This document shows, piece after piece, positions 1 through 42,488 of a stretch of DNA of 42,488 nucleotides; position 1 is the first letter of the stretch, and every line of letters starts with the position of its first letter. Source of the stretch: Candidatus Eiseniibacteriota bacterium (GTDB taxonomy: Bacteria; Eisenbacteria; RBG-16-71-46). The notes below the pieces were generated by a model. That model searched no databases, had not been told where the DNA came from, and saw only the letters and a list, made by a program, of their open reading frames with translations. The stretch is from positions 1-42,488 of the forward strand of contig JACRPT010000057.1 of assembly GCA_016223045.1 (NCBI GenBank). Direction: 5' to 3'. A program made the translations under genes and the position numbers.

Positions 1-1083
1 AACTCGGTGCTGAACGGCGTGCCGGCGGGAGCGAGCGGAGAGGACACCTACCGGCTCGGGGACTTGAACGTGGCCGCCGACGGCGCCTGCGCGGTGCGTG
101 TGCGCGAGGCCCCCGATCACGCGGCGGCGCTGGATGCCGCGGAGCTGCTGGTCATTGACCACGCCGCGGGCGTCAGCGCCTACAGCGCCAACGGCACGAT
201 CCTGCTCGGGAAGCCGCAGGGGGCGAGCCACGTCGCTTCGCTCGAGGGCAGCGATCTGACCTCGAAGCTGACGGGCGGCGGCGGCTGCACGCTGGGCCCG
301 GGCGACACGCTGGTTGTGGAGCTCGGTCCGGGCGGGGGAGCCTCCCCGCTGCTCCTCGCGGCGAGTGGCCCAGGGCCGGTGGAAGTCGGGATCCCCGATG
401 GACAGGGCGGCTGGCAGCCGGCAACGCCATGCTACCCGCGGGCTGCGCCGGATGAGCTTACGCTTCCCGCCCCGGGCTCCGATCGCGTGCGGCTCTCGTG
501 CGCAAGCAGCGCGAGCCTCACCTTCGTCGGACATCTCGCGGTTTCTGCGGTGGCCTCGGCCGCGCAGCGGGTCTCGCTGGTTTCGGCGCACGATGCGCGC
601 CTGGGTGAGGCAGCGGGCGCCGTGGCGAGCCGCGACAGCGTCAGCTTGACGCTGCTGGGTCCCGATACCCTGACGCTCCGGTACGTGCTTCCCCCGCAGC
701 CGCAGGATGCCACGCGCGACTACCTGCTCAGACTGAGCGCGACTCCGCTGGACCCCGGGACGCTCGCCCCGGCGACCCTGCGACAGCACGAGGAGCTGCC
801 GTCGCGCTTCGCGTTGCGGCAGAACGAGCCGAACCCCTTCAGCGCCGCCACCGTCATCCGGTTCGATCTTCCGGTAGGGGCGCCCGTGCGGCTCGAGCTC
901 TTCGACGCGCAGGGACGCAGGCTCACGACGCTCGCGAACCGCTACTTCCCGCCCGGCTATCACGCGGTGGCATGGGCGCGCGCGGCGGGAGGAGGCAGTG
1001 TGGAGCCCGGCGTGTACTTCTGCCGCATCGAGGCGGGGCCGTTCCGGGAGCGGAGGAAGATGGTGCTGCTGCCCCGCAAGTGA
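1..1083 (+). CDS. Secreted protein with FlgD/sorting-type C-terminal domain (5' end missing)
   Basis: The reading frame is open from the first base of the window, so the gene very probably begins upstream. A GTG at 7 could be read as a start but has nothing that marks it as one. The last 85 or so residues form a FlgD/T9SS-like Ig-type domain: NEPNPFSAATVIRFDLP, then LELFDAQGRRLTTL, then GVYFCRIEAG and a basic tail RRKMVLLPRK. In FCB bacteria such domains act as outer-membrane export or anchoring signals. The part before it is beta-rich and Gly/Ala-rich with no domain I recognise. It converges on the histidine-phosphatase gene across a short spacer containing a strong hairpin. The C-terminal domain call is firm; the function of the rest is unknown. 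Confidence 0.75.
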   Translation, partial: NSVLNGVPAGASGEDTYRLGDLNVAADGACAVRVREAPDHAAALDAAELLVIDHAAGVSAYSANGTILLGKPQGASHVASLEGSDLTSKLTGGGGCTLGPGDTLVVELGPGGGASPLLLAASGPGPVEVGIPDGQGGWQPATPCYPRAAPDELTLPAPGSDRVRLSCASSASLTFVGHLAVSAVASAAQRVSLVSAHDARLGEAAGAVASRDSVSLTLLGPDTLTLRYVLPPQPQDATRDYLLRLSATPLDPGTLAPATLRQHEELPSRFALRQNEPNPFSAATVIRFDLPVGAPVRLELFDAQGRRLTTLANRYFPPGYHAVAWARAAGGGSVEPGVYFCRIEAGPFRERRKMVLLPRK

Positions 1084-1114
1084 TCGAGTGGGGGGATGAA
1101 GCCAGTGCGGCCGC

Positions 1115-1140
1115 CCGCCGCCCGGTCCAGTGGGCGGCGG
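1115..1140. terminator. Hairpin between convergent genes
   Basis: A perfect 9-bp GC stem (CCGCCGCCC at 1115-1123 with GGGCGGCGG at 1132-1140) and an 8-nt loop lie between the stop at 1083 and the convergent stop at 1188. There is no T-run, so it is only a likely bidirectional terminator. The spacer holds no gene. Confidence 0.5.
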
Positions 1141-1187
1141 TACGCGCGCTGGCGGCGCCCGATCGGCGCCCGGTCGGCGCTCATCGG

Positions 1188-1829
1188 TCAGCGGGTGCGG
1201 CCGGACCCGCAGCCCGCGAGCCAGGCTGCGAACTCCTCGGCCGTGAAGCGCCCGAGCTCGATCACGCCGCCGCGCCCGTCGGGGCGCAGCACCGCGGTCT
1301 CGAGCCACGCGAGCGCGGGGCGTCCGGTGGCGCGCTGGAAGATGTTCGTGCTGCCGATCACCAGCAGGTTGCGGCCGGGCGCGGGGCGCGTCCGGAGCAG
1401 CCCCCGCAGGTGGGCCACGCGCGCGCTGTCGCCGGCCTGCTCCGCCGCCTCGAGCGCCGGCTCCTGCCCGGCGCGATAGACCTCGTCGAGATCGGGGTCG
1501 GTGCGCGGTGGGGAGTCGAAGGCGGCCAGGGCGGTCTCCAGCGTGCGCAGCGTGCCGGCCGTGACCACATTTCCGGGCGAGAGGATCCCGGCGCGGCGCA
1601 GCGCCTGGCCCCACACGCGCGCACGCGCGCGGCCCCGGTCCGTGAGCCGGTCGGCCTTCCCGTCGCGGTCGGCGTGGCGGGTGTAGAGGATGAACCCGCC
1701 CGTGGTGCGCAGCCGGCGCAGCAGCGCGCAATCCCCGCAGCCGCTCCGCGCGGCCGGGACCAGCGTGGCGGCGAGCAGCAGCAGTCCCGCGAGCCACACC
1801 ACGCCGGCCGCCGGGGAGCGGTCGCGCAT
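1188..1829 (-). CDS. Exported histidine-phosphatase-like protein lacking the second His
   Basis: A 213-residue protein. The ATG at 1829 overlaps the stop of the upstream kinase-like gene (TGATG), so translation is probably coupled. Residues 1-28 form a signal peptide or N-terminal anchor (leucine/alanine-rich, preceded by MRDR). The phosphatase motif ILYTRHADRDGK carries the phospho-accepting His in an R-H context, followed by a typical LTDRGRARARVWGQAL helix and a TLRTLETA segment. In this superfamily a second catalytic His normally follows a hydrophobic strand (V-G-H-x-x-N); here the strand reads LLVIGSTNIF, with Ser in place of His. The protein may be inactive or altered in chemistry. Last gene of the glycan operon; substrate unknown. 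Confidence 0.75.
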   Translation of the reverse strand: MRDRSPAAGVVWLAGLLLLAATLVPAARSGCGDCALLRRLRTTGGFILYTRHADRDGKADRLTDRGRARARVWGQALRRAGILSPGNVVTAGTLRTLETALAAFDSPPRTDPDLDEVYRAGQEPALEAAEQAGDSARVAHLRGLLRTRPAPGRNLLVIGSTNIFQRATGRPALAWLETAVLRPDGRGGVIELGRFTAEEFAAWLAGCGSGRTR

Positions 1830-2812
1830 CAGGCCACCGGACCCGCCGGCCGATCCGCGGCGTCGCCGGCGCCGCACGCGGCGGCCTCGGCCAGGTCGAG
1901 CAGCCCCAGCGCCTCGTCGCGGTCGCCGCGCCGCTCGAGCGCGATGGCGGCGAGCCGCAGCAGCGTGCCGGCCGCGAACTGCTCGAGCGTGGGCCACGGC
2001 TCGACACGGCGCGCGCGGAAATAGGCGTCGAGGAACGCGCGCTCGGCGACGAGCCAGGTCTCGCGCCGGTCCGGCCGGCGCAGGCCCTCGAGACGCAGGT
2101 GCGCCGCGAAGTTGGCGACGTCCACCACGGCCGGCCCGCGCGCGGCGGCGTCCCAGTCCAGGACGGTGATCGTGCCGTCGGCGTCGCGCAGCACCTGGCC
2201 GGGATGGAAGTCGCGGTGGAGCGGGGCCTCGGCGAGCGGCGCGCGCTCCCAGCCGCGGACCAGCCGCGCGTAGAGCAGGGCGGCGCGAGCGCCCGGCGAA
2301 TGCCCGCCGCGCTCGAGCACGGTGCACGCCGACGCAAGCACCTCCTCCTCGTCGGACAATCCCCAGCGCCGCGGCGGCTGCCAGCCCGAGTCGTGCAGCG
2401 TCGCGAGCGCCAGTCCCGCGTCCACCGCCGCAGGCGCCAGGGCAAGGTCGTCGAGCCCGGTGAGCGGACGACCGCCGGCTTCGCGCACGGCGAGCGCCCG
2501 CTGCGCGGGCCAGTAGCCGACCGGCGCGGGCACGCGGAAGCGCACGCGCCGCGCGCGCGCGAGCCGCGCCAGCTCGTCGTGCGTGCGGAGCAGCCGCGCG
2601 CCACGGTCGTTGCGGTAGAGCTTCCAGTAGAGCGCGGGCGCGCCGGGCAGGCCGGTCTCGCGCACCACCAGCCGGCGTCCCGGCCGGTGCTTCACCACCT
2701 GCACCTGGTGCGGCGCGCGGCCGGCCTCGGCCAGCCGCCGCTCCAGCCAGGCGATGCCGGTCAGCGCGGGATCGCGCGGCAGGCGCGCCGCGTCACACGG
2801 CGAGCGAAGCAT
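1829..2812 (-). CDS. APH/choline-kinase-type phosphotransferase
   Basis: A 327-residue protein of the aminoglycoside phosphotransferase-like kinase fold. The catalytic loop LHRDFHPGQVL (about residues 198-208) gives the catalytic Asp and the usual Asn-equivalent region, and VLDWDAAARG (about 217-226) gives the metal-binding Asp. An N-lobe with VRETGLPGAPALYWKLYR supplies the nucleotide-binding Lys. Such kinases phosphorylate small hydroxylated molecules (sugars, choline, amino sugars). In a glycan cluster a sugar or lipid-headgroup substrate is more likely than an antibiotic, but this is inference. The gene starts inside the end of the ABC exporter gene (20-nt overlap) and is coupled to the phosphatase-like gene after it. 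Confidence 0.8.
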   Translation of the reverse strand: MLRSPCDAARLPRDPALTGIAWLERRLAEAGRAPHQVQVVKHRPGRRLVVRETGLPGAPALYWKLYRNDRGARLLRTHDELARLARARRVRFRVPAPVGYWPAQRALAVREAGGRPLTGLDDLALAPAAVDAGLALATLHDSGWQPPRRWGLSDEEEVLASACTVLERGGHSPGARAALLYARLVRGWERAPLAEAPLHRDFHPGQVLRDADGTITVLDWDAAARGPAVVDVANFAAHLRLEGLRRPDRRETWLVAERAFLDAYFRARRVEPWPTLEQFAAGTLLRLAAIALERRGDRDEALGLLDLAEAAACGAGDAADRPAGPVA

Positions 2813-4634
2813 GGCCGGCCAGCTCGTGCTCGACCAGCCGCCGGTAGAGCGGGCAGCCCGCCAGCAGCTCGGCGTGCGTGCCCTGCCCCGCCAGCCGCCC
2901 GCGGTCCAGTACCAGGATCCAGTCTGCGGCGGTCACGGCGGAGAGGCGGTGGGTGATGAGGAAGGTGGTGCGGCCCTGCATCAGCCGCTCGAGCGCGGCG
3001 TGCACCGCCGCCTCGGATTCGGCGTCGAGGCCGCTGGTCGGCTCGTCGAGCACGAGGATGGGCGCGTCGCGCAGCACCGCGCGGGCCACCGCGACGCGCT
3101 GCTTCTGGCCGCCGGAGAGCGTGGCGCCGCGCTCGCCCACCACGGTGTCGTAGCCCTCCGGCAGCGAGACGACGAAGTCGTGGATGTGCGCCACGCGCGC
3201 GGCGGCCTCGATCTCCGGCTGCGTGGCGCCGGACCCACCGCCGGTGGGTGCCCGGCCGTAGGCGATGTTGTCGCGGATCGTGGAGCCGAACAGCATCGCG
3301 TCCTGCAGCACCAGGCTCACCTGCTCGCGCACCGAGCGCAGCGTGAAGGCGCCGAGGTCGTGTCCGTCCACGCGCACGCAGCCAGTGGTGGGGTCGTGAA
3401 AGCGAGGCAAGAACCCCACCAGAGTCGACTTGCCGCTCCCAGTGGGCCCCACCACGGCCACGCGCGCGCCGGACGGAATACGGAACGAGATCTCCTCGAG
3501 CACCGGCTCGCCGGGCCGGTACGCGAAGCTCACACCTTCGAACTCGACGCCGCCCCGGAACCGCGACGCGGCCTGCGCGCCACGCCGCTCGACCACCTCG
3601 GGCTGGACCTCGAGGATGTCGGCGACGCGCTCGGCGCAGGCGTGCGCCTTGGAGATGCGGTTCACCATGTTCGCGACGTCGCGGATGGGCCGGTACATCT
3701 GGCGCAGGTACGCCGCGAACACCAGCAGGTCGCCGGGGCTGAGCATCCCGGCGAGAACGCGGTGGGCGCCCATCCACACGACCGCCCCGGTGCCGAGCGC
3801 GGTCAGCACCTCGACCGCGCGCTGCATCGCCGACTCCATGCGTCCCGCGCGCACGCCGGCGGTCAGCACCGCCCCGCTCTCGGCGGCGAAGCGGCGGCCC
3901 TCCTCGTCCTCGCGCGTGAACGCCTTGACCACGGCGATGTGCGCGATGGCTTCGCCGGCCCGCGAGGCGATCGCGCTCTCGCGCCTGCGCTGGGCGCGCG
4001 TGGCCTCGCGGATGAGCCTGGTGTAGTGCGCCACGACCCACACCACGAACGGCAGCACCGCGAGCGCGGCCAGGGTGAGCGGCGCGTCCATCCACAGCAT
4101 CGCCGCCGCCATGCCCGCCACCTGGAGCAGGCGCCCCGAGGCCTCGACCGAGGACTGGACGAGCACGTCGGAGAGCACGTTGATGTCGCCGGTGAGGCGC
4201 ACCAGCAGGTCGCCGGCGCGGCTGCGGCGGTGGAAGGCGAGCGAGAGGCTCTGGAGGTGGTCGAAGGTGCGCTCGCGCAGCGCGGTCACGATGCGCTGCC
4301 CGGCGCGCGAGAGGTAGAAGGTCTGCGTGAACCCGAACACGCCGCGCAGCACCGCGACCACCGCCAGCATCGCGGCGGCGAGCAGCAGCACCCGGTCCAC
4401 CGGCCAGTCCTGGAGGAAGCGCAGGAACGCGGCGCGCGCCGCGTGCGGGTGCAGGCGCAGCGCGTAGTCGAACACCAGCTTGAGCGGCCACGGCTGCAGC
4501 ACCTCGGTGGCCGCCACGCCCACCGCCGCCGCCATCGCCAGCGCCAGGCCGGCGCGCTCGCGCCGGACGTACGGCGTGAGGTGGGAAAGCGGCCGCCGCG
4601 GCGGCACAGGTGTCGTCGCCTGAGGGGCGGTCAT
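2793..4634 (-). CDS. ABC exporter, fused permease/ATPase (MsbA/type-1 exporter-like)
   Basis: A 613-residue half-transporter. Residues 25-320 contain the six-helix ABC membrane domain, with a typical coupling segment RAGDLLVRLTGDIN near 139-152. The ATPase domain follows: Walker A GPTGSGKST (396-404), Q-loop Q444, signature LSGGQKQR (506-513), Walker B ILVLDEPTSGLD (526-537) and H-loop His562. All catalytic motifs are intact. It would work as a homodimer in the inner membrane. MsbA-like members flip lipid-linked glycans or lipids, and the neighbouring glycosyltransferases fit a glycolipid or polysaccharide-precursor substrate, although drug export cannot be excluded. The ATG overlaps the stop of the preceding glycosyltransferase by four bases (ATGA). 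Confidence 0.93.
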   Translation of the reverse strand: MTAPQATTPVPPRRPLSHLTPYVRRERAGLALAMAAAVGVAATEVLQPWPLKLVFDYALRLHPHAARAAFLRFLQDWPVDRVLLLAAAMLAVVAVLRGVFGFTQTFYLSRAGQRIVTALRERTFDHLQSLSLAFHRRSRAGDLLVRLTGDINVLSDVLVQSSVEASGRLLQVAGMAAAMLWMDAPLTLAALAVLPFVVWVVAHYTRLIREATRAQRRRESAIASRAGEAIAHIAVVKAFTREDEEGRRFAAESGAVLTAGVRAGRMESAMQRAVEVLTALGTGAVVWMGAHRVLAGMLSPGDLLVFAAYLRQMYRPIRDVANMVNRISKAHACAERVADILEVQPEVVERRGAQAASRFRGGVEFEGVSFAYRPGEPVLEEISFRIPSGARVAVVGPTGSGKSTLVGFLPRFHDPTTGCVRVDGHDLGAFTLRSVREQVSLVLQDAMLFGSTIRDNIAYGRAPTGGGSGATQPEIEAAARVAHIHDFVVSLPEGYDTVVGERGATLSGGQKQRVAVARAVLRDAPILVLDEPTSGLDAESEAAVHAALERLMQGRTTFLITHRLSAVTAADWILVLDRGRLAGQGTHAELLAGCPLYRRLVEHELAGHASLAV

Positions 4635-5995
4635 CGCGCCTCCACCGTTCGCCCGTGGCGGGGCGCCTCGCCGGTCCCCGCGCGCAGCGCGGCACGCCCG
4701 GTCGCTCCCCGCGGCCGTGCGGGCTCCACGCCGGCGCCGGCGGGCCCGGTCGCTCCCCGCGGCCGTGCGAGCTCGACGCCGGCCGCGGCGGCGAGCCGCG
4801 CGCAGAGCTCGCCCGCGTTCGCGGTCAGCGAGAAGCGCTCCTCGACGCGGCGCCGCGCGGCGTCACCGAAGCGCGCGGCGAGCGGCGGGTCGCCGAGCAG
4901 CTTCTCCAGCGCTATGGCGAGCGACTCCGGATCCCCCGGCTCGACCAGCAGCCCGGTGGCGCCGTGCTCGACCATCTCCGGCACGCCCGTCACCCAGGTC
5001 GAGACCACCGGCGTCCGCGAGGCCATGGCCTCGAGGATCACCGTGGGCAGCCCGTCGCGGTTGCCGTCCGCCGCCACCACGCAGGGCAGCGCGAACACCG
5101 CCGCGGTCCCGAGCTCGCGCACGACCTCCTCGTGCGGGAGCGGGCCGAGGAAGCTCACGCGCCGCGCCAGGCCCAGCCCGCGGCTCCGGTGCTCGAGCGC
5201 CGGACGCAGCGGGCCGTCGCCCACGATGCTGCACGAGAAGCCGACGCCGCGGCGGGCGAGCGCGGCGCAGGCTGCGAGCAGGTCTCCGACGCCCTTCTTC
5301 TCCACCAGCCGCGCCACGCACAGGATCGAGCCCGGCACCCGAGGCCCCGGGGCGCCGTCGAACACCGCGAGATCCACGCCGTTGTAGATGCGGACCACGT
5401 TGCGCGCCGTGTCCGGCCCGCACAGCCGGGCCAGGTGCGCCAGGTTGTAGTCGCTGACCGTCACGGCGAAACGCGCGCCGGCGAGCTTGTCGCGCAGCAG
5501 GCGCACGTCCTGGTCGTCGAGGTAGATGTCCTTGGCGTGGGCGGTGAAGCCGTAGGTCATGGCCGAGAGCCGGGCGGCGAGCATCGCCACGCGCGTCGCA
5601 CTGGTCGCGAAGTGCGCGTGCAGATGTCGCACGCCGCGGCGCTCAGCGTCCAGCACCAGCACGCCGGCCTGCAGGAAGCGCTTGAACGCCGCCCACTTCA
5701 GCGCCGACAGCACGTAGCCCAGGGTGCGCGCGTAGACCGCGGGAGCGCGCCGGAAGAGGCGCGCATGGGCGGCGAGGAACGCCGGGATCCCGCGCCAGAC
5801 GGAGTCCGGCAGGTACACGACCTCGGCGCGCAGCCGTGACAGCATGGCGTGGCGCGGCCCGCCCGCGGGCGGCTTGAGCGAGTAGACCACCAGCTCCATC
5901 CCGCGGCGCTCCAGCTCGAGCATCTCGTTCACCACGAAGGTCTCGCTGGTGCGCGGGAACATCTTGAGCACGTAGGCGACACGCGGCGCGGTCAT
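4631..5995 (-). CDS. GT4-family glycosyltransferase
   Basis: A 454-residue GT-B glycosyltransferase. The N-terminal domain starts at MTAPRVAYVLKMFPRTSETF, a very typical GT4 opening, and contains the HLHAHFATSAT segment near residue 125. The C-terminal domain carries VRIYNGVD, SILCVARLVEKKGV, FSCSIVGDGPLR and GLPTVILEAMASRTPVV, the E-x7-E type nucleotide-sugar site. It would transfer a sugar onto a lipid-linked or polysaccharide acceptor at the cytoplasmic face of the inner membrane. An open frame extends further upstream, but the ATG at 5995 overlaps the lipoprotein stop (ATGA) and begins the conserved fold. The last 45 or so residues are a low-complexity tail with a 16-residue sequence present twice, which is not part of the family fold. 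Confidence 0.92.
   Translation of the reverse strand: MTAPRVAYVLKMFPRTSETFVVNEMLELERRGMELVVYSLKPPAGGPRHAMLSRLRAEVVYLPDSVWRGIPAFLAAHARLFRRAPAVYARTLGYVLSALKWAAFKRFLQAGVLVLDAERRGVRHLHAHFATSATRVAMLAARLSAMTYGFTAHAKDIYLDDQDVRLLRDKLAGARFAVTVSDYNLAHLARLCGPDTARNVVRIYNGVDLAVFDGAPGPRVPGSILCVARLVEKKGVGDLLAACAALARRGVGFSCSIVGDGPLRPALEHRSRGLGLARRVSFLGPLPHEEVVRELGTAAVFALPCVVAADGNRDGLPTVILEAMASRTPVVSTWVTGVPEMVEHGATGLLVEPGDPESLAIALEKLLGDPPLAARFGDAARRRVEERFSLTANAGELCARLAAAAGVELARPRGATGPAGAGVEPARPRGATGRAALRAGTGEAPRHGRTVEAR
4694..4789 (-). repeat. Two tandem copies of a 48-bp unit in the GT4 tail
   Basis: Two adjacent units (4694-4741 and 4742-4789) share an unbroken identical block of about 26 nt. They encode 16-residue repeats built on ARPRGATG. 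The unit is a multiple of three, so the frame is kept and only the disordered C-terminal tail is lengthened. Confidence 0.8.
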
Positions 5996-6720
5996 CGCGG
6001 CGCTCCCGCGAGGCCCGACGTGAAGATCAGCGGCCGCTGGCGTGTCGCCGCGGTGACGCCGGTCGGGAACCTCACCTTGACCCGCCACTGGTACTCGCCC
6101 GGCCCCAGCAGCATGCCGGCGTAGGCGCCGAAGGTGCCGATGCCGTTGAACAGGGCGCTGGTGCCGATGTCGCGCGTGGACTCCCAGACCGTGGAATCCG
6201 CCGCGTCCGCCAGCCGCGCGCGGTACTTGATGGTCCCGGCGACCGACATCGGCGTCCACGAGAAGGCGAGCGGCGCGTTGGGCGAGGGAACCGGGACGCG
6301 CGCTCCCGAGACCGGAGCGATCGCCGCACACCCGTACGCGCGGAGGTCCATGGGCGGGATGCTGTCGCGCTCGACGCTCGAGCTGCGTGTGAAGATGTAG
6401 CGCACGTAGGCGAAGTCGAGCGAATCGTCGGAGGAGACCTTGACCATCACCTCTCCGGACGGGGCGCTCGGAAAGCCGTAGCCGCCCGTGGCGTCGGTGA
6501 GCAGCGAATCCAGCAGCGCGCCGCTGGCGGTGCTGTAGAGCTTCACGGACTTCCCGGCGATCGGCCCCCCCGCGCGCGTCACCTGGCCGAACAGGACGTA
6601 GTTGGCGACGTTCGACGGAGCGAAGAACACCTGCTGCTGGCGCTGCAGGCCGCAGCCCGCGCCGAGCAGCGCCGCGCCCGCCAGCGCCACCATGCCGAGT
6701 GCCGGGATCCCGCGTCTCAC
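5992..6720 (-). CDS. Lipoprotein of the glycan cluster, unknown function
   Basis: A 242-residue protein with a lipoprotein signal: MRRG, a hydrophobic stretch, and the lipobox LLGAGC with Cys23 as the lipidated residue. Residues 40-125 look like a carboxypeptidase-regulatory/transthyretin-like beta-sandwich (GPIAGKSVKLYSTASG, then TDATGGYGFPSAPSG). The C-terminal half contains SFSW-like and WRVKVRF strands that resemble a fibronectin-type domain. It starts 4 nt after the propeller gene and overlaps the GT4 gene, so it belongs to this operon. It probably sits in the periplasm or outer membrane, perhaps as an assembly factor for the propeller protein or barrel. The domain assignments are by pattern and are tentative. 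Confidence 0.8.
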   Translation of the reverse strand: MRRGIPALGMVALAGAALLGAGCGLQRQQQVFFAPSNVANYVLFGQVTRAGGPIAGKSVKLYSTASGALLDSLLTDATGGYGFPSAPSGEVMVKVSSDDSLDFAYVRYIFTRSSSVERDSIPPMDLRAYGCAAIAPVSGARVPVPSPNAPLAFSWTPMSVAGTIKYRARLADAADSTVWESTRDIGTSALFNGIGTFGAYAGMLLGPGEYQWRVKVRFPTGVTAATRQRPLIFTSGLAGAPR

Positions 6721-6724
6721 GCGC

Positions 6725-8158
6725 TCACCTCACCAGCACCGCACGGCGCACCAGCCGCGCCGCGCCGACCCGCAGTCTCACCTCGTAGATGCCGGGCGGG
6801 AGGGTGCGACCCGACTCGTCGCACCCGTCCCAGTGGATCGCCCGGGGGAGGGCGTCCACGCGACCCTGGTACAGGGTCCGCACCCGGCGACCGTCCACGC
6901 CGAACACCTCGACCGCGCCTTCGCCGCCCTGCGGCGCGCTGAAGGTGAGAGCCGTGCCGCCGCGCGACGGGTTGGGGGCCGGCGCCGAGAGCGCCAGCGC
7001 CGGGCGTGCGCTCCCGCCCGGAACGCCGGTGGCGGGGGCCTGGAGCGCGCGGAGGCGGCGGTCGTAGCAGCCGAAATACACCGCGCCGTCGGCGCCGATG
7101 ATGGGTGAGGAGCGCACCGGCCCGCCCGCGGCATACGCCCACTTCAGGGTGCCGCCGGGGTTGATCGCGAGCAGGCTGTCGTTGTCGCAGCCGGCGTAGA
7201 TCGTGCCGTCCGCGGCGACGGCGACCGAGGTGCGCACGAGAGCCGAGGCGGCGACCTTCCACTGCACCTTCCCGTCGAGCGGGCGCAGGTCGCGCACGTC
7301 GCTGCCCACGGTGATCACGATGTCGCCGCCGGCGAGGATGGCCGGGGCGGAGTACATCGAGTGCCCGGTCGCGTTCACCCACTTCATGGTGCCGCCGGGC
7401 CGCACGGCGTAGAAGAGCCCGCCGGTGGTGCCGATGTAGATGACGCTGTCGGGCCCCACGGTGGGCGAGGCCAGGTCCACGCCGTTGCCGAGCGCGAAGG
7501 TCCACCTGACCGCGCCGGTGGCGGGGAACAGGGCGTAGAGCAGCCCGTCGTCGGAGCCCACGTACACCGTGCCGTCGGGCCCGATGGCCGGGGATGAGCG
7601 GACGTTGTTGCCGGTCGGTCGGATCCACTTCGTCGCGCCGTTGGGGTCGAAGGCGTAGAGGTTGCCGTCCCCCGACCCCACGTACACGGTGCCGTCCGCG
7701 GCGATCGCGGGCGAAGAGCGCACCGTGCTCCCGGCGCGGAACTTCCACTTGAGCGTGCCGCCCGCATTCACCGCGTAGAAGGTGGAGTCCATGCCGCCGA
7801 TGTAGACGGTGCCGTCCGACGCGATGGCGGGCGAGGAGTACTGGAGCGGGCCGCCCGCGCGGAAGCGCCACGCCACGGCACCGACCGGGCTGACCGCGTA
7901 GAGCGAGGAGTCCATCGCGCCGACGTAGATCCTGCCGTCGGCCCCGAGCGCCGGGGCGCTCATGAAGACCGTGTCCCCGAGCAGGGCCGACCAGCGCAGC
8001 GCGGGCGCCGGGAGCGACGGCGCGGCCGAGCGGCCGGTGTGCGCCGGAGCGCCGTGGAACATGGGCCACGCCGAGGGCGCGAGCTGGGCCCGCGCATCCG
8101 GAGTCCCGAGCGTCGCCGCGGCCAGCGCGAGCGCGAGGATCCGCACGCCGCGTCGCAT
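6725..8158 (-). CDS. Secreted PQQ-like beta-propeller protein with sorting-type C-terminal domain
   Basis: A 477-residue protein. The ATG at 8158 is chosen because it follows a good ribosome site (AGGAAGGGAG, about 5 nt away) and opens directly into a signal peptide, MRRGVRILALALAAATLG, ending at DARA. Residues 30-385 hold about eight propeller repeats of roughly 42 residues with the pattern SSPAI-x-DGTVYVGS-x-DG-x-LYA and a closing K/R-W. This is the PQQ/YncE-like fold but without evidence of cofactor binding. Residues 390-477 form a FlgD/sorting-type domain (APNPSRGGTALTFSAP, then GIYEVRLRVG). It is cotranscribed with the barrel and lipoprotein genes and may be a surface-exposed scaffold or adhesin. 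Confidence 0.88.
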   Translation of the reverse strand: MRRGVRILALALAAATLGTPDARAQLAPSAWPMFHGAPAHTGRSAAPSLPAPALRWSALLGDTVFMSAPALGADGRIYVGAMDSSLYAVSPVGAVAWRFRAGGPLQYSSPAIASDGTVYIGGMDSTFYAVNAGGTLKWKFRAGSTVRSSPAIAADGTVYVGSGDGNLYAFDPNGATKWIRPTGNNVRSSPAIGPDGTVYVGSDDGLLYALFPATGAVRWTFALGNGVDLASPTVGPDSVIYIGTTGGLFYAVRPGGTMKWVNATGHSMYSAPAILAGGDIVITVGSDVRDLRPLDGKVQWKVAASALVRTSVAVAADGTIYAGCDNDSLLAINPGGTLKWAYAAGGPVRSSPIIGADGAVYFGCYDRRLRALQAPATGVPGGSARPALALSAPAPNPSRGGTALTFSAPQGGEGAVEVFGVDGRRVRTLYQGRVDALPRAIHWDGCDESGRTLPPGIYEVRLRVGAARLVRRAVLVR

Positions 8159-8180
8159 GTCGCTCCCTTCCTGCTGCGAG

Positions 8181-8354
8181 GCGTTCATCTGCCGAGCCTC
8201 CGGTCGGGCGGGACCTCCGCCCTTCGCGCGGCGGCGCGCCCGGCCGCATCCACGCGGGAATCGCGGTCCTGCCTGCCGCCGTAGGGCGTTCATCTGCCGA
8301 GCCTCCAGTCGAGCGCGAGTCCGACCGTGTTCACGCGGTAGTCGCGGTCCCGCC
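8181..8354 (-). repeat. Imperfect tandem duplication of the 3' end of the barrel gene
   Basis: The last 20 or so codons of the barrel gene, its TGA and the following bases (8286-8354) recur at 8181-8274, in the spacer before the propeller gene. A 21-nt block covering the final residues, the stop and the next codons is identical (8286-8306 and 8181-8201). Beyond it the copies have diverged, and the distal copy has a roughly 25-nt insertion. The second copy still reads D-R-D-x-R-V before the shared ending R-L-G-R-stop. It creates an alternative in-frame ATG upstream of the propeller gene. Confidence 0.75.
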
Positions 8355-9204
8355 GCGTAGAGTCGCGCCTCCGGTATTCGTCGCGCGCCACCAGCGTGAG
8401 CGGCCCGCCGAGGTCACGGCGCAGCTCGAGCCGCCAGGCCTGCGCGCGGTCCTGGCGGCGGTAGTTGCTGGTGAAGATCGAAGCGGGGAAGTAGTTGCGC
8501 AGCCCGAACGCGGCCTCGACGCGCGCCAGCACCGGGCCGACGCGGGTGCCGCCCGCGAGCGTCAGCTGGTTGTCGTAGAAGTCGTAGTTCGGGTCGTCGG
8601 CGCGCGCTCGCTCGTTCTCGAACTGGGCCGCGAAGCGCCGGTCGGACCGCGGCTCCCAGGCGAGCTGGTAGCCCCAGCGCGTGCGGACCTGCGTGCGCTC
8701 CGCGTGCAGCTCGTCGTAGCGCTGGCCGTCGGAGCGGAGCTCGAGGCTCGCGACCAACGCGCGCGCGAACCGCCAGTCGAGGCCGAGCAGGCCCTCGCGG
8801 CCGCCGTAGCGCGCGCCGCCGAGCGCGTCCGGGTAGAGCATGAGCTGGGGCGTGGCGCGCCCGCGGGCGCGCAGCCGCCAGCCGCCGAGGCGCGCGCGCA
8901 GCTCGGTCTCGTAGCGCTCGACGTCGCGCTCCTGCCAGCGGTCGTAGCGCTCCGCCGTGACGCCCGCGAGCCACTCGAGCCGCAGCGCCTCGAGGGGCCG
9001 GATGCGGGCCGAGGTCCCGGCGGTCACCAGGGCGAAGCGGTCGGGAGTCGAGCCCGCGTAACCCGGGAACACCTCCGAGGTGTAGCCGCCGTCCACCGAC
9101 GCGCGCGTGCTCCACTCGACCGCGCGGGCCGCGGCCGGCGCGATCGCCGGGACCAGGGTGGTCGCGAGCGCGGCGGCGAGCAGGGCGCGGGGCGCGGCGC
9201 TCAC
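8290..9204 (-). CDS. Predicted outer-membrane beta-barrel protein
   Basis: A 304-residue protein with a signal peptide (residues 1-28, cut near ARA-VEW). The mature part is made of alternating aromatic and charged strands typical of outer-membrane barrels (VDGGYTSEVFPGYAG, LRLEWLAGVTAERYDRW, QLAWEPRSDRRFAAQFENE, TLVARDEYRRRDS). Strands pair as hairpins with short turns and the sequence ends on a strand, NTVGLALDWRLGR. The GTG at 9204 is used as start because it overlaps the glycosyltransferase stop by four bases (GTGA) and begins the signal peptide. Within a glycan operon it could be the outer-membrane exit channel, or a barrel of the kind seen beside exopolysaccharide genes. Sequence alone does not settle the function. 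Confidence 0.8.
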   Translation of the reverse strand: MSAAPRALLAAALATTLVPAIAPAAARAVEWSTRASVDGGYTSEVFPGYAGSTPDRFALVTAGTSARIRPLEALRLEWLAGVTAERYDRWQERDVERYETELRARLGGWRLRARGRATPQLMLYPDALGGARYGGREGLLGLDWRFARALVASLELRSDGQRYDELHAERTQVRTRWGYQLAWEPRSDRRFAAQFENERARADDPNYDFYDNQLTLAGGTRVGPVLARVEAAFGLRNYFPASIFTSNYRRQDRAQAWRLELRRDLGGPLTLVARDEYRRRDSTRRDRDYRVNTVGLALDWRLGR

Positions 9205-10391
9205 GGTCGCACTCCCGCGTGCGGCGCCAGCGTGCGCGCGAGCGCGGTGAACTCGGCGGCGCGCCGCTCCCAGGTGTGCTCGCGCAGCACCTCCGCGCGT
9301 GCGGCCTCGCCCACCCGCCGCGCCAGCGCGGGGTCGGCGCGAAGCGCCAGCACGCACAGCGCGGCGGCGGCGACGTCGCCGGGCTCGTGCAGGAAGCCGG
9401 TCTCGCCATCGCGCACGTAGCGCGGCAGGTCGCCCTGGCGCGAGACCACCACCGGCAGGCCCGCCGCCTGGTACTCGAACAGCTTGAGCGGCGAGAAGTA
9501 GAAGGGCTCGAGCCGCGGGTAGGGCGCGAGCGCAACGTCCATGCGCGCGAGCCACGCCGGGACCTCCTCGTGGTCCACGGCGCCGGTGAAGACCGCCGCG
9601 CCACGCGCGCGGTCGCGCTGGAGCCGCCGCTCGAGCGCCGTGCGCTCGGGGCCGTCGCCCACCACCAGCAGCCGCGAATCGGGCGCCGCCTCGAGGACGC
9701 GCACGAAGATGCGCGCCAGGTCCTCGATCCCGTGCCACGGCCTGAGGCTGCCGCAGAAGCCGAGCGTGAAGCGGGTTCCCTCGGCATGACGCGGCGGCGC
9801 GATCGCGCCCCACGCTCCGTCCACGCCGTTCGGGAAGATCCGCACGCGGGCCGGCTCGGCCCCGTGCGCGCGCGCGTGCTCGGCGACCGCCTCGGAGACC
9901 GCGAGCAGCACCGCGGTGGCGCCGAAGACGTGGCGCGCGACGTCCGCGGCGCAGTCCACGTGGTGGAGCGTGCGGTAGCGCAGCGCCTCCGCCACCAGCG
10001 GGGCGTTCACCTCGAGCACGTGCGGCACCCCGAGCTCGCGCGCCGCGTCCACCCCGGCGCGGCTCCACAGGGCGTAGCGCTCGTAGACCAGGTCGGGGGA
10101 GAACTCCCGCGCCACCGCCAGGATCGTGGCGAGGTGCACGCGGTCGTGCGCCATCGCGTGCTCCTCGGCGGCGGGCGAGCCGGGCGGGGGGCCGGCCGGC
10201 GGCGGCGCGAGCGGCGGCAGCAGGAGGAAGCCGCCGCGCCGCTCGGCCGTGCGGCCGGTGCGGCTCGCGAGCACGCCCACCTCGTGCCCGGCGCGTGCCA
10301 GCGCACCGGCCATGGCGCGCACGTGCACCGAGGCGCCCTTGGCGCCGAAGACCGGCACGCCCGGGTCCGCGTTCAGGTAGAGGATCCTCAC
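9201..10391 (-). CDS. GT4-family glycosyltransferase
   Basis: A 396-residue GT-B enzyme. The N-terminal domain opens MRILYLNADPGVPVFGAKGA and contains HVRAMAGALARAGHEV, the classical donor-independent nucleotide fold of GT4. The C-terminal domain carries RIFPNGVD, TLGFCGSLRPWHGIED, SRLLVVGDGPER, and the acceptor loop PYPRLEPFYFSPLKLFEYQAA with the E of the E-x7-E signature. The start is a GTG at 10391 overlapping the previous stop (GTGA). It probably adds a sugar to a growing surface glycan. Neighbouring genes encode a MurG-like enzyme upstream and the barrel protein downstream. The sugar donor cannot be told from sequence. Confidence 0.92.
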   Translation of the reverse strand: MRILYLNADPGVPVFGAKGASVHVRAMAGALARAGHEVGVLASRTGRTAERRGGFLLLPPLAPPPAGPPPGSPAAEEHAMAHDRVHLATILAVAREFSPDLVYERYALWSRAGVDAARELGVPHVLEVNAPLVAEALRYRTLHHVDCAADVARHVFGATAVLLAVSEAVAEHARAHGAEPARVRIFPNGVDGAWGAIAPPRHAEGTRFTLGFCGSLRPWHGIEDLARIFVRVLEAAPDSRLLVVGDGPERTALERRLQRDRARGAAVFTGAVDHEEVPAWLARMDVALAPYPRLEPFYFSPLKLFEYQAAGLPVVVSRQGDLPRYVRDGETGFLHEPGDVAAAALCVLALRADPALARRVGEAARAEVLREHTWERRAAEFTALARTLAPHAGVRP

Positions 10392-11608
10392 GCGTGCGCC
10401 CTCCCCTCGAACCCGGGCTCGAGCAGCGGCACGTGCCCGTTGGTGCGGACCAGCCGCTCGAGTTCCCGCCGGATCCCGTGGTGTCCGTCGAACGCCAGCG
10501 GCGCCGGCAGCGGGGCGGCGGCGCGCGCCAGCTCCTCCGCGACCACCGCCAGGAGCTCGCCGCCGGGCAGCGCGTCGGGGTGCACGAGGCGCACCAGGCC
10601 GCGCGCCGCGAGGCGCTCGGCGCGGATGAGCTGCTCGGTGCGCGGCACGACGCGCGGCACCACCACGGCGCGGCGCCGCAGCGACAGGATCTCCATCACC
10701 GAGTTGTAGCCGCCCATGGTGACCACGACGTCCGCGGCGGCGAACAGCGAGGTCATGTGGCTCGAGAAGTCGGTGAAGAACACGTCGGGCCGCACGGCGC
10801 GCGTGCGCAGGCTCGCACGCTGCTCCTCCGGCATGCCCGGCCCGGCGACCAGGCAGTGGAGCGCGCCGGCGGGCCCGCCCACGCGCTCCAGCTCGCGCAG
10901 GTAGTGGTCGAAGACCGGGTATCCGTCCTCGCCGCCGCCTGCGGTCACGACGATGAGGCGCCGGCCGTCGAGCTGGAGCTCGCGCTCCACGGCCCCTCGG
11001 GGGAGGAGGCCGTTGTAGCGGGGCAGATAGCCCACGTAGACCGACCTGGCGGCGACCGCGGAGGGGAAGGCATACTCGCGCACGGTGTCGAACACCTCCG
11101 GGTCGCCGTAGATCCACACTGCGTCGTAGTGCTCCTCGATCACCTCCCACAGCCCCTCGCGCGACCACTCGCGCCGCAGTCCGTCGGGGTCGTCGAGCAC
11201 GTCGCGCAGGCCCAGCACGCGGCGGGTGCGCGCCCCGCGCGCCTCCAGGTCCTCGAGCGTCGTGAGCAGCTCGCCCTTGAGCCCCGCGGGCGTCTTGTCC
11301 ACCAGCAGCAGGTCGGGGTCGAAGGAGCGCGTCGTGTCGCGGATCACCGCGCTGCGCAGGCTCGAGAGCCGCTCGAAGTCCAGGTCCAGCGAGCGCGAGG
11401 CGTACACCGAGTTGTCCAGCTTGCGGACCGAGGGCAGCTTCACGTAGTCCACCCGGTCCGGCAGCCGGAAGCCCTCGGCCATGGGCGAGCCGGTGACGAC
11501 GAGCGCGGTGACCGAGGGGATGCTCCGCACCAGGTCGTCGCAGATCCCCAGCGTGCGGCGCAGGTGTCCCAGCCCGACCGTGTCGTGCGAATAGGCGAGC
11601 AGTCGCAT
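10388..11608 (-). CDS. MurG-like (GT28) glycosyltransferase
   Basis: A 406-residue protein of the GT28/MurG-like group. The N-terminal motif SHDTVGLGHLRRTLGICDDL is the conserved glycine-rich loop of predicted GT28 enzymes. The C-terminal domain has LIVVTAGGGEDGY and the donor-site stretch ADVVVTMGGYNSVMEIL, where Gly-Gly-Tyr-Asn and the Glu match the UDP-sugar contact region. These proteins are cytoplasmic and act on lipid-linked or protein acceptors; true MurG is shorter and lacks the insert here, so this is not the peptidoglycan enzyme. It is the first gene of the nine-gene minus-strand glycan run. A 7-bp hairpin (11658-11676) lies in its leader. Confidence 0.87.
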   Translation of the reverse strand: MRLLAYSHDTVGLGHLRRTLGICDDLVRSIPSVTALVVTGSPMAEGFRLPDRVDYVKLPSVRKLDNSVYASRSLDLDFERLSSLRSAVIRDTTRSFDPDLLLVDKTPAGLKGELLTTLEDLEARGARTRRVLGLRDVLDDPDGLRREWSREGLWEVIEEHYDAVWIYGDPEVFDTVREYAFPSAVAARSVYVGYLPRYNGLLPRGAVERELQLDGRRLIVVTAGGGEDGYPVFDHYLRELERVGGPAGALHCLVAGPGMPEEQRASLRTRAVRPDVFFTDFSSHMTSLFAAADVVVTMGGYNSVMEILSLRRRAVVVPRVVPRTEQLIRAERLAARGLVRLVHPDALPGGELLAVVAEELARAAAPLPAPLAFDGHHGIRRELERLVRTNGHVPLLEPGFEGRAHA

Positions 11609-11752
11609 GGGTCTCTCGGGACCTCGGGTCGTGGGGGGAGCGCGGATGGAGCGGTTCGGGCGCCCTCGCGGCGCCCGGTTCGGAAGGCATAGGTGCGGGG
11701 GGTGGCGGGTTTCGTACGCGGAGAATCGGCGTCGCGAGCCCGTGAAAGGGAA

Positions 11753-11778
11753 CCGCCCCGCGGGCGACCGCGGGGCGG
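11753..11778 (-). terminator. Terminator hairpin after copy-A subtilase
   Basis: A perfect 11-bp stem (11753-11763 with 11768-11778) with a 4-nt loop lies about 77 nt past the subtilase stop. On the minus strand it is followed by TTCCCTTTC, a weak T-rich tail. It marks the end of cassette A. The rest of 11609-11854 is the leader of the MurG-like gene; I see no gene in it. Confidence 0.7.
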
Positions 11779-11854
11779 CTGGTGGAGGCTGCGTCCGGGT
11801 GATCGGATGCGAGAGGGGCCTGCGCCCGGCCGGGCCGGCGCGGCCCCGCCGGGG

Positions 11855-13216
11855 CTACCTGAGGCCGGACATCGGCACTCCGGACGTCGGCCGCAGCGCC
11901 GCCGGCGGCAGGTCGGGCAGCAGGGCGGCCCCCGCGTCCAGGGCGCCCTCGCCGAAGTTGCTCTCGGCGTCCGACTGGGACACGCCCGCCAGCGGCGCGG
12001 CCGTGGCGCCCAGGCGCGACATCACCTGGTCCTCGGTCCAGTCCGGGTGGAGGGAGAGCAGCAGGGCCGCGCTGCCGGTCACGAACGGAGTGGACATCGA
12101 GGTGCCGCTCCACAGCCGGTAGCCGCCGCCCGGGTAGGCGCTGCGCACGCCGGCGCCGGGAGCGCAGAGGGCGACGAAGCTGCCGTAGGAGGTGAAGGTG
12201 GCCGGGCGGGCCTGGGCGTCCACCGCGGCGACCGCCGCGGTGTGGCTGCTGCGCGCCGGGAACTCCTGGGGGCTGGAGGCGCCCCAGTTCCCGGCCGAAG
12301 CGAAGCACAGGACGCCGCGCGCCTCCGCGAGTTCGAGTGCGCCCTGGATGGCGTCGCTGCTCTGGAGCATGCCGAGGCTCATGTTGATGGCGCGCGCGCC
12401 GTGCGCGATGGCCCAGCGGATGCCCGCGGCCACGTTGAGCATGTCGCCGCGGCCGTCGGAATCGAGCACCCGTACGATGAGCAGGCGCGCCTTCGGGGCG
12501 GTGAGCGCCACGATGCCCGCGACGTGCGTGCCGTGGCCCCAGGCCCCGTCCACGACGCCGTCGCCGTTGCTGTCGCGGCCGGTCCTGACGTCGGTCGGAT
12601 CGGCGGTGTTGCCCACGAAGTCCCAGCCACCGGCGATGCGCCCGGCCAGCGCGGGGTGGGTGAGGTCGGCGCCGGTGTCGAGGATGGCGACCAGCACGCC
12701 CTCACCCTCGCTCACGGCATGCGCGGCGGCGAGGTGGACGGCCTCGGCGGCGGGCTGCTCGAGGTAGGTCTGCGGGGCGCCTTGCCCGTCGTCGAAGGCG
12801 AAGCTCTGCTGGCGGGCCTCGGGCGCGTCCATCCAGGCGTCGCGCTCCGAAGTGACGACGCGCGGATCGCGCGCGAGCTGCGCGCTCAGCGAGTCGGGCA
12901 GCTCTCCGGCCGCGGGCCGCAGCAGCGCGCCCTCCTCGTCGGAATCCACCAGCGTGGCGTGATAGTCGCCGGCCAGCACGGCCGGGTCGGTGCCCGCGGT
13001 CAGGGTGACGACCACGCCGTTCGCGACGTCGTCGTTCGACGGGTTCCCGGGGAGCGGGTTGCCCGGGCGGTCGGCGGCGGGCGCGCCGGTCCGCGGGGCG
13101 ACCGGGAGCCCGCGCGAGCAGGAGGCGGCCAGCAGCGCGGCAGCCGCGAGCGTCACCCCGGCGACGAGGCGGAGAATCCTGGGACGAATGGTCCGGGCAA
13201 GACGGACTTGAGCCAT
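11855..13216 (-). CDS. Subtilisin-like (S8) lipoprotein protease, cassette copy A
   Basis: A 453-residue protein. A lipoprotein signal ends at lipobox LLAASC (Cys33), after a basic start. Residues 60-130 are a short prodomain of inhibitor type. The catalytic domain is complete: Asp180 in AILDTGAD, His228 in GHGTHVAG, oxyanion Asn310 in ASAGNWGA, and Ser373 in SGTSMSTPF. An acidic loop DSNGDGVVDG just before the His motif looks like a calcium site. The ATG at 13216 has an ideal GGAGG 6 nt upstream. It is the last gene of the cassette, 24 nt after the CHAT gene, and ends before a strong hairpin. It would act on the periplasmic side of the envelope. Its paralogue is at 17512-18864. Confidence 0.94.
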   Translation of the reverse strand: MAQVRLARTIRPRILRLVAGVTLAAAALLAASCSRGLPVAPRTGAPAADRPGNPLPGNPSNDDVANGVVVTLTAGTDPAVLAGDYHATLVDSDEEGALLRPAAGELPDSLSAQLARDPRVVTSERDAWMDAPEARQQSFAFDDGQGAPQTYLEQPAAEAVHLAAAHAVSEGEGVLVAILDTGADLTHPALAGRIAGGWDFVGNTADPTDVRTGRDSNGDGVVDGAWGHGTHVAGIVALTAPKARLLIVRVLDSDGRGDMLNVAAGIRWAIAHGARAINMSLGMLQSSDAIQGALELAEARGVLCFASAGNWGASSPQEFPARSSHTAAVAAVDAQARPATFTSYGSFVALCAPGAGVRSAYPGGGYRLWSGTSMSTPFVTGSAALLLSLHPDWTEDQVMSRLGATAAPLAGVSQSDAESNFGEGALDAGAALLPDLPPAALRPTSGVPMSGLR

Positions 13217-13240
13217 GGCGACCTCCGTGGGAGCGGGAGC

Positions 13241-16042
13241 TTAGATTCTACCTACCGGGTCCGGGGTTTCGAAGTTCCTGCTTCCTGTCCCCTCCGGGGT
13301 GGCCGGGGGCGCCGGTCCGGGACCGGTGAGCGCCACGAAGCCCGCCCATTCCAGGGGGTGCACCCCGGCCCTCCGCCGGGCGGATTGGGCCCCCGCGAGG
13401 GACGCGCCGAGGGATTCCCCGGCGGCCAGCCGCCGGTAGAGGTCCGCCATCAGGACCGCGGCGGCCGCGTCCTCGAGGTCCCATTGCGGCGCCACGACCG
13501 CGCGGGCGCCCGCCAGCAGGAGCGACCGGGCCAGGCCGAACCACTCTTCGCCCGGGTGCACCAGCGCGCGCGCGGTCTGGCAGGCCGACAGCGTCACCCA
13601 GCGCGCGTTCAACCTGAGATCCGCCAGCTCCCCGGCCAGCAGCCAGCGGTCGGCGAAGCGCAGGCCCGACTCCTGCGGGGCGTCGGGGCGATGGACCCCG
13701 TGTCCGGCGAAGTGGATCCACGGAGCGCCGGGGGCCAGCTCGAGGAACCGGGCCGCCGTGGCCTGGTCGCCGGCCAGCAGCCGCGCCCCGGGGAAAGCCC
13801 CCAGCACGGCGCGGGTCTCGGGCCCGACGTTCTCCAGCTCGCCGGCGTCGGAGGCGATGACGAGCGGGCCGCTCGCGGGCACGCCGACCCGGCTTCGGTG
13901 GGCGCCCGGCCGCGGTCGCGCGAGGCCGAGCCTCAGGCCCGGCACCACGGCCAGCTCCATCGCCTCGCACAGCGCGCGGCCGTCGGGCAGCGGCAGCGCC
14001 GCCCACGGCAGCCGGGTGAGCGGACCGACCGGCGCGACCGCGAGGCTGGCGGGCGTCTCCCTCCCCGCAAGCAGCGGCCAGAGCACGAGCGAGGCCAGCT
14101 CGTGGAGCTGCTCGTCCAGCCGCGGGTCCCCGGGGCGCGCCGCGGGAGGCGCGAACGCCGCGCTGCGCAGCGCGAACAGCAGGGCGTGCGCGAGCTGCCC
14201 GAGCATGCCTTCGGCGGCGAGCCTCGGGTGCCCGGCCAGCCCGCCGCGCCGCACCGCGATGGCCGAGAGCGCGCCCTCGTGCAGCAGGTAGTCCACCAGC
14301 AGCGTGCGCGGCGGGAGCAGGCGCCGCAGCGCGGCGGCGCGGATCGAGCGCGGCGGGCGCGCCTCGAGCACGCGCCGCAGGCCGGGACCCACCTTCGGCG
14401 GGTGCCCCGCCGCGGCCTCCGCGTGCGCCGGTGCGGCCGTCGGCGCCGCCGGGACCGAGCGCGCGTTGTGTTCGCGCTCGCGCGCCAGCCGGCCCACCGC
14501 CCAGGCGCGCACGCCCGGCGGCAGCGGGCCACCGGCCGCGCGCCGCGCGCGCGCCTGGCCGACCAGCGCGCGGCCGCGCCCGGCCTCGAGCGCCTCCAGC
14601 GCCTCGGCCACCCGGCCGTGCTCCAGCTCGAGCGCGGCCAGCTCGCGGTGCGGCCAGCCCCACTCGCCCCAGAACGTGGAGCGCCACTGCTCGTCGAGGA
14701 TGCGCGCGGCGAGGCGCTCGGACTCGCGCGCGGCGCGCCGGAGCCAGGTGCGGGCGCGCGCGAGATCGCCGCGCCCGCGCGCCGCTGCGGCTTCGGCCGC
14801 CAGCGAGAGGTGCCGCAGCCGCGGCGACGCGTGGCGCGTGCCCCCGAGCCGGCGCAGCGCCGCCAGGCTCGCCTCGGCCGCGCGCGGCTGGCCGCAGCGC
14901 AGGCGGGCGCGGGCCCTGAGCGCCAGTGCGCAGCCCTCGCGCTCGCGGTCACGCGCGCGCGCAAAGTGGAAGCGCGCCGCGCCGAGCAGCGCCGCGGCGG
15001 CGCGCGGGTTGCCCTCGCGCTCCCACACCGTGGCCAGGCCCACCAGCGCCTCGCCCATCCACACCGAGTTGCCCTCGGCGTGGAAGATCCCCAGCGTGCG
15101 CTCCAGCCGCTGGCGCGCCGCGGCGCTCTGGCCGAGCCGGAACTCGGCGAGCGCCGCGAAGGTCTCGGCCTTGGCGCGCTCGTAGCGCAGGCCGAGCGCG
15201 CCGGTCGCCTCGACGGCCCGCCCGGCCTCCTCGAGCGCTTCGGGGTGCACCCCCATGCGCAGGAGGATCTCCGCGCGGTCGAGCGTCGCCAGCGCCGCCA
15301 GCGAGGGATAGCCGTGATCGCGCGCCGCGCGGCGCACCGCCGCGAGCGCGTCGAGCGCCGCCTCGTGCCGGTGCTCGAGGAAGTCGAGGTAGGCGAGGTT
15401 GTACTCGGCGTTCAGCGCGTCGAGCTCGAAGCCCGCCGCCGCGCCCGCGCGCCGCGCGCTCAGGTAGTGACGGCGCGCGGGCGCCGGCTGCCCGAGCAGC
15501 GCCAGGCAGTTCGCGACGTTGATCTCGACCAGGGCCGCGCCGCGCGTGTCCCCGGCGCGGCGCAACCCGCGCGTCGCGTCGCGGTAGCAGGCCAGCGCGC
15601 GCCCGGGAAGGTCGAGCCGGTGGAAGAGGTTGCCCTCGTTGTTGAGCAGCCGCGCCAGGCTGACCCGGTCGCCGGCGCGCCGGAGCAGCCGCCGCCCGCG
15701 CCGCGCCGCGCGCTCCGCCTCGCCGTAGCGCGCCAGGTACATGAGCGCGTCCACCAGGCCGATGGCGCAGCGTCCCTGCTCGCGCCGGTCGCCGGCCGCC
15801 GCGTACCAGCGCTCGGCCGCGCGGTACGCCGCCGCGGCCGGGCGCGCCCGGCGCAGGCCGCGCAGCACGTGGCCGCGCAGGCGCCACAGCCCGCCGCGCG
15901 TTGCCGGATCGGCGCCGCGGGCCGCCGCCGCGAAGTCGCGCGCGAGCGCCCGCAGCGCACGCTCCGGCCGGGTGCGGCGCAGCGATTCGACGCGCTGGAT
16001 GAGGCGGGACGCGCGCGCGGCGGGCGCGATGGTCGCGGTCAC
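13241..16042 (-). CDS. TPR-CHAT caspase-like protease, cassette copy A
   Basis: A 933-residue protein without signal peptide or membrane segment. Residues 45-490 are an array of tetratricopeptide-like helical hairpins (for example LLNNEGNLFHRLDLPGRALA and NAEYNLAYLDFLEHRHEAAL). A Pro/Ala-rich linker follows at about 525-550. Residues 560-910 are a CHAT (caspase HetF associated with TPRs) domain, with the catalytic dyad visible as His781 in IHFAGHG and Cys821 in TLSACQTA, followed by GARAVVAPQWDLED and EWAGFVALTG. Family members are cysteine peptidases; separase and the TPR-CHAT protease of type III-E CRISPR are relatives. The GTG at 16042 is 7 nt after the anti-sigma stop. The target is unknown; the flanking sigma/anti-sigma pair and subtilase are candidates. 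Confidence 0.93.
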   Translation of the reverse strand: MTATIAPAARASRLIQRVESLRRTRPERALRALARDFAAAARGADPATRGGLWRLRGHVLRGLRRARPAAAAYRAAERWYAAAGDRREQGRCAIGLVDALMYLARYGEAERAARRGRRLLRRAGDRVSLARLLNNEGNLFHRLDLPGRALACYRDATRGLRRAGDTRGAALVEINVANCLALLGQPAPARRHYLSARRAGAAAGFELDALNAEYNLAYLDFLEHRHEAALDALAAVRRAARDHGYPSLAALATLDRAEILLRMGVHPEALEEAGRAVEATGALGLRYERAKAETFAALAEFRLGQSAAARQRLERTLGIFHAEGNSVWMGEALVGLATVWEREGNPRAAAALLGAARFHFARARDREREGCALALRARARLRCGQPRAAEASLAALRRLGGTRHASPRLRHLSLAAEAAAARGRGDLARARTWLRRAARESERLAARILDEQWRSTFWGEWGWPHRELAALELEHGRVAEALEALEAGRGRALVGQARARRAAGGPLPPGVRAWAVGRLAREREHNARSVPAAPTAAPAHAEAAAGHPPKVGPGLRRVLEARPPRSIRAAALRRLLPPRTLLVDYLLHEGALSAIAVRRGGLAGHPRLAAEGMLGQLAHALLFALRSAAFAPPAARPGDPRLDEQLHELASLVLWPLLAGRETPASLAVAPVGPLTRLPWAALPLPDGRALCEAMELAVVPGLRLGLARPRPGAHRSRVGVPASGPLVIASDAGELENVGPETRAVLGAFPGARLLAGDQATAARFLELAPGAPWIHFAGHGVHRPDAPQESGLRFADRWLLAGELADLRLNARWVTLSACQTARALVHPGEEWFGLARSLLLAGARAVVAPQWDLEDAAAAVLMADLYRRLAAGESLGASLAGAQSARRRAGVHPLEWAGFVALTGPGPAPPATPEGTGSRNFETPDPVGRI

Positions 16043-16049
16043 GGGCCGG

Positions 16050-16661
16050 TCACAGGGTGAGGGCGCCGAGCTGGTAGCGCACGCCCGGGCCGGTCACGGT
16101 GAGCCGCACGCGCCCGGCGGGCACGCGGTCGAGGGCGAACGCGCCGTGTGCGTCCGGGAGCGCGGTGCGCCGCTCGGCGCGGGCCGCCAGCTCCACGCGC
16201 CACAGCGCCGGGTCGGCGCTGCGCAGCCAGCCGCGGACCGACACCGTGCCGCGGCCCTCGGGCTCGCACTCCAGCTCGAGCGCGTCCTCACCGAGCGCGA
16301 AGCGCAGGCGGCGCACCTCGCCCACGGCGCGGCGCGCCGCCGCCGGCAGCGGCGCCGTCCACGAATCGAACAGCAGGCGGGCCGCCGCCTCGACGCGCCG
16401 GCGCAGCGGCACCCGCGCCCCGATCGGCTGGAACACGGCGAGCGCGCGCTCGCGCAGCGTGGCCGGCACCTCGGGCGTGAGGTCGCCGCGCATGGTCTCG
16501 ATCAGGCCGCCGAAGACGCGCACGCGCTCGTGGCAGTCCGGGCACGGGCTGCCCAGGTGTTCCTCGACCGCCCGGCGCCTTTGCGCCGGGAGCATGTCCT
16601 CGAGGTAGTCCAGGGCCGTGCGGGTGTCGAGGTGCCGGCCCGTGGCGCGCGGTTCCGTCAT
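16050..16661 (-). CDS. Zinc-finger (HC2-type) anti-sigma factor, cassette copy A
   Basis: A 203-residue protein whose start overlaps the sigma gene by four bases (ATGA). The N-terminal 50 residues form the anti-sigma zinc helix pair: RTALDYLEDMLP, then EEHLGSPCPDCHERV with His35, Cys40 and Cys43 (His-x4-Cys-x2-Cys, one residue longer than the usual His-x3-Cys-x2-Cys). Unlike most such proteins it has no membrane helix. The C-terminal 80 residues read as a beta-sandwich resembling a carboxypeptidase-regulatory fold (LPDAHGAFALDRVPAGRVRL). It is expected to bind and silence its sigma factor in the cytoplasm. Its neighbour downstream is a protease, so cleavage rather than membrane signalling may release the sigma factor. 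Confidence 0.85.
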   Translation of the reverse strand: MTEPRATGRHLDTRTALDYLEDMLPAQRRRAVEEHLGSPCPDCHERVRVFGGLIETMRGDLTPEVPATLRERALAVFQPIGARVPLRRRVEAAARLLFDSWTAPLPAAARRAVGEVRRLRFALGEDALELECEPEGRGTVSVRGWLRSADPALWRVELAARAERRTALPDAHGAFALDRVPAGRVRLTVTGPGVRYQLGALTL

Positions 16662-17383
16662 CGTCTGCCCTCCGATCGTGCCGTCGCGGCCGCCCGGCCC
16701 GGCACCCGCCCGGAGCGCCGGCCGCGGTCCGGCCCGCGGAGCTTCGGACGCTCGGGGGCAGAGGTGGCGGCCCGGCGGGTTTTCGTACGGGATTCCTTCG
16801 CCATGCGGGCGAAGATGTCACGCAGTCGCTCCAGGCAGCGCGCGCGGTTCGGGCCCAGCGAGTTCATGGGCATGCCGAGCCGGCGCGCCAGCTCGGCGTA
16901 GGAGGCGGGCTCCTCCTCATAATAGAGGGCGCCGAGCAGGCGCCGGCAGCGCTCGCCGAGCGCGGAGAACGCCAGCCGGACCATGGCCTGCCGCTCGAAC
17001 GATTCCAGCTCGGCGCCGACCGGCGGGCCGCCGGCCGCGAGGCGCTCGAGGGTCACAGGGTCGCCGGTGTGGAGTGCCTGCTCGCGCCGCCGCCTCAGCG
17101 CGGTGGCGCGAGCGATGCGGTCGGTGGTGCTCGACAGCCACCGCACCAGGCTGCGCGGGTCGCGCAGCGACGGCAGCCCCTTCACCAGCGCGGCGAAGAC
17201 CTCCTGGAACACGTCGCCCAGGTCGGGATCGGACAGCCGGTAGGAGCGCGCCACCGCGTAGACCAGGCGCTCGTGGCGGCGGACCATCGCCTCCCAGGCG
17301 CGCGCATCGCCGGACAGACAGCGTGCGACCAGGCGCGCGTCCTCATCGGGGTCGAGCATCCCCGGCAGCGGCGGCAATCTCAT
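16658..17383 (-). CDS. ECF-type sigma factor, cassette copy A
   Basis: A 241-residue sigma-70-family factor with ECF architecture. Region 2 (about residues 18-100) contains LVARCLSGDARAWEAMVRRH, the core-binding YAVARSYRLSDPDLGDVFQEVF and the -10 contact helix RWLSSTTDRIARATALRRRR. Region 4 (about 133-195) is a helix-turn-helix: ALYYEEEPASYAELARRLG, then MPMNSLGPNRARCLERLRDI. A basic 45-residue tail follows. The ATG at 17383 is preferred; longer versions start in sequence that is not conserved in copy B. An element TAGAGT lies 7 nt before the ATG. The anti-sigma gene overlaps its stop. The factor probably controls the cassette itself and other genes, by family precedent. Confidence 0.9.
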   Translation of the reverse strand: MRLPPLPGMLDPDEDARLVARCLSGDARAWEAMVRRHERLVYAVARSYRLSDPDLGDVFQEVFAALVKGLPSLRDPRSLVRWLSSTTDRIARATALRRRREQALHTGDPVTLERLAAGGPPVGAELESFERQAMVRLAFSALGERCRRLLGALYYEEEPASYAELARRLGMPMNSLGPNRARCLERLRDIFARMAKESRTKTRRAATSAPERPKLRGPDRGRRSGRVPGRAAATARSEGRR

Positions 17384-17390
17384 CCGGGCG

Positions 17391-17396
17391 ACTCTA
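17391..17396 (-). promoter_or_regulatory. Leaderless -10-like element before sigma copy A
   Basis: TAGAGT on the minus strand (TANNNT pattern) ends 7 nt before the sigma ATG. The identical CTAGAGTC at the same spacing precedes copy B although the flanks differ. This matches -10 elements of leaderless transcripts in high-GC bacteria, where the first transcribed base is the start codon. No -35 hexamer is obvious. Confidence 0.45.
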
Positions 17397-17449
17397 GAGC
17401 ACGCGCCCCGGAGCCGCCACCCGACCTCCGCGCGTGCCCCCAACGGTCA

Positions 17450-17498
17450 GGGCCGGCGACGCGGTGGCGTCGTCGGCCCCGAGGGTCCCGTGGGGACC
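17450..17498 (-). terminator. Two hairpins ending cassette B
   Basis: Just after the copy-B subtilase stop (17512) the minus strand meets a 6-bp stem (17484-17498, 3-nt loop) and then a 13-bp stem with one mismatch (17450-17462 with 17467-17479, loop GGTG). Neither has a T-run. They separate the two cassettes, leaving copy A with its own start signal. Confidence 0.5.
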
Positions 17499-17511
17499 GA
17501 TCGAAGAGCTG

Positions 17512-18864
17512 CTACCTCCGCACCGGGCTGCTCGCGGGGGTGCGGTCCGCGTCGCCGGCCGGCAGGTCGGGTCCGAGCGCCGCACCCGCGTCGAGCGCGC
17601 CCGAGCCGAGCTTCGAGGACAGCGTGGCGCTGGCGTTCACCAGCGCGTGCGACCAGGCGCCGATGCGGGCCCGCACCGCCGCGGGCTGCCACGACGGGTG
17701 GTTGGCGAGCAGCAGCGCCGCGGTACCCGACACGAACGCGGTGGACATCGAGGTGCCGCTCCACAGCCGGTAGAGCCCGCCCGGATAGGCGCTCCGCACC
17801 GCGATGCCCGGAGCACACAGGTCCACGAAGCTGCCGTACGAGGTGAAGCTGGCCGGCTGGTTCTCCGCGTCCACCGCGGCCACCGCGACCACGTCGCTGC
17901 TGCGGGCCGGGAACTCCTGCGGCGTCTCGGCGCCCCAGTTGCCGGCGGAGGCCACGAGCAGCACGCCCTCGCCCGCGGCCTGGACGATCGCCGAGTTGAT
18001 GGCGGGGCTGCTCTGCAGCATGCCGAGGCTCATGTTGATGACCCGGGCGCCGTGCTGCGTGGCCCAGCGGATCCCCGCCGCCACCGAGCGCACGTCGCCG
18101 CGGCCGTCCGAGTCGAGCACGCGCACGATCAGGAGCCTCGCCTGCGGGGCGACCAGCGAGACGATGCCGGCGATGTGGGTGCCGTGCCCGTACGCCCCGT
18201 CCACCACGCCGTCGGCGTTGCTGTCCACGCCGTCGTGGGTGTCGCCGAAGTCGGCGTCATTGCCGATGAAGTCCCAGCCGCCGGCGATGTGGCCGGCGAG
18301 CGCCGGGTGGGTGGGGTCGGCGCCGGTGTCCAGGATCGCGACCGGCACGTCGCTGCCCCGGCTCGCATAGTGCGCCGCGTAGAGGTTGATCGCCTCGGCC
18401 GCGGGCTGCTGCTGGTAGGCGTCCGCCGTGCCGTAGCCGTCGTCGAACGCGAAGCTGCGCTGGCGCGCCTCGGCCGGCACCAGCACCGCGTTCTGCTCGA
18501 CCGTCGCCACGCGCGCATCGCCCGAGATGCGCCGGCACAGCACGTCCGCCGCCTCGCCCCCGGTCGGGCGCAGCACCGACACCCCGTTGGTGACGTCCAC
18601 CACCAGCGCGCCGTAGTCGCTGGCGATCAGGTAGGGGTCGGCGCCCGGCGCTACGGTGATGACGACCTCGTCGGTCTCGGTGGTCGAGCCGGTCGCGGAA
18701 CCGACGGGTCCGCGCGCCTCCTGCACGCTCGGCGCGGTGAGCGGTGCTCGCGAACACGACGCGGCGCCCAGCGCGAGCGCGAGGATCGCCGCCAGGAGTT
18801 GCGCGCTCACGGGGGGGCGTTGCCGCGCGCGGACGGAGTGTGGAGCAGGGCTGATGGCTGACAT
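17512..18864 (-). CDS. Subtilisin-like (S8) lipoprotein protease, cassette copy B
   Basis: A 450-residue paralogue of the copy-A protease. The ATG at 18864 has GGGAGG upstream and starts a lipoprotein signal ending at GAASC (Cys37). The prodomain occupies about 60-140. Catalytic residues are all present: Asp179 (AILDTGAD), His227 (GHGTHIAG), Asn309 (ASAGNWGA) and Ser372 (SGTSMSTAF). The Pro that normally follows the Ser motif is Ala here. Another shared stretch is FAFDDGYGTADAYQQQPAAE, the linker to the catalytic domain, and both copies end in GALDAGAAL-x-PDLP. Its start lies 68 nt after the last CHAT codons. The enzyme looks functional even though its CHAT partner gene is broken, so the two can apparently be uncoupled. 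Confidence 0.93.
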   Translation of the reverse strand: MSAISPAPHSVRARQRPPVSAQLLAAILALALGAASCSRAPLTAPSVQEARGPVGSATGSTTETDEVVITVAPGADPYLIASDYGALVVDVTNGVSVLRPTGGEAADVLCRRISGDARVATVEQNAVLVPAEARQRSFAFDDGYGTADAYQQQPAAEAINLYAAHYASRGSDVPVAILDTGADPTHPALAGHIAGGWDFIGNDADFGDTHDGVDSNADGVVDGAYGHGTHIAGIVSLVAPQARLLIVRVLDSDGRGDVRSVAAGIRWATQHGARVINMSLGMLQSSPAINSAIVQAAGEGVLLVASAGNWGAETPQEFPARSSDVVAVAAVDAENQPASFTSYGSFVDLCAPGIAVRSAYPGGLYRLWSGTSMSTAFVSGTAALLLANHPSWQPAAVRARIGAWSHALVNASATLSSKLGSGALDAGAALGPDLPAGDADRTPASSPVRR

Positions 18865-18932
18865 GACGACCTCCCGTTCGGGCTTCGATAGTAGATCAAG
18901 CGCCTCAGCTACGGGGGGGAATTCCTCGGGTC

Positions 18933-21603
18933 TCATCTCTGGATCCTTCCGTCTTCCACCGGGCGGGGGCTCCGCGCCCGGGACGGCTCAGGCCGCGGGG
19001 CGCCCCGCCGCCCGATCCCGGCCCGGCCGGCCTCCGGCCCGGCCAGCACCACGAATCCGGCCCACTCGACCGGATGGACCCCGGCATGCCGTCGCGCGGC
19101 CTGTGCCCCGGCGAGAGCCCGGCCCAGCCCCTCGCCGAGCGACAGCCGGCCGTAGAGGTCCTCCATCAGCGCCGCGGCCGCGGCGTCCTCGATGTCCCAC
19201 TGCGCGGCCACCACCGCCCGCGCCCCCGACAGGAGCAGCGCGCGGGCCAGTCCGAACCACTCCTCGCCCGGGCGCACCAGCGCGCGCGCGCTCTGGCAGG
19301 CCGAGAGCGTGACCCAGCGGGCGGCGAGCCCCACGTCGGCCAGCTCGCCCGCCAGCAGCCAGCGATCGGCGAACCTCAGGCCCGACTCGTGCGGGGCCTC
19401 GGCCCGGTAGTGCCCGTGCCCGGCGAAGTGGATCCAGTCCGCCGCGGGCGCCAGCTCGAGGACGCGCGCGGCGGTCGCCCCGCCGCCCGCCAGCTCCCGG
19501 CACCACGGTCAGCTCGAGCGATTCGCACAGCGCGCGCCCGTCCGCCAGCGGCAGCGCCGCCCACGGCAGCCGCGCCAGGGGCGCCACCGGCACCACGGCC
19601 AGCGCGCGCAGGCGGTCCAGCGCCGCGCCGCGCGGCAGCGCCGGCCACAGCGCGGCCGCCGCCAGCAGCGTCAGCTCCTCGTCGAGCGCCCCGTCCGCCG
19701 CTCGCGCGTCCCGCGAGGTCCAGGCCGCGCCGCGCAGGCTGAAGAGCAGGGAGTGGACGAGCCGCGCGAGCCTGGCCTCGGGCACCAGCTGCGTGGCCGC
19801 CGCGAGCCGCGCGCGCGAGACCGCGATGGCATGGAGCGCGCGGTCGTGGATCAGGTAGTCGAGCAGCAGTGCGTCGTCCGCCAGCGAGCGCTGCAGCGCC
19901 GCGGCGCGGACGGCGCGCGGTGCCAGCGCCGCGAGCGCGCGCCTGAGCCCGGCGCTATCGATCTCGACCGCCGGCGGCGCCACCACCGCCTCGGCCGCGC
20001 GCGCGGTGCGCTCGCGGTCGCGCGCGAAGCGCCCGGCCGCCCACTCGCGCACCCGCTTCGGCAGCGCCCCGCCGCGCGCGCGCCGCGGATGCGCCGGGCC
20101 CATCAGCGCCCGCCCGCGCCCACCCTCCAGCGCCTCGAGCGCCTCGGCCAGCCGCCCGCCCGACAGCTCGAGCGCCGCCAGCTCGCGGTGCGGCCAGCCC
20201 CACTCGCCCCAGAAGGTGGCGCGCCAGTGCTCGTCGAGGATGCGCGCGGCGAGGCGCTCGGACTCGCGCGCCGCGCGCCGCAGCCAGGTGCGGGCGCCCG
20301 CGAGGTCGCCGCGCGCCCGGCTGAACGCGGCCTCGGCCGCCAGCACCAGGTGCCCGAGGCGCGGCGAGACGCGCCGCCCGGCGCGCGCGCGCAGGCGCGT
20401 CAGACAGGCGTGCGCTGCGCTGCGCGTGGCGCCGCCCGCGGGTCCGCCGCACTCGAGGTGCGCGCGCGCCAGCAGCGCCAGGGCGCAACCTCCGCGCTCG
20501 CGGTCGCCGGCGCGCGCGAACCGCCGGCGCGCCGCCGCCAGCAGCCCCGCCGCGGCGCGCGGGTTGCCCTCGCGCCACGCCAGCGTCGCCAACCCCACCA
20601 GCGTCTCTCCGGTCCACACCGCGTTGCCCTCGCGGTGGAAGGCGGCGAGCGTCCGCTCGAGCCGCGCGCGCGCGGCGGATGCCCGGCCCAGCCGGTACTC
20701 GGCCAGCGCGGCGAAGGTCTCGGCCTTGGCGCGCTCGTAGCCGAGATCCACCGCGGCGCAGGCCTCCATCGCCCGGCGCGCCTCCGCGAGCGCTTCGTCG
20801 TGCGCGCCCATGCGCAGGAAGATCTCGCTGCGGTCGAGCGCCGCGAGCGCGGCGAGCCACGGGTAGCCCCGCGGGCCGGCCCCGGCCGCGACGCGCGCCA
20901 GCGCCTCGAGCGCCGACTCGTAGCGGTGCTCGAGGAAGTCCAGGTAGGCGAGGTTGTACTCGGCGTTCAGGGTCTCGAATGCCGCGCCGGCGGCCTCGTT
21001 CACGCGCCGCGCCTCCTCGTAGAGCCGGCGCGCCCCGGCGAGCCGGCCGAGGAGCGAGAGGCAGTTCGCGACGTTGCCGCCGATCACCGCCGCGCCGCGC
21101 GCATCGCCGGCGCGCGCCAGCGTGCGGCGGGCCTCGCGGTAGCGGGCCAGCGCGCGCCCGGGGAGGTCCAGCCGGTGGAAGAGGTTGCCCTCGTTGTTGA
21201 GCAGCCGTGCCAGGCTGACGCGGTCGCCCGCGCGCTCGAGCAGCCGCCGCCCGCGCCGCGCCGCGCGCTCCGCCTCGGCGTAGCGTGACAGGTACATCAG
21301 GGAATCCACCAGCCCGATCGCGCAGCGTCCCTGTTCGCGCGGGTCGCCGGCGGCGGCGTACCAGTGGCCGGCGCGCCGGTAGGCCTCGGCCGCCGGCCGC
21401 ATCCGCTGGAGCGCGCGCAGCACGTGGCCGCGCAGGCGCCACAGCGCGCCGCGCTGCGCCGGCGCCGCGCCCCGCGCCGTGGCCGCGAAGCCGCGCGCCA
21501 GCTCGCGCCACGCCTCCTCCGGCCGTTCGCGGCGCAGCGACTCGACGCGCGCGATGAGCGCGTCGGCCCGAGCGGCTCCGTCTTCCGTGGAGGTCTCGCT
21601 CAT
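18933..21603 (-). pseudogene. TPR-CHAT protease, cassette copy B, frameshifted by an internal deletion
   Basis: A paralogue of the copy-A TPR-CHAT gene. Translation from 21603 (CGGGAG before the ATG) matches copy A through the TPR array and half of the CHAT domain to the residues LELTVVPG. At about 19495-19503 roughly 52 codons present in copy A are missing and the frame changes. From there the correct frame runs to a stop at 18933 and still encodes IHFAGHG (catalytic His) and TLSACQSA (catalytic Cys), then AVVAAQWDIED and EWAGFVVLAG. The unshifted frame stays open by chance to 18988 because of the high GC, giving an 871-residue protein with a nonsense tail and no catalytic dyad. The missing segment also rules out simple ribosomal frameshifting. 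An assembly or sequencing error across a repeated stretch is possible. Confidence 0.85.
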
Positions 21604-21619
21604 GGCGTCGCTCCCGGGA

Positions 21620-22231
21620 TCACATCGTCAGGGGGGGAAGTCGGAATCGGCCGGTCGGGCCGGTGACGGTCAGGTGCGCCTCGCCCGCGGGCACGCGCTC
21701 GAGCGCGAAGCGTCCGGACGAATCGGGGAGCGCGGTGAAGCGCTCCCCGCTCGTTTCGACCTCGAGCCGGAACAGTGCGGAGTCGGACGCCCGCAACCGT
21801 CCACGCAGGCTGACCAGGCCTGCGGCCTCGGTCTCGCACTCAAGTTCGAGCACATCGTCCATGAGTGCGAAATGGAGCCGGCGTGCCTCGCCGACCGCGC
21901 GGCGCGTGGCCGCGGGCAGGGGTGAGGCCCACGAGTCGAAGACCAGGCGCGCCACCGCCTCGAGCATGCCGCCCGCGGGTTCGGGCCGCGTGGCCGGCGC
22001 GAACGCCGCGAGCGCGAGCGCGCGCAGCGACTCCGGCACTACGGGCGTGCGGTCGCGGCGCATGCGCTCGATCAGGCGGCCGAGCGCGCGCACCCGCTCG
22101 TGGCACTCCGGGCAGGGACCGGCCAGGTGCTCCTCCACCTCGGTCCGGCCGGCGTGGGGCAGCAGGCCTTCGAGGTAGTCGAGCGCGGTGCGCGCGTCGA
22201 GATGGCGACCGGGGGACCGCCGGGGGGTCAT
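21620..22231 (-). CDS. Zinc-finger (HC2-type) anti-sigma factor, cassette copy B
   Basis: A 203-residue paralogue, the same length as copy A, with the same arrangement: RTALDYLEGLLP, then EEHLAGPCPECHERV (His35, Cys40, Cys43). There is again no membrane helix, and the C-terminal half is beta-rich (LPDSSGRFALERVPAGEAHL). The start overlaps the sigma stop by four bases. The conserved spacing of the zinc ligands in both copies suggests the His-x4-Cys form is real. The central portion (residues 50-110) differs more between copies, which may give each anti-sigma its own partner. It ends 16 nt before the CHAT-B start. Confidence 0.85.
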   Translation of the reverse strand: MTPRRSPGRHLDARTALDYLEGLLPHAGRTEVEEHLAGPCPECHERVRALGRLIERMRRDRTPVVPESLRALALAAFAPATRPEPAGGMLEAVARLVFDSWASPLPAATRRAVGEARRLHFALMDDVLELECETEAAGLVSLRGRLRASDSALFRLEVETSGERFTALPDSSGRFALERVPAGEAHLTVTGPTGRFRLPPLTM

Positions 22232-22932
22232 CGGTTCTCCTCCGTCCGTTCTGTCGGTGACGCGTCGTCGTCCTCGGGGGCGCGGCGGCGCTGCGCGTCT
22301 TCAGTTCCAGAGGTGGGCGGCGTGCCCGGGCTGATACCACCGCCGGCGGCCGCGAGGGCGGCCAGCCCCCGGCGGAGGCGCTCCATGCACCTTGCACGGG
22401 TCGGCCCCAGCGAGCCGATCGGCACGCCCAGCCGCCGGGCGAGGTCGGCATAGGAGGGGGGCGGATCCTCGTAGTAGAGCGCGGCCAGCAGCCGGCGGCA
22501 GCGCTCGTGGAGCCCGGCGAGCGCCAGCCGCACCAGCGCCTGCTCCTCCTGCTCCTCGAGGTCGGCGCCCACCCACGGGTCGGCGCCCGGCAGCCGCTCC
22601 AGGTCCTCGGGGTCCGCCGTCATCGCCCGCTCGCGGCGCCGCCTGAGCGCGGTGGCGAGCGCGATGCGGTCGGTGGTGCTCGAGAGCCAGCGCACCAGCG
22701 CCCGCGCGTCGCGCAGGCGGGGAAGACCCCGCACCAGCGCCGTGAAGACGTCCTGGAAGACGTCGGCGAGGTCGGCTTCGTCCAGGCTGTAGGAGCGGGC
22801 GACCGCGTAGACCAGGCGCTCGTGCCGGCGGACCAGCGCCTCCCAGGCGCGCGCATCGCCGGCCAGACAACGCTCGACCAGCCGCGCGTCTTCGGCGGGG
22901 TCGAGCGAGGTCGCGCGCTCCGGGCCGGTCAT
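22228..22932 (-). CDS. ECF-type sigma factor, cassette copy B
   Basis: A 234-residue paralogue of the copy-A sigma factor. Over the 41 residues starting at LDP, 36 are identical by eye. Region 2 runs about 18-100 (YAVARSYSLDEADLADVFQD; RWLSSTTDRIALATALRRRR) and region 4 about 130-190 (YADLARRLGVPIGSLGPTRA). The tail after 200 is acidic and Pro-rich, unlike the basic tail of copy A. The ATG at 22932 is supported by conservation and by the TAGAGT element 7 nt upstream. An open frame continues far upstream but has no conserved protein in it. It is the first gene of cassette B. Confidence 0.9.
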   Translation of the reverse strand: MTGPERATSLDPAEDARLVERCLAGDARAWEALVRRHERLVYAVARSYSLDEADLADVFQDVFTALVRGLPRLRDARALVRWLSSTTDRIALATALRRRRERAMTADPEDLERLPGADPWVGADLEEQEEQALVRLALAGLHERCRRLLAALYYEDPPPSYADLARRLGVPIGSLGPTRARCMERLRRGLAALAAAGGGISPGTPPTSGTEDAQRRRAPEDDDASPTERTEENR

Positions 22933-22939
22933 GGCGGGG

Positions 22940-22945
22940 ACTCTA
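22940..22945 (-). promoter_or_regulatory. Leaderless -10-like element before sigma copy B
   Basis: TAGAGT on the minus strand lies 7 nt before the ATG, in the block CTAGAGTC shared with copy A at identical spacing. There is no purine-rich ribosome site between it and the ATG in either copy, which fits a leaderless start. Confidence 0.45.
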
Positions 22946-23558
22946 GCATGGGGGCGCGAGCCCGGCCGGGCGGCGGCGGCTGCCTGCCGGGAGCCGGCGG
23001 TCGCGAGCCCGGCCGCGGCACGGGCCGGGCACGCGGCCACCGCATCTACCCGCGGGGCGCGGCCGGTCGCGACCTCTCGCACCGATGTATCAGACCGCCG
23101 CACCCCCGCACCTGTGTGGGTGCATGGAGTCGGAGAGGTAGCCCCCCTTCCTCGAAAGCTCCCTGCCAAACGGCCGTCCGTCGCGGGGCCTCGGTCCAAA
23201 ACGCAACTCGGGCTGATGGCTTCGAGGACTCGAGGCGCCCGCGGACGGCCGATGCGTCCATCGGACCACCGGCGCTCATGACCGGCGATCCCCCCGCCCC
23301 TGCGCAAGCCGGGCGGTGCCGCGAGCGCCGGTGGCCGATCGCTGCCCGGGGCGCGCTCCGGTCCCCCGGCGCTCCCCCGGGCCCTCTGCCGGCCGCCCGG
23401 ACGCACCCGCGCCGTCCGCCCGCCCGAGCGGGAGGAAGTGGCGCCAGAAGCTCGAGCAGGCGTTGCCAGGAGTCGCTGGGGCCCGCGATCGACATCTGCT
23501 CCGGGTTCGGTGCCTGCGCGTCCTCGGGTCCTCGCCACGGAGACACGCGAGGGGGCCC
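22946..23558. other. Spacer upstream of cassette B, no gene supported
   Basis: About 610 nt between the sigma-B start and the K+ channel stop. Frames here are open only because of the GC content. On the minus strand an ATG at 23495 opens SIAGPSDSWQRLLELLAPL, which looks like the beginning of a real protein, perhaps a relict, but the rest is Arg/Gly/Pro noise. No hairpin, repeat or RNA gene is convincing. Confidence 0.4.
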
Positions 23559-24350
23559 TCAGGTCGCAGCGGAATGAGAGGAGGGGGGTGCCGCATCGGC
23601 CGCGCGGGCGCCGCGCACCGGTCCGTCGTATCCCTCGGCCGACTCCGCCAGTGCCGCCAGCACGCGCCCCAGCTCGTGGCGCTCGCGGTGGCTCAGGGCG
23701 TCCCAGCGGCCAAGCTGCTCCTGCACCTGGCGCACGTGCGGGTTGCGCGCGCCGCGCAGGCCGAGGAAGTAGGTGGCGATGCTGCCGGTGATCATGCCGA
23801 TCGCGCCGATGCCGGCGATCATGAGCACCGCGGCGATGAGCCGGCCGAGCGAGGTCCTGGGCGCGATGTCCCCGTAGCCCACCGTGGTGGTGGTGACGAG
23901 GCTCCACCAGATCCCGTCCTCGATGCTGCCGATCCCGGGCTCGGCGTGGCGGATGGCGAGGCCGCCCGCGACGATGAAGGCGATGGTCATCAGCATCACG
24001 TAGCGCAGGTGGTTCGTCCGCAGGATGCCGCGCGCCGTGGCGCTCACCCGCCACAGCACCTCGAGCCCGCGCAGCATGCGCAGCAGCCGCAGCAGGCGCA
24101 GGAGCCGCGCGCCGCGCAGGACGTCCCACGGCACGATCGCGACGAGGTCCGGCAGGTTGGCGCGCAAGAAGGCGAGGCGGCGGCCGCGCGCCAGGACGAG
24201 GCGCACCGCGTACTCGGCCACGAACACCACCCAGATCGCCACGCTCGCGTCGTGGACCCAGCGCGCGTCGGGCTGGAACGCCAGCCATACGGCGACCGCG
24301 GCCAGTGTTCCCATCACGATGTCGTCGAGCCACTGGTAGCGGCGCGTCAT
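23559..24350 (-). CDS. Six-helix voltage-gated-type potassium channel
   Basis: A 263-residue membrane protein. Helices S1-S3 lie in about residues 10-80, and S4 is an arginine/leucine repeat (RGARLLRLLRLLRMLRGLEV, 79-98) typical of a voltage sensor. The pore helix and selectivity filter read TTTTVGYGD (153-161), the K+-selective signature, between S5 and S6. The cytoplasmic tail (200-263) is short and charged, with no RCK/TrkA domain. The ATG at 24350 has GGAGGACGAGGAC upstream. Bacterial relatives include KvAP-like channels. No neighbour clearly shares its role; the divergent DUF4236 gene is across a 172-nt spacer. Confidence 0.92.
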   Translation of the reverse strand: MTRRYQWLDDIVMGTLAAVAVWLAFQPDARWVHDASVAIWVVFVAEYAVRLVLARGRRLAFLRANLPDLVAIVPWDVLRGARLLRLLRLLRMLRGLEVLWRVSATARGILRTNHLRYVMLMTIAFIVAGGLAIRHAEPGIGSIEDGIWWSLVTTTTVGYGDIAPRTSLGRLIAAVLMIAGIGAIGMITGSIATYFLGLRGARNPHVRQVQEQLGRWDALSHRERHELGRVLAALAESAEGYDGPVRGARAADAAPPSSHSAAT

Positions 24351-24522
24351 GTCCTCGTCCTCCGGTTGCGCCAGGCGGGGCGGCGCCCGCGGGCTTCCGT
24401 GCTTGCGGAGCGGGCATGATACAGGAAGAATGGAGCCGGGCTTACGGCGTTCGCGCGTCCCGCCGGTCGCCGGTGGGTGCGCCCGGGCGCCGTGCCGCCC
24501 GCGAGCATGCGGAGGGCCGCCG

Positions 24523-25800
24523 ATGGCATTCCGATTCCGCCGAACCGTGCGCATCGCGCCGGGCCTGCGCCTGAACTTCGGCAAGACCGGCGTGAGCCTC
24601 TCCGCCGGGGTGCGGGGCGCGAGCCTCACTCTCGGCCGCCGGGGCACGTTCTCGAACGTCGGCATCCCCGGCACCGGGATGTCGTGGCGACGCCGCCTCG
24701 ATACCGGCAGCGACGTCTCGAGCGCCAAGCTGCCGCGCAGCGCCGTGCCGCTGGGCGACGGGCAGTACCGGGTGAGCGCCGCGATCTCGCTCGACGAGCA
24801 TGGGCGCCTGCTGCTCGCGGACACCGGTGGCCAGCCGCTCGCGCCCGCGGTCGAGCGCGTCTTCCGCCGCGAGCACGAGCCCGAGCTGCGCCGGTGGCTG
24901 GAGGAGCGGTGCGCCGAGATCAACGGGGGCGGCGACGCCATCCTCCACCTGCACCTCGACACGCCGCCACCCGACCGCGCGGTGACGTTCACGCCCGCAC
25001 CCTTCACCGGGCCGCGGCCCGGGGAGCCGGCGCCGCGCGAGCCGGGCTTCCTCGACCGCGTGTTCCGCGGGCGGCGCGAGCGGATCGCGGCGGAGAACCA
25101 GGCGGCCGGGGCGGCGTACCGCGCCGCGCTCGCGCGCTGGGAGGAGGCCAGGCGCGCGCACGAAGCGGCCGAGGAGCAGAAGCGCAGGTTCATCGAGGTC
25201 GAGCGCCTCTCCGACCCCGATGCCATGCAGGTCTACCTGCACGAGGTGCTGGCCGCGATCCGGTGGCCGCGCGAGACCACGGTGTCGTTCCAGGTGGACG
25301 ACCGCGGGGCGAGCGCGCTGCTCGACGTGGACCTGCCGGAGATCGAGGACCTGCCGCAGCAGGAGGCCGCGGTCGCCGGGCGGGGCCTGAAGCTCAACAT
25401 CCACGAGCGCTCCGAGGCCCGGCGGCGGCGCGAGTACGCGGTGCACGTCCACGCGGTCGGCTTCCGGTTGATCGGCGAGACCTTCGCCGCGCTGCCGGGC
25501 GTGAGGACCGTGACGCTCTCGGCCTACTCGCAGCGCCCCGACCCCGCCACCGCGCAGGTGAGGGACGAGTACATCTATAGTGTGCGCGTGACGCGCGAAG
25601 GCTGGTCGCGGATCGACTTCACGAACCTGGCGATGCTCGACCCGGTCGCCTGCCTCGAGAGCTACGAGCTGCGGCGGGAGATGTCGGCGGGCGGGGAGTT
25701 CGAGCCGATCGAGCCGCTGGCGCGCGGGACGACGTCCGTGCCGGACGAGGCCGGGGCGCCGGCCGCCGTGCCGGCGAACGCGCCGCCGGCGCCGGCCTGA
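24523..25800 (+). CDS. DUF4236 domain protein
   Basis: A 425-residue protein. The first 55 residues are a clear DUF4236 domain: MAFRFRRTVRIAPGLRLNFG, then KTGVSLSAGVRGASLTLGRR and FSNVGIPGTG. The domain is of unknown function and is found in many short bacterial proteins. The remainder is soluble and charged. It includes a helical segment near residues 185-230 rich in Arg/Ala/Glu (AAYRAALARWEEARRAHEAAEEQ is part of it, split by no gap) and a mixed alpha/beta portion ending with a Pro/Ala tail. The start at 24523 has GGAGG 7 nt before it. It probably shares a transcript with the FG-GAP gene 17 nt downstream. Confidence 0.85.
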   Translation: MAFRFRRTVRIAPGLRLNFGKTGVSLSAGVRGASLTLGRRGTFSNVGIPGTGMSWRRRLDTGSDVSSAKLPRSAVPLGDGQYRVSAAISLDEHGRLLLADTGGQPLAPAVERVFRREHEPELRRWLEERCAEINGGGDAILHLHLDTPPPDRAVTFTPAPFTGPRPGEPAPREPGFLDRVFRGRRERIAAENQAAGAAYRAALARWEEARRAHEAAEEQKRRFIEVERLSDPDAMQVYLHEVLAAIRWPRETTVSFQVDDRGASALLDVDLPEIEDLPQQEAAVAGRGLKLNIHERSEARRRREYAVHVHAVGFRLIGETFAALPGVRTVTLSAYSQRPDPATAQVRDEYIYSVRVTREGWSRIDFTNLAMLDPVACLESYELRREMSAGGEFEPIEPLARGTTSVPDEAGAPAAVPANAPPAPA

Positions 25801-25817
25801 CACCGGGAACGAACGCC

Positions 25818-27521
25818 ATGCTCGGAGCCGCTTGCTCGACCTTCGCCGTACTTCTCCTGCTCGTCCCGCCGTCCGCGGCGGACCGCGCGGGGACTACGCG
25901 CTCGCTCGGGATCTGCGGCATCCCCGCCTGGACGATGGACGGCGATCAGACCGATTGCCGGTTCGGCACGGTGGCCCCGGCGGGCGACGTCAACGGCGAC
26001 GGCTACGCCGACTTCGTGGTCGGCGCCTACGACTACGACCACCCCGAGGTGGACGAGGGGATGGTCTTCCTCTATCTGGGCGGGTCCGCGGACCTCCCGC
26101 CGACCCTGGCCTGGACGGCGGAGTGCGACCAGGCCGGCGCGCACTTCGGCGACAAGCTCTCGGGCGCCGGCGACGTCAACGGCGACGGCTACGACGACGT
26201 CGTCATCGGCGCGGCGTTCTACAGCCACGGCGAAGCCGGCGAGGGAGCCGCCTTCCTCTACCTGGGCTCGCCGACCGGGCTCTCGGCGGAGCCGGCCTGG
26301 ATGGCCGAAGGCAATCAGGCCGGCGCGAGCTTCGGGGCCTGCGCGCAGGCGGCGGGCGACGTCAACGGCGACGGCTACGCCGACGTGATCCTGGGCGCGT
26401 GGCTCTACGACCACGGCGAGGCGGATGAGGGCGCCGCCTTCGTCTATCTCGGCTCGGACTCCGGGCTGGCCGACACGCCGGCGTGGACCGGCGAGAGCGA
26501 TTCGCCGGGCGCCGTCTACGGCTACTTCGCGACCACCGCCGGGGACGTGAACGGCGACGGCTACGACGACATCGTGGTCGGCGCGCGGCGCTTCAGCGGA
26601 AACGGCCTGAGCCGGGAAGGCCGAGTGTACGTGTACCACGGATCTCCGACCGGGCCGTCGCCCGCGCCGGACTGGGTCCATGACGGCGGGCAGGCCGGCG
26701 GCGAGTTCGGCAATTCCCCGGCCGCGGCCGGAGACGTGAACGGCGACGGCTACGATGACCTGATCGTCAACGCGTTCCGCTACGACCACCCGGAGAAGGA
26801 CGAAGGCATGGCGTACCTCTTCCTCGGATCCGCGAGCGGGCTCGCGTCCACGCCCACCTGGACGGCCGAGGGGAACCAGGCCTACGGGTACTTCGGCTAT
26901 CACGTGGACGCCGCGGGCGACGTCAACGGCGACGGCTACGGCGACGTCATCGTGACCGCGTCGGACTACGATGTGAACGGACTCGCCGACGCCGGCCGGG
27001 CGGTCGTCTATCTGGGATCGGCGACCGGACTCGACCCGGTGCCGATCTGGACCCAGGACGGCGACCAGGCCGGCGGCGGGCTCGGCAATGCCGCCCGCGG
27101 GGTCGGCGACGTGAACGGCGACGGATTCAGCGACGTGATGACCGGAGCGCTCTACCGGGACGGCGCCTGGGTGGATGCCGGTCGCGCGTACCTGTTCTAC
27201 GGCTGCTCGAACGGCCGCACCGACGTCCCGCGCGACGAGGACGCCGGGCTGCGCCTCGAAGCGGCCGGTCCCAACCCGTTCACGCGGACCACGGAGATCG
27301 CCTTCTCGATCCCCGCGCGCGGTCCGGCGCGCCTGACCATCCACGATCTGGCGGGCCGCACCGCGGCGGAACTGGTCCGGGAGACGATGGCGGCCGGGCG
27401 CCACCTGGCGACCTGGAACGGGCGGACGCGGGGCGGGAGCCCGGTGGCGGCGGGGATCTACCTGGCGCGCCTCGAGACCGATCGCGGGGTGCGGAGCCTG
27501 AAGCTGGTCCGGCTTCCCTGA
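25818..27521 (+). CDS. Secreted seven-bladed FG-GAP (integrin-alpha-like) protein with sorting-type C-terminal domain
   Basis: A 567-residue protein. A short signal peptide (residues 1-22, ending near PSAA) is followed by seven FG-GAP repeats, each with the calcium-binding loop D-V-N-G-D-G-Y/F-x-D after an A/V-G. Seven blades match a complete integrin-alpha-like beta-propeller. Each blade ends in a V/L-Y-L/H-G-S motif. Residues 475-567 form the FlgD/sorting-type domain (GPNPFTRTTEIAFSIP, GIYLARLETD). It is probably displayed on the cell surface, binding calcium and perhaps glycans or proteins. The ATG at 25818 has only a weak ribosome site, consistent with translation after the DUF4236 gene. 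Confidence 0.92.
   Translation: MLGAACSTFAVLLLLVPPSAADRAGTTRSLGICGIPAWTMDGDQTDCRFGTVAPAGDVNGDGYADFVVGAYDYDHPEVDEGMVFLYLGGSADLPPTLAWTAECDQAGAHFGDKLSGAGDVNGDGYDDVVIGAAFYSHGEAGEGAAFLYLGSPTGLSAEPAWMAEGNQAGASFGACAQAAGDVNGDGYADVILGAWLYDHGEADEGAAFVYLGSDSGLADTPAWTGESDSPGAVYGYFATTAGDVNGDGYDDIVVGARRFSGNGLSREGRVYVYHGSPTGPSPAPDWVHDGGQAGGEFGNSPAAAGDVNGDGYDDLIVNAFRYDHPEKDEGMAYLFLGSASGLASTPTWTAEGNQAYGYFGYHVDAAGDVNGDGYGDVIVTASDYDVNGLADAGRAVVYLGSATGLDPVPIWTQDGDQAGGGLGNAARGVGDVNGDGFSDVMTGALYRDGAWVDAGRAYLFYGCSNGRTDVPRDEDAGLRLEAAGPNPFTRTTEIAFSIPARGPARLTIHDLAGRTAAELVRETMAAGRHLATWNGRTRGGSPVAAGIYLARLETDRGVRSLKLVRLP
25986..27130 (+). repeat. Seven in-gene repeats with 186/189-bp period
   Basis: The block starting GACGT(C/G)AACGGCGACGG recurs at 25986, 26172, 26358, 26544, 26733, 26919 and 27108. 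The spacing is 186 or 189 bp (62 or 63 codons). The loops are almost identical at the DNA level while the blade sequences between differ. This is a protein-coding repeat, not a CRISPR or mobile repeat. Confidence 0.9.
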
Positions 27522-27540
27522 GGGCGGGGGTGGCGCCCTC
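27520..27540 (+). terminator. Possible terminator after FG-GAP gene
   Basis: A 7-bp stem (27520-27526 with 27534-27540) and 7-nt loop begins within the TGA stop. There is no T-run after it, so the call is weak. The convergent asparagine synthase gene ends at 27604. Confidence 0.35.
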
Positions 27541-27603
27541 GTCGTCCGATCAGACCGGTCACGCCGGCGCTCCCGCTTCGGCCTCGAAACACCGGCTCCC
27601 GCG

Positions 27604-29589
27604 TCAGCGCTGGAATGCGGGCTGCGCCGCCCGCTTGCTCTCCCGCGCCGGGGCGACCGGTTCCACGTGCGCCGCCGCCACCCAGCGCTCGGCCCACATC
27701 TGGAGGCTGAGCAGGGCCCACAGGGTGCGCCCGCGCTCGGCGCGGCCCGAGACGTGGTCGTCGAGCACGCGCTCGGTCGTCGCGGGATCGAGCACTCCGG
27801 CGCGCCGGATGCGCCCGGGTGAGAGCCGCTCGCTCACCAGCGCGCGCAGCGGGCCGCGCGCCCACGCGGAGAAAGGCGGCGAGAATCCCTGCTTCCGCCG
27901 CGCGAGGATGGAGTCGGGCAGCAGGCCCTTCGCGGCCTGCTTCAAGGCCCACTTGCCGGCGCCGCCGCGCAGCTTCGCGGAATCGGGCAGCGCGAGCGCG
28001 AACTCCACCAGCCGCTGGCGCAGGAACGGTGCGCGCGACTCGACGCTGTGCGCCATGGTGCAGCGGTCCACCTTGGAGAGCAGCCCGCCGCCCAGGTAGA
28101 GCTCGAAGTCGAGCACCTGCCACGCCACCAGCTTGGGACGCTGCGCGGTGCCGCCCGCGGGCACGCTGGCGAGGCGCTCGGCGAAGTCGTGCAGGTGCGC
28201 CAGCTCCTCGTGGTCCGCGAGCCGCGCCCGCAGCTCGGGTGCGAGCAGCGCGCGCGCCTCGGCCGCGGCGGCGGTGCCGAACCAGGCGAGGTGGCGCTCG
28301 AGCGGGTCCAGGCGGCGCGCGTCGAGGAAGCGCTCGATCACGTGCGCGATGGTGACGTGGTGGTGTCTCGGCCTCAGCCTTCGCGCCAGCGCGAGGAAGG
28401 CGTCGGCGACTGGACCGGGCAGGTGTGCGGCGAGCGCAGCGTGGCGATGGCCGAGGTAGGTGGGGTAGCCGGCGAACAGCTCGTCGCCGCCCTCGCCGGT
28501 GAGCACGACCGGCACGTGGCGCGCGGCGAGCCGGGCCAGCGCCCAGGTCGGCAGCAGGCTCGGGTCGCCGAGCGGCTGGTCCATCGCCTGCGCGTAGGTC
28601 TCGAGCGCCTCGGCGCCCGCGTCCGCGTCCATCGTCTCCTCGTGGTACTCGGCGCCGATCCCGCGCGCCACCTCGCGCGCGAAAGCGGTCTCGTCGTAGC
28701 CGCGGTCGGCGAGCTTGAGGCTGAAGACGGGGAAGCGCCTGCCGAGGCGCGCGGCGAACGTCGCCACCAGCCCGGAGTCCACCCCGCCCGAGAGGAACAC
28801 GCCGAAGGGCACGTCGCCGGGGATGCGCGAGCGCACCGCCTCCTCCAGCTCGGTGCGGGTCTGCGCGACCAGGTCGCCGGCGCGCACCGGCGCGATCGAG
28901 CGCGAGGACAGCGCGTCCCACGGACGCCAGTAGCTGCGGCGGTGCTCGGCGCCCTCCACCACCTCCATCACGTGCGCGGGCGGGAGCTGGTGGATGGCGC
29001 GGAACGCCGAGTCCCGGCCGGCGAAGAACCCGTGCGCCAGGTAGCGGGCGAGCGCGCCCGCCGCGGGCTCGCGCGACACCCACGGCAGCGCGGCCAGCGC
29101 GCCGGGCTCGGAGGCGAACGCGAATCTCCCGGGCGCGACGGTGTAGAAGAGCGGCTTCTCGCCGGCGCGGTCGCGCACCAGCACCAGCCGCCTGCGCTCG
29201 GCGTCCCACAGCGCCACCGCGAACATGCCGTCGAGCCTCACCGGGAAGTCCGCGCCGTCCTCCTCGTAGAGATGGGGGACGACGGTGGTGTCGGGGCCGC
29301 GCTCGACGTCGTGGCCGCGCGCGCGCAGCGAAGCGAGCAGCGCCTGGTAGTTGTAGATCTCGCCGTTCACCACGGCGTGGATGCGGCCGCTCTCGCTCGA
29401 GTACACGCGCGCCGGCACGGTGGGGGCCACGATCGCCAGCCGCGTGATGCCGATCGCGGTGCCGTCGCCGTCCCACGCCGCCGCGCCGTCGGGACCGCGG
29501 TGTCGCATGCGCGCGAGCATGCCGTCCACCAGGGACAGCCGCTCGTGCGGGGCCATTCCCGGCGCCCACAGGCCGGCGATGCCGCACAT
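27604..29589 (-). CDS. asnB: Asparagine synthase (glutamine-hydrolysing) type protein
   Basis: A 661-residue class-II glutamine amidotransferase/synthetase. Cys2 is the nucleophile (MCGIAGLWAPG) and the glutaminase domain continues with RHRGPDG, VVNGEIYNYQAL and DGMFAVALWD to about residue 215. The synthetase domain holds the ATP pyrophosphatase loop LSGGVDSG (266-273), LTGEGGDELFAGYPTYLG near 395-412, and SKVDRCTMAHSVESRAPFL near 509-527. The ATG at 29589 gives the obligatory N-terminal Met-Cys and has AAGGAGG upstream. It converts aspartate to asparagine, or amidates a carboxyl group in an envelope or glycan pathway as some AsnB paralogues do. The GT39 gene upstream on the same strand makes the second role possible. 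Confidence 0.93.
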   Translation of the reverse strand: MCGIAGLWAPGMAPHERLSLVDGMLARMRHRGPDGAAAWDGDGTAIGITRLAIVAPTVPARVYSSESGRIHAVVNGEIYNYQALLASLRARGHDVERGPDTTVVPHLYEEDGADFPVRLDGMFAVALWDAERRRLVLVRDRAGEKPLFYTVAPGRFAFASEPGALAALPWVSREPAAGALARYLAHGFFAGRDSAFRAIHQLPPAHVMEVVEGAEHRRSYWRPWDALSSRSIAPVRAGDLVAQTRTELEEAVRSRIPGDVPFGVFLSGGVDSGLVATFAARLGRRFPVFSLKLADRGYDETAFAREVARGIGAEYHEETMDADAGAEALETYAQAMDQPLGDPSLLPTWALARLAARHVPVVLTGEGGDELFAGYPTYLGHRHAALAAHLPGPVADAFLALARRLRPRHHHVTIAHVIERFLDARRLDPLERHLAWFGTAAAAEARALLAPELRARLADHEELAHLHDFAERLASVPAGGTAQRPKLVAWQVLDFELYLGGGLLSKVDRCTMAHSVESRAPFLRQRLVEFALALPDSAKLRGGAGKWALKQAAKGLLPDSILARRKQGFSPPFSAWARGPLRALVSERLSPGRIRRAGVLDPATTERVLDDHVSGRAERGRTLWALLSLQMWAERWVAAAHVEPVAPARESKRAAQPAFQR

Positions 29590-29638
29590 GCTCTCGGTCC
29601 TCCTTCGGCTTCGACGCCCCTCGCCCGGCCGCGGCGGA

Positions 29639-29660
29639 CCCGGGCCATGAACGGCCCGGG
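29639..29660 (-). terminator. Hairpin after GT39 gene
   Basis: A perfect 8-bp stem (CCCGGGCC at 29639-29646 with 29653-29660) and 6-nt loop lie 51 nt past the GT39 stop and before the asparagine synthase start. It has no T-run. It could terminate or attenuate transcription into the asparagine synthase gene. Confidence 0.45.
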
Positions 29661-29711
29661 CCGCTCGTGCACGTGGCGCAACGGTCCGTGCCGGCGCCCC
29701 GCCGGAACCGC

Positions 29712-31418
29712 CTACGGCCCCGCTCGCAGCCTGCGAAAGGCGACGAAGCGCTCGTCGCGGAAGAACTCCACGTACCCGGCCGGCGGCGCCGACTCGTCGC
29801 GCGAGGGCCGCACCACCACGTCCGTGCCGTCGCCGGGAGGCGCCGCCGCCAGCGGGGTCCACTCGCCGCGGGCGATCAGTGATTCGCGGTAGCGGACCTG
29901 GTAGTTGCTGGTGGTCTCGCGCCCGCGGGCGCTGACGATCGTCGAGATGCGCCCGCGCAGGTAATCGGTGCCGGGACTATAGCAGGATTCGTAGCGCACC
30001 GGGCCGCCCCCGAAGGTCGCGATGGCGACCGCGAGCGGCGCGCCCGAGTGCCGGAACGCGTGGTCCCACAGCGCGAGCAGGCTGCCCGCGAGCAGCACCG
30101 GCGTGAAGAGCGCGGCGTTGAGGATCGCGACGCGCGGCCGGCCGGAGAGCGCCACACTCAGCGAGAAGAGCGCGAGCGCGGCGAATCCCTGGGCGAGCAG
30201 GCGGGCGCTGGCGAGGGTCGTCGCATCGGGCCGCGGATGCATCCGCGCCAGGAGCGGGCCCCAGCCCGCGGCCGCGGCCGCCGCCGCCAGCAACGCGAAC
30301 ACGATCATCAGGGCCCACGCGCCGCGCCGGGCGCGCGTCGCGTCGGACCACGCCTCGGCCGCGGCCCACGCCAGCGGCGGCAGCGCGGGCAGGAGGTAGG
30401 TGACGAGCTTCGAGCGCGAGAGCGTGAAAAACACCGCGGCGAACAGCACGAAGCCGAGCCCCGCCTTCGCCGTGCGCGACAGTTTCGCGGTCCACGGCGT
30501 GGCGAGCGACCAGGGCAGCGCCCCCGCCACGAGCACCGCGGGCACGAACCACGCGGGCTGCTGGCGCTTGAACGCGCCGGTGGTCAGGCGCTCGAGCGAC
30601 TCCTCGAGGAACGCATAGTGCGGGTACTCGGGGTAGCGCCGCGCGGCCAGCGCGAACCAGCCGCCCGCGAGGACGAGCACCATCACCCAGCCCGGCCACC
30701 ACGCCAGCCAGCGGAGCGGCGCGCGCGAGCGGAGCAGCAGCGCCGCGCCCAGGCTCCCGCCCAGCACCCACGCCAGGACCACCGGGCCTTTGAGGAACAG
30801 GCCCGCGGTGACCGCGGCGAACATCAGGAGCCGGCGTCGCGCGCTCGCGCGCGACTCCAGCTCTTCGGCGAGCCCCACCCACACCGCGGTCACGCACAGC
30901 GCCAGCGGCATGTCGAAGATGACGTAGGCCGAGAGCACGGCGAAGAGCGGCGCGGTGAAGAGCAGGGCGCAGGCGGCGAGCGCGAAGCCCGCGCCGCGCC
31001 GCCGCAGCGCCAGCCGCGCGACCAGCCACAGCGTGAGCGCCGAAGCGATCGCCGACGGCACGCGCGCGGCGAGCGGGGTGTTGCCGAGTACGCGGATCGG
31101 GAGCGCCGCGGCCCAGAACAGCCCCGGCGGCTTGTCGAGGTAGGGCATGCCGGCGAGGTGCGGCACCAGGAGATCGCCACCTGCCGCCATCTCGCGCGCG
31201 ACCTCCGCGTTCCGCCCCTCGTCCGGGTCCACGAGCGGACAGGCGCCGGCGAGCAGCAGGCTCAGCGCGAGCGAGACCAGCGCCACCAGCAGCGGGAGCG
31301 CGCGCTTCCCGCGCTCACCCGGAGAGGCGGTCAGCGGAAACCCCCGACGCGCGGTGGCGCCGCGCCTGGCACGACCACCAGACGTGGAAGTGGGGCAGAG
31401 AGAGCCGGGCAGGGGCAT
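29712..31418 (-). CDS. GT39/ArnT-like membrane glycosyltransferase
   Basis: A 568-residue polytopic protein. After a basic 37-residue N-terminus it has about 11 hydrophobic helices. The first periplasmic loop contains CPLVDPDEGRNAEVAREM (Asp64 to Glu67 in the D-P-D-E-G-R motif), the catalytic site of GT-C enzymes of the ArnT/PMT type, followed by AGMPYLDKPPGLFW with the conserved Asp-Lys-Pro-Pro. Such enzymes transfer a sugar from polyprenyl-phosphate to lipid A, protein or other acceptors on the periplasmic side. The C-terminal 130 residues form a soluble domain. The ATG at 31418 has GGAGG 6 nt upstream. It could modify the lipid A or glycan made by this organism. Confidence 0.9.
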   Translation of the reverse strand: MPLPGSLCPTSTSGGRARRGATARRGFPLTASPGERGKRALPLLVALVSLALSLLLAGACPLVDPDEGRNAEVAREMAAGGDLLVPHLAGMPYLDKPPGLFWAAALPIRVLGNTPLAARVPSAIASALTLWLVARLALRRRGAGFALAACALLFTAPLFAVLSAYVIFDMPLALCVTAVWVGLAEELESRASARRRLLMFAAVTAGLFLKGPVVLAWVLGGSLGAALLLRSRAPLRWLAWWPGWVMVLVLAGGWFALAARRYPEYPHYAFLEESLERLTTGAFKRQQPAWFVPAVLVAGALPWSLATPWTAKLSRTAKAGLGFVLFAAVFFTLSRSKLVTYLLPALPPLAWAAAEAWSDATRARRGAWALMIVFALLAAAAAAAGWGPLLARMHPRPDATTLASARLLAQGFAALALFSLSVALSGRPRVAILNAALFTPVLLAGSLLALWDHAFRHSGAPLAVAIATFGGGPVRYESCYSPGTDYLRGRISTIVSARGRETTSNYQVRYRESLIARGEWTPLAAAPPGDGTDVVVRPSRDESAPPAGYVEFFRDERFVAFRRLRAGP

Positions 31419-31599
31419 GGGACCTCCGTGTGCGGATCGCCTGTACGGGTGGCGGCCGAGGAGGAGCCGCGCAATCGGCGCAGGAGCCTACCACGCCCGC
31501 GGCTGCGCTGGCTCCGAGACCTACGCTCGAGTCCTCGCCCCGGCCGGCGGTCCAGAATGGCGCCGCCCCGGCGCAGCCCGCCACGCGAGACACCACGCG

Positions 31600-31890
31600 C
31601 GGGTAGCGCGGGCGCCGCCGTCAACCGCGACGTCATGGAAGCGATCACCCAGACCACCCCGGGCGTCTGGAACGGCGTCGAGATGGTGTTCATGCTGCAC
31701 GCGCAGTGCACGTTCCTGCGCACAGACCCCAGCACGCAGTCCAACTGCGAGTTCAGCTACCCCTGGGGGGAATACGGGGGCTGTCCCTGCCGACTCCGGT
31801 GACGGGTTTCACCGGGCAGGGAGTGACCCAGCCATACTTCTACGCCTTGCCCGTGGCATCCGGCACGGCCTGGTCCCCTGGCGCGAGGCC
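31600..31890 (+). pseudogene. Possible gene remnant, frameshifted
   Basis: In an otherwise empty 630-nt spacer (31419-32051), the plus strand reads NRDVMEAITQTTPGVWNGVE, then MVFMLHAQCTFLRTDPSTQS and CEFSYPWGEYGG, with amino acids and codons unlike the Arg/Gly/Pro noise around it and a lower GC. The frame then stops at 31802. In another frame, just after about 31780, coding-like sequence resumes as PTPVTGFTGQGVTQPYFYAL. There is no start, ribosome site or clear end, so this is best read as a decayed fragment. I do not recognise the family. The minus strand of this spacer must hold the promoter of the GT39 gene, but I find no clear element. Confidence 0.35.
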
Positions 31891-32051
31891 TGCGGGGGCT
31901 CGGCGGGCGGGGCGCTCCGGCCGAAGAGGGCGTGGTAGGGAGGTGGAGCTGGGAGCAGGGTCGTCCTCGTTCGCATGAGAGTTCCTTCGTGCCGAACGAA
32001 CCCTTCCCGCCCGCCGCCGCCATCAGCCCGGATGCCAGTTGAGGAGCCGCG

Positions 32052-35000
32052 CTATTCGGCGATCACCACGACCGGACCGCTCGACAGCCGGCTCTGGCCC
32101 TGGGTCAGACGCACGAAGTAGATCCCCGAACGCAAGGACTGAGGCCCCAGCGTGACCAGGTGATGGCCCGGACCCAGGGCGCCCACTTCCCTGGCGATCA
32201 CGACGCGGCCGGCGACATCCACGAGCTGGAGCCGCGCCGGACTCGCGTCCGCGAGCGTCAGACTCACCACCGGGGGGGAGCTGGTCGGGTTGGGACGGGC
32301 GCCCTCGAGTGCCAGCCTCCACCCCCCCGGCACGTCCACCCAGACCTCCTCCAAGCCGACCTCGGCGCCGTCCTGGTTGCGAGCGGCCAAACGGTAGGCG
32401 TAGCGACCTCCTGGAGCCACGGCCGCGTCGTCCATCACCAACAGGTGCTGGCTGACCCGCCGGGGCGGTGCGATCGCGCGCCACGGACGGTCCGGCTCCC
32501 GCTTCCAGGCAGCCCACCCGAACGCGTCCGCGTCGTTGCTCCACCACTCGATGCGGACCCGGCCCGGCTCAGCCCGTACCCCGGCCAGACTGACTGCGGC
32601 GGAGGTCGGAAGATCCACCGCGATGAGTACCGTGTCCGGCTCGGCGCTCGGGACGCCGCGCGAATCGGTCACGGTGAGTCTCGCCGGGTAGAGCCCGCTC
32701 CCGGAATAGGAATGCGAGGTCAACGCGCTCGCCCGCGTCTCGGGCGGGGTGCCGTCTCCGAAGTCGAAGGCATAGGCGACCACGGCGTCACCGGGATCGC
32801 CGTCGCTCGAGCCCAGGCCGTCGAAGCTGACGTTCAGGGGCGCATTCCCGAACCGCGGCGTGGCGGTGAGGCGGGCGACGGGCGGCGTGCCGCAGGCGAG
32901 TTGGCTGCGGCTGAAATCCACCGGTGGGAGCAGCGGAGGAGGCGGAGAGGTTGCGCCCTGGCACAGTGGGTCCGTGGCGCCCGCGCCGGCACAATCCACG
33001 ATCCGGCGCACGCGGAAGTTGCGGTCGTCCGAGATCAGCAAGGAGCCGTCGGGCGCGATCGAGAGCTTGCCGGGCAGAAGCAGGCGCGAGGCCTGCGCCG
33101 GGCCGCCGTCGCCGGCGTAGGCGCCGGCGAAAGCCCAGGGGAACGGATCCGGATCGAGCGGCGTGCCGGCACCGGCAAGCGTGTACACGAGGCCGGTCCC
33201 GTCCACCACCCGGACCCGGGCGTTCCAGGAGTCGCTGTAGAAGAGCAGTCCGCCCACCGCCGCGACCCCGTGAAGCCCGCACATCCGTGTGTCCCGCCCG
33301 GCGATGCCGTCGGGAGTGCTGGTGAAGCAAGTGCTGCCGCCGTCTCCCAGCACGCCGACGATGCGCCGGATCTCGCCCGGCGGGACGGTGACGCCGTGCA
33401 CCGTCACGGGCGATGCGCCGAGGTTGATGTAGTCCACGCGATTGCTGGCATCGGTTGGCAGACCGATGTTTCCCGTGCCCTGTTGGCCGACGTACAGATT
33501 GCCCAGCTCGTCGGTGGCCAGCGAGGTGGGGCCGCACATCGGGTACTGGTTGGCGACGCCACCGTCACCGGGGCAGCCCGAATAGGTCGGATCGTCGACG
33601 ACGCCATATCCGTTGGCGGCGCTCCGGCCGGCGATCAGCGACAGCTCGCCGGTCCGACTGACCCGCCACACGGCGCGGCGAAGGTAATCGGCCATCGCCA
33701 TGTCGCCGTTGGGCAGCAGCGCGATGGCGTCGGGACGGACGCAGGCGCCACGCGCCCGCACCGTCGTTCCCGGCGGCGGGCCGGTCAGCAGATAGGGATC
33801 CTCGGGGCAGAACGCTCCGGTGCTGTCGTCGAGCTGGCCGAATCGGCCGGCGACGGTCTCGATCGAGCCCGGCGCCACCCGGGTGCCCAGCGCCAGCACA
33901 TCGTGATCGGAGAAGTTGGCGTAGCGCAACGCCTGGTTGAACGTGTCGGCGATGTAGAGCCCATCCTGGTCCACAGCGAGCCCCTGGGGGAAGTTGAGCC
34001 GCGCGTCTGCGTAGGGACCGCCATCGCCGGCGAAGCTGCCACGGCAACCGCCATGGCTGCCCGGATTCTCGGCGCAGGGCGGCGCGAACCCGACCACCGT
34101 GGACAGCGTTCCGTCGGCCGAGATCCTGCGGATGACGTTGTTGCCCAGGTCCGCGACGTAGACGTTCCCGGCGACGTCGGCGACCGCCTGGCTGGCGTAG
34201 GATGCATCATCGTTGTGGGCCTGGGGCTCGAACAGGACATGAGCGGCCACGGCCGGGCCGCCGTCGCCGCAGCGCCGGTAATAGCCGTTCCCCGCCACCT
34301 GATGAACGGTGCCGGCGAGATCGATCCGGCGGACCGCGTATTCGTCCGACGCTGCATAGAAGAGACTGCCGTCCGGCCCGATCTCCAGATCCCTGGGGCC
34401 GACCACGGCGGTGGAGAGCCGCGCGCCTCCGGGGGGTGTGTAGGCACGCGCCCCGGTGCCGGCGTACCTGGCGATCGTGCCGTTGACATCCACCCGAAGG
34501 ATGTCGTGGCGGCGGAACTCCGCCACGTAGAAGTTGCCGTCGCCATCCACGACCACGTTCGTCGAGAAGCCGCAGTCGAGCTCGTAGAGGCGCGCCGGAA
34601 TGCCATCCTGCCGCAGCCCCCCGGCCGACGCGCCGGCCAGGGTCTGAACCACGCCGGGCGCCATGTCCACGCCGTTGAGACGTCGGGGCGCGCCGCCGAC
34701 GTTGATCGCCCTCACGCGGGTGGTCGTCCATCCCGGCAGCCACTCGCCAAAGAACAGGTTGCCCTGGGCGTCCGTGGTCACCTGGCTCGGGATCAGGAAG
34801 TCGGCCTGCAGCGCAGGAATCCCATCGTCGGTGCTGTTCCCACCGCCCGCGACGGTGGCGATCCCGCCGGGTGGAACGGTTATTTCCGAGGCCGTGCCGG
34901 GGTAGAAGACCCGCGGCGCGCACCCCAGGTTGATGAACCGAAACACGACCTTGCCGTCGGTCCGCTGGTCGGTCACGAATAGGCCACCGTCGCCGGCGAC

Positions 35001-35570
35001 GGCCAGCTCGTAGGGGTCGCCGAACGTCGCGTCCCGCGCCAGCCCTCCGTCGCCTCCGGAGTTCGCATCGGGCGGACCAGTGCCAAAGAGCGGCAGAGCC
35101 TGGCCGTCACGAAGCCAGAAGATGCGGCCCTGGTAGCGGTCGCTGACCAGCACCCGCCCCTGGCCGTCCACGGCGATCCCGCCGACAGAGATCAACTCCG
35201 GCAGTCGCGGGACCTCGGCCGCGTAGCCGAACCGGGAGGCGCTGTCGGGATAGGTATTTCTGTGCCAGGCCAGGCTGCGGATCGCTCCGTCCCGCGCCAC
35301 GACTCGCACCAGCTCGGTCGGGTCGAAGCTGTGCATGGCCAGCTCACCCTCGGGTCCGAGCGCGATCTGCCTCGGAGAGATCGAGGTCTCTGTCGCCCGC
35401 AGCCCCTCGCAGGATCCGGCGCCCAGCACCGAATGGATCCGGTAGCGAGTCGGATCGAAGGTCGGCACGCCCTGAGCGGCGGACCCCGCGGCCAATCCCG
35501 GCGCCCATGCGGCCAGGGTGAGCAGGAGGAGCGTGCCGGGGAACTGTCGGCGGGCTGCGTTCGAGGGCAT
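32052..35570 (-). CDS. Large secreted NHL-repeat / PKD protein with sorting-type C-terminal domain
   Basis: A 1172-residue protein. The ATG at 35570 follows GGAGG by 6 nt and opens a signal peptide (residues 1-32, ending near LAAG). Residues 50-840 are NHL-type propeller repeats, each with a G-D-G-G-x-A or G-x-L-x-V/I-A-D element (for example FAGDGGPYADARLNFPQGLA and GNVYVADLGNNVIRRIS). They probably form two or more propellers. A Pro-rich linker (PPPPLLPPVD) is followed by a PKD domain (about 880-950; FDFGDGTPPETRA). A fibronectin-like domain and a FlgD/sorting-type end (ARPNPTSSPPVVSLTL, then GIYFVRLTQG) follow. It is probably surface-attached. Its substrate is unknown. Confidence 0.9.
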   Translation of the reverse strand: MPSNAARRQFPGTLLLLTLAAWAPGLAAGSAAQGVPTFDPTRYRIHSVLGAGSCEGLRATETSISPRQIALGPEGELAMHSFDPTELVRVVARDGAIRSLAWHRNTYPDSASRFGYAAEVPRLPELISVGGIAVDGQGRVLVSDRYQGRIFWLRDGQALPLFGTGPPDANSGGDGGLARDATFGDPYELAVAGDGGLFVTDQRTDGKVVFRFINLGCAPRVFYPGTASEITVPPGGIATVAGGGNSTDDGIPALQADFLIPSQVTTDAQGNLFFGEWLPGWTTTRVRAINVGGAPRRLNGVDMAPGVVQTLAGASAGGLRQDGIPARLYELDCGFSTNVVVDGDGNFYVAEFRRHDILRVDVNGTIARYAGTGARAYTPPGGARLSTAVVGPRDLEIGPDGSLFYAASDEYAVRRIDLAGTVHQVAGNGYYRRCGDGGPAVAAHVLFEPQAHNDDASYASQAVADVAGNVYVADLGNNVIRRISADGTLSTVVGFAPPCAENPGSHGGCRGSFAGDGGPYADARLNFPQGLAVDQDGLYIADTFNQALRYANFSDHDVLALGTRVAPGSIETVAGRFGQLDDSTGAFCPEDPYLLTGPPPGTTVRARGACVRPDAIALLPNGDMAMADYLRRAVWRVSRTGELSLIAGRSAANGYGVVDDPTYSGCPGDGGVANQYPMCGPTSLATDELGNLYVGQQGTGNIGLPTDASNRVDYINLGASPVTVHGVTVPPGEIRRIVGVLGDGGSTCFTSTPDGIAGRDTRMCGLHGVAAVGGLLFYSDSWNARVRVVDGTGLVYTLAGAGTPLDPDPFPWAFAGAYAGDGGPAQASRLLLPGKLSIAPDGSLLISDDRNFRVRRIVDCAGAGATDPLCQGATSPPPPLLPPVDFSRSQLACGTPPVARLTATPRFGNAPLNVSFDGLGSSDGDPGDAVVAYAFDFGDGTPPETRASALTSHSYSGSGLYPARLTVTDSRGVPSAEPDTVLIAVDLPTSAAVSLAGVRAEPGRVRIEWWSNDADAFGWAAWKREPDRPWRAIAPPRRVSQHLLVMDDAAVAPGGRYAYRLAARNQDGAEVGLEEVWVDVPGGWRLALEGARPNPTSSPPVVSLTLADASPARLQLVDVAGRVVIAREVGALGPGHHLVTLGPQSLRSGIYFVRLTQGQSRLSSGPVVVIAE

Positions 35571-35585
35571 GTTGGCCTCCACCTT

Positions 35586-35598
35586 GTTCGAATCGAAC
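35586..35598. promoter_or_regulatory. Small palindrome upstream of NHL gene
   Basis: GTTCGA-A-TCGAAC, a 6-bp inverted repeat around one base, lies about 16 nt before the NHL gene start. It could be an operator or part of a leader hairpin. It resembles a tRNA T-loop by chance, but no tRNA is present. Confidence 0.25.
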
Positions 35599-35612
35599 TG
35601 CGAATAGTCGTA

Positions 35613-35636
35613 CTCCCGGGATCACAGCCCCGGGAG
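35613..35636 (-). terminator. Terminator hairpin after sialidase-like gene
   Basis: An 8-bp stem (35613-35620 with 35629-35636) and 8-nt loop. It follows the ancestral stop of the BNR gene (35687) by about 50 nt. The present frameshifted stop at 35622 falls inside the hairpin, which argues that the earlier stop was the original. Confidence 0.55.
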
Positions 35637-38600
35637 ATCGCGAGACCGTGCGGCCGGCTGTCGCGCCCGCCGCACGGTCACCGCCGCTACTGGAAAGCGA
35701 CCACGCGAGTGCTTTCCTGCCACCGGCCGGCGGTGATCCGCACCAGGTACACGCACGGTGTAGGTCCCGGCCTCCTCGACCTGGTCCACCAGGGTGCGCA
35801 CCCGCTGGCCCGTGACGCTGTAGACCTCGAGCCGCACGGCCGCTCGCTCGGGCAGCGCGTAGGTCAGCGCGGTCGAGCCGCGGAACGGGTTGGCTCCCGC
35901 CAGAGCGAAGCGGAAGGCCTGCGGCCGGCCGGTTCCCTGGGACGAGGCCGCAGCCAGCACCCGCTCGGACCCGTCGGCGGCGACGCCGGCCAGACGGTAG
36001 GAGGCGTGTGCCGGGTCCGCGCCCGCGTCCACGTAGCGGAACTCGCCGCCGCTGCCCATCGGGATCGGGTCGCGGTTGACCCGCGCGAAGGCCCCGGCGG
36101 GGTCGGCGCCGCGGTAGAGGTTCCAGGACATCACGTCACCGCCGCCGTGCGCCGACCAGAGCAGCTCCACGCCCTGCTCCACCGGCCGCGCTTCAAAGCG
36201 CGCGACCAGCGTTGCCGTCGCCTGATCGCACATGGCTGCGGTCTGGCACGACGCTGCGTCGCCGGGCCCCGGCAGGTCGGGCGCGGTCGCCTGCCACGTG
36301 AACAGGTCGTTGGCCGGGGTGCAGCCCTCGGGGAAGCGCGCCACCACCGAGAGGGACGCCGAGGCATTCGGGCTGACCGGGCCCAGCGGTTGGTTGAGCG
36401 GGCCGCCCACCAGCCATCCGTTGGCGTCGCTGAGGCTCACGTTGAACGTGCGCGGCGCCGTGCTCGGGTTGTTCACGCTGAACGTGAGCTGGTGGTCACC
36501 GGGCACGTCAATCAGCGTCGCGGGGCAGGTCACGGTGTGCGGCTTGCAGTCGCTGTTGCCCTCGACCGTGTAGCCCTGGCTCGCCGAGGCGTTGTCGAGC
36601 GTGGTGATCAAGCCGCTGCACAGCGCTCCGGCCAGCAGGCGCACCTCCCCGACGATCGTGCTCAGCACCTGCGCCGGCTGCGGGTTGCCGACCAGGCTCG
36701 GGTCAATCGCGATGCGGATGGTGCCGCCGGGGGCGTACGACCCGCCGGTGGCGAGTGACCCGTCCTGGGTCTGGATGTTGCCTTCCACGTGCCCGTACGC
36801 GAAGTCCGGCATCACCGTCGGGTCGCAGGTGTTCATCTGCACGAACTTGCGCGGGTACGGGTCCCCGGCCACCGGGCTGTTCCAGAGCACCGTGTACAGG
36901 GTGTTCAACGGCAGCGAGCTGAGGTCCGCGACCTTGATGGTGAACACCAGCCTGCGCACCCCGTCGCCCAGGAAGGGCTCGGCGATCCAGACGTTCTGGA
37001 GATCCTGCCGGGCGTCGCCGCCGGCCCCCACGTCGCCGGTCGGGTCGGAGATCACCTGGATGCCCGGCTCGATGCAGCGGCTGGCCACCGGCTGGGTCGT
37101 CGTGCACCCGTCGAGCAGCGTCGGGCAGGGCCCGCTGTTGTCGGCGATGGTCTTGCCTGCGATCGCCGAGGCGCCCGCCACCTGTTTGGTGAGGAAGATC
37201 CCGCCGGCGCCGCCGTAGCTGACGAGCGACGAGCCGTCCACCGGGTTCACGTCCAGTTCCTGACACTCGAGGAGGTCGCGGCAGCAGGCGCAGCCCAGGC
37301 CGTCCTCGCACACCACGCCAGTGTGCACCACGTGATCGCTCACGCGCGCCTGCTCGAATACCGGCAGCGGGTCGAGTGCGCTGTTGCAGCGGGCGTGGAA
37401 GTAGTACCACAGCGCGCCCGGATCGGTCGTGCTCGAGGACGTGGTGCCGTACCAGGCCACGACGATCCGGCCGTCCGAGCCCGCGTCGATCATCGGGAGC
37501 ACGCAGCTCTTGGTGGCAGGGCCGTTGTTGACCCGGACCGGCGCCGTCCAGGTCGGGGTGTTGCTGGTCTTGATATCGGCCGAGCCGCTGTAGAACACGT
37601 TCTGGCCGTCGGCCCACACGGTGTAGACGTTGCCCGCCCCGTCCACCGCGACCCAGCTGAAGATGTGGTCGTACGTGGCCCCGGGCGGCCCGGCGAACAC
37701 GAGAGTGGACGTCCAGGTGAGGCCGAAGTCGCGGGACACCGCCACGTAGACCTTGTGCCCGGTGCTGCCCTGGGTCGTCAGCACGTAGCCGTGGTAGACG
37801 TTGCCCTGCCCGTCGGGGCCTGCCGCAGGCACCGCGGCGCCGGGTCGCTGGTCGGCGACCATGTTGCCGAGCTGCGTGGCGAGCGTCGTCCCGACCACGT
37901 CGTCGTAGACCGGGATCGGGGCGCCGAACGTCAGCCCGGCGTCGTCGGAGCGCGCGCAGAAGAGCTGGTTGCCGGCGTTGAGCGATCGCCACGACAGATA
38001 CAGCGTCATGGCGCCGTAAGCCGCGTTCCACTGCCGGTCGTTCACGGGCACCGGGTCGGAGATCACGACCGGCACGAAGGTGTTCCCGCCGTCGGCCGAG
38101 GTGGACGAGGTGATGTTCGCGAGCGTGAGGCTCGACGTGTAGATGTTGTAGAAGCCGAGCGCATTCTTCTCGGGCGCGACCTCGATGTCGGTATCGCCCC
38201 CGCCGACGCCGGCATCCGGGTTGTCGAGGAAGATCGGCGACTGGGCGCATACGTCCGTCGTCGGGATCTTCCACAACCCGATCCCGCCGCCGAGACCCGC
38301 GATCCCCGTGACCCACGCGTTGCCGTCGGGGTCGAAGCGCACCGCGGGCTCACCGTCGCCGCCGTGGTCGAACACCGCCGACTGCCCCTCGAGGTGCTTG
38401 TTGCAGGTGAACACGTCGCTGCTCGGGAAGTACTCCCCCTGCCCCAGACCGCCGGTCGGGCGCGGCCCCAGAGTGATGGTGCCGGTGAAGCTCTCGTTCA
38501 CCGTCGAGAACGCCATCACCCGGATGCGGTAGACCGTGGTGCCCACCTGGGGCGTGAAGACGACGATCTCCGGGTCGCTCGAGCTTGCCGACGACTGGAT

Positions 38601-38939
38601 GGTCTGGTTGTTGCCGGGGTTCTGGAGGTAGACGTCGAAGTCGTTCTGTGGCGTCGGCCACTCGATCTTGATTGTGACCACGTGGTCGGGGTTCGCTGCG
38701 AGATAGGCGGCGTCCACCGTGACCGTGAGCGCGTAGTCGTCGCAGCTATTGGGGAACAGCGAGCAGTCGGGGTCGCCGAGCTGCGGTGACGGGTTGACGC
38801 TGGTGAACGGGCCAGCGTGGTAGGTGAGCGTCGGGTTCGAGGGTGAGAGCGTTCCGCTCGACGGAATCCCGGCGATGGCGGTCGCGACCGCAGCCGCCAC
38901 GAGAAGCGTGCTGATCCAGAGAGGTCGCAACGTTGGCAT
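35622..38939 (-). CDS. Large secreted BNR/sialidase-like protein, 3' end frameshifted
   Basis: An 1105-residue protein. The ATG at 38939 has GGAGGAAAGG just upstream and starts a signal peptide (residues 1-24). The N-terminal region (about 35-150) is a beta-sandwich with repeated DYALTVTVD and FDVYLQNPGNN patterns. Three Asp-box motifs (SADGGNTF, SDDAGLTF, SRDFGLTW; about 250-420) mark a sialidase-type propeller. Catalytic Arg/Tyr/Glu residues are not evident, so it may be binding only. Later parts contain a cysteine-rich segment (EDGLGCACCRDLLECQEL) and a beta-domain. A FlgD/sorting domain starts at FALAGANPFRGSTALTYALP but breaks after EEAGTYTVRV. The normal ending VYLVRITAGRWQESTRVVAF with a stop at 35687 is in another frame. 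About 15 codons are also missing. Confidence 0.85.
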   Translation of the reverse strand: MPTLRPLWISTLLVAAAVATAIAGIPSSGTLSPSNPTLTYHAGPFTSVNPSPQLGDPDCSLFPNSCDDYALTVTVDAAYLAANPDHVVTIKIEWPTPQNDFDVYLQNPGNNQTIQSSASSSDPEIVVFTPQVGTTVYRIRVMAFSTVNESFTGTITLGPRPTGGLGQGEYFPSSDVFTCNKHLEGQSAVFDHGGDGEPAVRFDPDGNAWVTGIAGLGGGIGLWKIPTTDVCAQSPIFLDNPDAGVGGGDTDIEVAPEKNALGFYNIYTSSLTLANITSSTSADGGNTFVPVVISDPVPVNDRQWNAAYGAMTLYLSWRSLNAGNQLFCARSDDAGLTFGAPIPVYDDVVGTTLATQLGNMVADQRPGAAVPAAGPDGQGNVYHGYVLTTQGSTGHKVYVAVSRDFGLTWTSTLVFAGPPGATYDHIFSWVAVDGAGNVYTVWADGQNVFYSGSADIKTSNTPTWTAPVRVNNGPATKSCVLPMIDAGSDGRIVVAWYGTTSSSTTDPGALWYYFHARCNSALDPLPVFEQARVSDHVVHTGVVCEDGLGCACCRDLLECQELDVNPVDGSSLVSYGGAGGIFLTKQVAGASAIAGKTIADNSGPCPTLLDGCTTTQPVASRCIEPGIQVISDPTGDVGAGGDARQDLQNVWIAEPFLGDGVRRLVFTIKVADLSSLPLNTLYTVLWNSPVAGDPYPRKFVQMNTCDPTVMPDFAYGHVEGNIQTQDGSLATGGSYAPGGTIRIAIDPSLVGNPQPAQVLSTIVGEVRLLAGALCSGLITTLDNASASQGYTVEGNSDCKPHTVTCPATLIDVPGDHQLTFSVNNPSTAPRTFNVSLSDANGWLVGGPLNQPLGPVSPNASASLSVVARFPEGCTPANDLFTWQATAPDLPGPGDAASCQTAAMCDQATATLVARFEARPVEQGVELLWSAHGGGDVMSWNLYRGADPAGAFARVNRDPIPMGSGGEFRYVDAGADPAHASYRLAGVAADGSERVLAAASSQGTGRPQAFRFALAGANPFRGSTALTYALPERAAVRLEVYSVTGQRVRTLVDQVEEAGTYTVRVPGADHRRPVAGKHSRGRFPVAAVTVRRARQPAARSRDLPGL

Positions 38940-39210
38940 GGCCTTTCCTCCTTCTGAGAGATCGTACGATGTCGTCCGCGCGTCGCCGGGACCACGGGCG
39001 GACCAAGCCGGCAGGACACGCGCGTTGTGAAGCCGGTACCCCCTTCGGGTTTCACCCACGTCGAAGTTCGCAGGATCGGCTTGACCCGGGCTTGACCGGG
39101 AGGGGGGATCCACACTCCGGCTTGCAGTTGGGCGACCCGAGATGGGCTGCCGCAGGGTCCGGGGCCGACGCGGGCCGGCCTCTCAGGTCGCGACCAGGGG
39201 TGCAGGACCC

Positions 39211-39236
39211 GCGGGGGCGGCACACGCCGCCCCCGC
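39211..39236 (-). terminator. Terminator hairpin after S8 protease
   Basis: A perfect 11-bp GC stem (39211-39221 with 39226-39236) and ACAC loop, 17 nt past the protease stop. There is no T-run. The remaining spacer to 38940 (about 270 nt) holds the leader of the BNR gene; nothing else is recognisable in it. Confidence 0.7.
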
Positions 39237-39253
39237 AGTCGTTCCCCGACGAG

Positions 39254-42200
39254 TCATCTCACGACCGAGATCTTCCTGCTCTGCTGGACCTCGCCGGCTC
39301 GGAAGCGCATGTAGTAGACGCCTGCCCCGACCGGCCGGCCACCCTCGTCCGTGGTGTTCCACTCCACCCGGTACTGACCCACGCCTTCGTTCCCCTCACG
39401 GAGCGTGCGCACCAGGCGGCCCTGTAGGTCGTGGAGCGTGAGCGACACCGCGACCGGGCCGCGCGCTGCGACATCCGAGCCGATCGCGTACTCGAACAGC
39501 GCCCGGCTCGACACCGGGTTCGGACCGGCGGTCAACGCGAACGTCAGAGTCGGCTTGCCCGTGAGCGAGGCCGCGACCGGGCCGCTCCAGACCGAGCTGC
39601 CGTCGGGCTCGTGCAGCTGGATCCAGTAGTAGTAAGTGCGCCCCGGCTCGACCGCCGCGTCGAGGTACTCGAAGCGCGGGCCGGCGAAGGCGAGGGGCTC
39701 CGGCGTGAGGTCCTCCCGGGTCTCGAAGTCATCCGAGACCGAACGGAAGACCGACGCGCTGAGCCCGCCCTCATCGCGGAGCAGGAGCAGCGTGAGCCGA
39801 CAGCCGGCGGGATCCGGGTCCGCCCGGAGAGACGCCACCACCGTCGCGGTCGCGCCCGCCTCGGGAATCCACAGGGTCACCGGCACTACACCACCTTCCA
39901 CCGTGGGCTGCGGCATCGGCTGGTGGTCGGTGACGTACGTCACCCCGGAGGGGCTGCCCGGCGAGTCGTTCACGAACAGCGAGAAGGACGAGACGCGCCC
40001 GGTGCGGTTCACGTAGCCTCCGTCCAGCACGTACAGGAACCACGGGTTCGACATGCTGGGCGGCAGGTACGGCTCGGCCCCATCTCCGGCATTGAAGCCG
40101 ACCGACCAGAAGTGCTCGATCGTGCCGGTCGTCGACGTCCCGGTGTTGGGCGGGGTCGGCAGCAGGACCCGGGAGCTATCCTGCTTGCTCTCGCCCGGGC
40201 CCAGAACTTCGAAGTCCGCGCCCCCGAGGTTGCCCGGCGTGTAGCCCCGATCAGCGCCCACGCGCACCATCAAGTCGTTGTCCACCGCGTTGTGGACGAT
40301 GCTGTAGAAGGCGGTCGCGATGCGCGCCAGTTGTCCGTAATCCGCCGGCACGGGAGGCTCGAGGTGCGAACCTCCCAGCAGGTCCAGCCACTCGACCTGG
40401 TACCAGTACGTCCGGCCCAACTGAAGCGCCGGGTCGCTGTCCGCATACAGGTAGGGCGTGCGGTTGTCGTCGCCCTGGATGTTGGGATCACCGGCAGGGC
40501 TGGGGGCGATGAGGAGCGTGTTGAGCTGGGCGAACGTGCCGGGGGCGCCGCCCGCGTCGGGCGCCCGGTACAGATTGAAGCCCAGGAACGGGTACTCGCG
40601 CTGAGTGATCCACTTCACGTCAATGCGGCCGTCCTGGGGGCGAGCGACGGCGCGAATCTGCACCACCTGCACGCCGCTGGTGCTGTTCAAGGCCTCCTTC
40701 ACCGCGGCGTAGACATCCACGAGGCCCCAGCCGCAGCTCGGGTCGTAGTTCGCATCGAGCCCGTACGGGTCCTGTCCGCGGTCGCCGGTGGCCTTGACCG
40801 TGGGCACGTTGTGCTCCGCGGTGTTCTGAAGAATCGTGCGGACCTGGAGCGGCGTCAGGCTCGGGTTCGCCTGCAACACGAGGGCGGCGCAGCCCGAGAC
40901 GTGCGGAGTCGCCATGCTGGTTCCGGAGAGCTGCTGGTAGGCGGTGCCGTCCGTCGTGGGATCTCCGAATGCGGAGATGATGCCGGCACCCGGGGCCACC
41001 ACGCTGGGCTTCATCTCGTCCCAGTGATCGGCGTCGCCGTCGTCGTCGCGCGGTCCTTCGTTGGAAAAGCTCGTCACCTTGTCGTCGGAGCGGTCCAGAG
41101 TTCTTGCATGCTCGCTCGCCCCGACGGCGATGGACTTGTCCGCCGCGGCCGGCGAGGAGATGCACTCCGTCGCCGCGTCGTTGCCTGTGGCGATGCAGAG
41201 CACCATGCCGGCGTCAACGGCCGTGTTGATCAGCGTGGAGCCGGCTCCGGTGCTGGTGCCGCTGCCAGTCTTGCACTCGGTCGAGCCGAGAGACATGCTC
41301 ACCACGTCGATGCCCTGCCAGATGCTTCCCGGCTCAAGGCCCGCCCAGAGGCGATTCCGGTTGCCGATGCACCAGTCGAGCCCGCGGTTGGCGCCGCCCA
41401 CGCTCACCCCCGCGTCCGAGAGCACCTTGCAGTCCACTAGGCGTGCGCCGGGAGCGACGCCGGCGAAGAAGCCGCCGGGACCGCCCGTTCCCATGGCCGT
41501 GCCGGCCACGTGGGTCGCGTGATAGCTGGACGCTTCGCCGCCGTGATCCTGCGGGTTCGAGCTGCCGTCCACCGGGGTCGAGCAGGCGGCTTGCCCGCAC
41601 CAGAACTCGCCACCGCCCAGGAACTTGCCCTTCAGGCTCTCGTGCCCCGGGTAGCCCGGGTTGACGGCATCCACGTCGTCATTCACGCCGGTGTCGAGGA
41701 TGCCGATCACGATCCCGGTGCCGTCGATGCCGACCTCCTGGCGCACGCTGGGGAACAGCACGTAGTTCTCTGCCTTTGCGAGCCCGCGCGAGTCGCGCGC
41801 ACGCACGACCCGTGATCCGTAGTGGTTCGTCGCGTACTCGACCGGGATCGCTTCCACCTGCGTCACGCCGGGGAGCGTGACGATCTGCTGGATCCGGGCG
41901 TAGGTGGCGTGGGACTCGATGTAGTCGATGTTCATGAAAGGCCACGCCATCGTGACCCCGGTGCCGAGCAGGGTCGTCTGGTCCGCGGCCGTGGGATGAT
42001 GGTCGTAGCCCACGTAGATCGCGAACAGGATGTCGAGCGGGTTCTCGACACCGATGATCATCCGCTTCGACGGATCCTGGTTCACGAACGCGGCGTTCCA
42101 GCCCTGCGTGTGCACCCGGTCAATCATGTCGTCGATCTTGTTCTGGTCCAGATCCGCCCAGGCGAACGCGCTCGAAGGGAGCGAGACAACTCCGGCGAGC

Positions 42201-42271
42201 GCGAGGACCAGGGCGAGCGCGGGAGCGCACCACGCTCCGGCTCGTCGGGTTGAAGCGGTAGCAAGAAACAC
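39254..42271 (-). CDS. Large secreted S8 protease with fibronectin-like and sorting-type C-terminal domains
   Basis: A 1005-residue protein. The GTG at 42271 has GGAGG 7 nt upstream. A signal peptide spans residues 1-37 (SSAFA). A prodomain (about 38-155) begins with WADLDQNKIDDMID, a calcium-binding D-x-D-x-N-x3-D loop. The catalytic domain has Asp193 (GILDTGVND), His251 (HATHVAGT), Asn364 (IATGNDAA) and Ser452 (SGTSMATPH), all present. It is followed by fibronectin-like beta domains (VKWITQREYPFLGFNLYRA) and a FlgD/sorting end (TAGPNPVSSRALFEYAIG, GVYYMRFRAGEVQQSRKISV). It differs from the two cassette proteases, which are lipoproteins without these domains. It is probably an extracellular nutrient-type protease. 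Confidence 0.94.
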   Translation of the reverse strand: MFLATASTRRAGAWCAPALALVLALAGVVSLPSSAFAWADLDQNKIDDMIDRVHTQGWNAAFVNQDPSKRMIIGVENPLDILFAIYVGYDHHPTAADQTTLLGTGVTMAWPFMNIDYIESHATYARIQQIVTLPGVTQVEAIPVEYATNHYGSRVVRARDSRGLAKAENYVLFPSVRQEVGIDGTGIVIGILDTGVNDDVDAVNPGYPGHESLKGKFLGGGEFWCGQAACSTPVDGSSNPQDHGGEASSYHATHVAGTAMGTGGPGGFFAGVAPGARLVDCKVLSDAGVSVGGANRGLDWCIGNRNRLWAGLEPGSIWQGIDVVSMSLGSTECKTGSGTSTGAGSTLINTAVDAGMVLCIATGNDAATECISSPAAADKSIAVGASEHARTLDRSDDKVTSFSNEGPRDDDGDADHWDEMKPSVVAPGAGIISAFGDPTTDGTAYQQLSGTSMATPHVSGCAALVLQANPSLTPLQVRTILQNTAEHNVPTVKATGDRGQDPYGLDANYDPSCGWGLVDVYAAVKEALNSTSGVQVVQIRAVARPQDGRIDVKWITQREYPFLGFNLYRAPDAGGAPGTFAQLNTLLIAPSPAGDPNIQGDDNRTPYLYADSDPALQLGRTYWYQVEWLDLLGGSHLEPPVPADYGQLARIATAFYSIVHNAVDNDLMVRVGADRGYTPGNLGGADFEVLGPGESKQDSSRVLLPTPPNTGTSTTGTIEHFWSVGFNAGDGAEPYLPPSMSNPWFLYVLDGGYVNRTGRVSSFSLFVNDSPGSPSGVTYVTDHQPMPQPTVEGGVVPVTLWIPEAGATATVVASLRADPDPAGCRLTLLLLRDEGGLSASVFRSVSDDFETREDLTPEPLAFAGPRFEYLDAAVEPGRTYYYWIQLHEPDGSSVWSGPVAASLTGKPTLTFALTAGPNPVSSRALFEYAIGSDVAARGPVAVSLTLHDLQGRLVRTLREGNEGVGQYRVEWNTTDEGGRPVGAGVYYMRFRAGEVQQSRKISVVR

Positions 42272-42286
42272 GGTACGGCCTCCTTC

Positions 42287-42488
42287 CTAGCGGTACAGGG
42301 ACTTGATGATCCCCCAGGTGGTGGGCGTGATCGCCGTGGTGGCCGGTGTGTCCCACTTGCCGTTGGGGTGCGCGCTGTAGCCGGCGGGCAGGCTGCAGCG
42401 GCCGCTGCCCGTGCCGGCGGCGCACCACAGCCCCGAGAACAGGCTGGTGCCCTCGCCGACGCGGTTGTAGAGCGTCCCGCCGGTGCAG
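42287..42488 (-). CDS. 3' end of an unknown gene
   Basis: The frame is open from the window edge to TAG at 42289. It encodes about 66 residues including CTGGTLYNRVGEGTSLFSGL, then WCAAGTGSGRCSLPAGYSAH and ending ITPTTWGIIKSLYR. Two or more cysteines suggest an exported, disulphide-bonded protein. It ends 15 nt before the S8 protease start and shares its strand, so they probably form an operon. I recognise no family from this tail. Confidence 0.6.
   Translation of the reverse strand, partial: CTGGTLYNRVGEGTSLFSGLWCAAGTGSGRCSLPAGYSAHPNGKWDTPATTAITPTTWGIIKSLYR

Follow-up and report, generated by a model that had tools for sequence, protein, structure and literature searches.

A duplicated four-gene cassette

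The window analyzed here, 42,488 nucleotides of contig JACRPT010000057.1 from a Candidatus Eiseniibacteriota bacterium, carries two neighboring sets of four genes, and it raises the question of whether an ECF sigma factor, an anti-sigma factor, a TPR-CHAT protease and an S8 lipoprotein constitute a regulatory unit or stand together through an accident of duplication. Cassettes A (22932 to 17512) and B (17383 to 11855) are arranged head to tail, both on the minus strand, in an assembly of 3.88 Mb and 164 contigs. Coordinates and Pfam domains (sigma70_r2; zf-HC2, weakly; TPR and CHAT; Peptidase_S8) bear out the initial annotation in that the same four genes occur twice in the same order and on the same strand, with sigma starts 5549 bp apart, an ATGA overlap between sigma stop and anti-sigma start in both pairs, and equal lengths of 203 aa for the two anti-sigma proteins. 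Protein identity between the copies is 61-74% (sigma 73%, CHAT about 65%, anti-sigma 61%, S8 61%) and DNA identity is about 76-79%, levels that indicate homology and not chance. The anti-sigma, CHAT and S8 trees each make copy A the sister of copy B at low support, and a concatenated tree does so with an ultrafast bootstrap of 81%; the sigma tree by itself does not resolve this relation. Their long branches point to an old duplication, which seems to be confined to the lineage of the source genome. The hairpins at which each copy had been said to end were not recovered by a terminator scan, which placed none at either cassette end and gave one site in total, within shuffle expectation. GC-rich inverted repeats without a clear T run are visible by eye.

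Recurrence and co-evolution of the four genes

A first contig scan for further loci with the anti-sigma as query gave no match. An anti-sigma search identified one copy each in 7 of the 19 other genomes of the family, together with weaker matches in three other families of the class. Five family genomes with intact contigs have the order sigma, anti-sigma, CHAT, S8, which is seen on long-enough contigs at loci L014 to L018 (the family) and L021 (another family of the class); moreover, the halves of loci that are split between contigs (L013 with L037, L019 with L038, and L026) agree with this order. Searching 84,980 species with the sigma signature [VM]P[VIM]GS[LIV]GPTR yielded at least 515 confirmed loci, 80 of which were kept, and gene order was counted in the 55 of these that have at least 5.2 kb downstream. 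CHAT is present in 47 of the 55 and both CHAT and S8 in 43, while sigma, CHAT and S8 follow one another on the same strand in 27. The anti-sigma gene was recognized by script in 23 of these 27 ordered loci; among the remaining four, L077 has an anti-sigma gene that was missed by the distance rule, L113 has an ORF with the zinc motif at this position, and in L048 and L061 no gene 2 was identified. Hosts of ordered loci include Planctomycetota, Chloroflexota, Armatimonadota, Acidobacteriota, Burkholderiales and Rubrobacter, and L102 (Gemmatimonadetes, Gemmatimonadota) has the same gene order with a flank just under the limit. In Actinobacteria such as Amycolatopsis, Saccharothrix and Kribbella, the genes are kept with S8 or CHAT turned or moved.

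Mantel correlations among the four gene trees range from 0.56 to 0.80 (sigma/anti-sigma 0.80, sigma/CHAT 0.80, anti-sigma/CHAT 0.76, S8/CHAT 0.72), values attained in none of 999 permutations and partly reflecting species phylogeny, which stays in the figure. Confinement to one genome, or strongly conflicting trees, had been named as grounds for discarding the unit; instead, the genes recur in order across phyla and their trees co-vary. Recurrence in other genera, families and phyla rules out an accident of a single genome, and we have very little doubt that the module is real.

The product of gene 2

Anti-sigma A (21620..22231, minus strand; 203 aa) is a soluble protein that, on the basis of alignment and profile matches, combines a zinc anti-sigma domain with a beta-sandwich. 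Its counterpart anti-sigma B (16050..16661, minus strand; 203 aa) was characterized by alignments, an AlphaFold2 model and Foldseek. Pfam gives only weak domain names for single gene 2 sequences. The family profile matches the solved anti-sigma factors 3hug_B (E 0.0014) and RsiW (E 0.0037), and the best Foldseek match of the anti-sigma B model, in which helices occupy residues 13-77, is ChrR (2q1z). The zinc ligands H10-x24-H35-x4-C40-x2-C43 are invariant in an alignment of 11 close homologues and, with the four-helix ASD, place the protein with class I ZAS proteins (HxnHx3Cx2C), the H35-C40 spacing being one residue longer in the Eisenbacteria family (x4) and x3 in L020. Sequence and model together make it highly probable that gene 2 encodes an anti-sigma factor. 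The "zinc" of the initial annotation thus holds for close homologues but not throughout, in that loss of the ligands, or of the first three helices, with the C-terminal beta domain kept, is seen in Rubrobacter, Burkholderiales, most Acidobacteriota and Actinobacteria. A single group can mix zinc and zinc-free anti-sigma factors (PMC7406223); for phyla that lack the ligands or most of the helical bundle, the anti-sigma role is assigned by synteny. Across 42 anti-sigma homologues the sole invariant residue is Arg110 (codon 16332-16334 in anti-sigma B), which the model places in a loop (residues 100-116) linking the first beta-domain strands. This residue may have a structural role instead of marking a cleavage site.

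The two proteases

TPR-CHAT B (13241..16042, minus strand; 933 aa) is intact as judged by Pfam (CHAT, E 1.4e-42), alignment and model, and its His/Cys dyad, H781 and C821, is that of a clan CD CHAT protease and is invariant in 16 homologues. The modeled protein consists of a TPR superhelix and a CHAT domain for which Foldseek returns separase and Csx29, and Csx29 chains are also matched at the sequence level. The CHAT gene noted initially for both copies is intact in copy B and broken in copy A. ORFs, Pfam and the A/B comparison show that TPR-CHAT A (18933..21603, minus strand) is interrupted by a 53-residue out-of-frame deletion near 19494 (residues 703-755 of copy B) directly in front of the catalytic His motif, and that the part bearing the catalytic His and Cys continues in another frame to 18933. 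The break may stem from decay by real mutation or from very GC-rich DNA having collapsed during assembly. Structurally, the CHAT protein also matches the Myxococcus anti-sigma factor DdvA (8rw5), which provides a lead; DdvA is absent from the sequence matches listed for the CHAT protein, and a literature search found no paper describing its domains.

S8 lipoprotein A (17512..18936, minus strand, with a start at 18936 or 18864) has a D/H/S triad, a Peptidase_S8 match (Pfam, E 3e-46) and a lipobox-like AASC; S8 lipoprotein B (11855..13216, minus strand; 453 aa) was assigned by Pfam (Peptidase_S8, E 6e-45) and alignment. The Asp180, HGTH motif and Ser373 columns of the subtilase triad are conserved in the S8 alignment. 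In Eisenbacteria these proteins have a hydrophobic stretch followed by a lipobox-like cysteine, in keeping with the envelope location proposed initially, but this description does not extend to Actinobacteria, in which no signal peptide is evident in the S8 proteins of the loci read closely.

A promoter at the sigma/anti-sigma junction and its co-variation with the sigma helix

Sigma A (22228..22932, minus strand; 234 aa), a two-domain ECF sigma factor by Pfam, TIGR02937 and alignment, has the region-4 helix VPIGSLGPTRARC, and sigma B (16658..17383, minus strand; 241 aa; Pfam and alignment) has the deviant -35 helix MPMNSLGPNRARC. As expected for ECF sigma factors, only sigma-70 regions 2 and 4 are found, with Sigma70_r2 and TIGR02937 above cut-off (E 7e-10 and 6e-21, respectively, in sigma A) and a weak region 4. 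The sequence TGCT(CT)AGAGT, which resembles a sigma-70 -10 element, stands 7 nt 5' of the ATG of both sigma genes; within it, TAGAGT lies at 22940..22945 (minus strand, preceded by TGC) before sigma A and at 17391..17396 (minus strand) before sigma B. Each copy has a start element of this kind, but the predicted sigma-dependent promoter is elsewhere, inside the 3' end of the sigma gene.

In copy A this predicted sigma A-dependent promoter, GTATCA-N16-CACCT (22311..22337, minus strand), sits near the end of the sigma A coding sequence and precedes the anti-sigma A, CHAT and S8 genes, and a divergent copy of the motif is present upstream of sigma A (23087..23113, plus strand). The exact sequence is found in all eight family cassettes (copy A and the seven relatives that have the region), with roughly 80 to 100 bp separating it from the start of the anti-sigma gene. 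Codons under the motif have T as third base in 8/8 cases, compared with 7.2% T elsewhere in the sigma genes, and retention of this rare base shows selection on the DNA and rules out that the motif arose from constraint on the protein. More generally, the junction motif takes the form GTATYW-N16-CACCT/CTCTGT and is positioned to drive anti-sigma, CHAT and S8. Among 73 loci outside Eisenbacteria, the two-box motif stands at this position in sense orientation in 21 and in antisense orientation in none (200 shuffles; mean 0.135, maximum 2), and about a third of loci have neither box. In Actinobacteria, the motif is in front of sigma and not in the junction.

The form of the motif changes with the -35 helix of the sigma factor. 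Loci with the helix GPTR include 30 with GTATYW and none with GTCTTT, whereas all seven loci with the helix SISPLR carry GTCTTT-N16-CACTG (Fisher 1e-7 versus GPTR loci); since every SISPLR locus is from Acidobacteriota and GPNR is represented by copy B alone, few independent events underlie the co-variation. An antisense reading of the motif, AGGTG-N16-TGATAC, was overturned by two results, the enrichment of GTATYW in sense orientation alone across other phyla and the co-variation with GTCTTT. The helix GPNR is found in copy B only, in which the junction site, the predicted sigma B-dependent promoter upstream of anti-sigma B, is GTACGA-N16-CACCT (16762..16788, minus strand). Exact GTACGA-N16-CACCT sites number three in the genome against 12 for a reversed control pattern, so the argument for copy B is one of position and not of rarity. 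We are confident that the junction promoter is read by the adjacent sigma factor. A change of promoter code in copy B appears likely, although less firmly so, and copies A and B probably read different promoters. That the promoter is conserved and varies together with the sigma helix supports the suggestion of a defined regulatory system.

Predicted targets

A second GTACGA-N16-CACCT site (11691..11717, minus strand) is located 82 bp before a GT28-like glycosyltransferase gene (10388..11608, minus strand; Pfam Glyco_tran_28_C, E 2e-8), a predicted sigma B target that is followed in the same cluster by a GT4 glycosyltransferase (9201..10394, minus strand; Pfam Glyco_trans_1_4, E 2e-26). In L016 and L019, homologues of the GT28-like gene are neighbors of the cassette and point away from it. 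In L016, the divergent site faces GT28, further glycosyltransferases, GT4 and an ABC transporter; in L019 it faces GT4, and a separate site precedes GT28. Other sites stand before a gene for a signal-peptide protein in the source genome (G000 C153) and, in G013 and G018, before genes for secreted, propeller-like proteins that are similar, and further ones precede a second S8 and a GT2. Some single sites, such as those in L159 and L169, are probably due to chance. With glycosyltransferases and secreted proteins as the predicted targets, the "cell-fate" role entertained in the initial annotation is not backed.

Relation to known systems

The annotation knew no name for the unit, and in part one exists. 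A review describes ECF54 as having carboxypeptidase, subtilase and CHAT neighbors and as possibly controlled by proteolysis, with no anti-sigma factor (PMC8999054). The cassette very probably belongs to the same broad group, as compared by description, sharing with ECF54 a two-domain ECF sigma factor and nearby CHAT, subtilase and "carboxypeptidase" proteins. The Amycolatopsis, Saccharothrix and Kribbella loci have the same sigma signature and genes, and their gene 2 gives weak matches to CarboxypepD_reg. As for the neighbors, CHAT and S8 matches are strong and CarboxypepD_reg is seen below cut-off only; plausibly, the "carboxypeptidase" of ECF54 corresponds to the half of gene 2 that resembles CarboxypepD_reg. 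In contrast to ECF54 as described, however, both anti-sigma profiles and the fold of ChrR fit gene 2, as expected of a ChrR-type zinc anti-sigma factor, most loci outside Actinobacteria keep a fixed gene order, the S8 protein looks exported, and the promoter comes after sigma and not before it.

The cassette also resembles Craspase/DiCASP (Csx29, Csx30 and CASP-sigma) in having a TPR-CHAT protein, an ECF sigma factor and a cytosolic inhibitor in one locus, with similar dyad and fold. In DiCASP, Csx29 cleaves the sigma inhibitor Csx30 and thereby relieves CASP-sigma (PMC10028731). Unlike Craspase, the cassette has no Cas7-11, crRNA or Csx30/Csx31, and its inhibitor would be a zinc anti-sigma domain with a beta-sandwich; Cas7-11, a CRISPR array and Csx30/Csx31, the hallmarks of a type III-E CASP, are found neither in nor beside the cassettes of the window, which leaves the claim of similar working unaffected. 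Class I ChrR/SigE pairs share with gene 2 the four-helix zinc domain (H-x24-H-x(3,4)-C-x2-C), solubility, overlap with the sigma gene and the top fold match, but the C-terminal domain here forms a transthyretin/Ig-like sandwich instead of a cupin, and gene 2 is coupled to CHAT and S8. Similarly, separase and other clan CD proteins have a helical repeat array and a caspase-like domain, whereas the CHAT protein of the cassette is bacterial and encoded within a sigma operon. Relative to the literature searched, the anti-sigma identity, the cross-phylum order, the promoter, the co-variation with sigma and the diverged duplicate are new.

Proposed mechanism and alternatives

The circuit that we propose is well supported; the order of the genes, their conservation and domains, the promoter motif and its co-variation with the helix of sigma are observed, and what we infer is the low-level transcription of sigma, the cleavage step, the change in copy B after duplication and the direction of regulation. 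The sigma gene would be transcribed at a low level from its housekeeping-type promoter, and the cytosolic product of gene 2 would hold sigma inactive through its N-terminal zinc anti-sigma domain, with the C-terminal beta-sandwich behind. A signal at the TPR superhelix would then cause CHAT to cleave the anti-sigma factor, possibly after Arg110 in the exposed loop, so freeing sigma. Cleavage is proposed because Csx29 cleaves its inhibitor Csx30 in DiCASP. Free sigma with RNA polymerase would read GTATCA-N16-CACCT, chiefly at the sigma/anti-sigma junction, and the output would comprise the anti-sigma factor as brake, CHAT as accelerator and the S8 lipoprotein as surface protease; the break in CHAT A would leave copy A without its accelerator in this assembly. 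In Eisenbacteria, further sites at glycosyltransferase clusters and secreted-protein genes would extend the response to remodeling of the cell surface. After duplication, the changes in copy B from GPTR to GPNR and from the copy A promoter to GTACGA-N16-CACCT would insulate the two switches. Separase cuts after Arg, and for this reason Arg110 is a candidate cut site. A self-contained signaling module with CHAT cleaving the anti-sigma factor has, in our estimate, about an even chance of being correct. By analogy, cleavage of the anti-sigma factor by CHAT is slightly less than an even prospect in itself, and a cut at Arg110 is somewhat unlikely.

Given the promoter, CHAT and S8 follow sigma in the circuit, and both proteases may accordingly be outputs of a switch in which the zinc anti-sigma factor senses a cytosolic signal such as oxidation, in the manner of ChrR and RsrA, and frees sigma to induce both effector proteases together with the anti-sigma factor. 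Soluble zinc anti-sigma factors are usually redox sensors (PMC8999054; PMC7406223). However, many lineages are without zinc ligands and yet retain CHAT and the beta domain, and the co-variation with sigma and anti-sigma is tighter for CHAT than for S8; we consider this reading unlikely. The proposal published for ECF54 (PMC8999054 section 3.3), in which proteases keep sigma off by degrading it and no anti-sigma factor takes part, is very unlikely here, given the zinc anti-sigma motif and ChrR fold of gene 2 and an Eisenbacteria S8 that looks like an exported lipoprotein beyond the reach of sigma. A role in defense or abortive infection, with CHAT sensing infection and eliciting a transcriptional and proteolytic response comparable to that of type III-E CRISPR, would fit the Csx29-like CHAT fold and the sigma/inhibitor/CHAT logic of DiCASP (PMC10028731). 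Nevertheless, PADLOC gives no convincing match, no Cas7-11 gene is seen in the cassettes of the window, and the predicted targets are glycan and surface genes, so that defense too seems quite improbable.

Cleavage of the anti-sigma factor by CHAT, if true, would extend Craspase-type control, in which a caspase-like protease acts on a sigma inhibitor, to a much larger non-CRISPR setting. The boldest form of this proposal, CRISPR-free, caspase-controlled sigma switches in at least eight phyla that are thrown by a separase-like protease making a single cut after an invariant arginine, with a duplicate in the same genome whose promoter code is orthogonal, is tentative and on the doubtful side. The cassette offers a testable circuit for an ECF context previously explained by sigma-degrading proteases without an anti-sigma factor, and it adds to this ECF54-like context an anti-sigma factor, the sequence of a promoter, and candidates for both the cleavage site and the targets. 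In addition, copies A and B and the SISPLR loci represent a natural experiment in the joint change of sigma specificity and promoters.

Related loci and neighboring genes

A search with the predicted model of the TPR-CHAT protein returned a fold match to the Myxococcus anti-sigma factor DdvA (PDB 8rw5 / 8rot), hinting at another tie of CHAT or TPR domains to sigma control. The interrupted TPR-CHAT gene of cassette A has lost 53 residues out of frame at window positions 19480-19510 (minus strand), as judged against its intact counterpart in cassette B, through either decay or assembly collapse.

Two S8 lipoprotein genes stand in tandem 3' of the CHAT gene in the related genome G002 (L038:1716-4569). 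The S8 protein encoded in five actinobacterial units (L087, L089, L090, L100, and L112) has no evident signal peptide and its gene is often in the opposite orientation, so that its role may differ from that of the lipoprotein form. Apart from its main cassette, genome G003 carries an additional divergent sigma, CHAT, and S8 locus (L039:5044-10806), in which no anti-sigma gene was recognised.

Upstream of cassette A, and on its strand, lies an ion-channel gene (23562-24335), into which a predicted divergent promoter (23087-23113) is directed. The FG-GAP repeat protein encoded at 25818-27521, with a FlgD-like domain at its C-terminal end, is probably a secreted surface protein. More GTATCA-N16-CACCT sites, the predicted promoter motif, occur in relatives of this genome (L174, L170, L176, and L173). 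The genes located 3' of them encode a GT2 protein, secreted propeller-like proteins that resemble one another, and an additional S8 protein.

Follow-up and report, generated by a model that had tools for sequence, protein, structure and literature searches.

The stretch of DNA analysed here (hereafter the window) comprises 42,488 nt of contig JACRPT010000057.1 (assembly GCA_016223045.1) from a Candidatus Eiseniibacteriota bacterium; Candidatus Eisenbacteria are little-known bacteria of soil and groundwater. Its minus strand carries a tight operon of four genes which encode, in order, an ECF-type sigma factor (16658-17383), a soluble anti-sigma factor (16050-16661), a TPR-CHAT caspase-like protease (13241-16042) and an exported subtilisin-like S8 protease (11855-13216). 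The anti-sigma reading frame and the end of the sigma gene share 4 bases, and the CHAT gene starts a few bases past the end of the anti-sigma gene. A preliminary description of the sequence had placed the CHAT gene next to a sigma/anti-sigma pair and gave correct coordinates for all three genes, which indeed lie in one operon, but it overlooked the exported S8 protease, a tandem second cassette and a third CHAT gene.

The whole four-gene cassette is tandemly duplicated. The second copy (cassette 2; 17512-22932, also on the minus strand) lies upstream of the first (cassette 1) and is 60-67% identical to it; the sigma factor (22228-22932) and the anti-sigma factor (21620-22231) are each 61% identical to their counterparts, and the S8 protease (17512-18936) is 60% identical. 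The TPR-CHAT gene of cassette 2 (18984-21603) is broken as assembled, being 158 nt shorter near 19480-19495: the stretch from VVPG to ATAAR spans 16 nt versus 174 nt in cassette 1, and this apparent deletion, whether genuine or an assembly error, shifts the frame before the part with the catalytic His and Cys. A third, different TPR-CHAT gene is found on contig C108, where it is convergent with genes for a sigma factor and a membrane-type anti-sigma factor.

By its sequence, the cassette 1 sigma factor is of the ECF type, with regions 2 and 4 only and a tail reading GPNRARC...; it matches Pfam Sigma70_r2 at 37.6 bits (cut-off 24) and the NCBIfam sigma70-ECF model TIGR02937 at 67.9 bits (cut-off 42.9), and its profile matches the structures of SigH, SigW and RpoE. 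The anti-sigma factor has 203 residues and consists of an N-terminal helical domain with the zinc ligands H10, H35, C40 and C43, a conserved segment at residues 94-120 and an Ig-like beta domain. Pfam recognises zf-HC2 weakly (E 0.021, below the cut-off) together with CarboxypepD_reg, and the N-terminal half of the family profile matches the solved anti-sigma factors 3hug_B (E 1.4e-4) and RsiW (E 4.4e-4). The zinc ligands are present in at least 90% of 20 relatives, the motif of cassette 1 having one extra residue (H-x4-C). On the other hand, the proteins of four loci (L057, L068, L081 and L082) have no recognisable zinc-domain part, and the usual mode of sigma binding may be absent in them. 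A fold search with residues 115-203 returned common Ig-like beta folds only (Z about 8), with no specific relative, and no Csx30 chain was among the matches of the anti-sigma profile to solved structures, although a sequence search of this kind could miss one.

The absence of a membrane helix, pointed out in the preliminary description for this one anti-sigma factor, proved by hydropathy to be a trait of the whole family. The maximum over 19 residues is 0.64 here and at most 1.71 in 20 relatives, whereas it reaches 1.9-2.7 in nine of ten ordinary anti-sigma controls; a helix was thus called in 0/20 family members versus 9/10 controls, and regulated intramembrane proteolysis is not expected for a protein of this kind. 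The most conserved stretch of the anti-sigma factor is the segment at residues 94-120, with a mean top-residue fraction of 0.56 as compared with 0.45 for residues 10-78 and about 0.40 for the beta domain. Lying between the zinc and beta domains, partly disordered in the structure model and holding the nearly invariant residues D99, R110 and R117, it is a candidate cleavage or docking site.

The CHAT protein matches Pfam PF12770 at 146.6 bits (cut-off 24). The residues His781 and Cys821, correctly numbered in the preliminary description, form its conserved catalytic dyad and are invariant across 16 aligned relatives; the relatives named in a scan of a seven-row CHAT alignment are metagenome-assembled genomes of Candidatus Eisenbacteria. 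Over the CHAT part, the profile matches the structure of Csx29 (7y9x_B) at E 7.1e-12. The structure model shows a long, confident arch of TPR-type helix pairs, with low confidence in the CHAT part, and Pfam finds CHAT and TPR only, with no SAVED domain. The S8 protein matches PF00082 (E 6e-45), carries a lipoprotein-type signal (LAASC) and belongs to a family whose members have Asp, His and Ser catalytic motifs and a lipobox. All complete members that we looked at have an export signal and none was seen on the CHAT protein, so the two proteases are predicted to reside in different compartments. In PADLOC, the CHAT, sigma and anti-sigma genes matched no defence-system model; the S8 gene gave only generic subtilase and IetS matches, and the CHAT gene a weak BovA match.

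A further component of the locus is a pair of DNA elements. Upstream of the cassette 2 sigma gene, at 23087-23113 on the minus strand and pointing into the operon, lies a promoter-like element consisting of AGGTG, exactly 16 bases, and TGATAC, which is found in the same place in six other aligned family operons; at up to one mismatch, 0.15 matches would be expected in the window by chance. A second copy, at 22311-22337 on the plus strand, sits inside the 3' end of the sigma gene and points back through it. Such a backward element is present in 8/8 family operons, and the two facing copies flank the sigma gene some 650-800 bp apart. In cassette 1 an exact copy is absent, and all that is left is a degenerate, backward-facing trace with two mismatches (16762-16788, plus strand). 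Between the two cassettes we found no sigma-70 promoter or terminator above chance level. Given that cassette 1 lacks an exact element and that no terminator above chance precedes it, the two cassettes are probably read as a single transcript; given also that the CHAT gene of cassette 2 is broken, they probably form one long unit in which cassette 2 supplies the promoter and cassette 1 the protease.

Among family genomes, an exact match to the element occurs in 9/9 with the module and 1/11 without it, as against six matches to a reversed control pattern in 20 family genomes. The genome studied here has three matches, two of them at the operon. Matches elsewhere in genomes revealed no convincing regulon, the exception being a uridine kinase-like gene that recurred in two genomes belonging to a single genus. 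TGATAC precedes the sigma gene in 6/19 loci of the wider class and lies in reverse orientation at its 3' end in 8/19; none of the rearrangements of its letters equals it, except one with the same count in the backward test, which probably reflects the overlapping CTGATA, the top hexamer there. TGATAC was found in 0/13 ordinary ECF operons and 0/7 loci outside the phylum, and no TGATAC element of its own precedes the S8 gene. Within the coding sequence, the backward element places a wobble T in Gly, Ser and Arg codons (GGT, AGT and CGT; 7%, 2% and 7% of usage) and has TCT (3%) or TTT (6%) after ACC. These rare wobble bases are kept while the amino acids change, which argues that selection acts on the DNA, and we rejected a conserved peptide on the same grounds. 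DNA inversion between the facing elements was likewise rejected, as their 16-base spacers differ.

How tightly the CHAT gene is tied to the sigma/anti-sigma pair was read from the neighbourhoods found when 99 genomes were searched with the CHAT protein, and from a reciprocal search with the anti-sigma profile in 47 genomes from the phylum and in 385 relatives. The preliminary description had named a lack of such linkage as grounds for giving up its idea; what emerged was linkage. Within Candidatus Eisenbacteria, the order sigma, soluble anti-sigma, TPR-CHAT, S8 recurs across family, order and class. A CHAT gene lies at most 400 bp downstream in 33 of the 37 full-length members of the anti-sigma family, a set which includes loci first chosen by CHAT, and a sigma gene lies just upstream in 34/37, whereas anti-sigma factors that match in the zinc half only have a sigma gene in 10/10 cases and a CHAT gene in 0/10. 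When only loci from the anti-sigma search are counted, CHAT is within 400 bp in 12/15 (L080-L085 and L100-L105, but not L106, L107 and L108). The S8 gene is less constant: it was found within 5 kb in 19 of the 25 places with enough sequence and not found downstream in the other six, most of which keep CHAT. Outside the phylum, genes for sigma, anti-sigma and CHAT occur together at seven loci in six families (L100-L105 and L107), with the CHAT gene inverted and separate in L107 and S8 directly after CHAT in L100-L102. At L053, a second sigma/anti-sigma pair stands tail to tail with a CHAT gene on the opposite strand, an arrangement in which the association with CHAT persists without co-transcription. 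Overall, the linkage of CHAT to the sigma/anti-sigma pair is supported.

The explanation that we favour, which we hold with about even confidence, is a CRISPR-free, protease-gated and autoregulated sigma switch with an exported subtilisin and possibly a pulse-limiting antisense transcript. At rest, the zinc-type N-terminal domain of the soluble anti-sigma factor would keep the ECF sigma factor bound. The TPR arch of the CHAT protein would sense a cytoplasmic signal, either a protein or a ligand, upon which the His781/Cys821 protease would become active and cut the anti-sigma factor, most likely within residues 94-120. The freed sigma factor could then transcribe its own operon from AGGTG-N16-TGATAC, and this induction would raise the levels of sigma, anti-sigma and CHAT as well as of the exported subtilisin, which is likely the output of the operon and would act in the envelope or outside the cell. 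From the backward element, the same sigma factor might drive an antisense transcript over its own gene, possibly limiting the response to a pulse. AsrC of Salmonella Typhi is reported to be an antisense RNA opposite rseC at rpoE-rseABC (PMC4585123); the likeness is an antisense transcript in a sigma operon, here predicted from a promoter-like element, and the difference is that this element sits within the sigma gene and matches in kind the one upstream of the operon.

Several lines of evidence count in favour of the protease-gated switch. The order sigma, anti-sigma, CHAT and often S8 is fixed in and beyond the phylum, and the CHAT association at L053 does not depend on co-transcription. CHAT-linked anti-sigma factors are helix-free and carry a beta domain, while almost all ordinary ones from these genomes have a helix and none has a CHAT neighbour. 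Added to these are the invariant catalytic dyad, the conserved and partly disordered anti-sigma segment, the near-restriction of the element to genomes with the module, and the profile match to Csx29, a reported cutter of a sigma inhibitor (PMC10028731). Against it count the unrecognised zinc part at four loci, the absence of the TGATAC element outside the phylum, the possibility that the backward element is a regulator site rather than a promoter, and the fact that CHAT and S8 genes following a sigma gene also resemble a plain sigma regulon operon.

This last point leads us to the strongest rival explanation, doubtful in our view yet a real possibility, namely that CHAT and S8 are mere outputs whose targets are other proteins, for instance as part of a stress or cell-death response. 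The zinc-type anti-sigma factor would then itself read a cytoplasmic redox or ligand signal, and CHAT would never touch it. Soluble zinc anti-sigma factors can be redox switches of the RsrA type, the zinc ligands are nearly invariant in the family, and the sigma and anti-sigma genes come first, with CHAT and an S8 gene lacking its own TGATAC later in the same apparent transcription unit. However, redox sensing requires neither the segment at residues 94-120 nor the beta domain, and an adjacent CHAT gene is kept at L057 and L068 despite the unrecognised zinc part. In addition, CHAT follows the anti-sigma gene more faithfully than S8 does, and the second pair at L053 adjoins a CHAT gene that it does not transcribe. 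The L053 arrangement, the difference in fidelity and the architecture of the anti-sigma factor all speak against reading the proteases as outputs only.

A second rival concerns the DNA elements alone and is compatible with the protease-gated switch: they may serve as binding sites for a different regulator, one by which the sigma gene is looped or blocked, rather than as promoters of this sigma factor. We consider this unlikely. Two facing sites flanking the sigma gene would suit such a regulator, and among the standard ECF -10 elements that we know of, none resembles the TGATAC half. Yet the strict 16-base spacing, the position before the sigma start and the near-restriction to module genomes fit an autoregulated ECF promoter, and the operon has no further DNA-binding gene as a regular member. 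Finally, a proteolytic cascade in which CHAT acts on S8 or another partner, with the sigma/anti-sigma pair only setting the expression level, draws on the presence of two proteases in one operon and on the CHAT-to-caspase cascades described for SAVED-CHAT type III systems, but the expected separation of the two enzymes into different compartments and the places that keep CHAT with no S8 found downstream make it quite improbable.

Turning back to the protease-gated switch, its nearest functional relative is the type III-E system, in which the TPR-CHAT protease Csx29 cuts Csx30, the inhibitor of CASP-sigma, a precedent that the preliminary description gave correctly, and in which the CASP-sigma locus itself contains motifs that this sigma factor binds (PMC10028731). 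In both cases a TPR-CHAT protease adjoins an ECF sigma factor and its inhibitor, and the two proteases are joined by the profile match. Unlike in type III-E, the inhibitor here is a zinc-type anti-sigma factor with a beta domain, and the operon adds an exported S8 protease and a backward-facing second element. The lack of CRISPR genes noted earlier for the window agrees with searches of this 97.6% complete genome, which gave no match to Cas1 (PF01867) or RAMP (PF03787; Cas7-11 type), while controls were matched; with both absent, the module falls outside type III-E. Next in functional closeness comes CalpL/CalpT/CalpS of type III CRISPR, in which a protease cuts an anti-sigma factor bound to an ECF sigma factor (PMC11417357). 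Such a cut is also what we propose here; however, CalpL is a Lon-SAVED protein driven by cA4, whereas here a CHAT protein with TPRs and, by Pfam, no SAVED domain takes its place. Ordinary RsiW-type systems share the ECF sigma factor and the zinc-type anti-sigma domain, but differ from this one in their membrane helix.

We found no report of a CRISPR-free CHAT/sigma module in the open-access PMC literature, including that on HetF/PatU3, and type III-E CRISPR is, to our knowledge, the only setting in which a CHAT protease is known to free a sigma factor. We would suggest, tentatively, that sigma release by a caspase-like protease is the basis of a widespread CRISPR-independent module, with an exported subtilisin as output and a self-limiting backward promoter, and that the type III-E CASP system is its CRISPR-captured version. 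If this is true, CRISPR would seem to have borrowed a switch that already existed, since the same core parts occur in distant bacteria as a CRISPR-free module. The module would also supply a family of small substrates for studies of CHAT specificity, TPR sensing and sigma release, and the convergent copy within the sigma gene would represent a self-limiting circuit open to direct test.

The TPR-CHAT gene of the second cassette (18984-21603) is 158 nt shorter than its counterpart in the first and carries a frame shift, with the lesion lying near 19480-19495, which reflects either a genuine pseudogene or an assembly error. The sigma gene of the same cassette is flanked by two copies of AGGTG-N16-TGATAC, the promoter-like element kept in the family, in facing orientation (22311-22337, plus strand; 23087-23113, minus strand), and we suspect that this pair acts as convergent autoregulatory promoters. 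The element also occurs in two related genomes (L129 and L136), 140-190 bases upstream of a uridine kinase-like gene, which is possibly a further target.

An additional large gene for a subtilisin-like S8 protease lies in the window outside both cassettes (39257-42286, minus strand), and in one relative (L044:1767-4536) CHAT is followed by two consecutive S8 genes. At another locus (L053:335-7547), a single CHAT gene is surrounded by two sigma/anti-sigma pairs arranged tail to tail, and the S8 gene there is divergently oriented to the second of the two sigma genes. The source genome itself encodes a third TPR-CHAT (L001/L055, contig G000:C108), convergent with a sigma factor and a membrane-type zinc anti-sigma. 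Finally, four loci (L064, L066, L072 and L074) differ from the cassette in having sigma directly 3' of CHAT, followed in L064 and L072 by a zinc anti-sigma that probably contains a membrane helix; the linkage between CHAT and sigma extends beyond the four-gene module.
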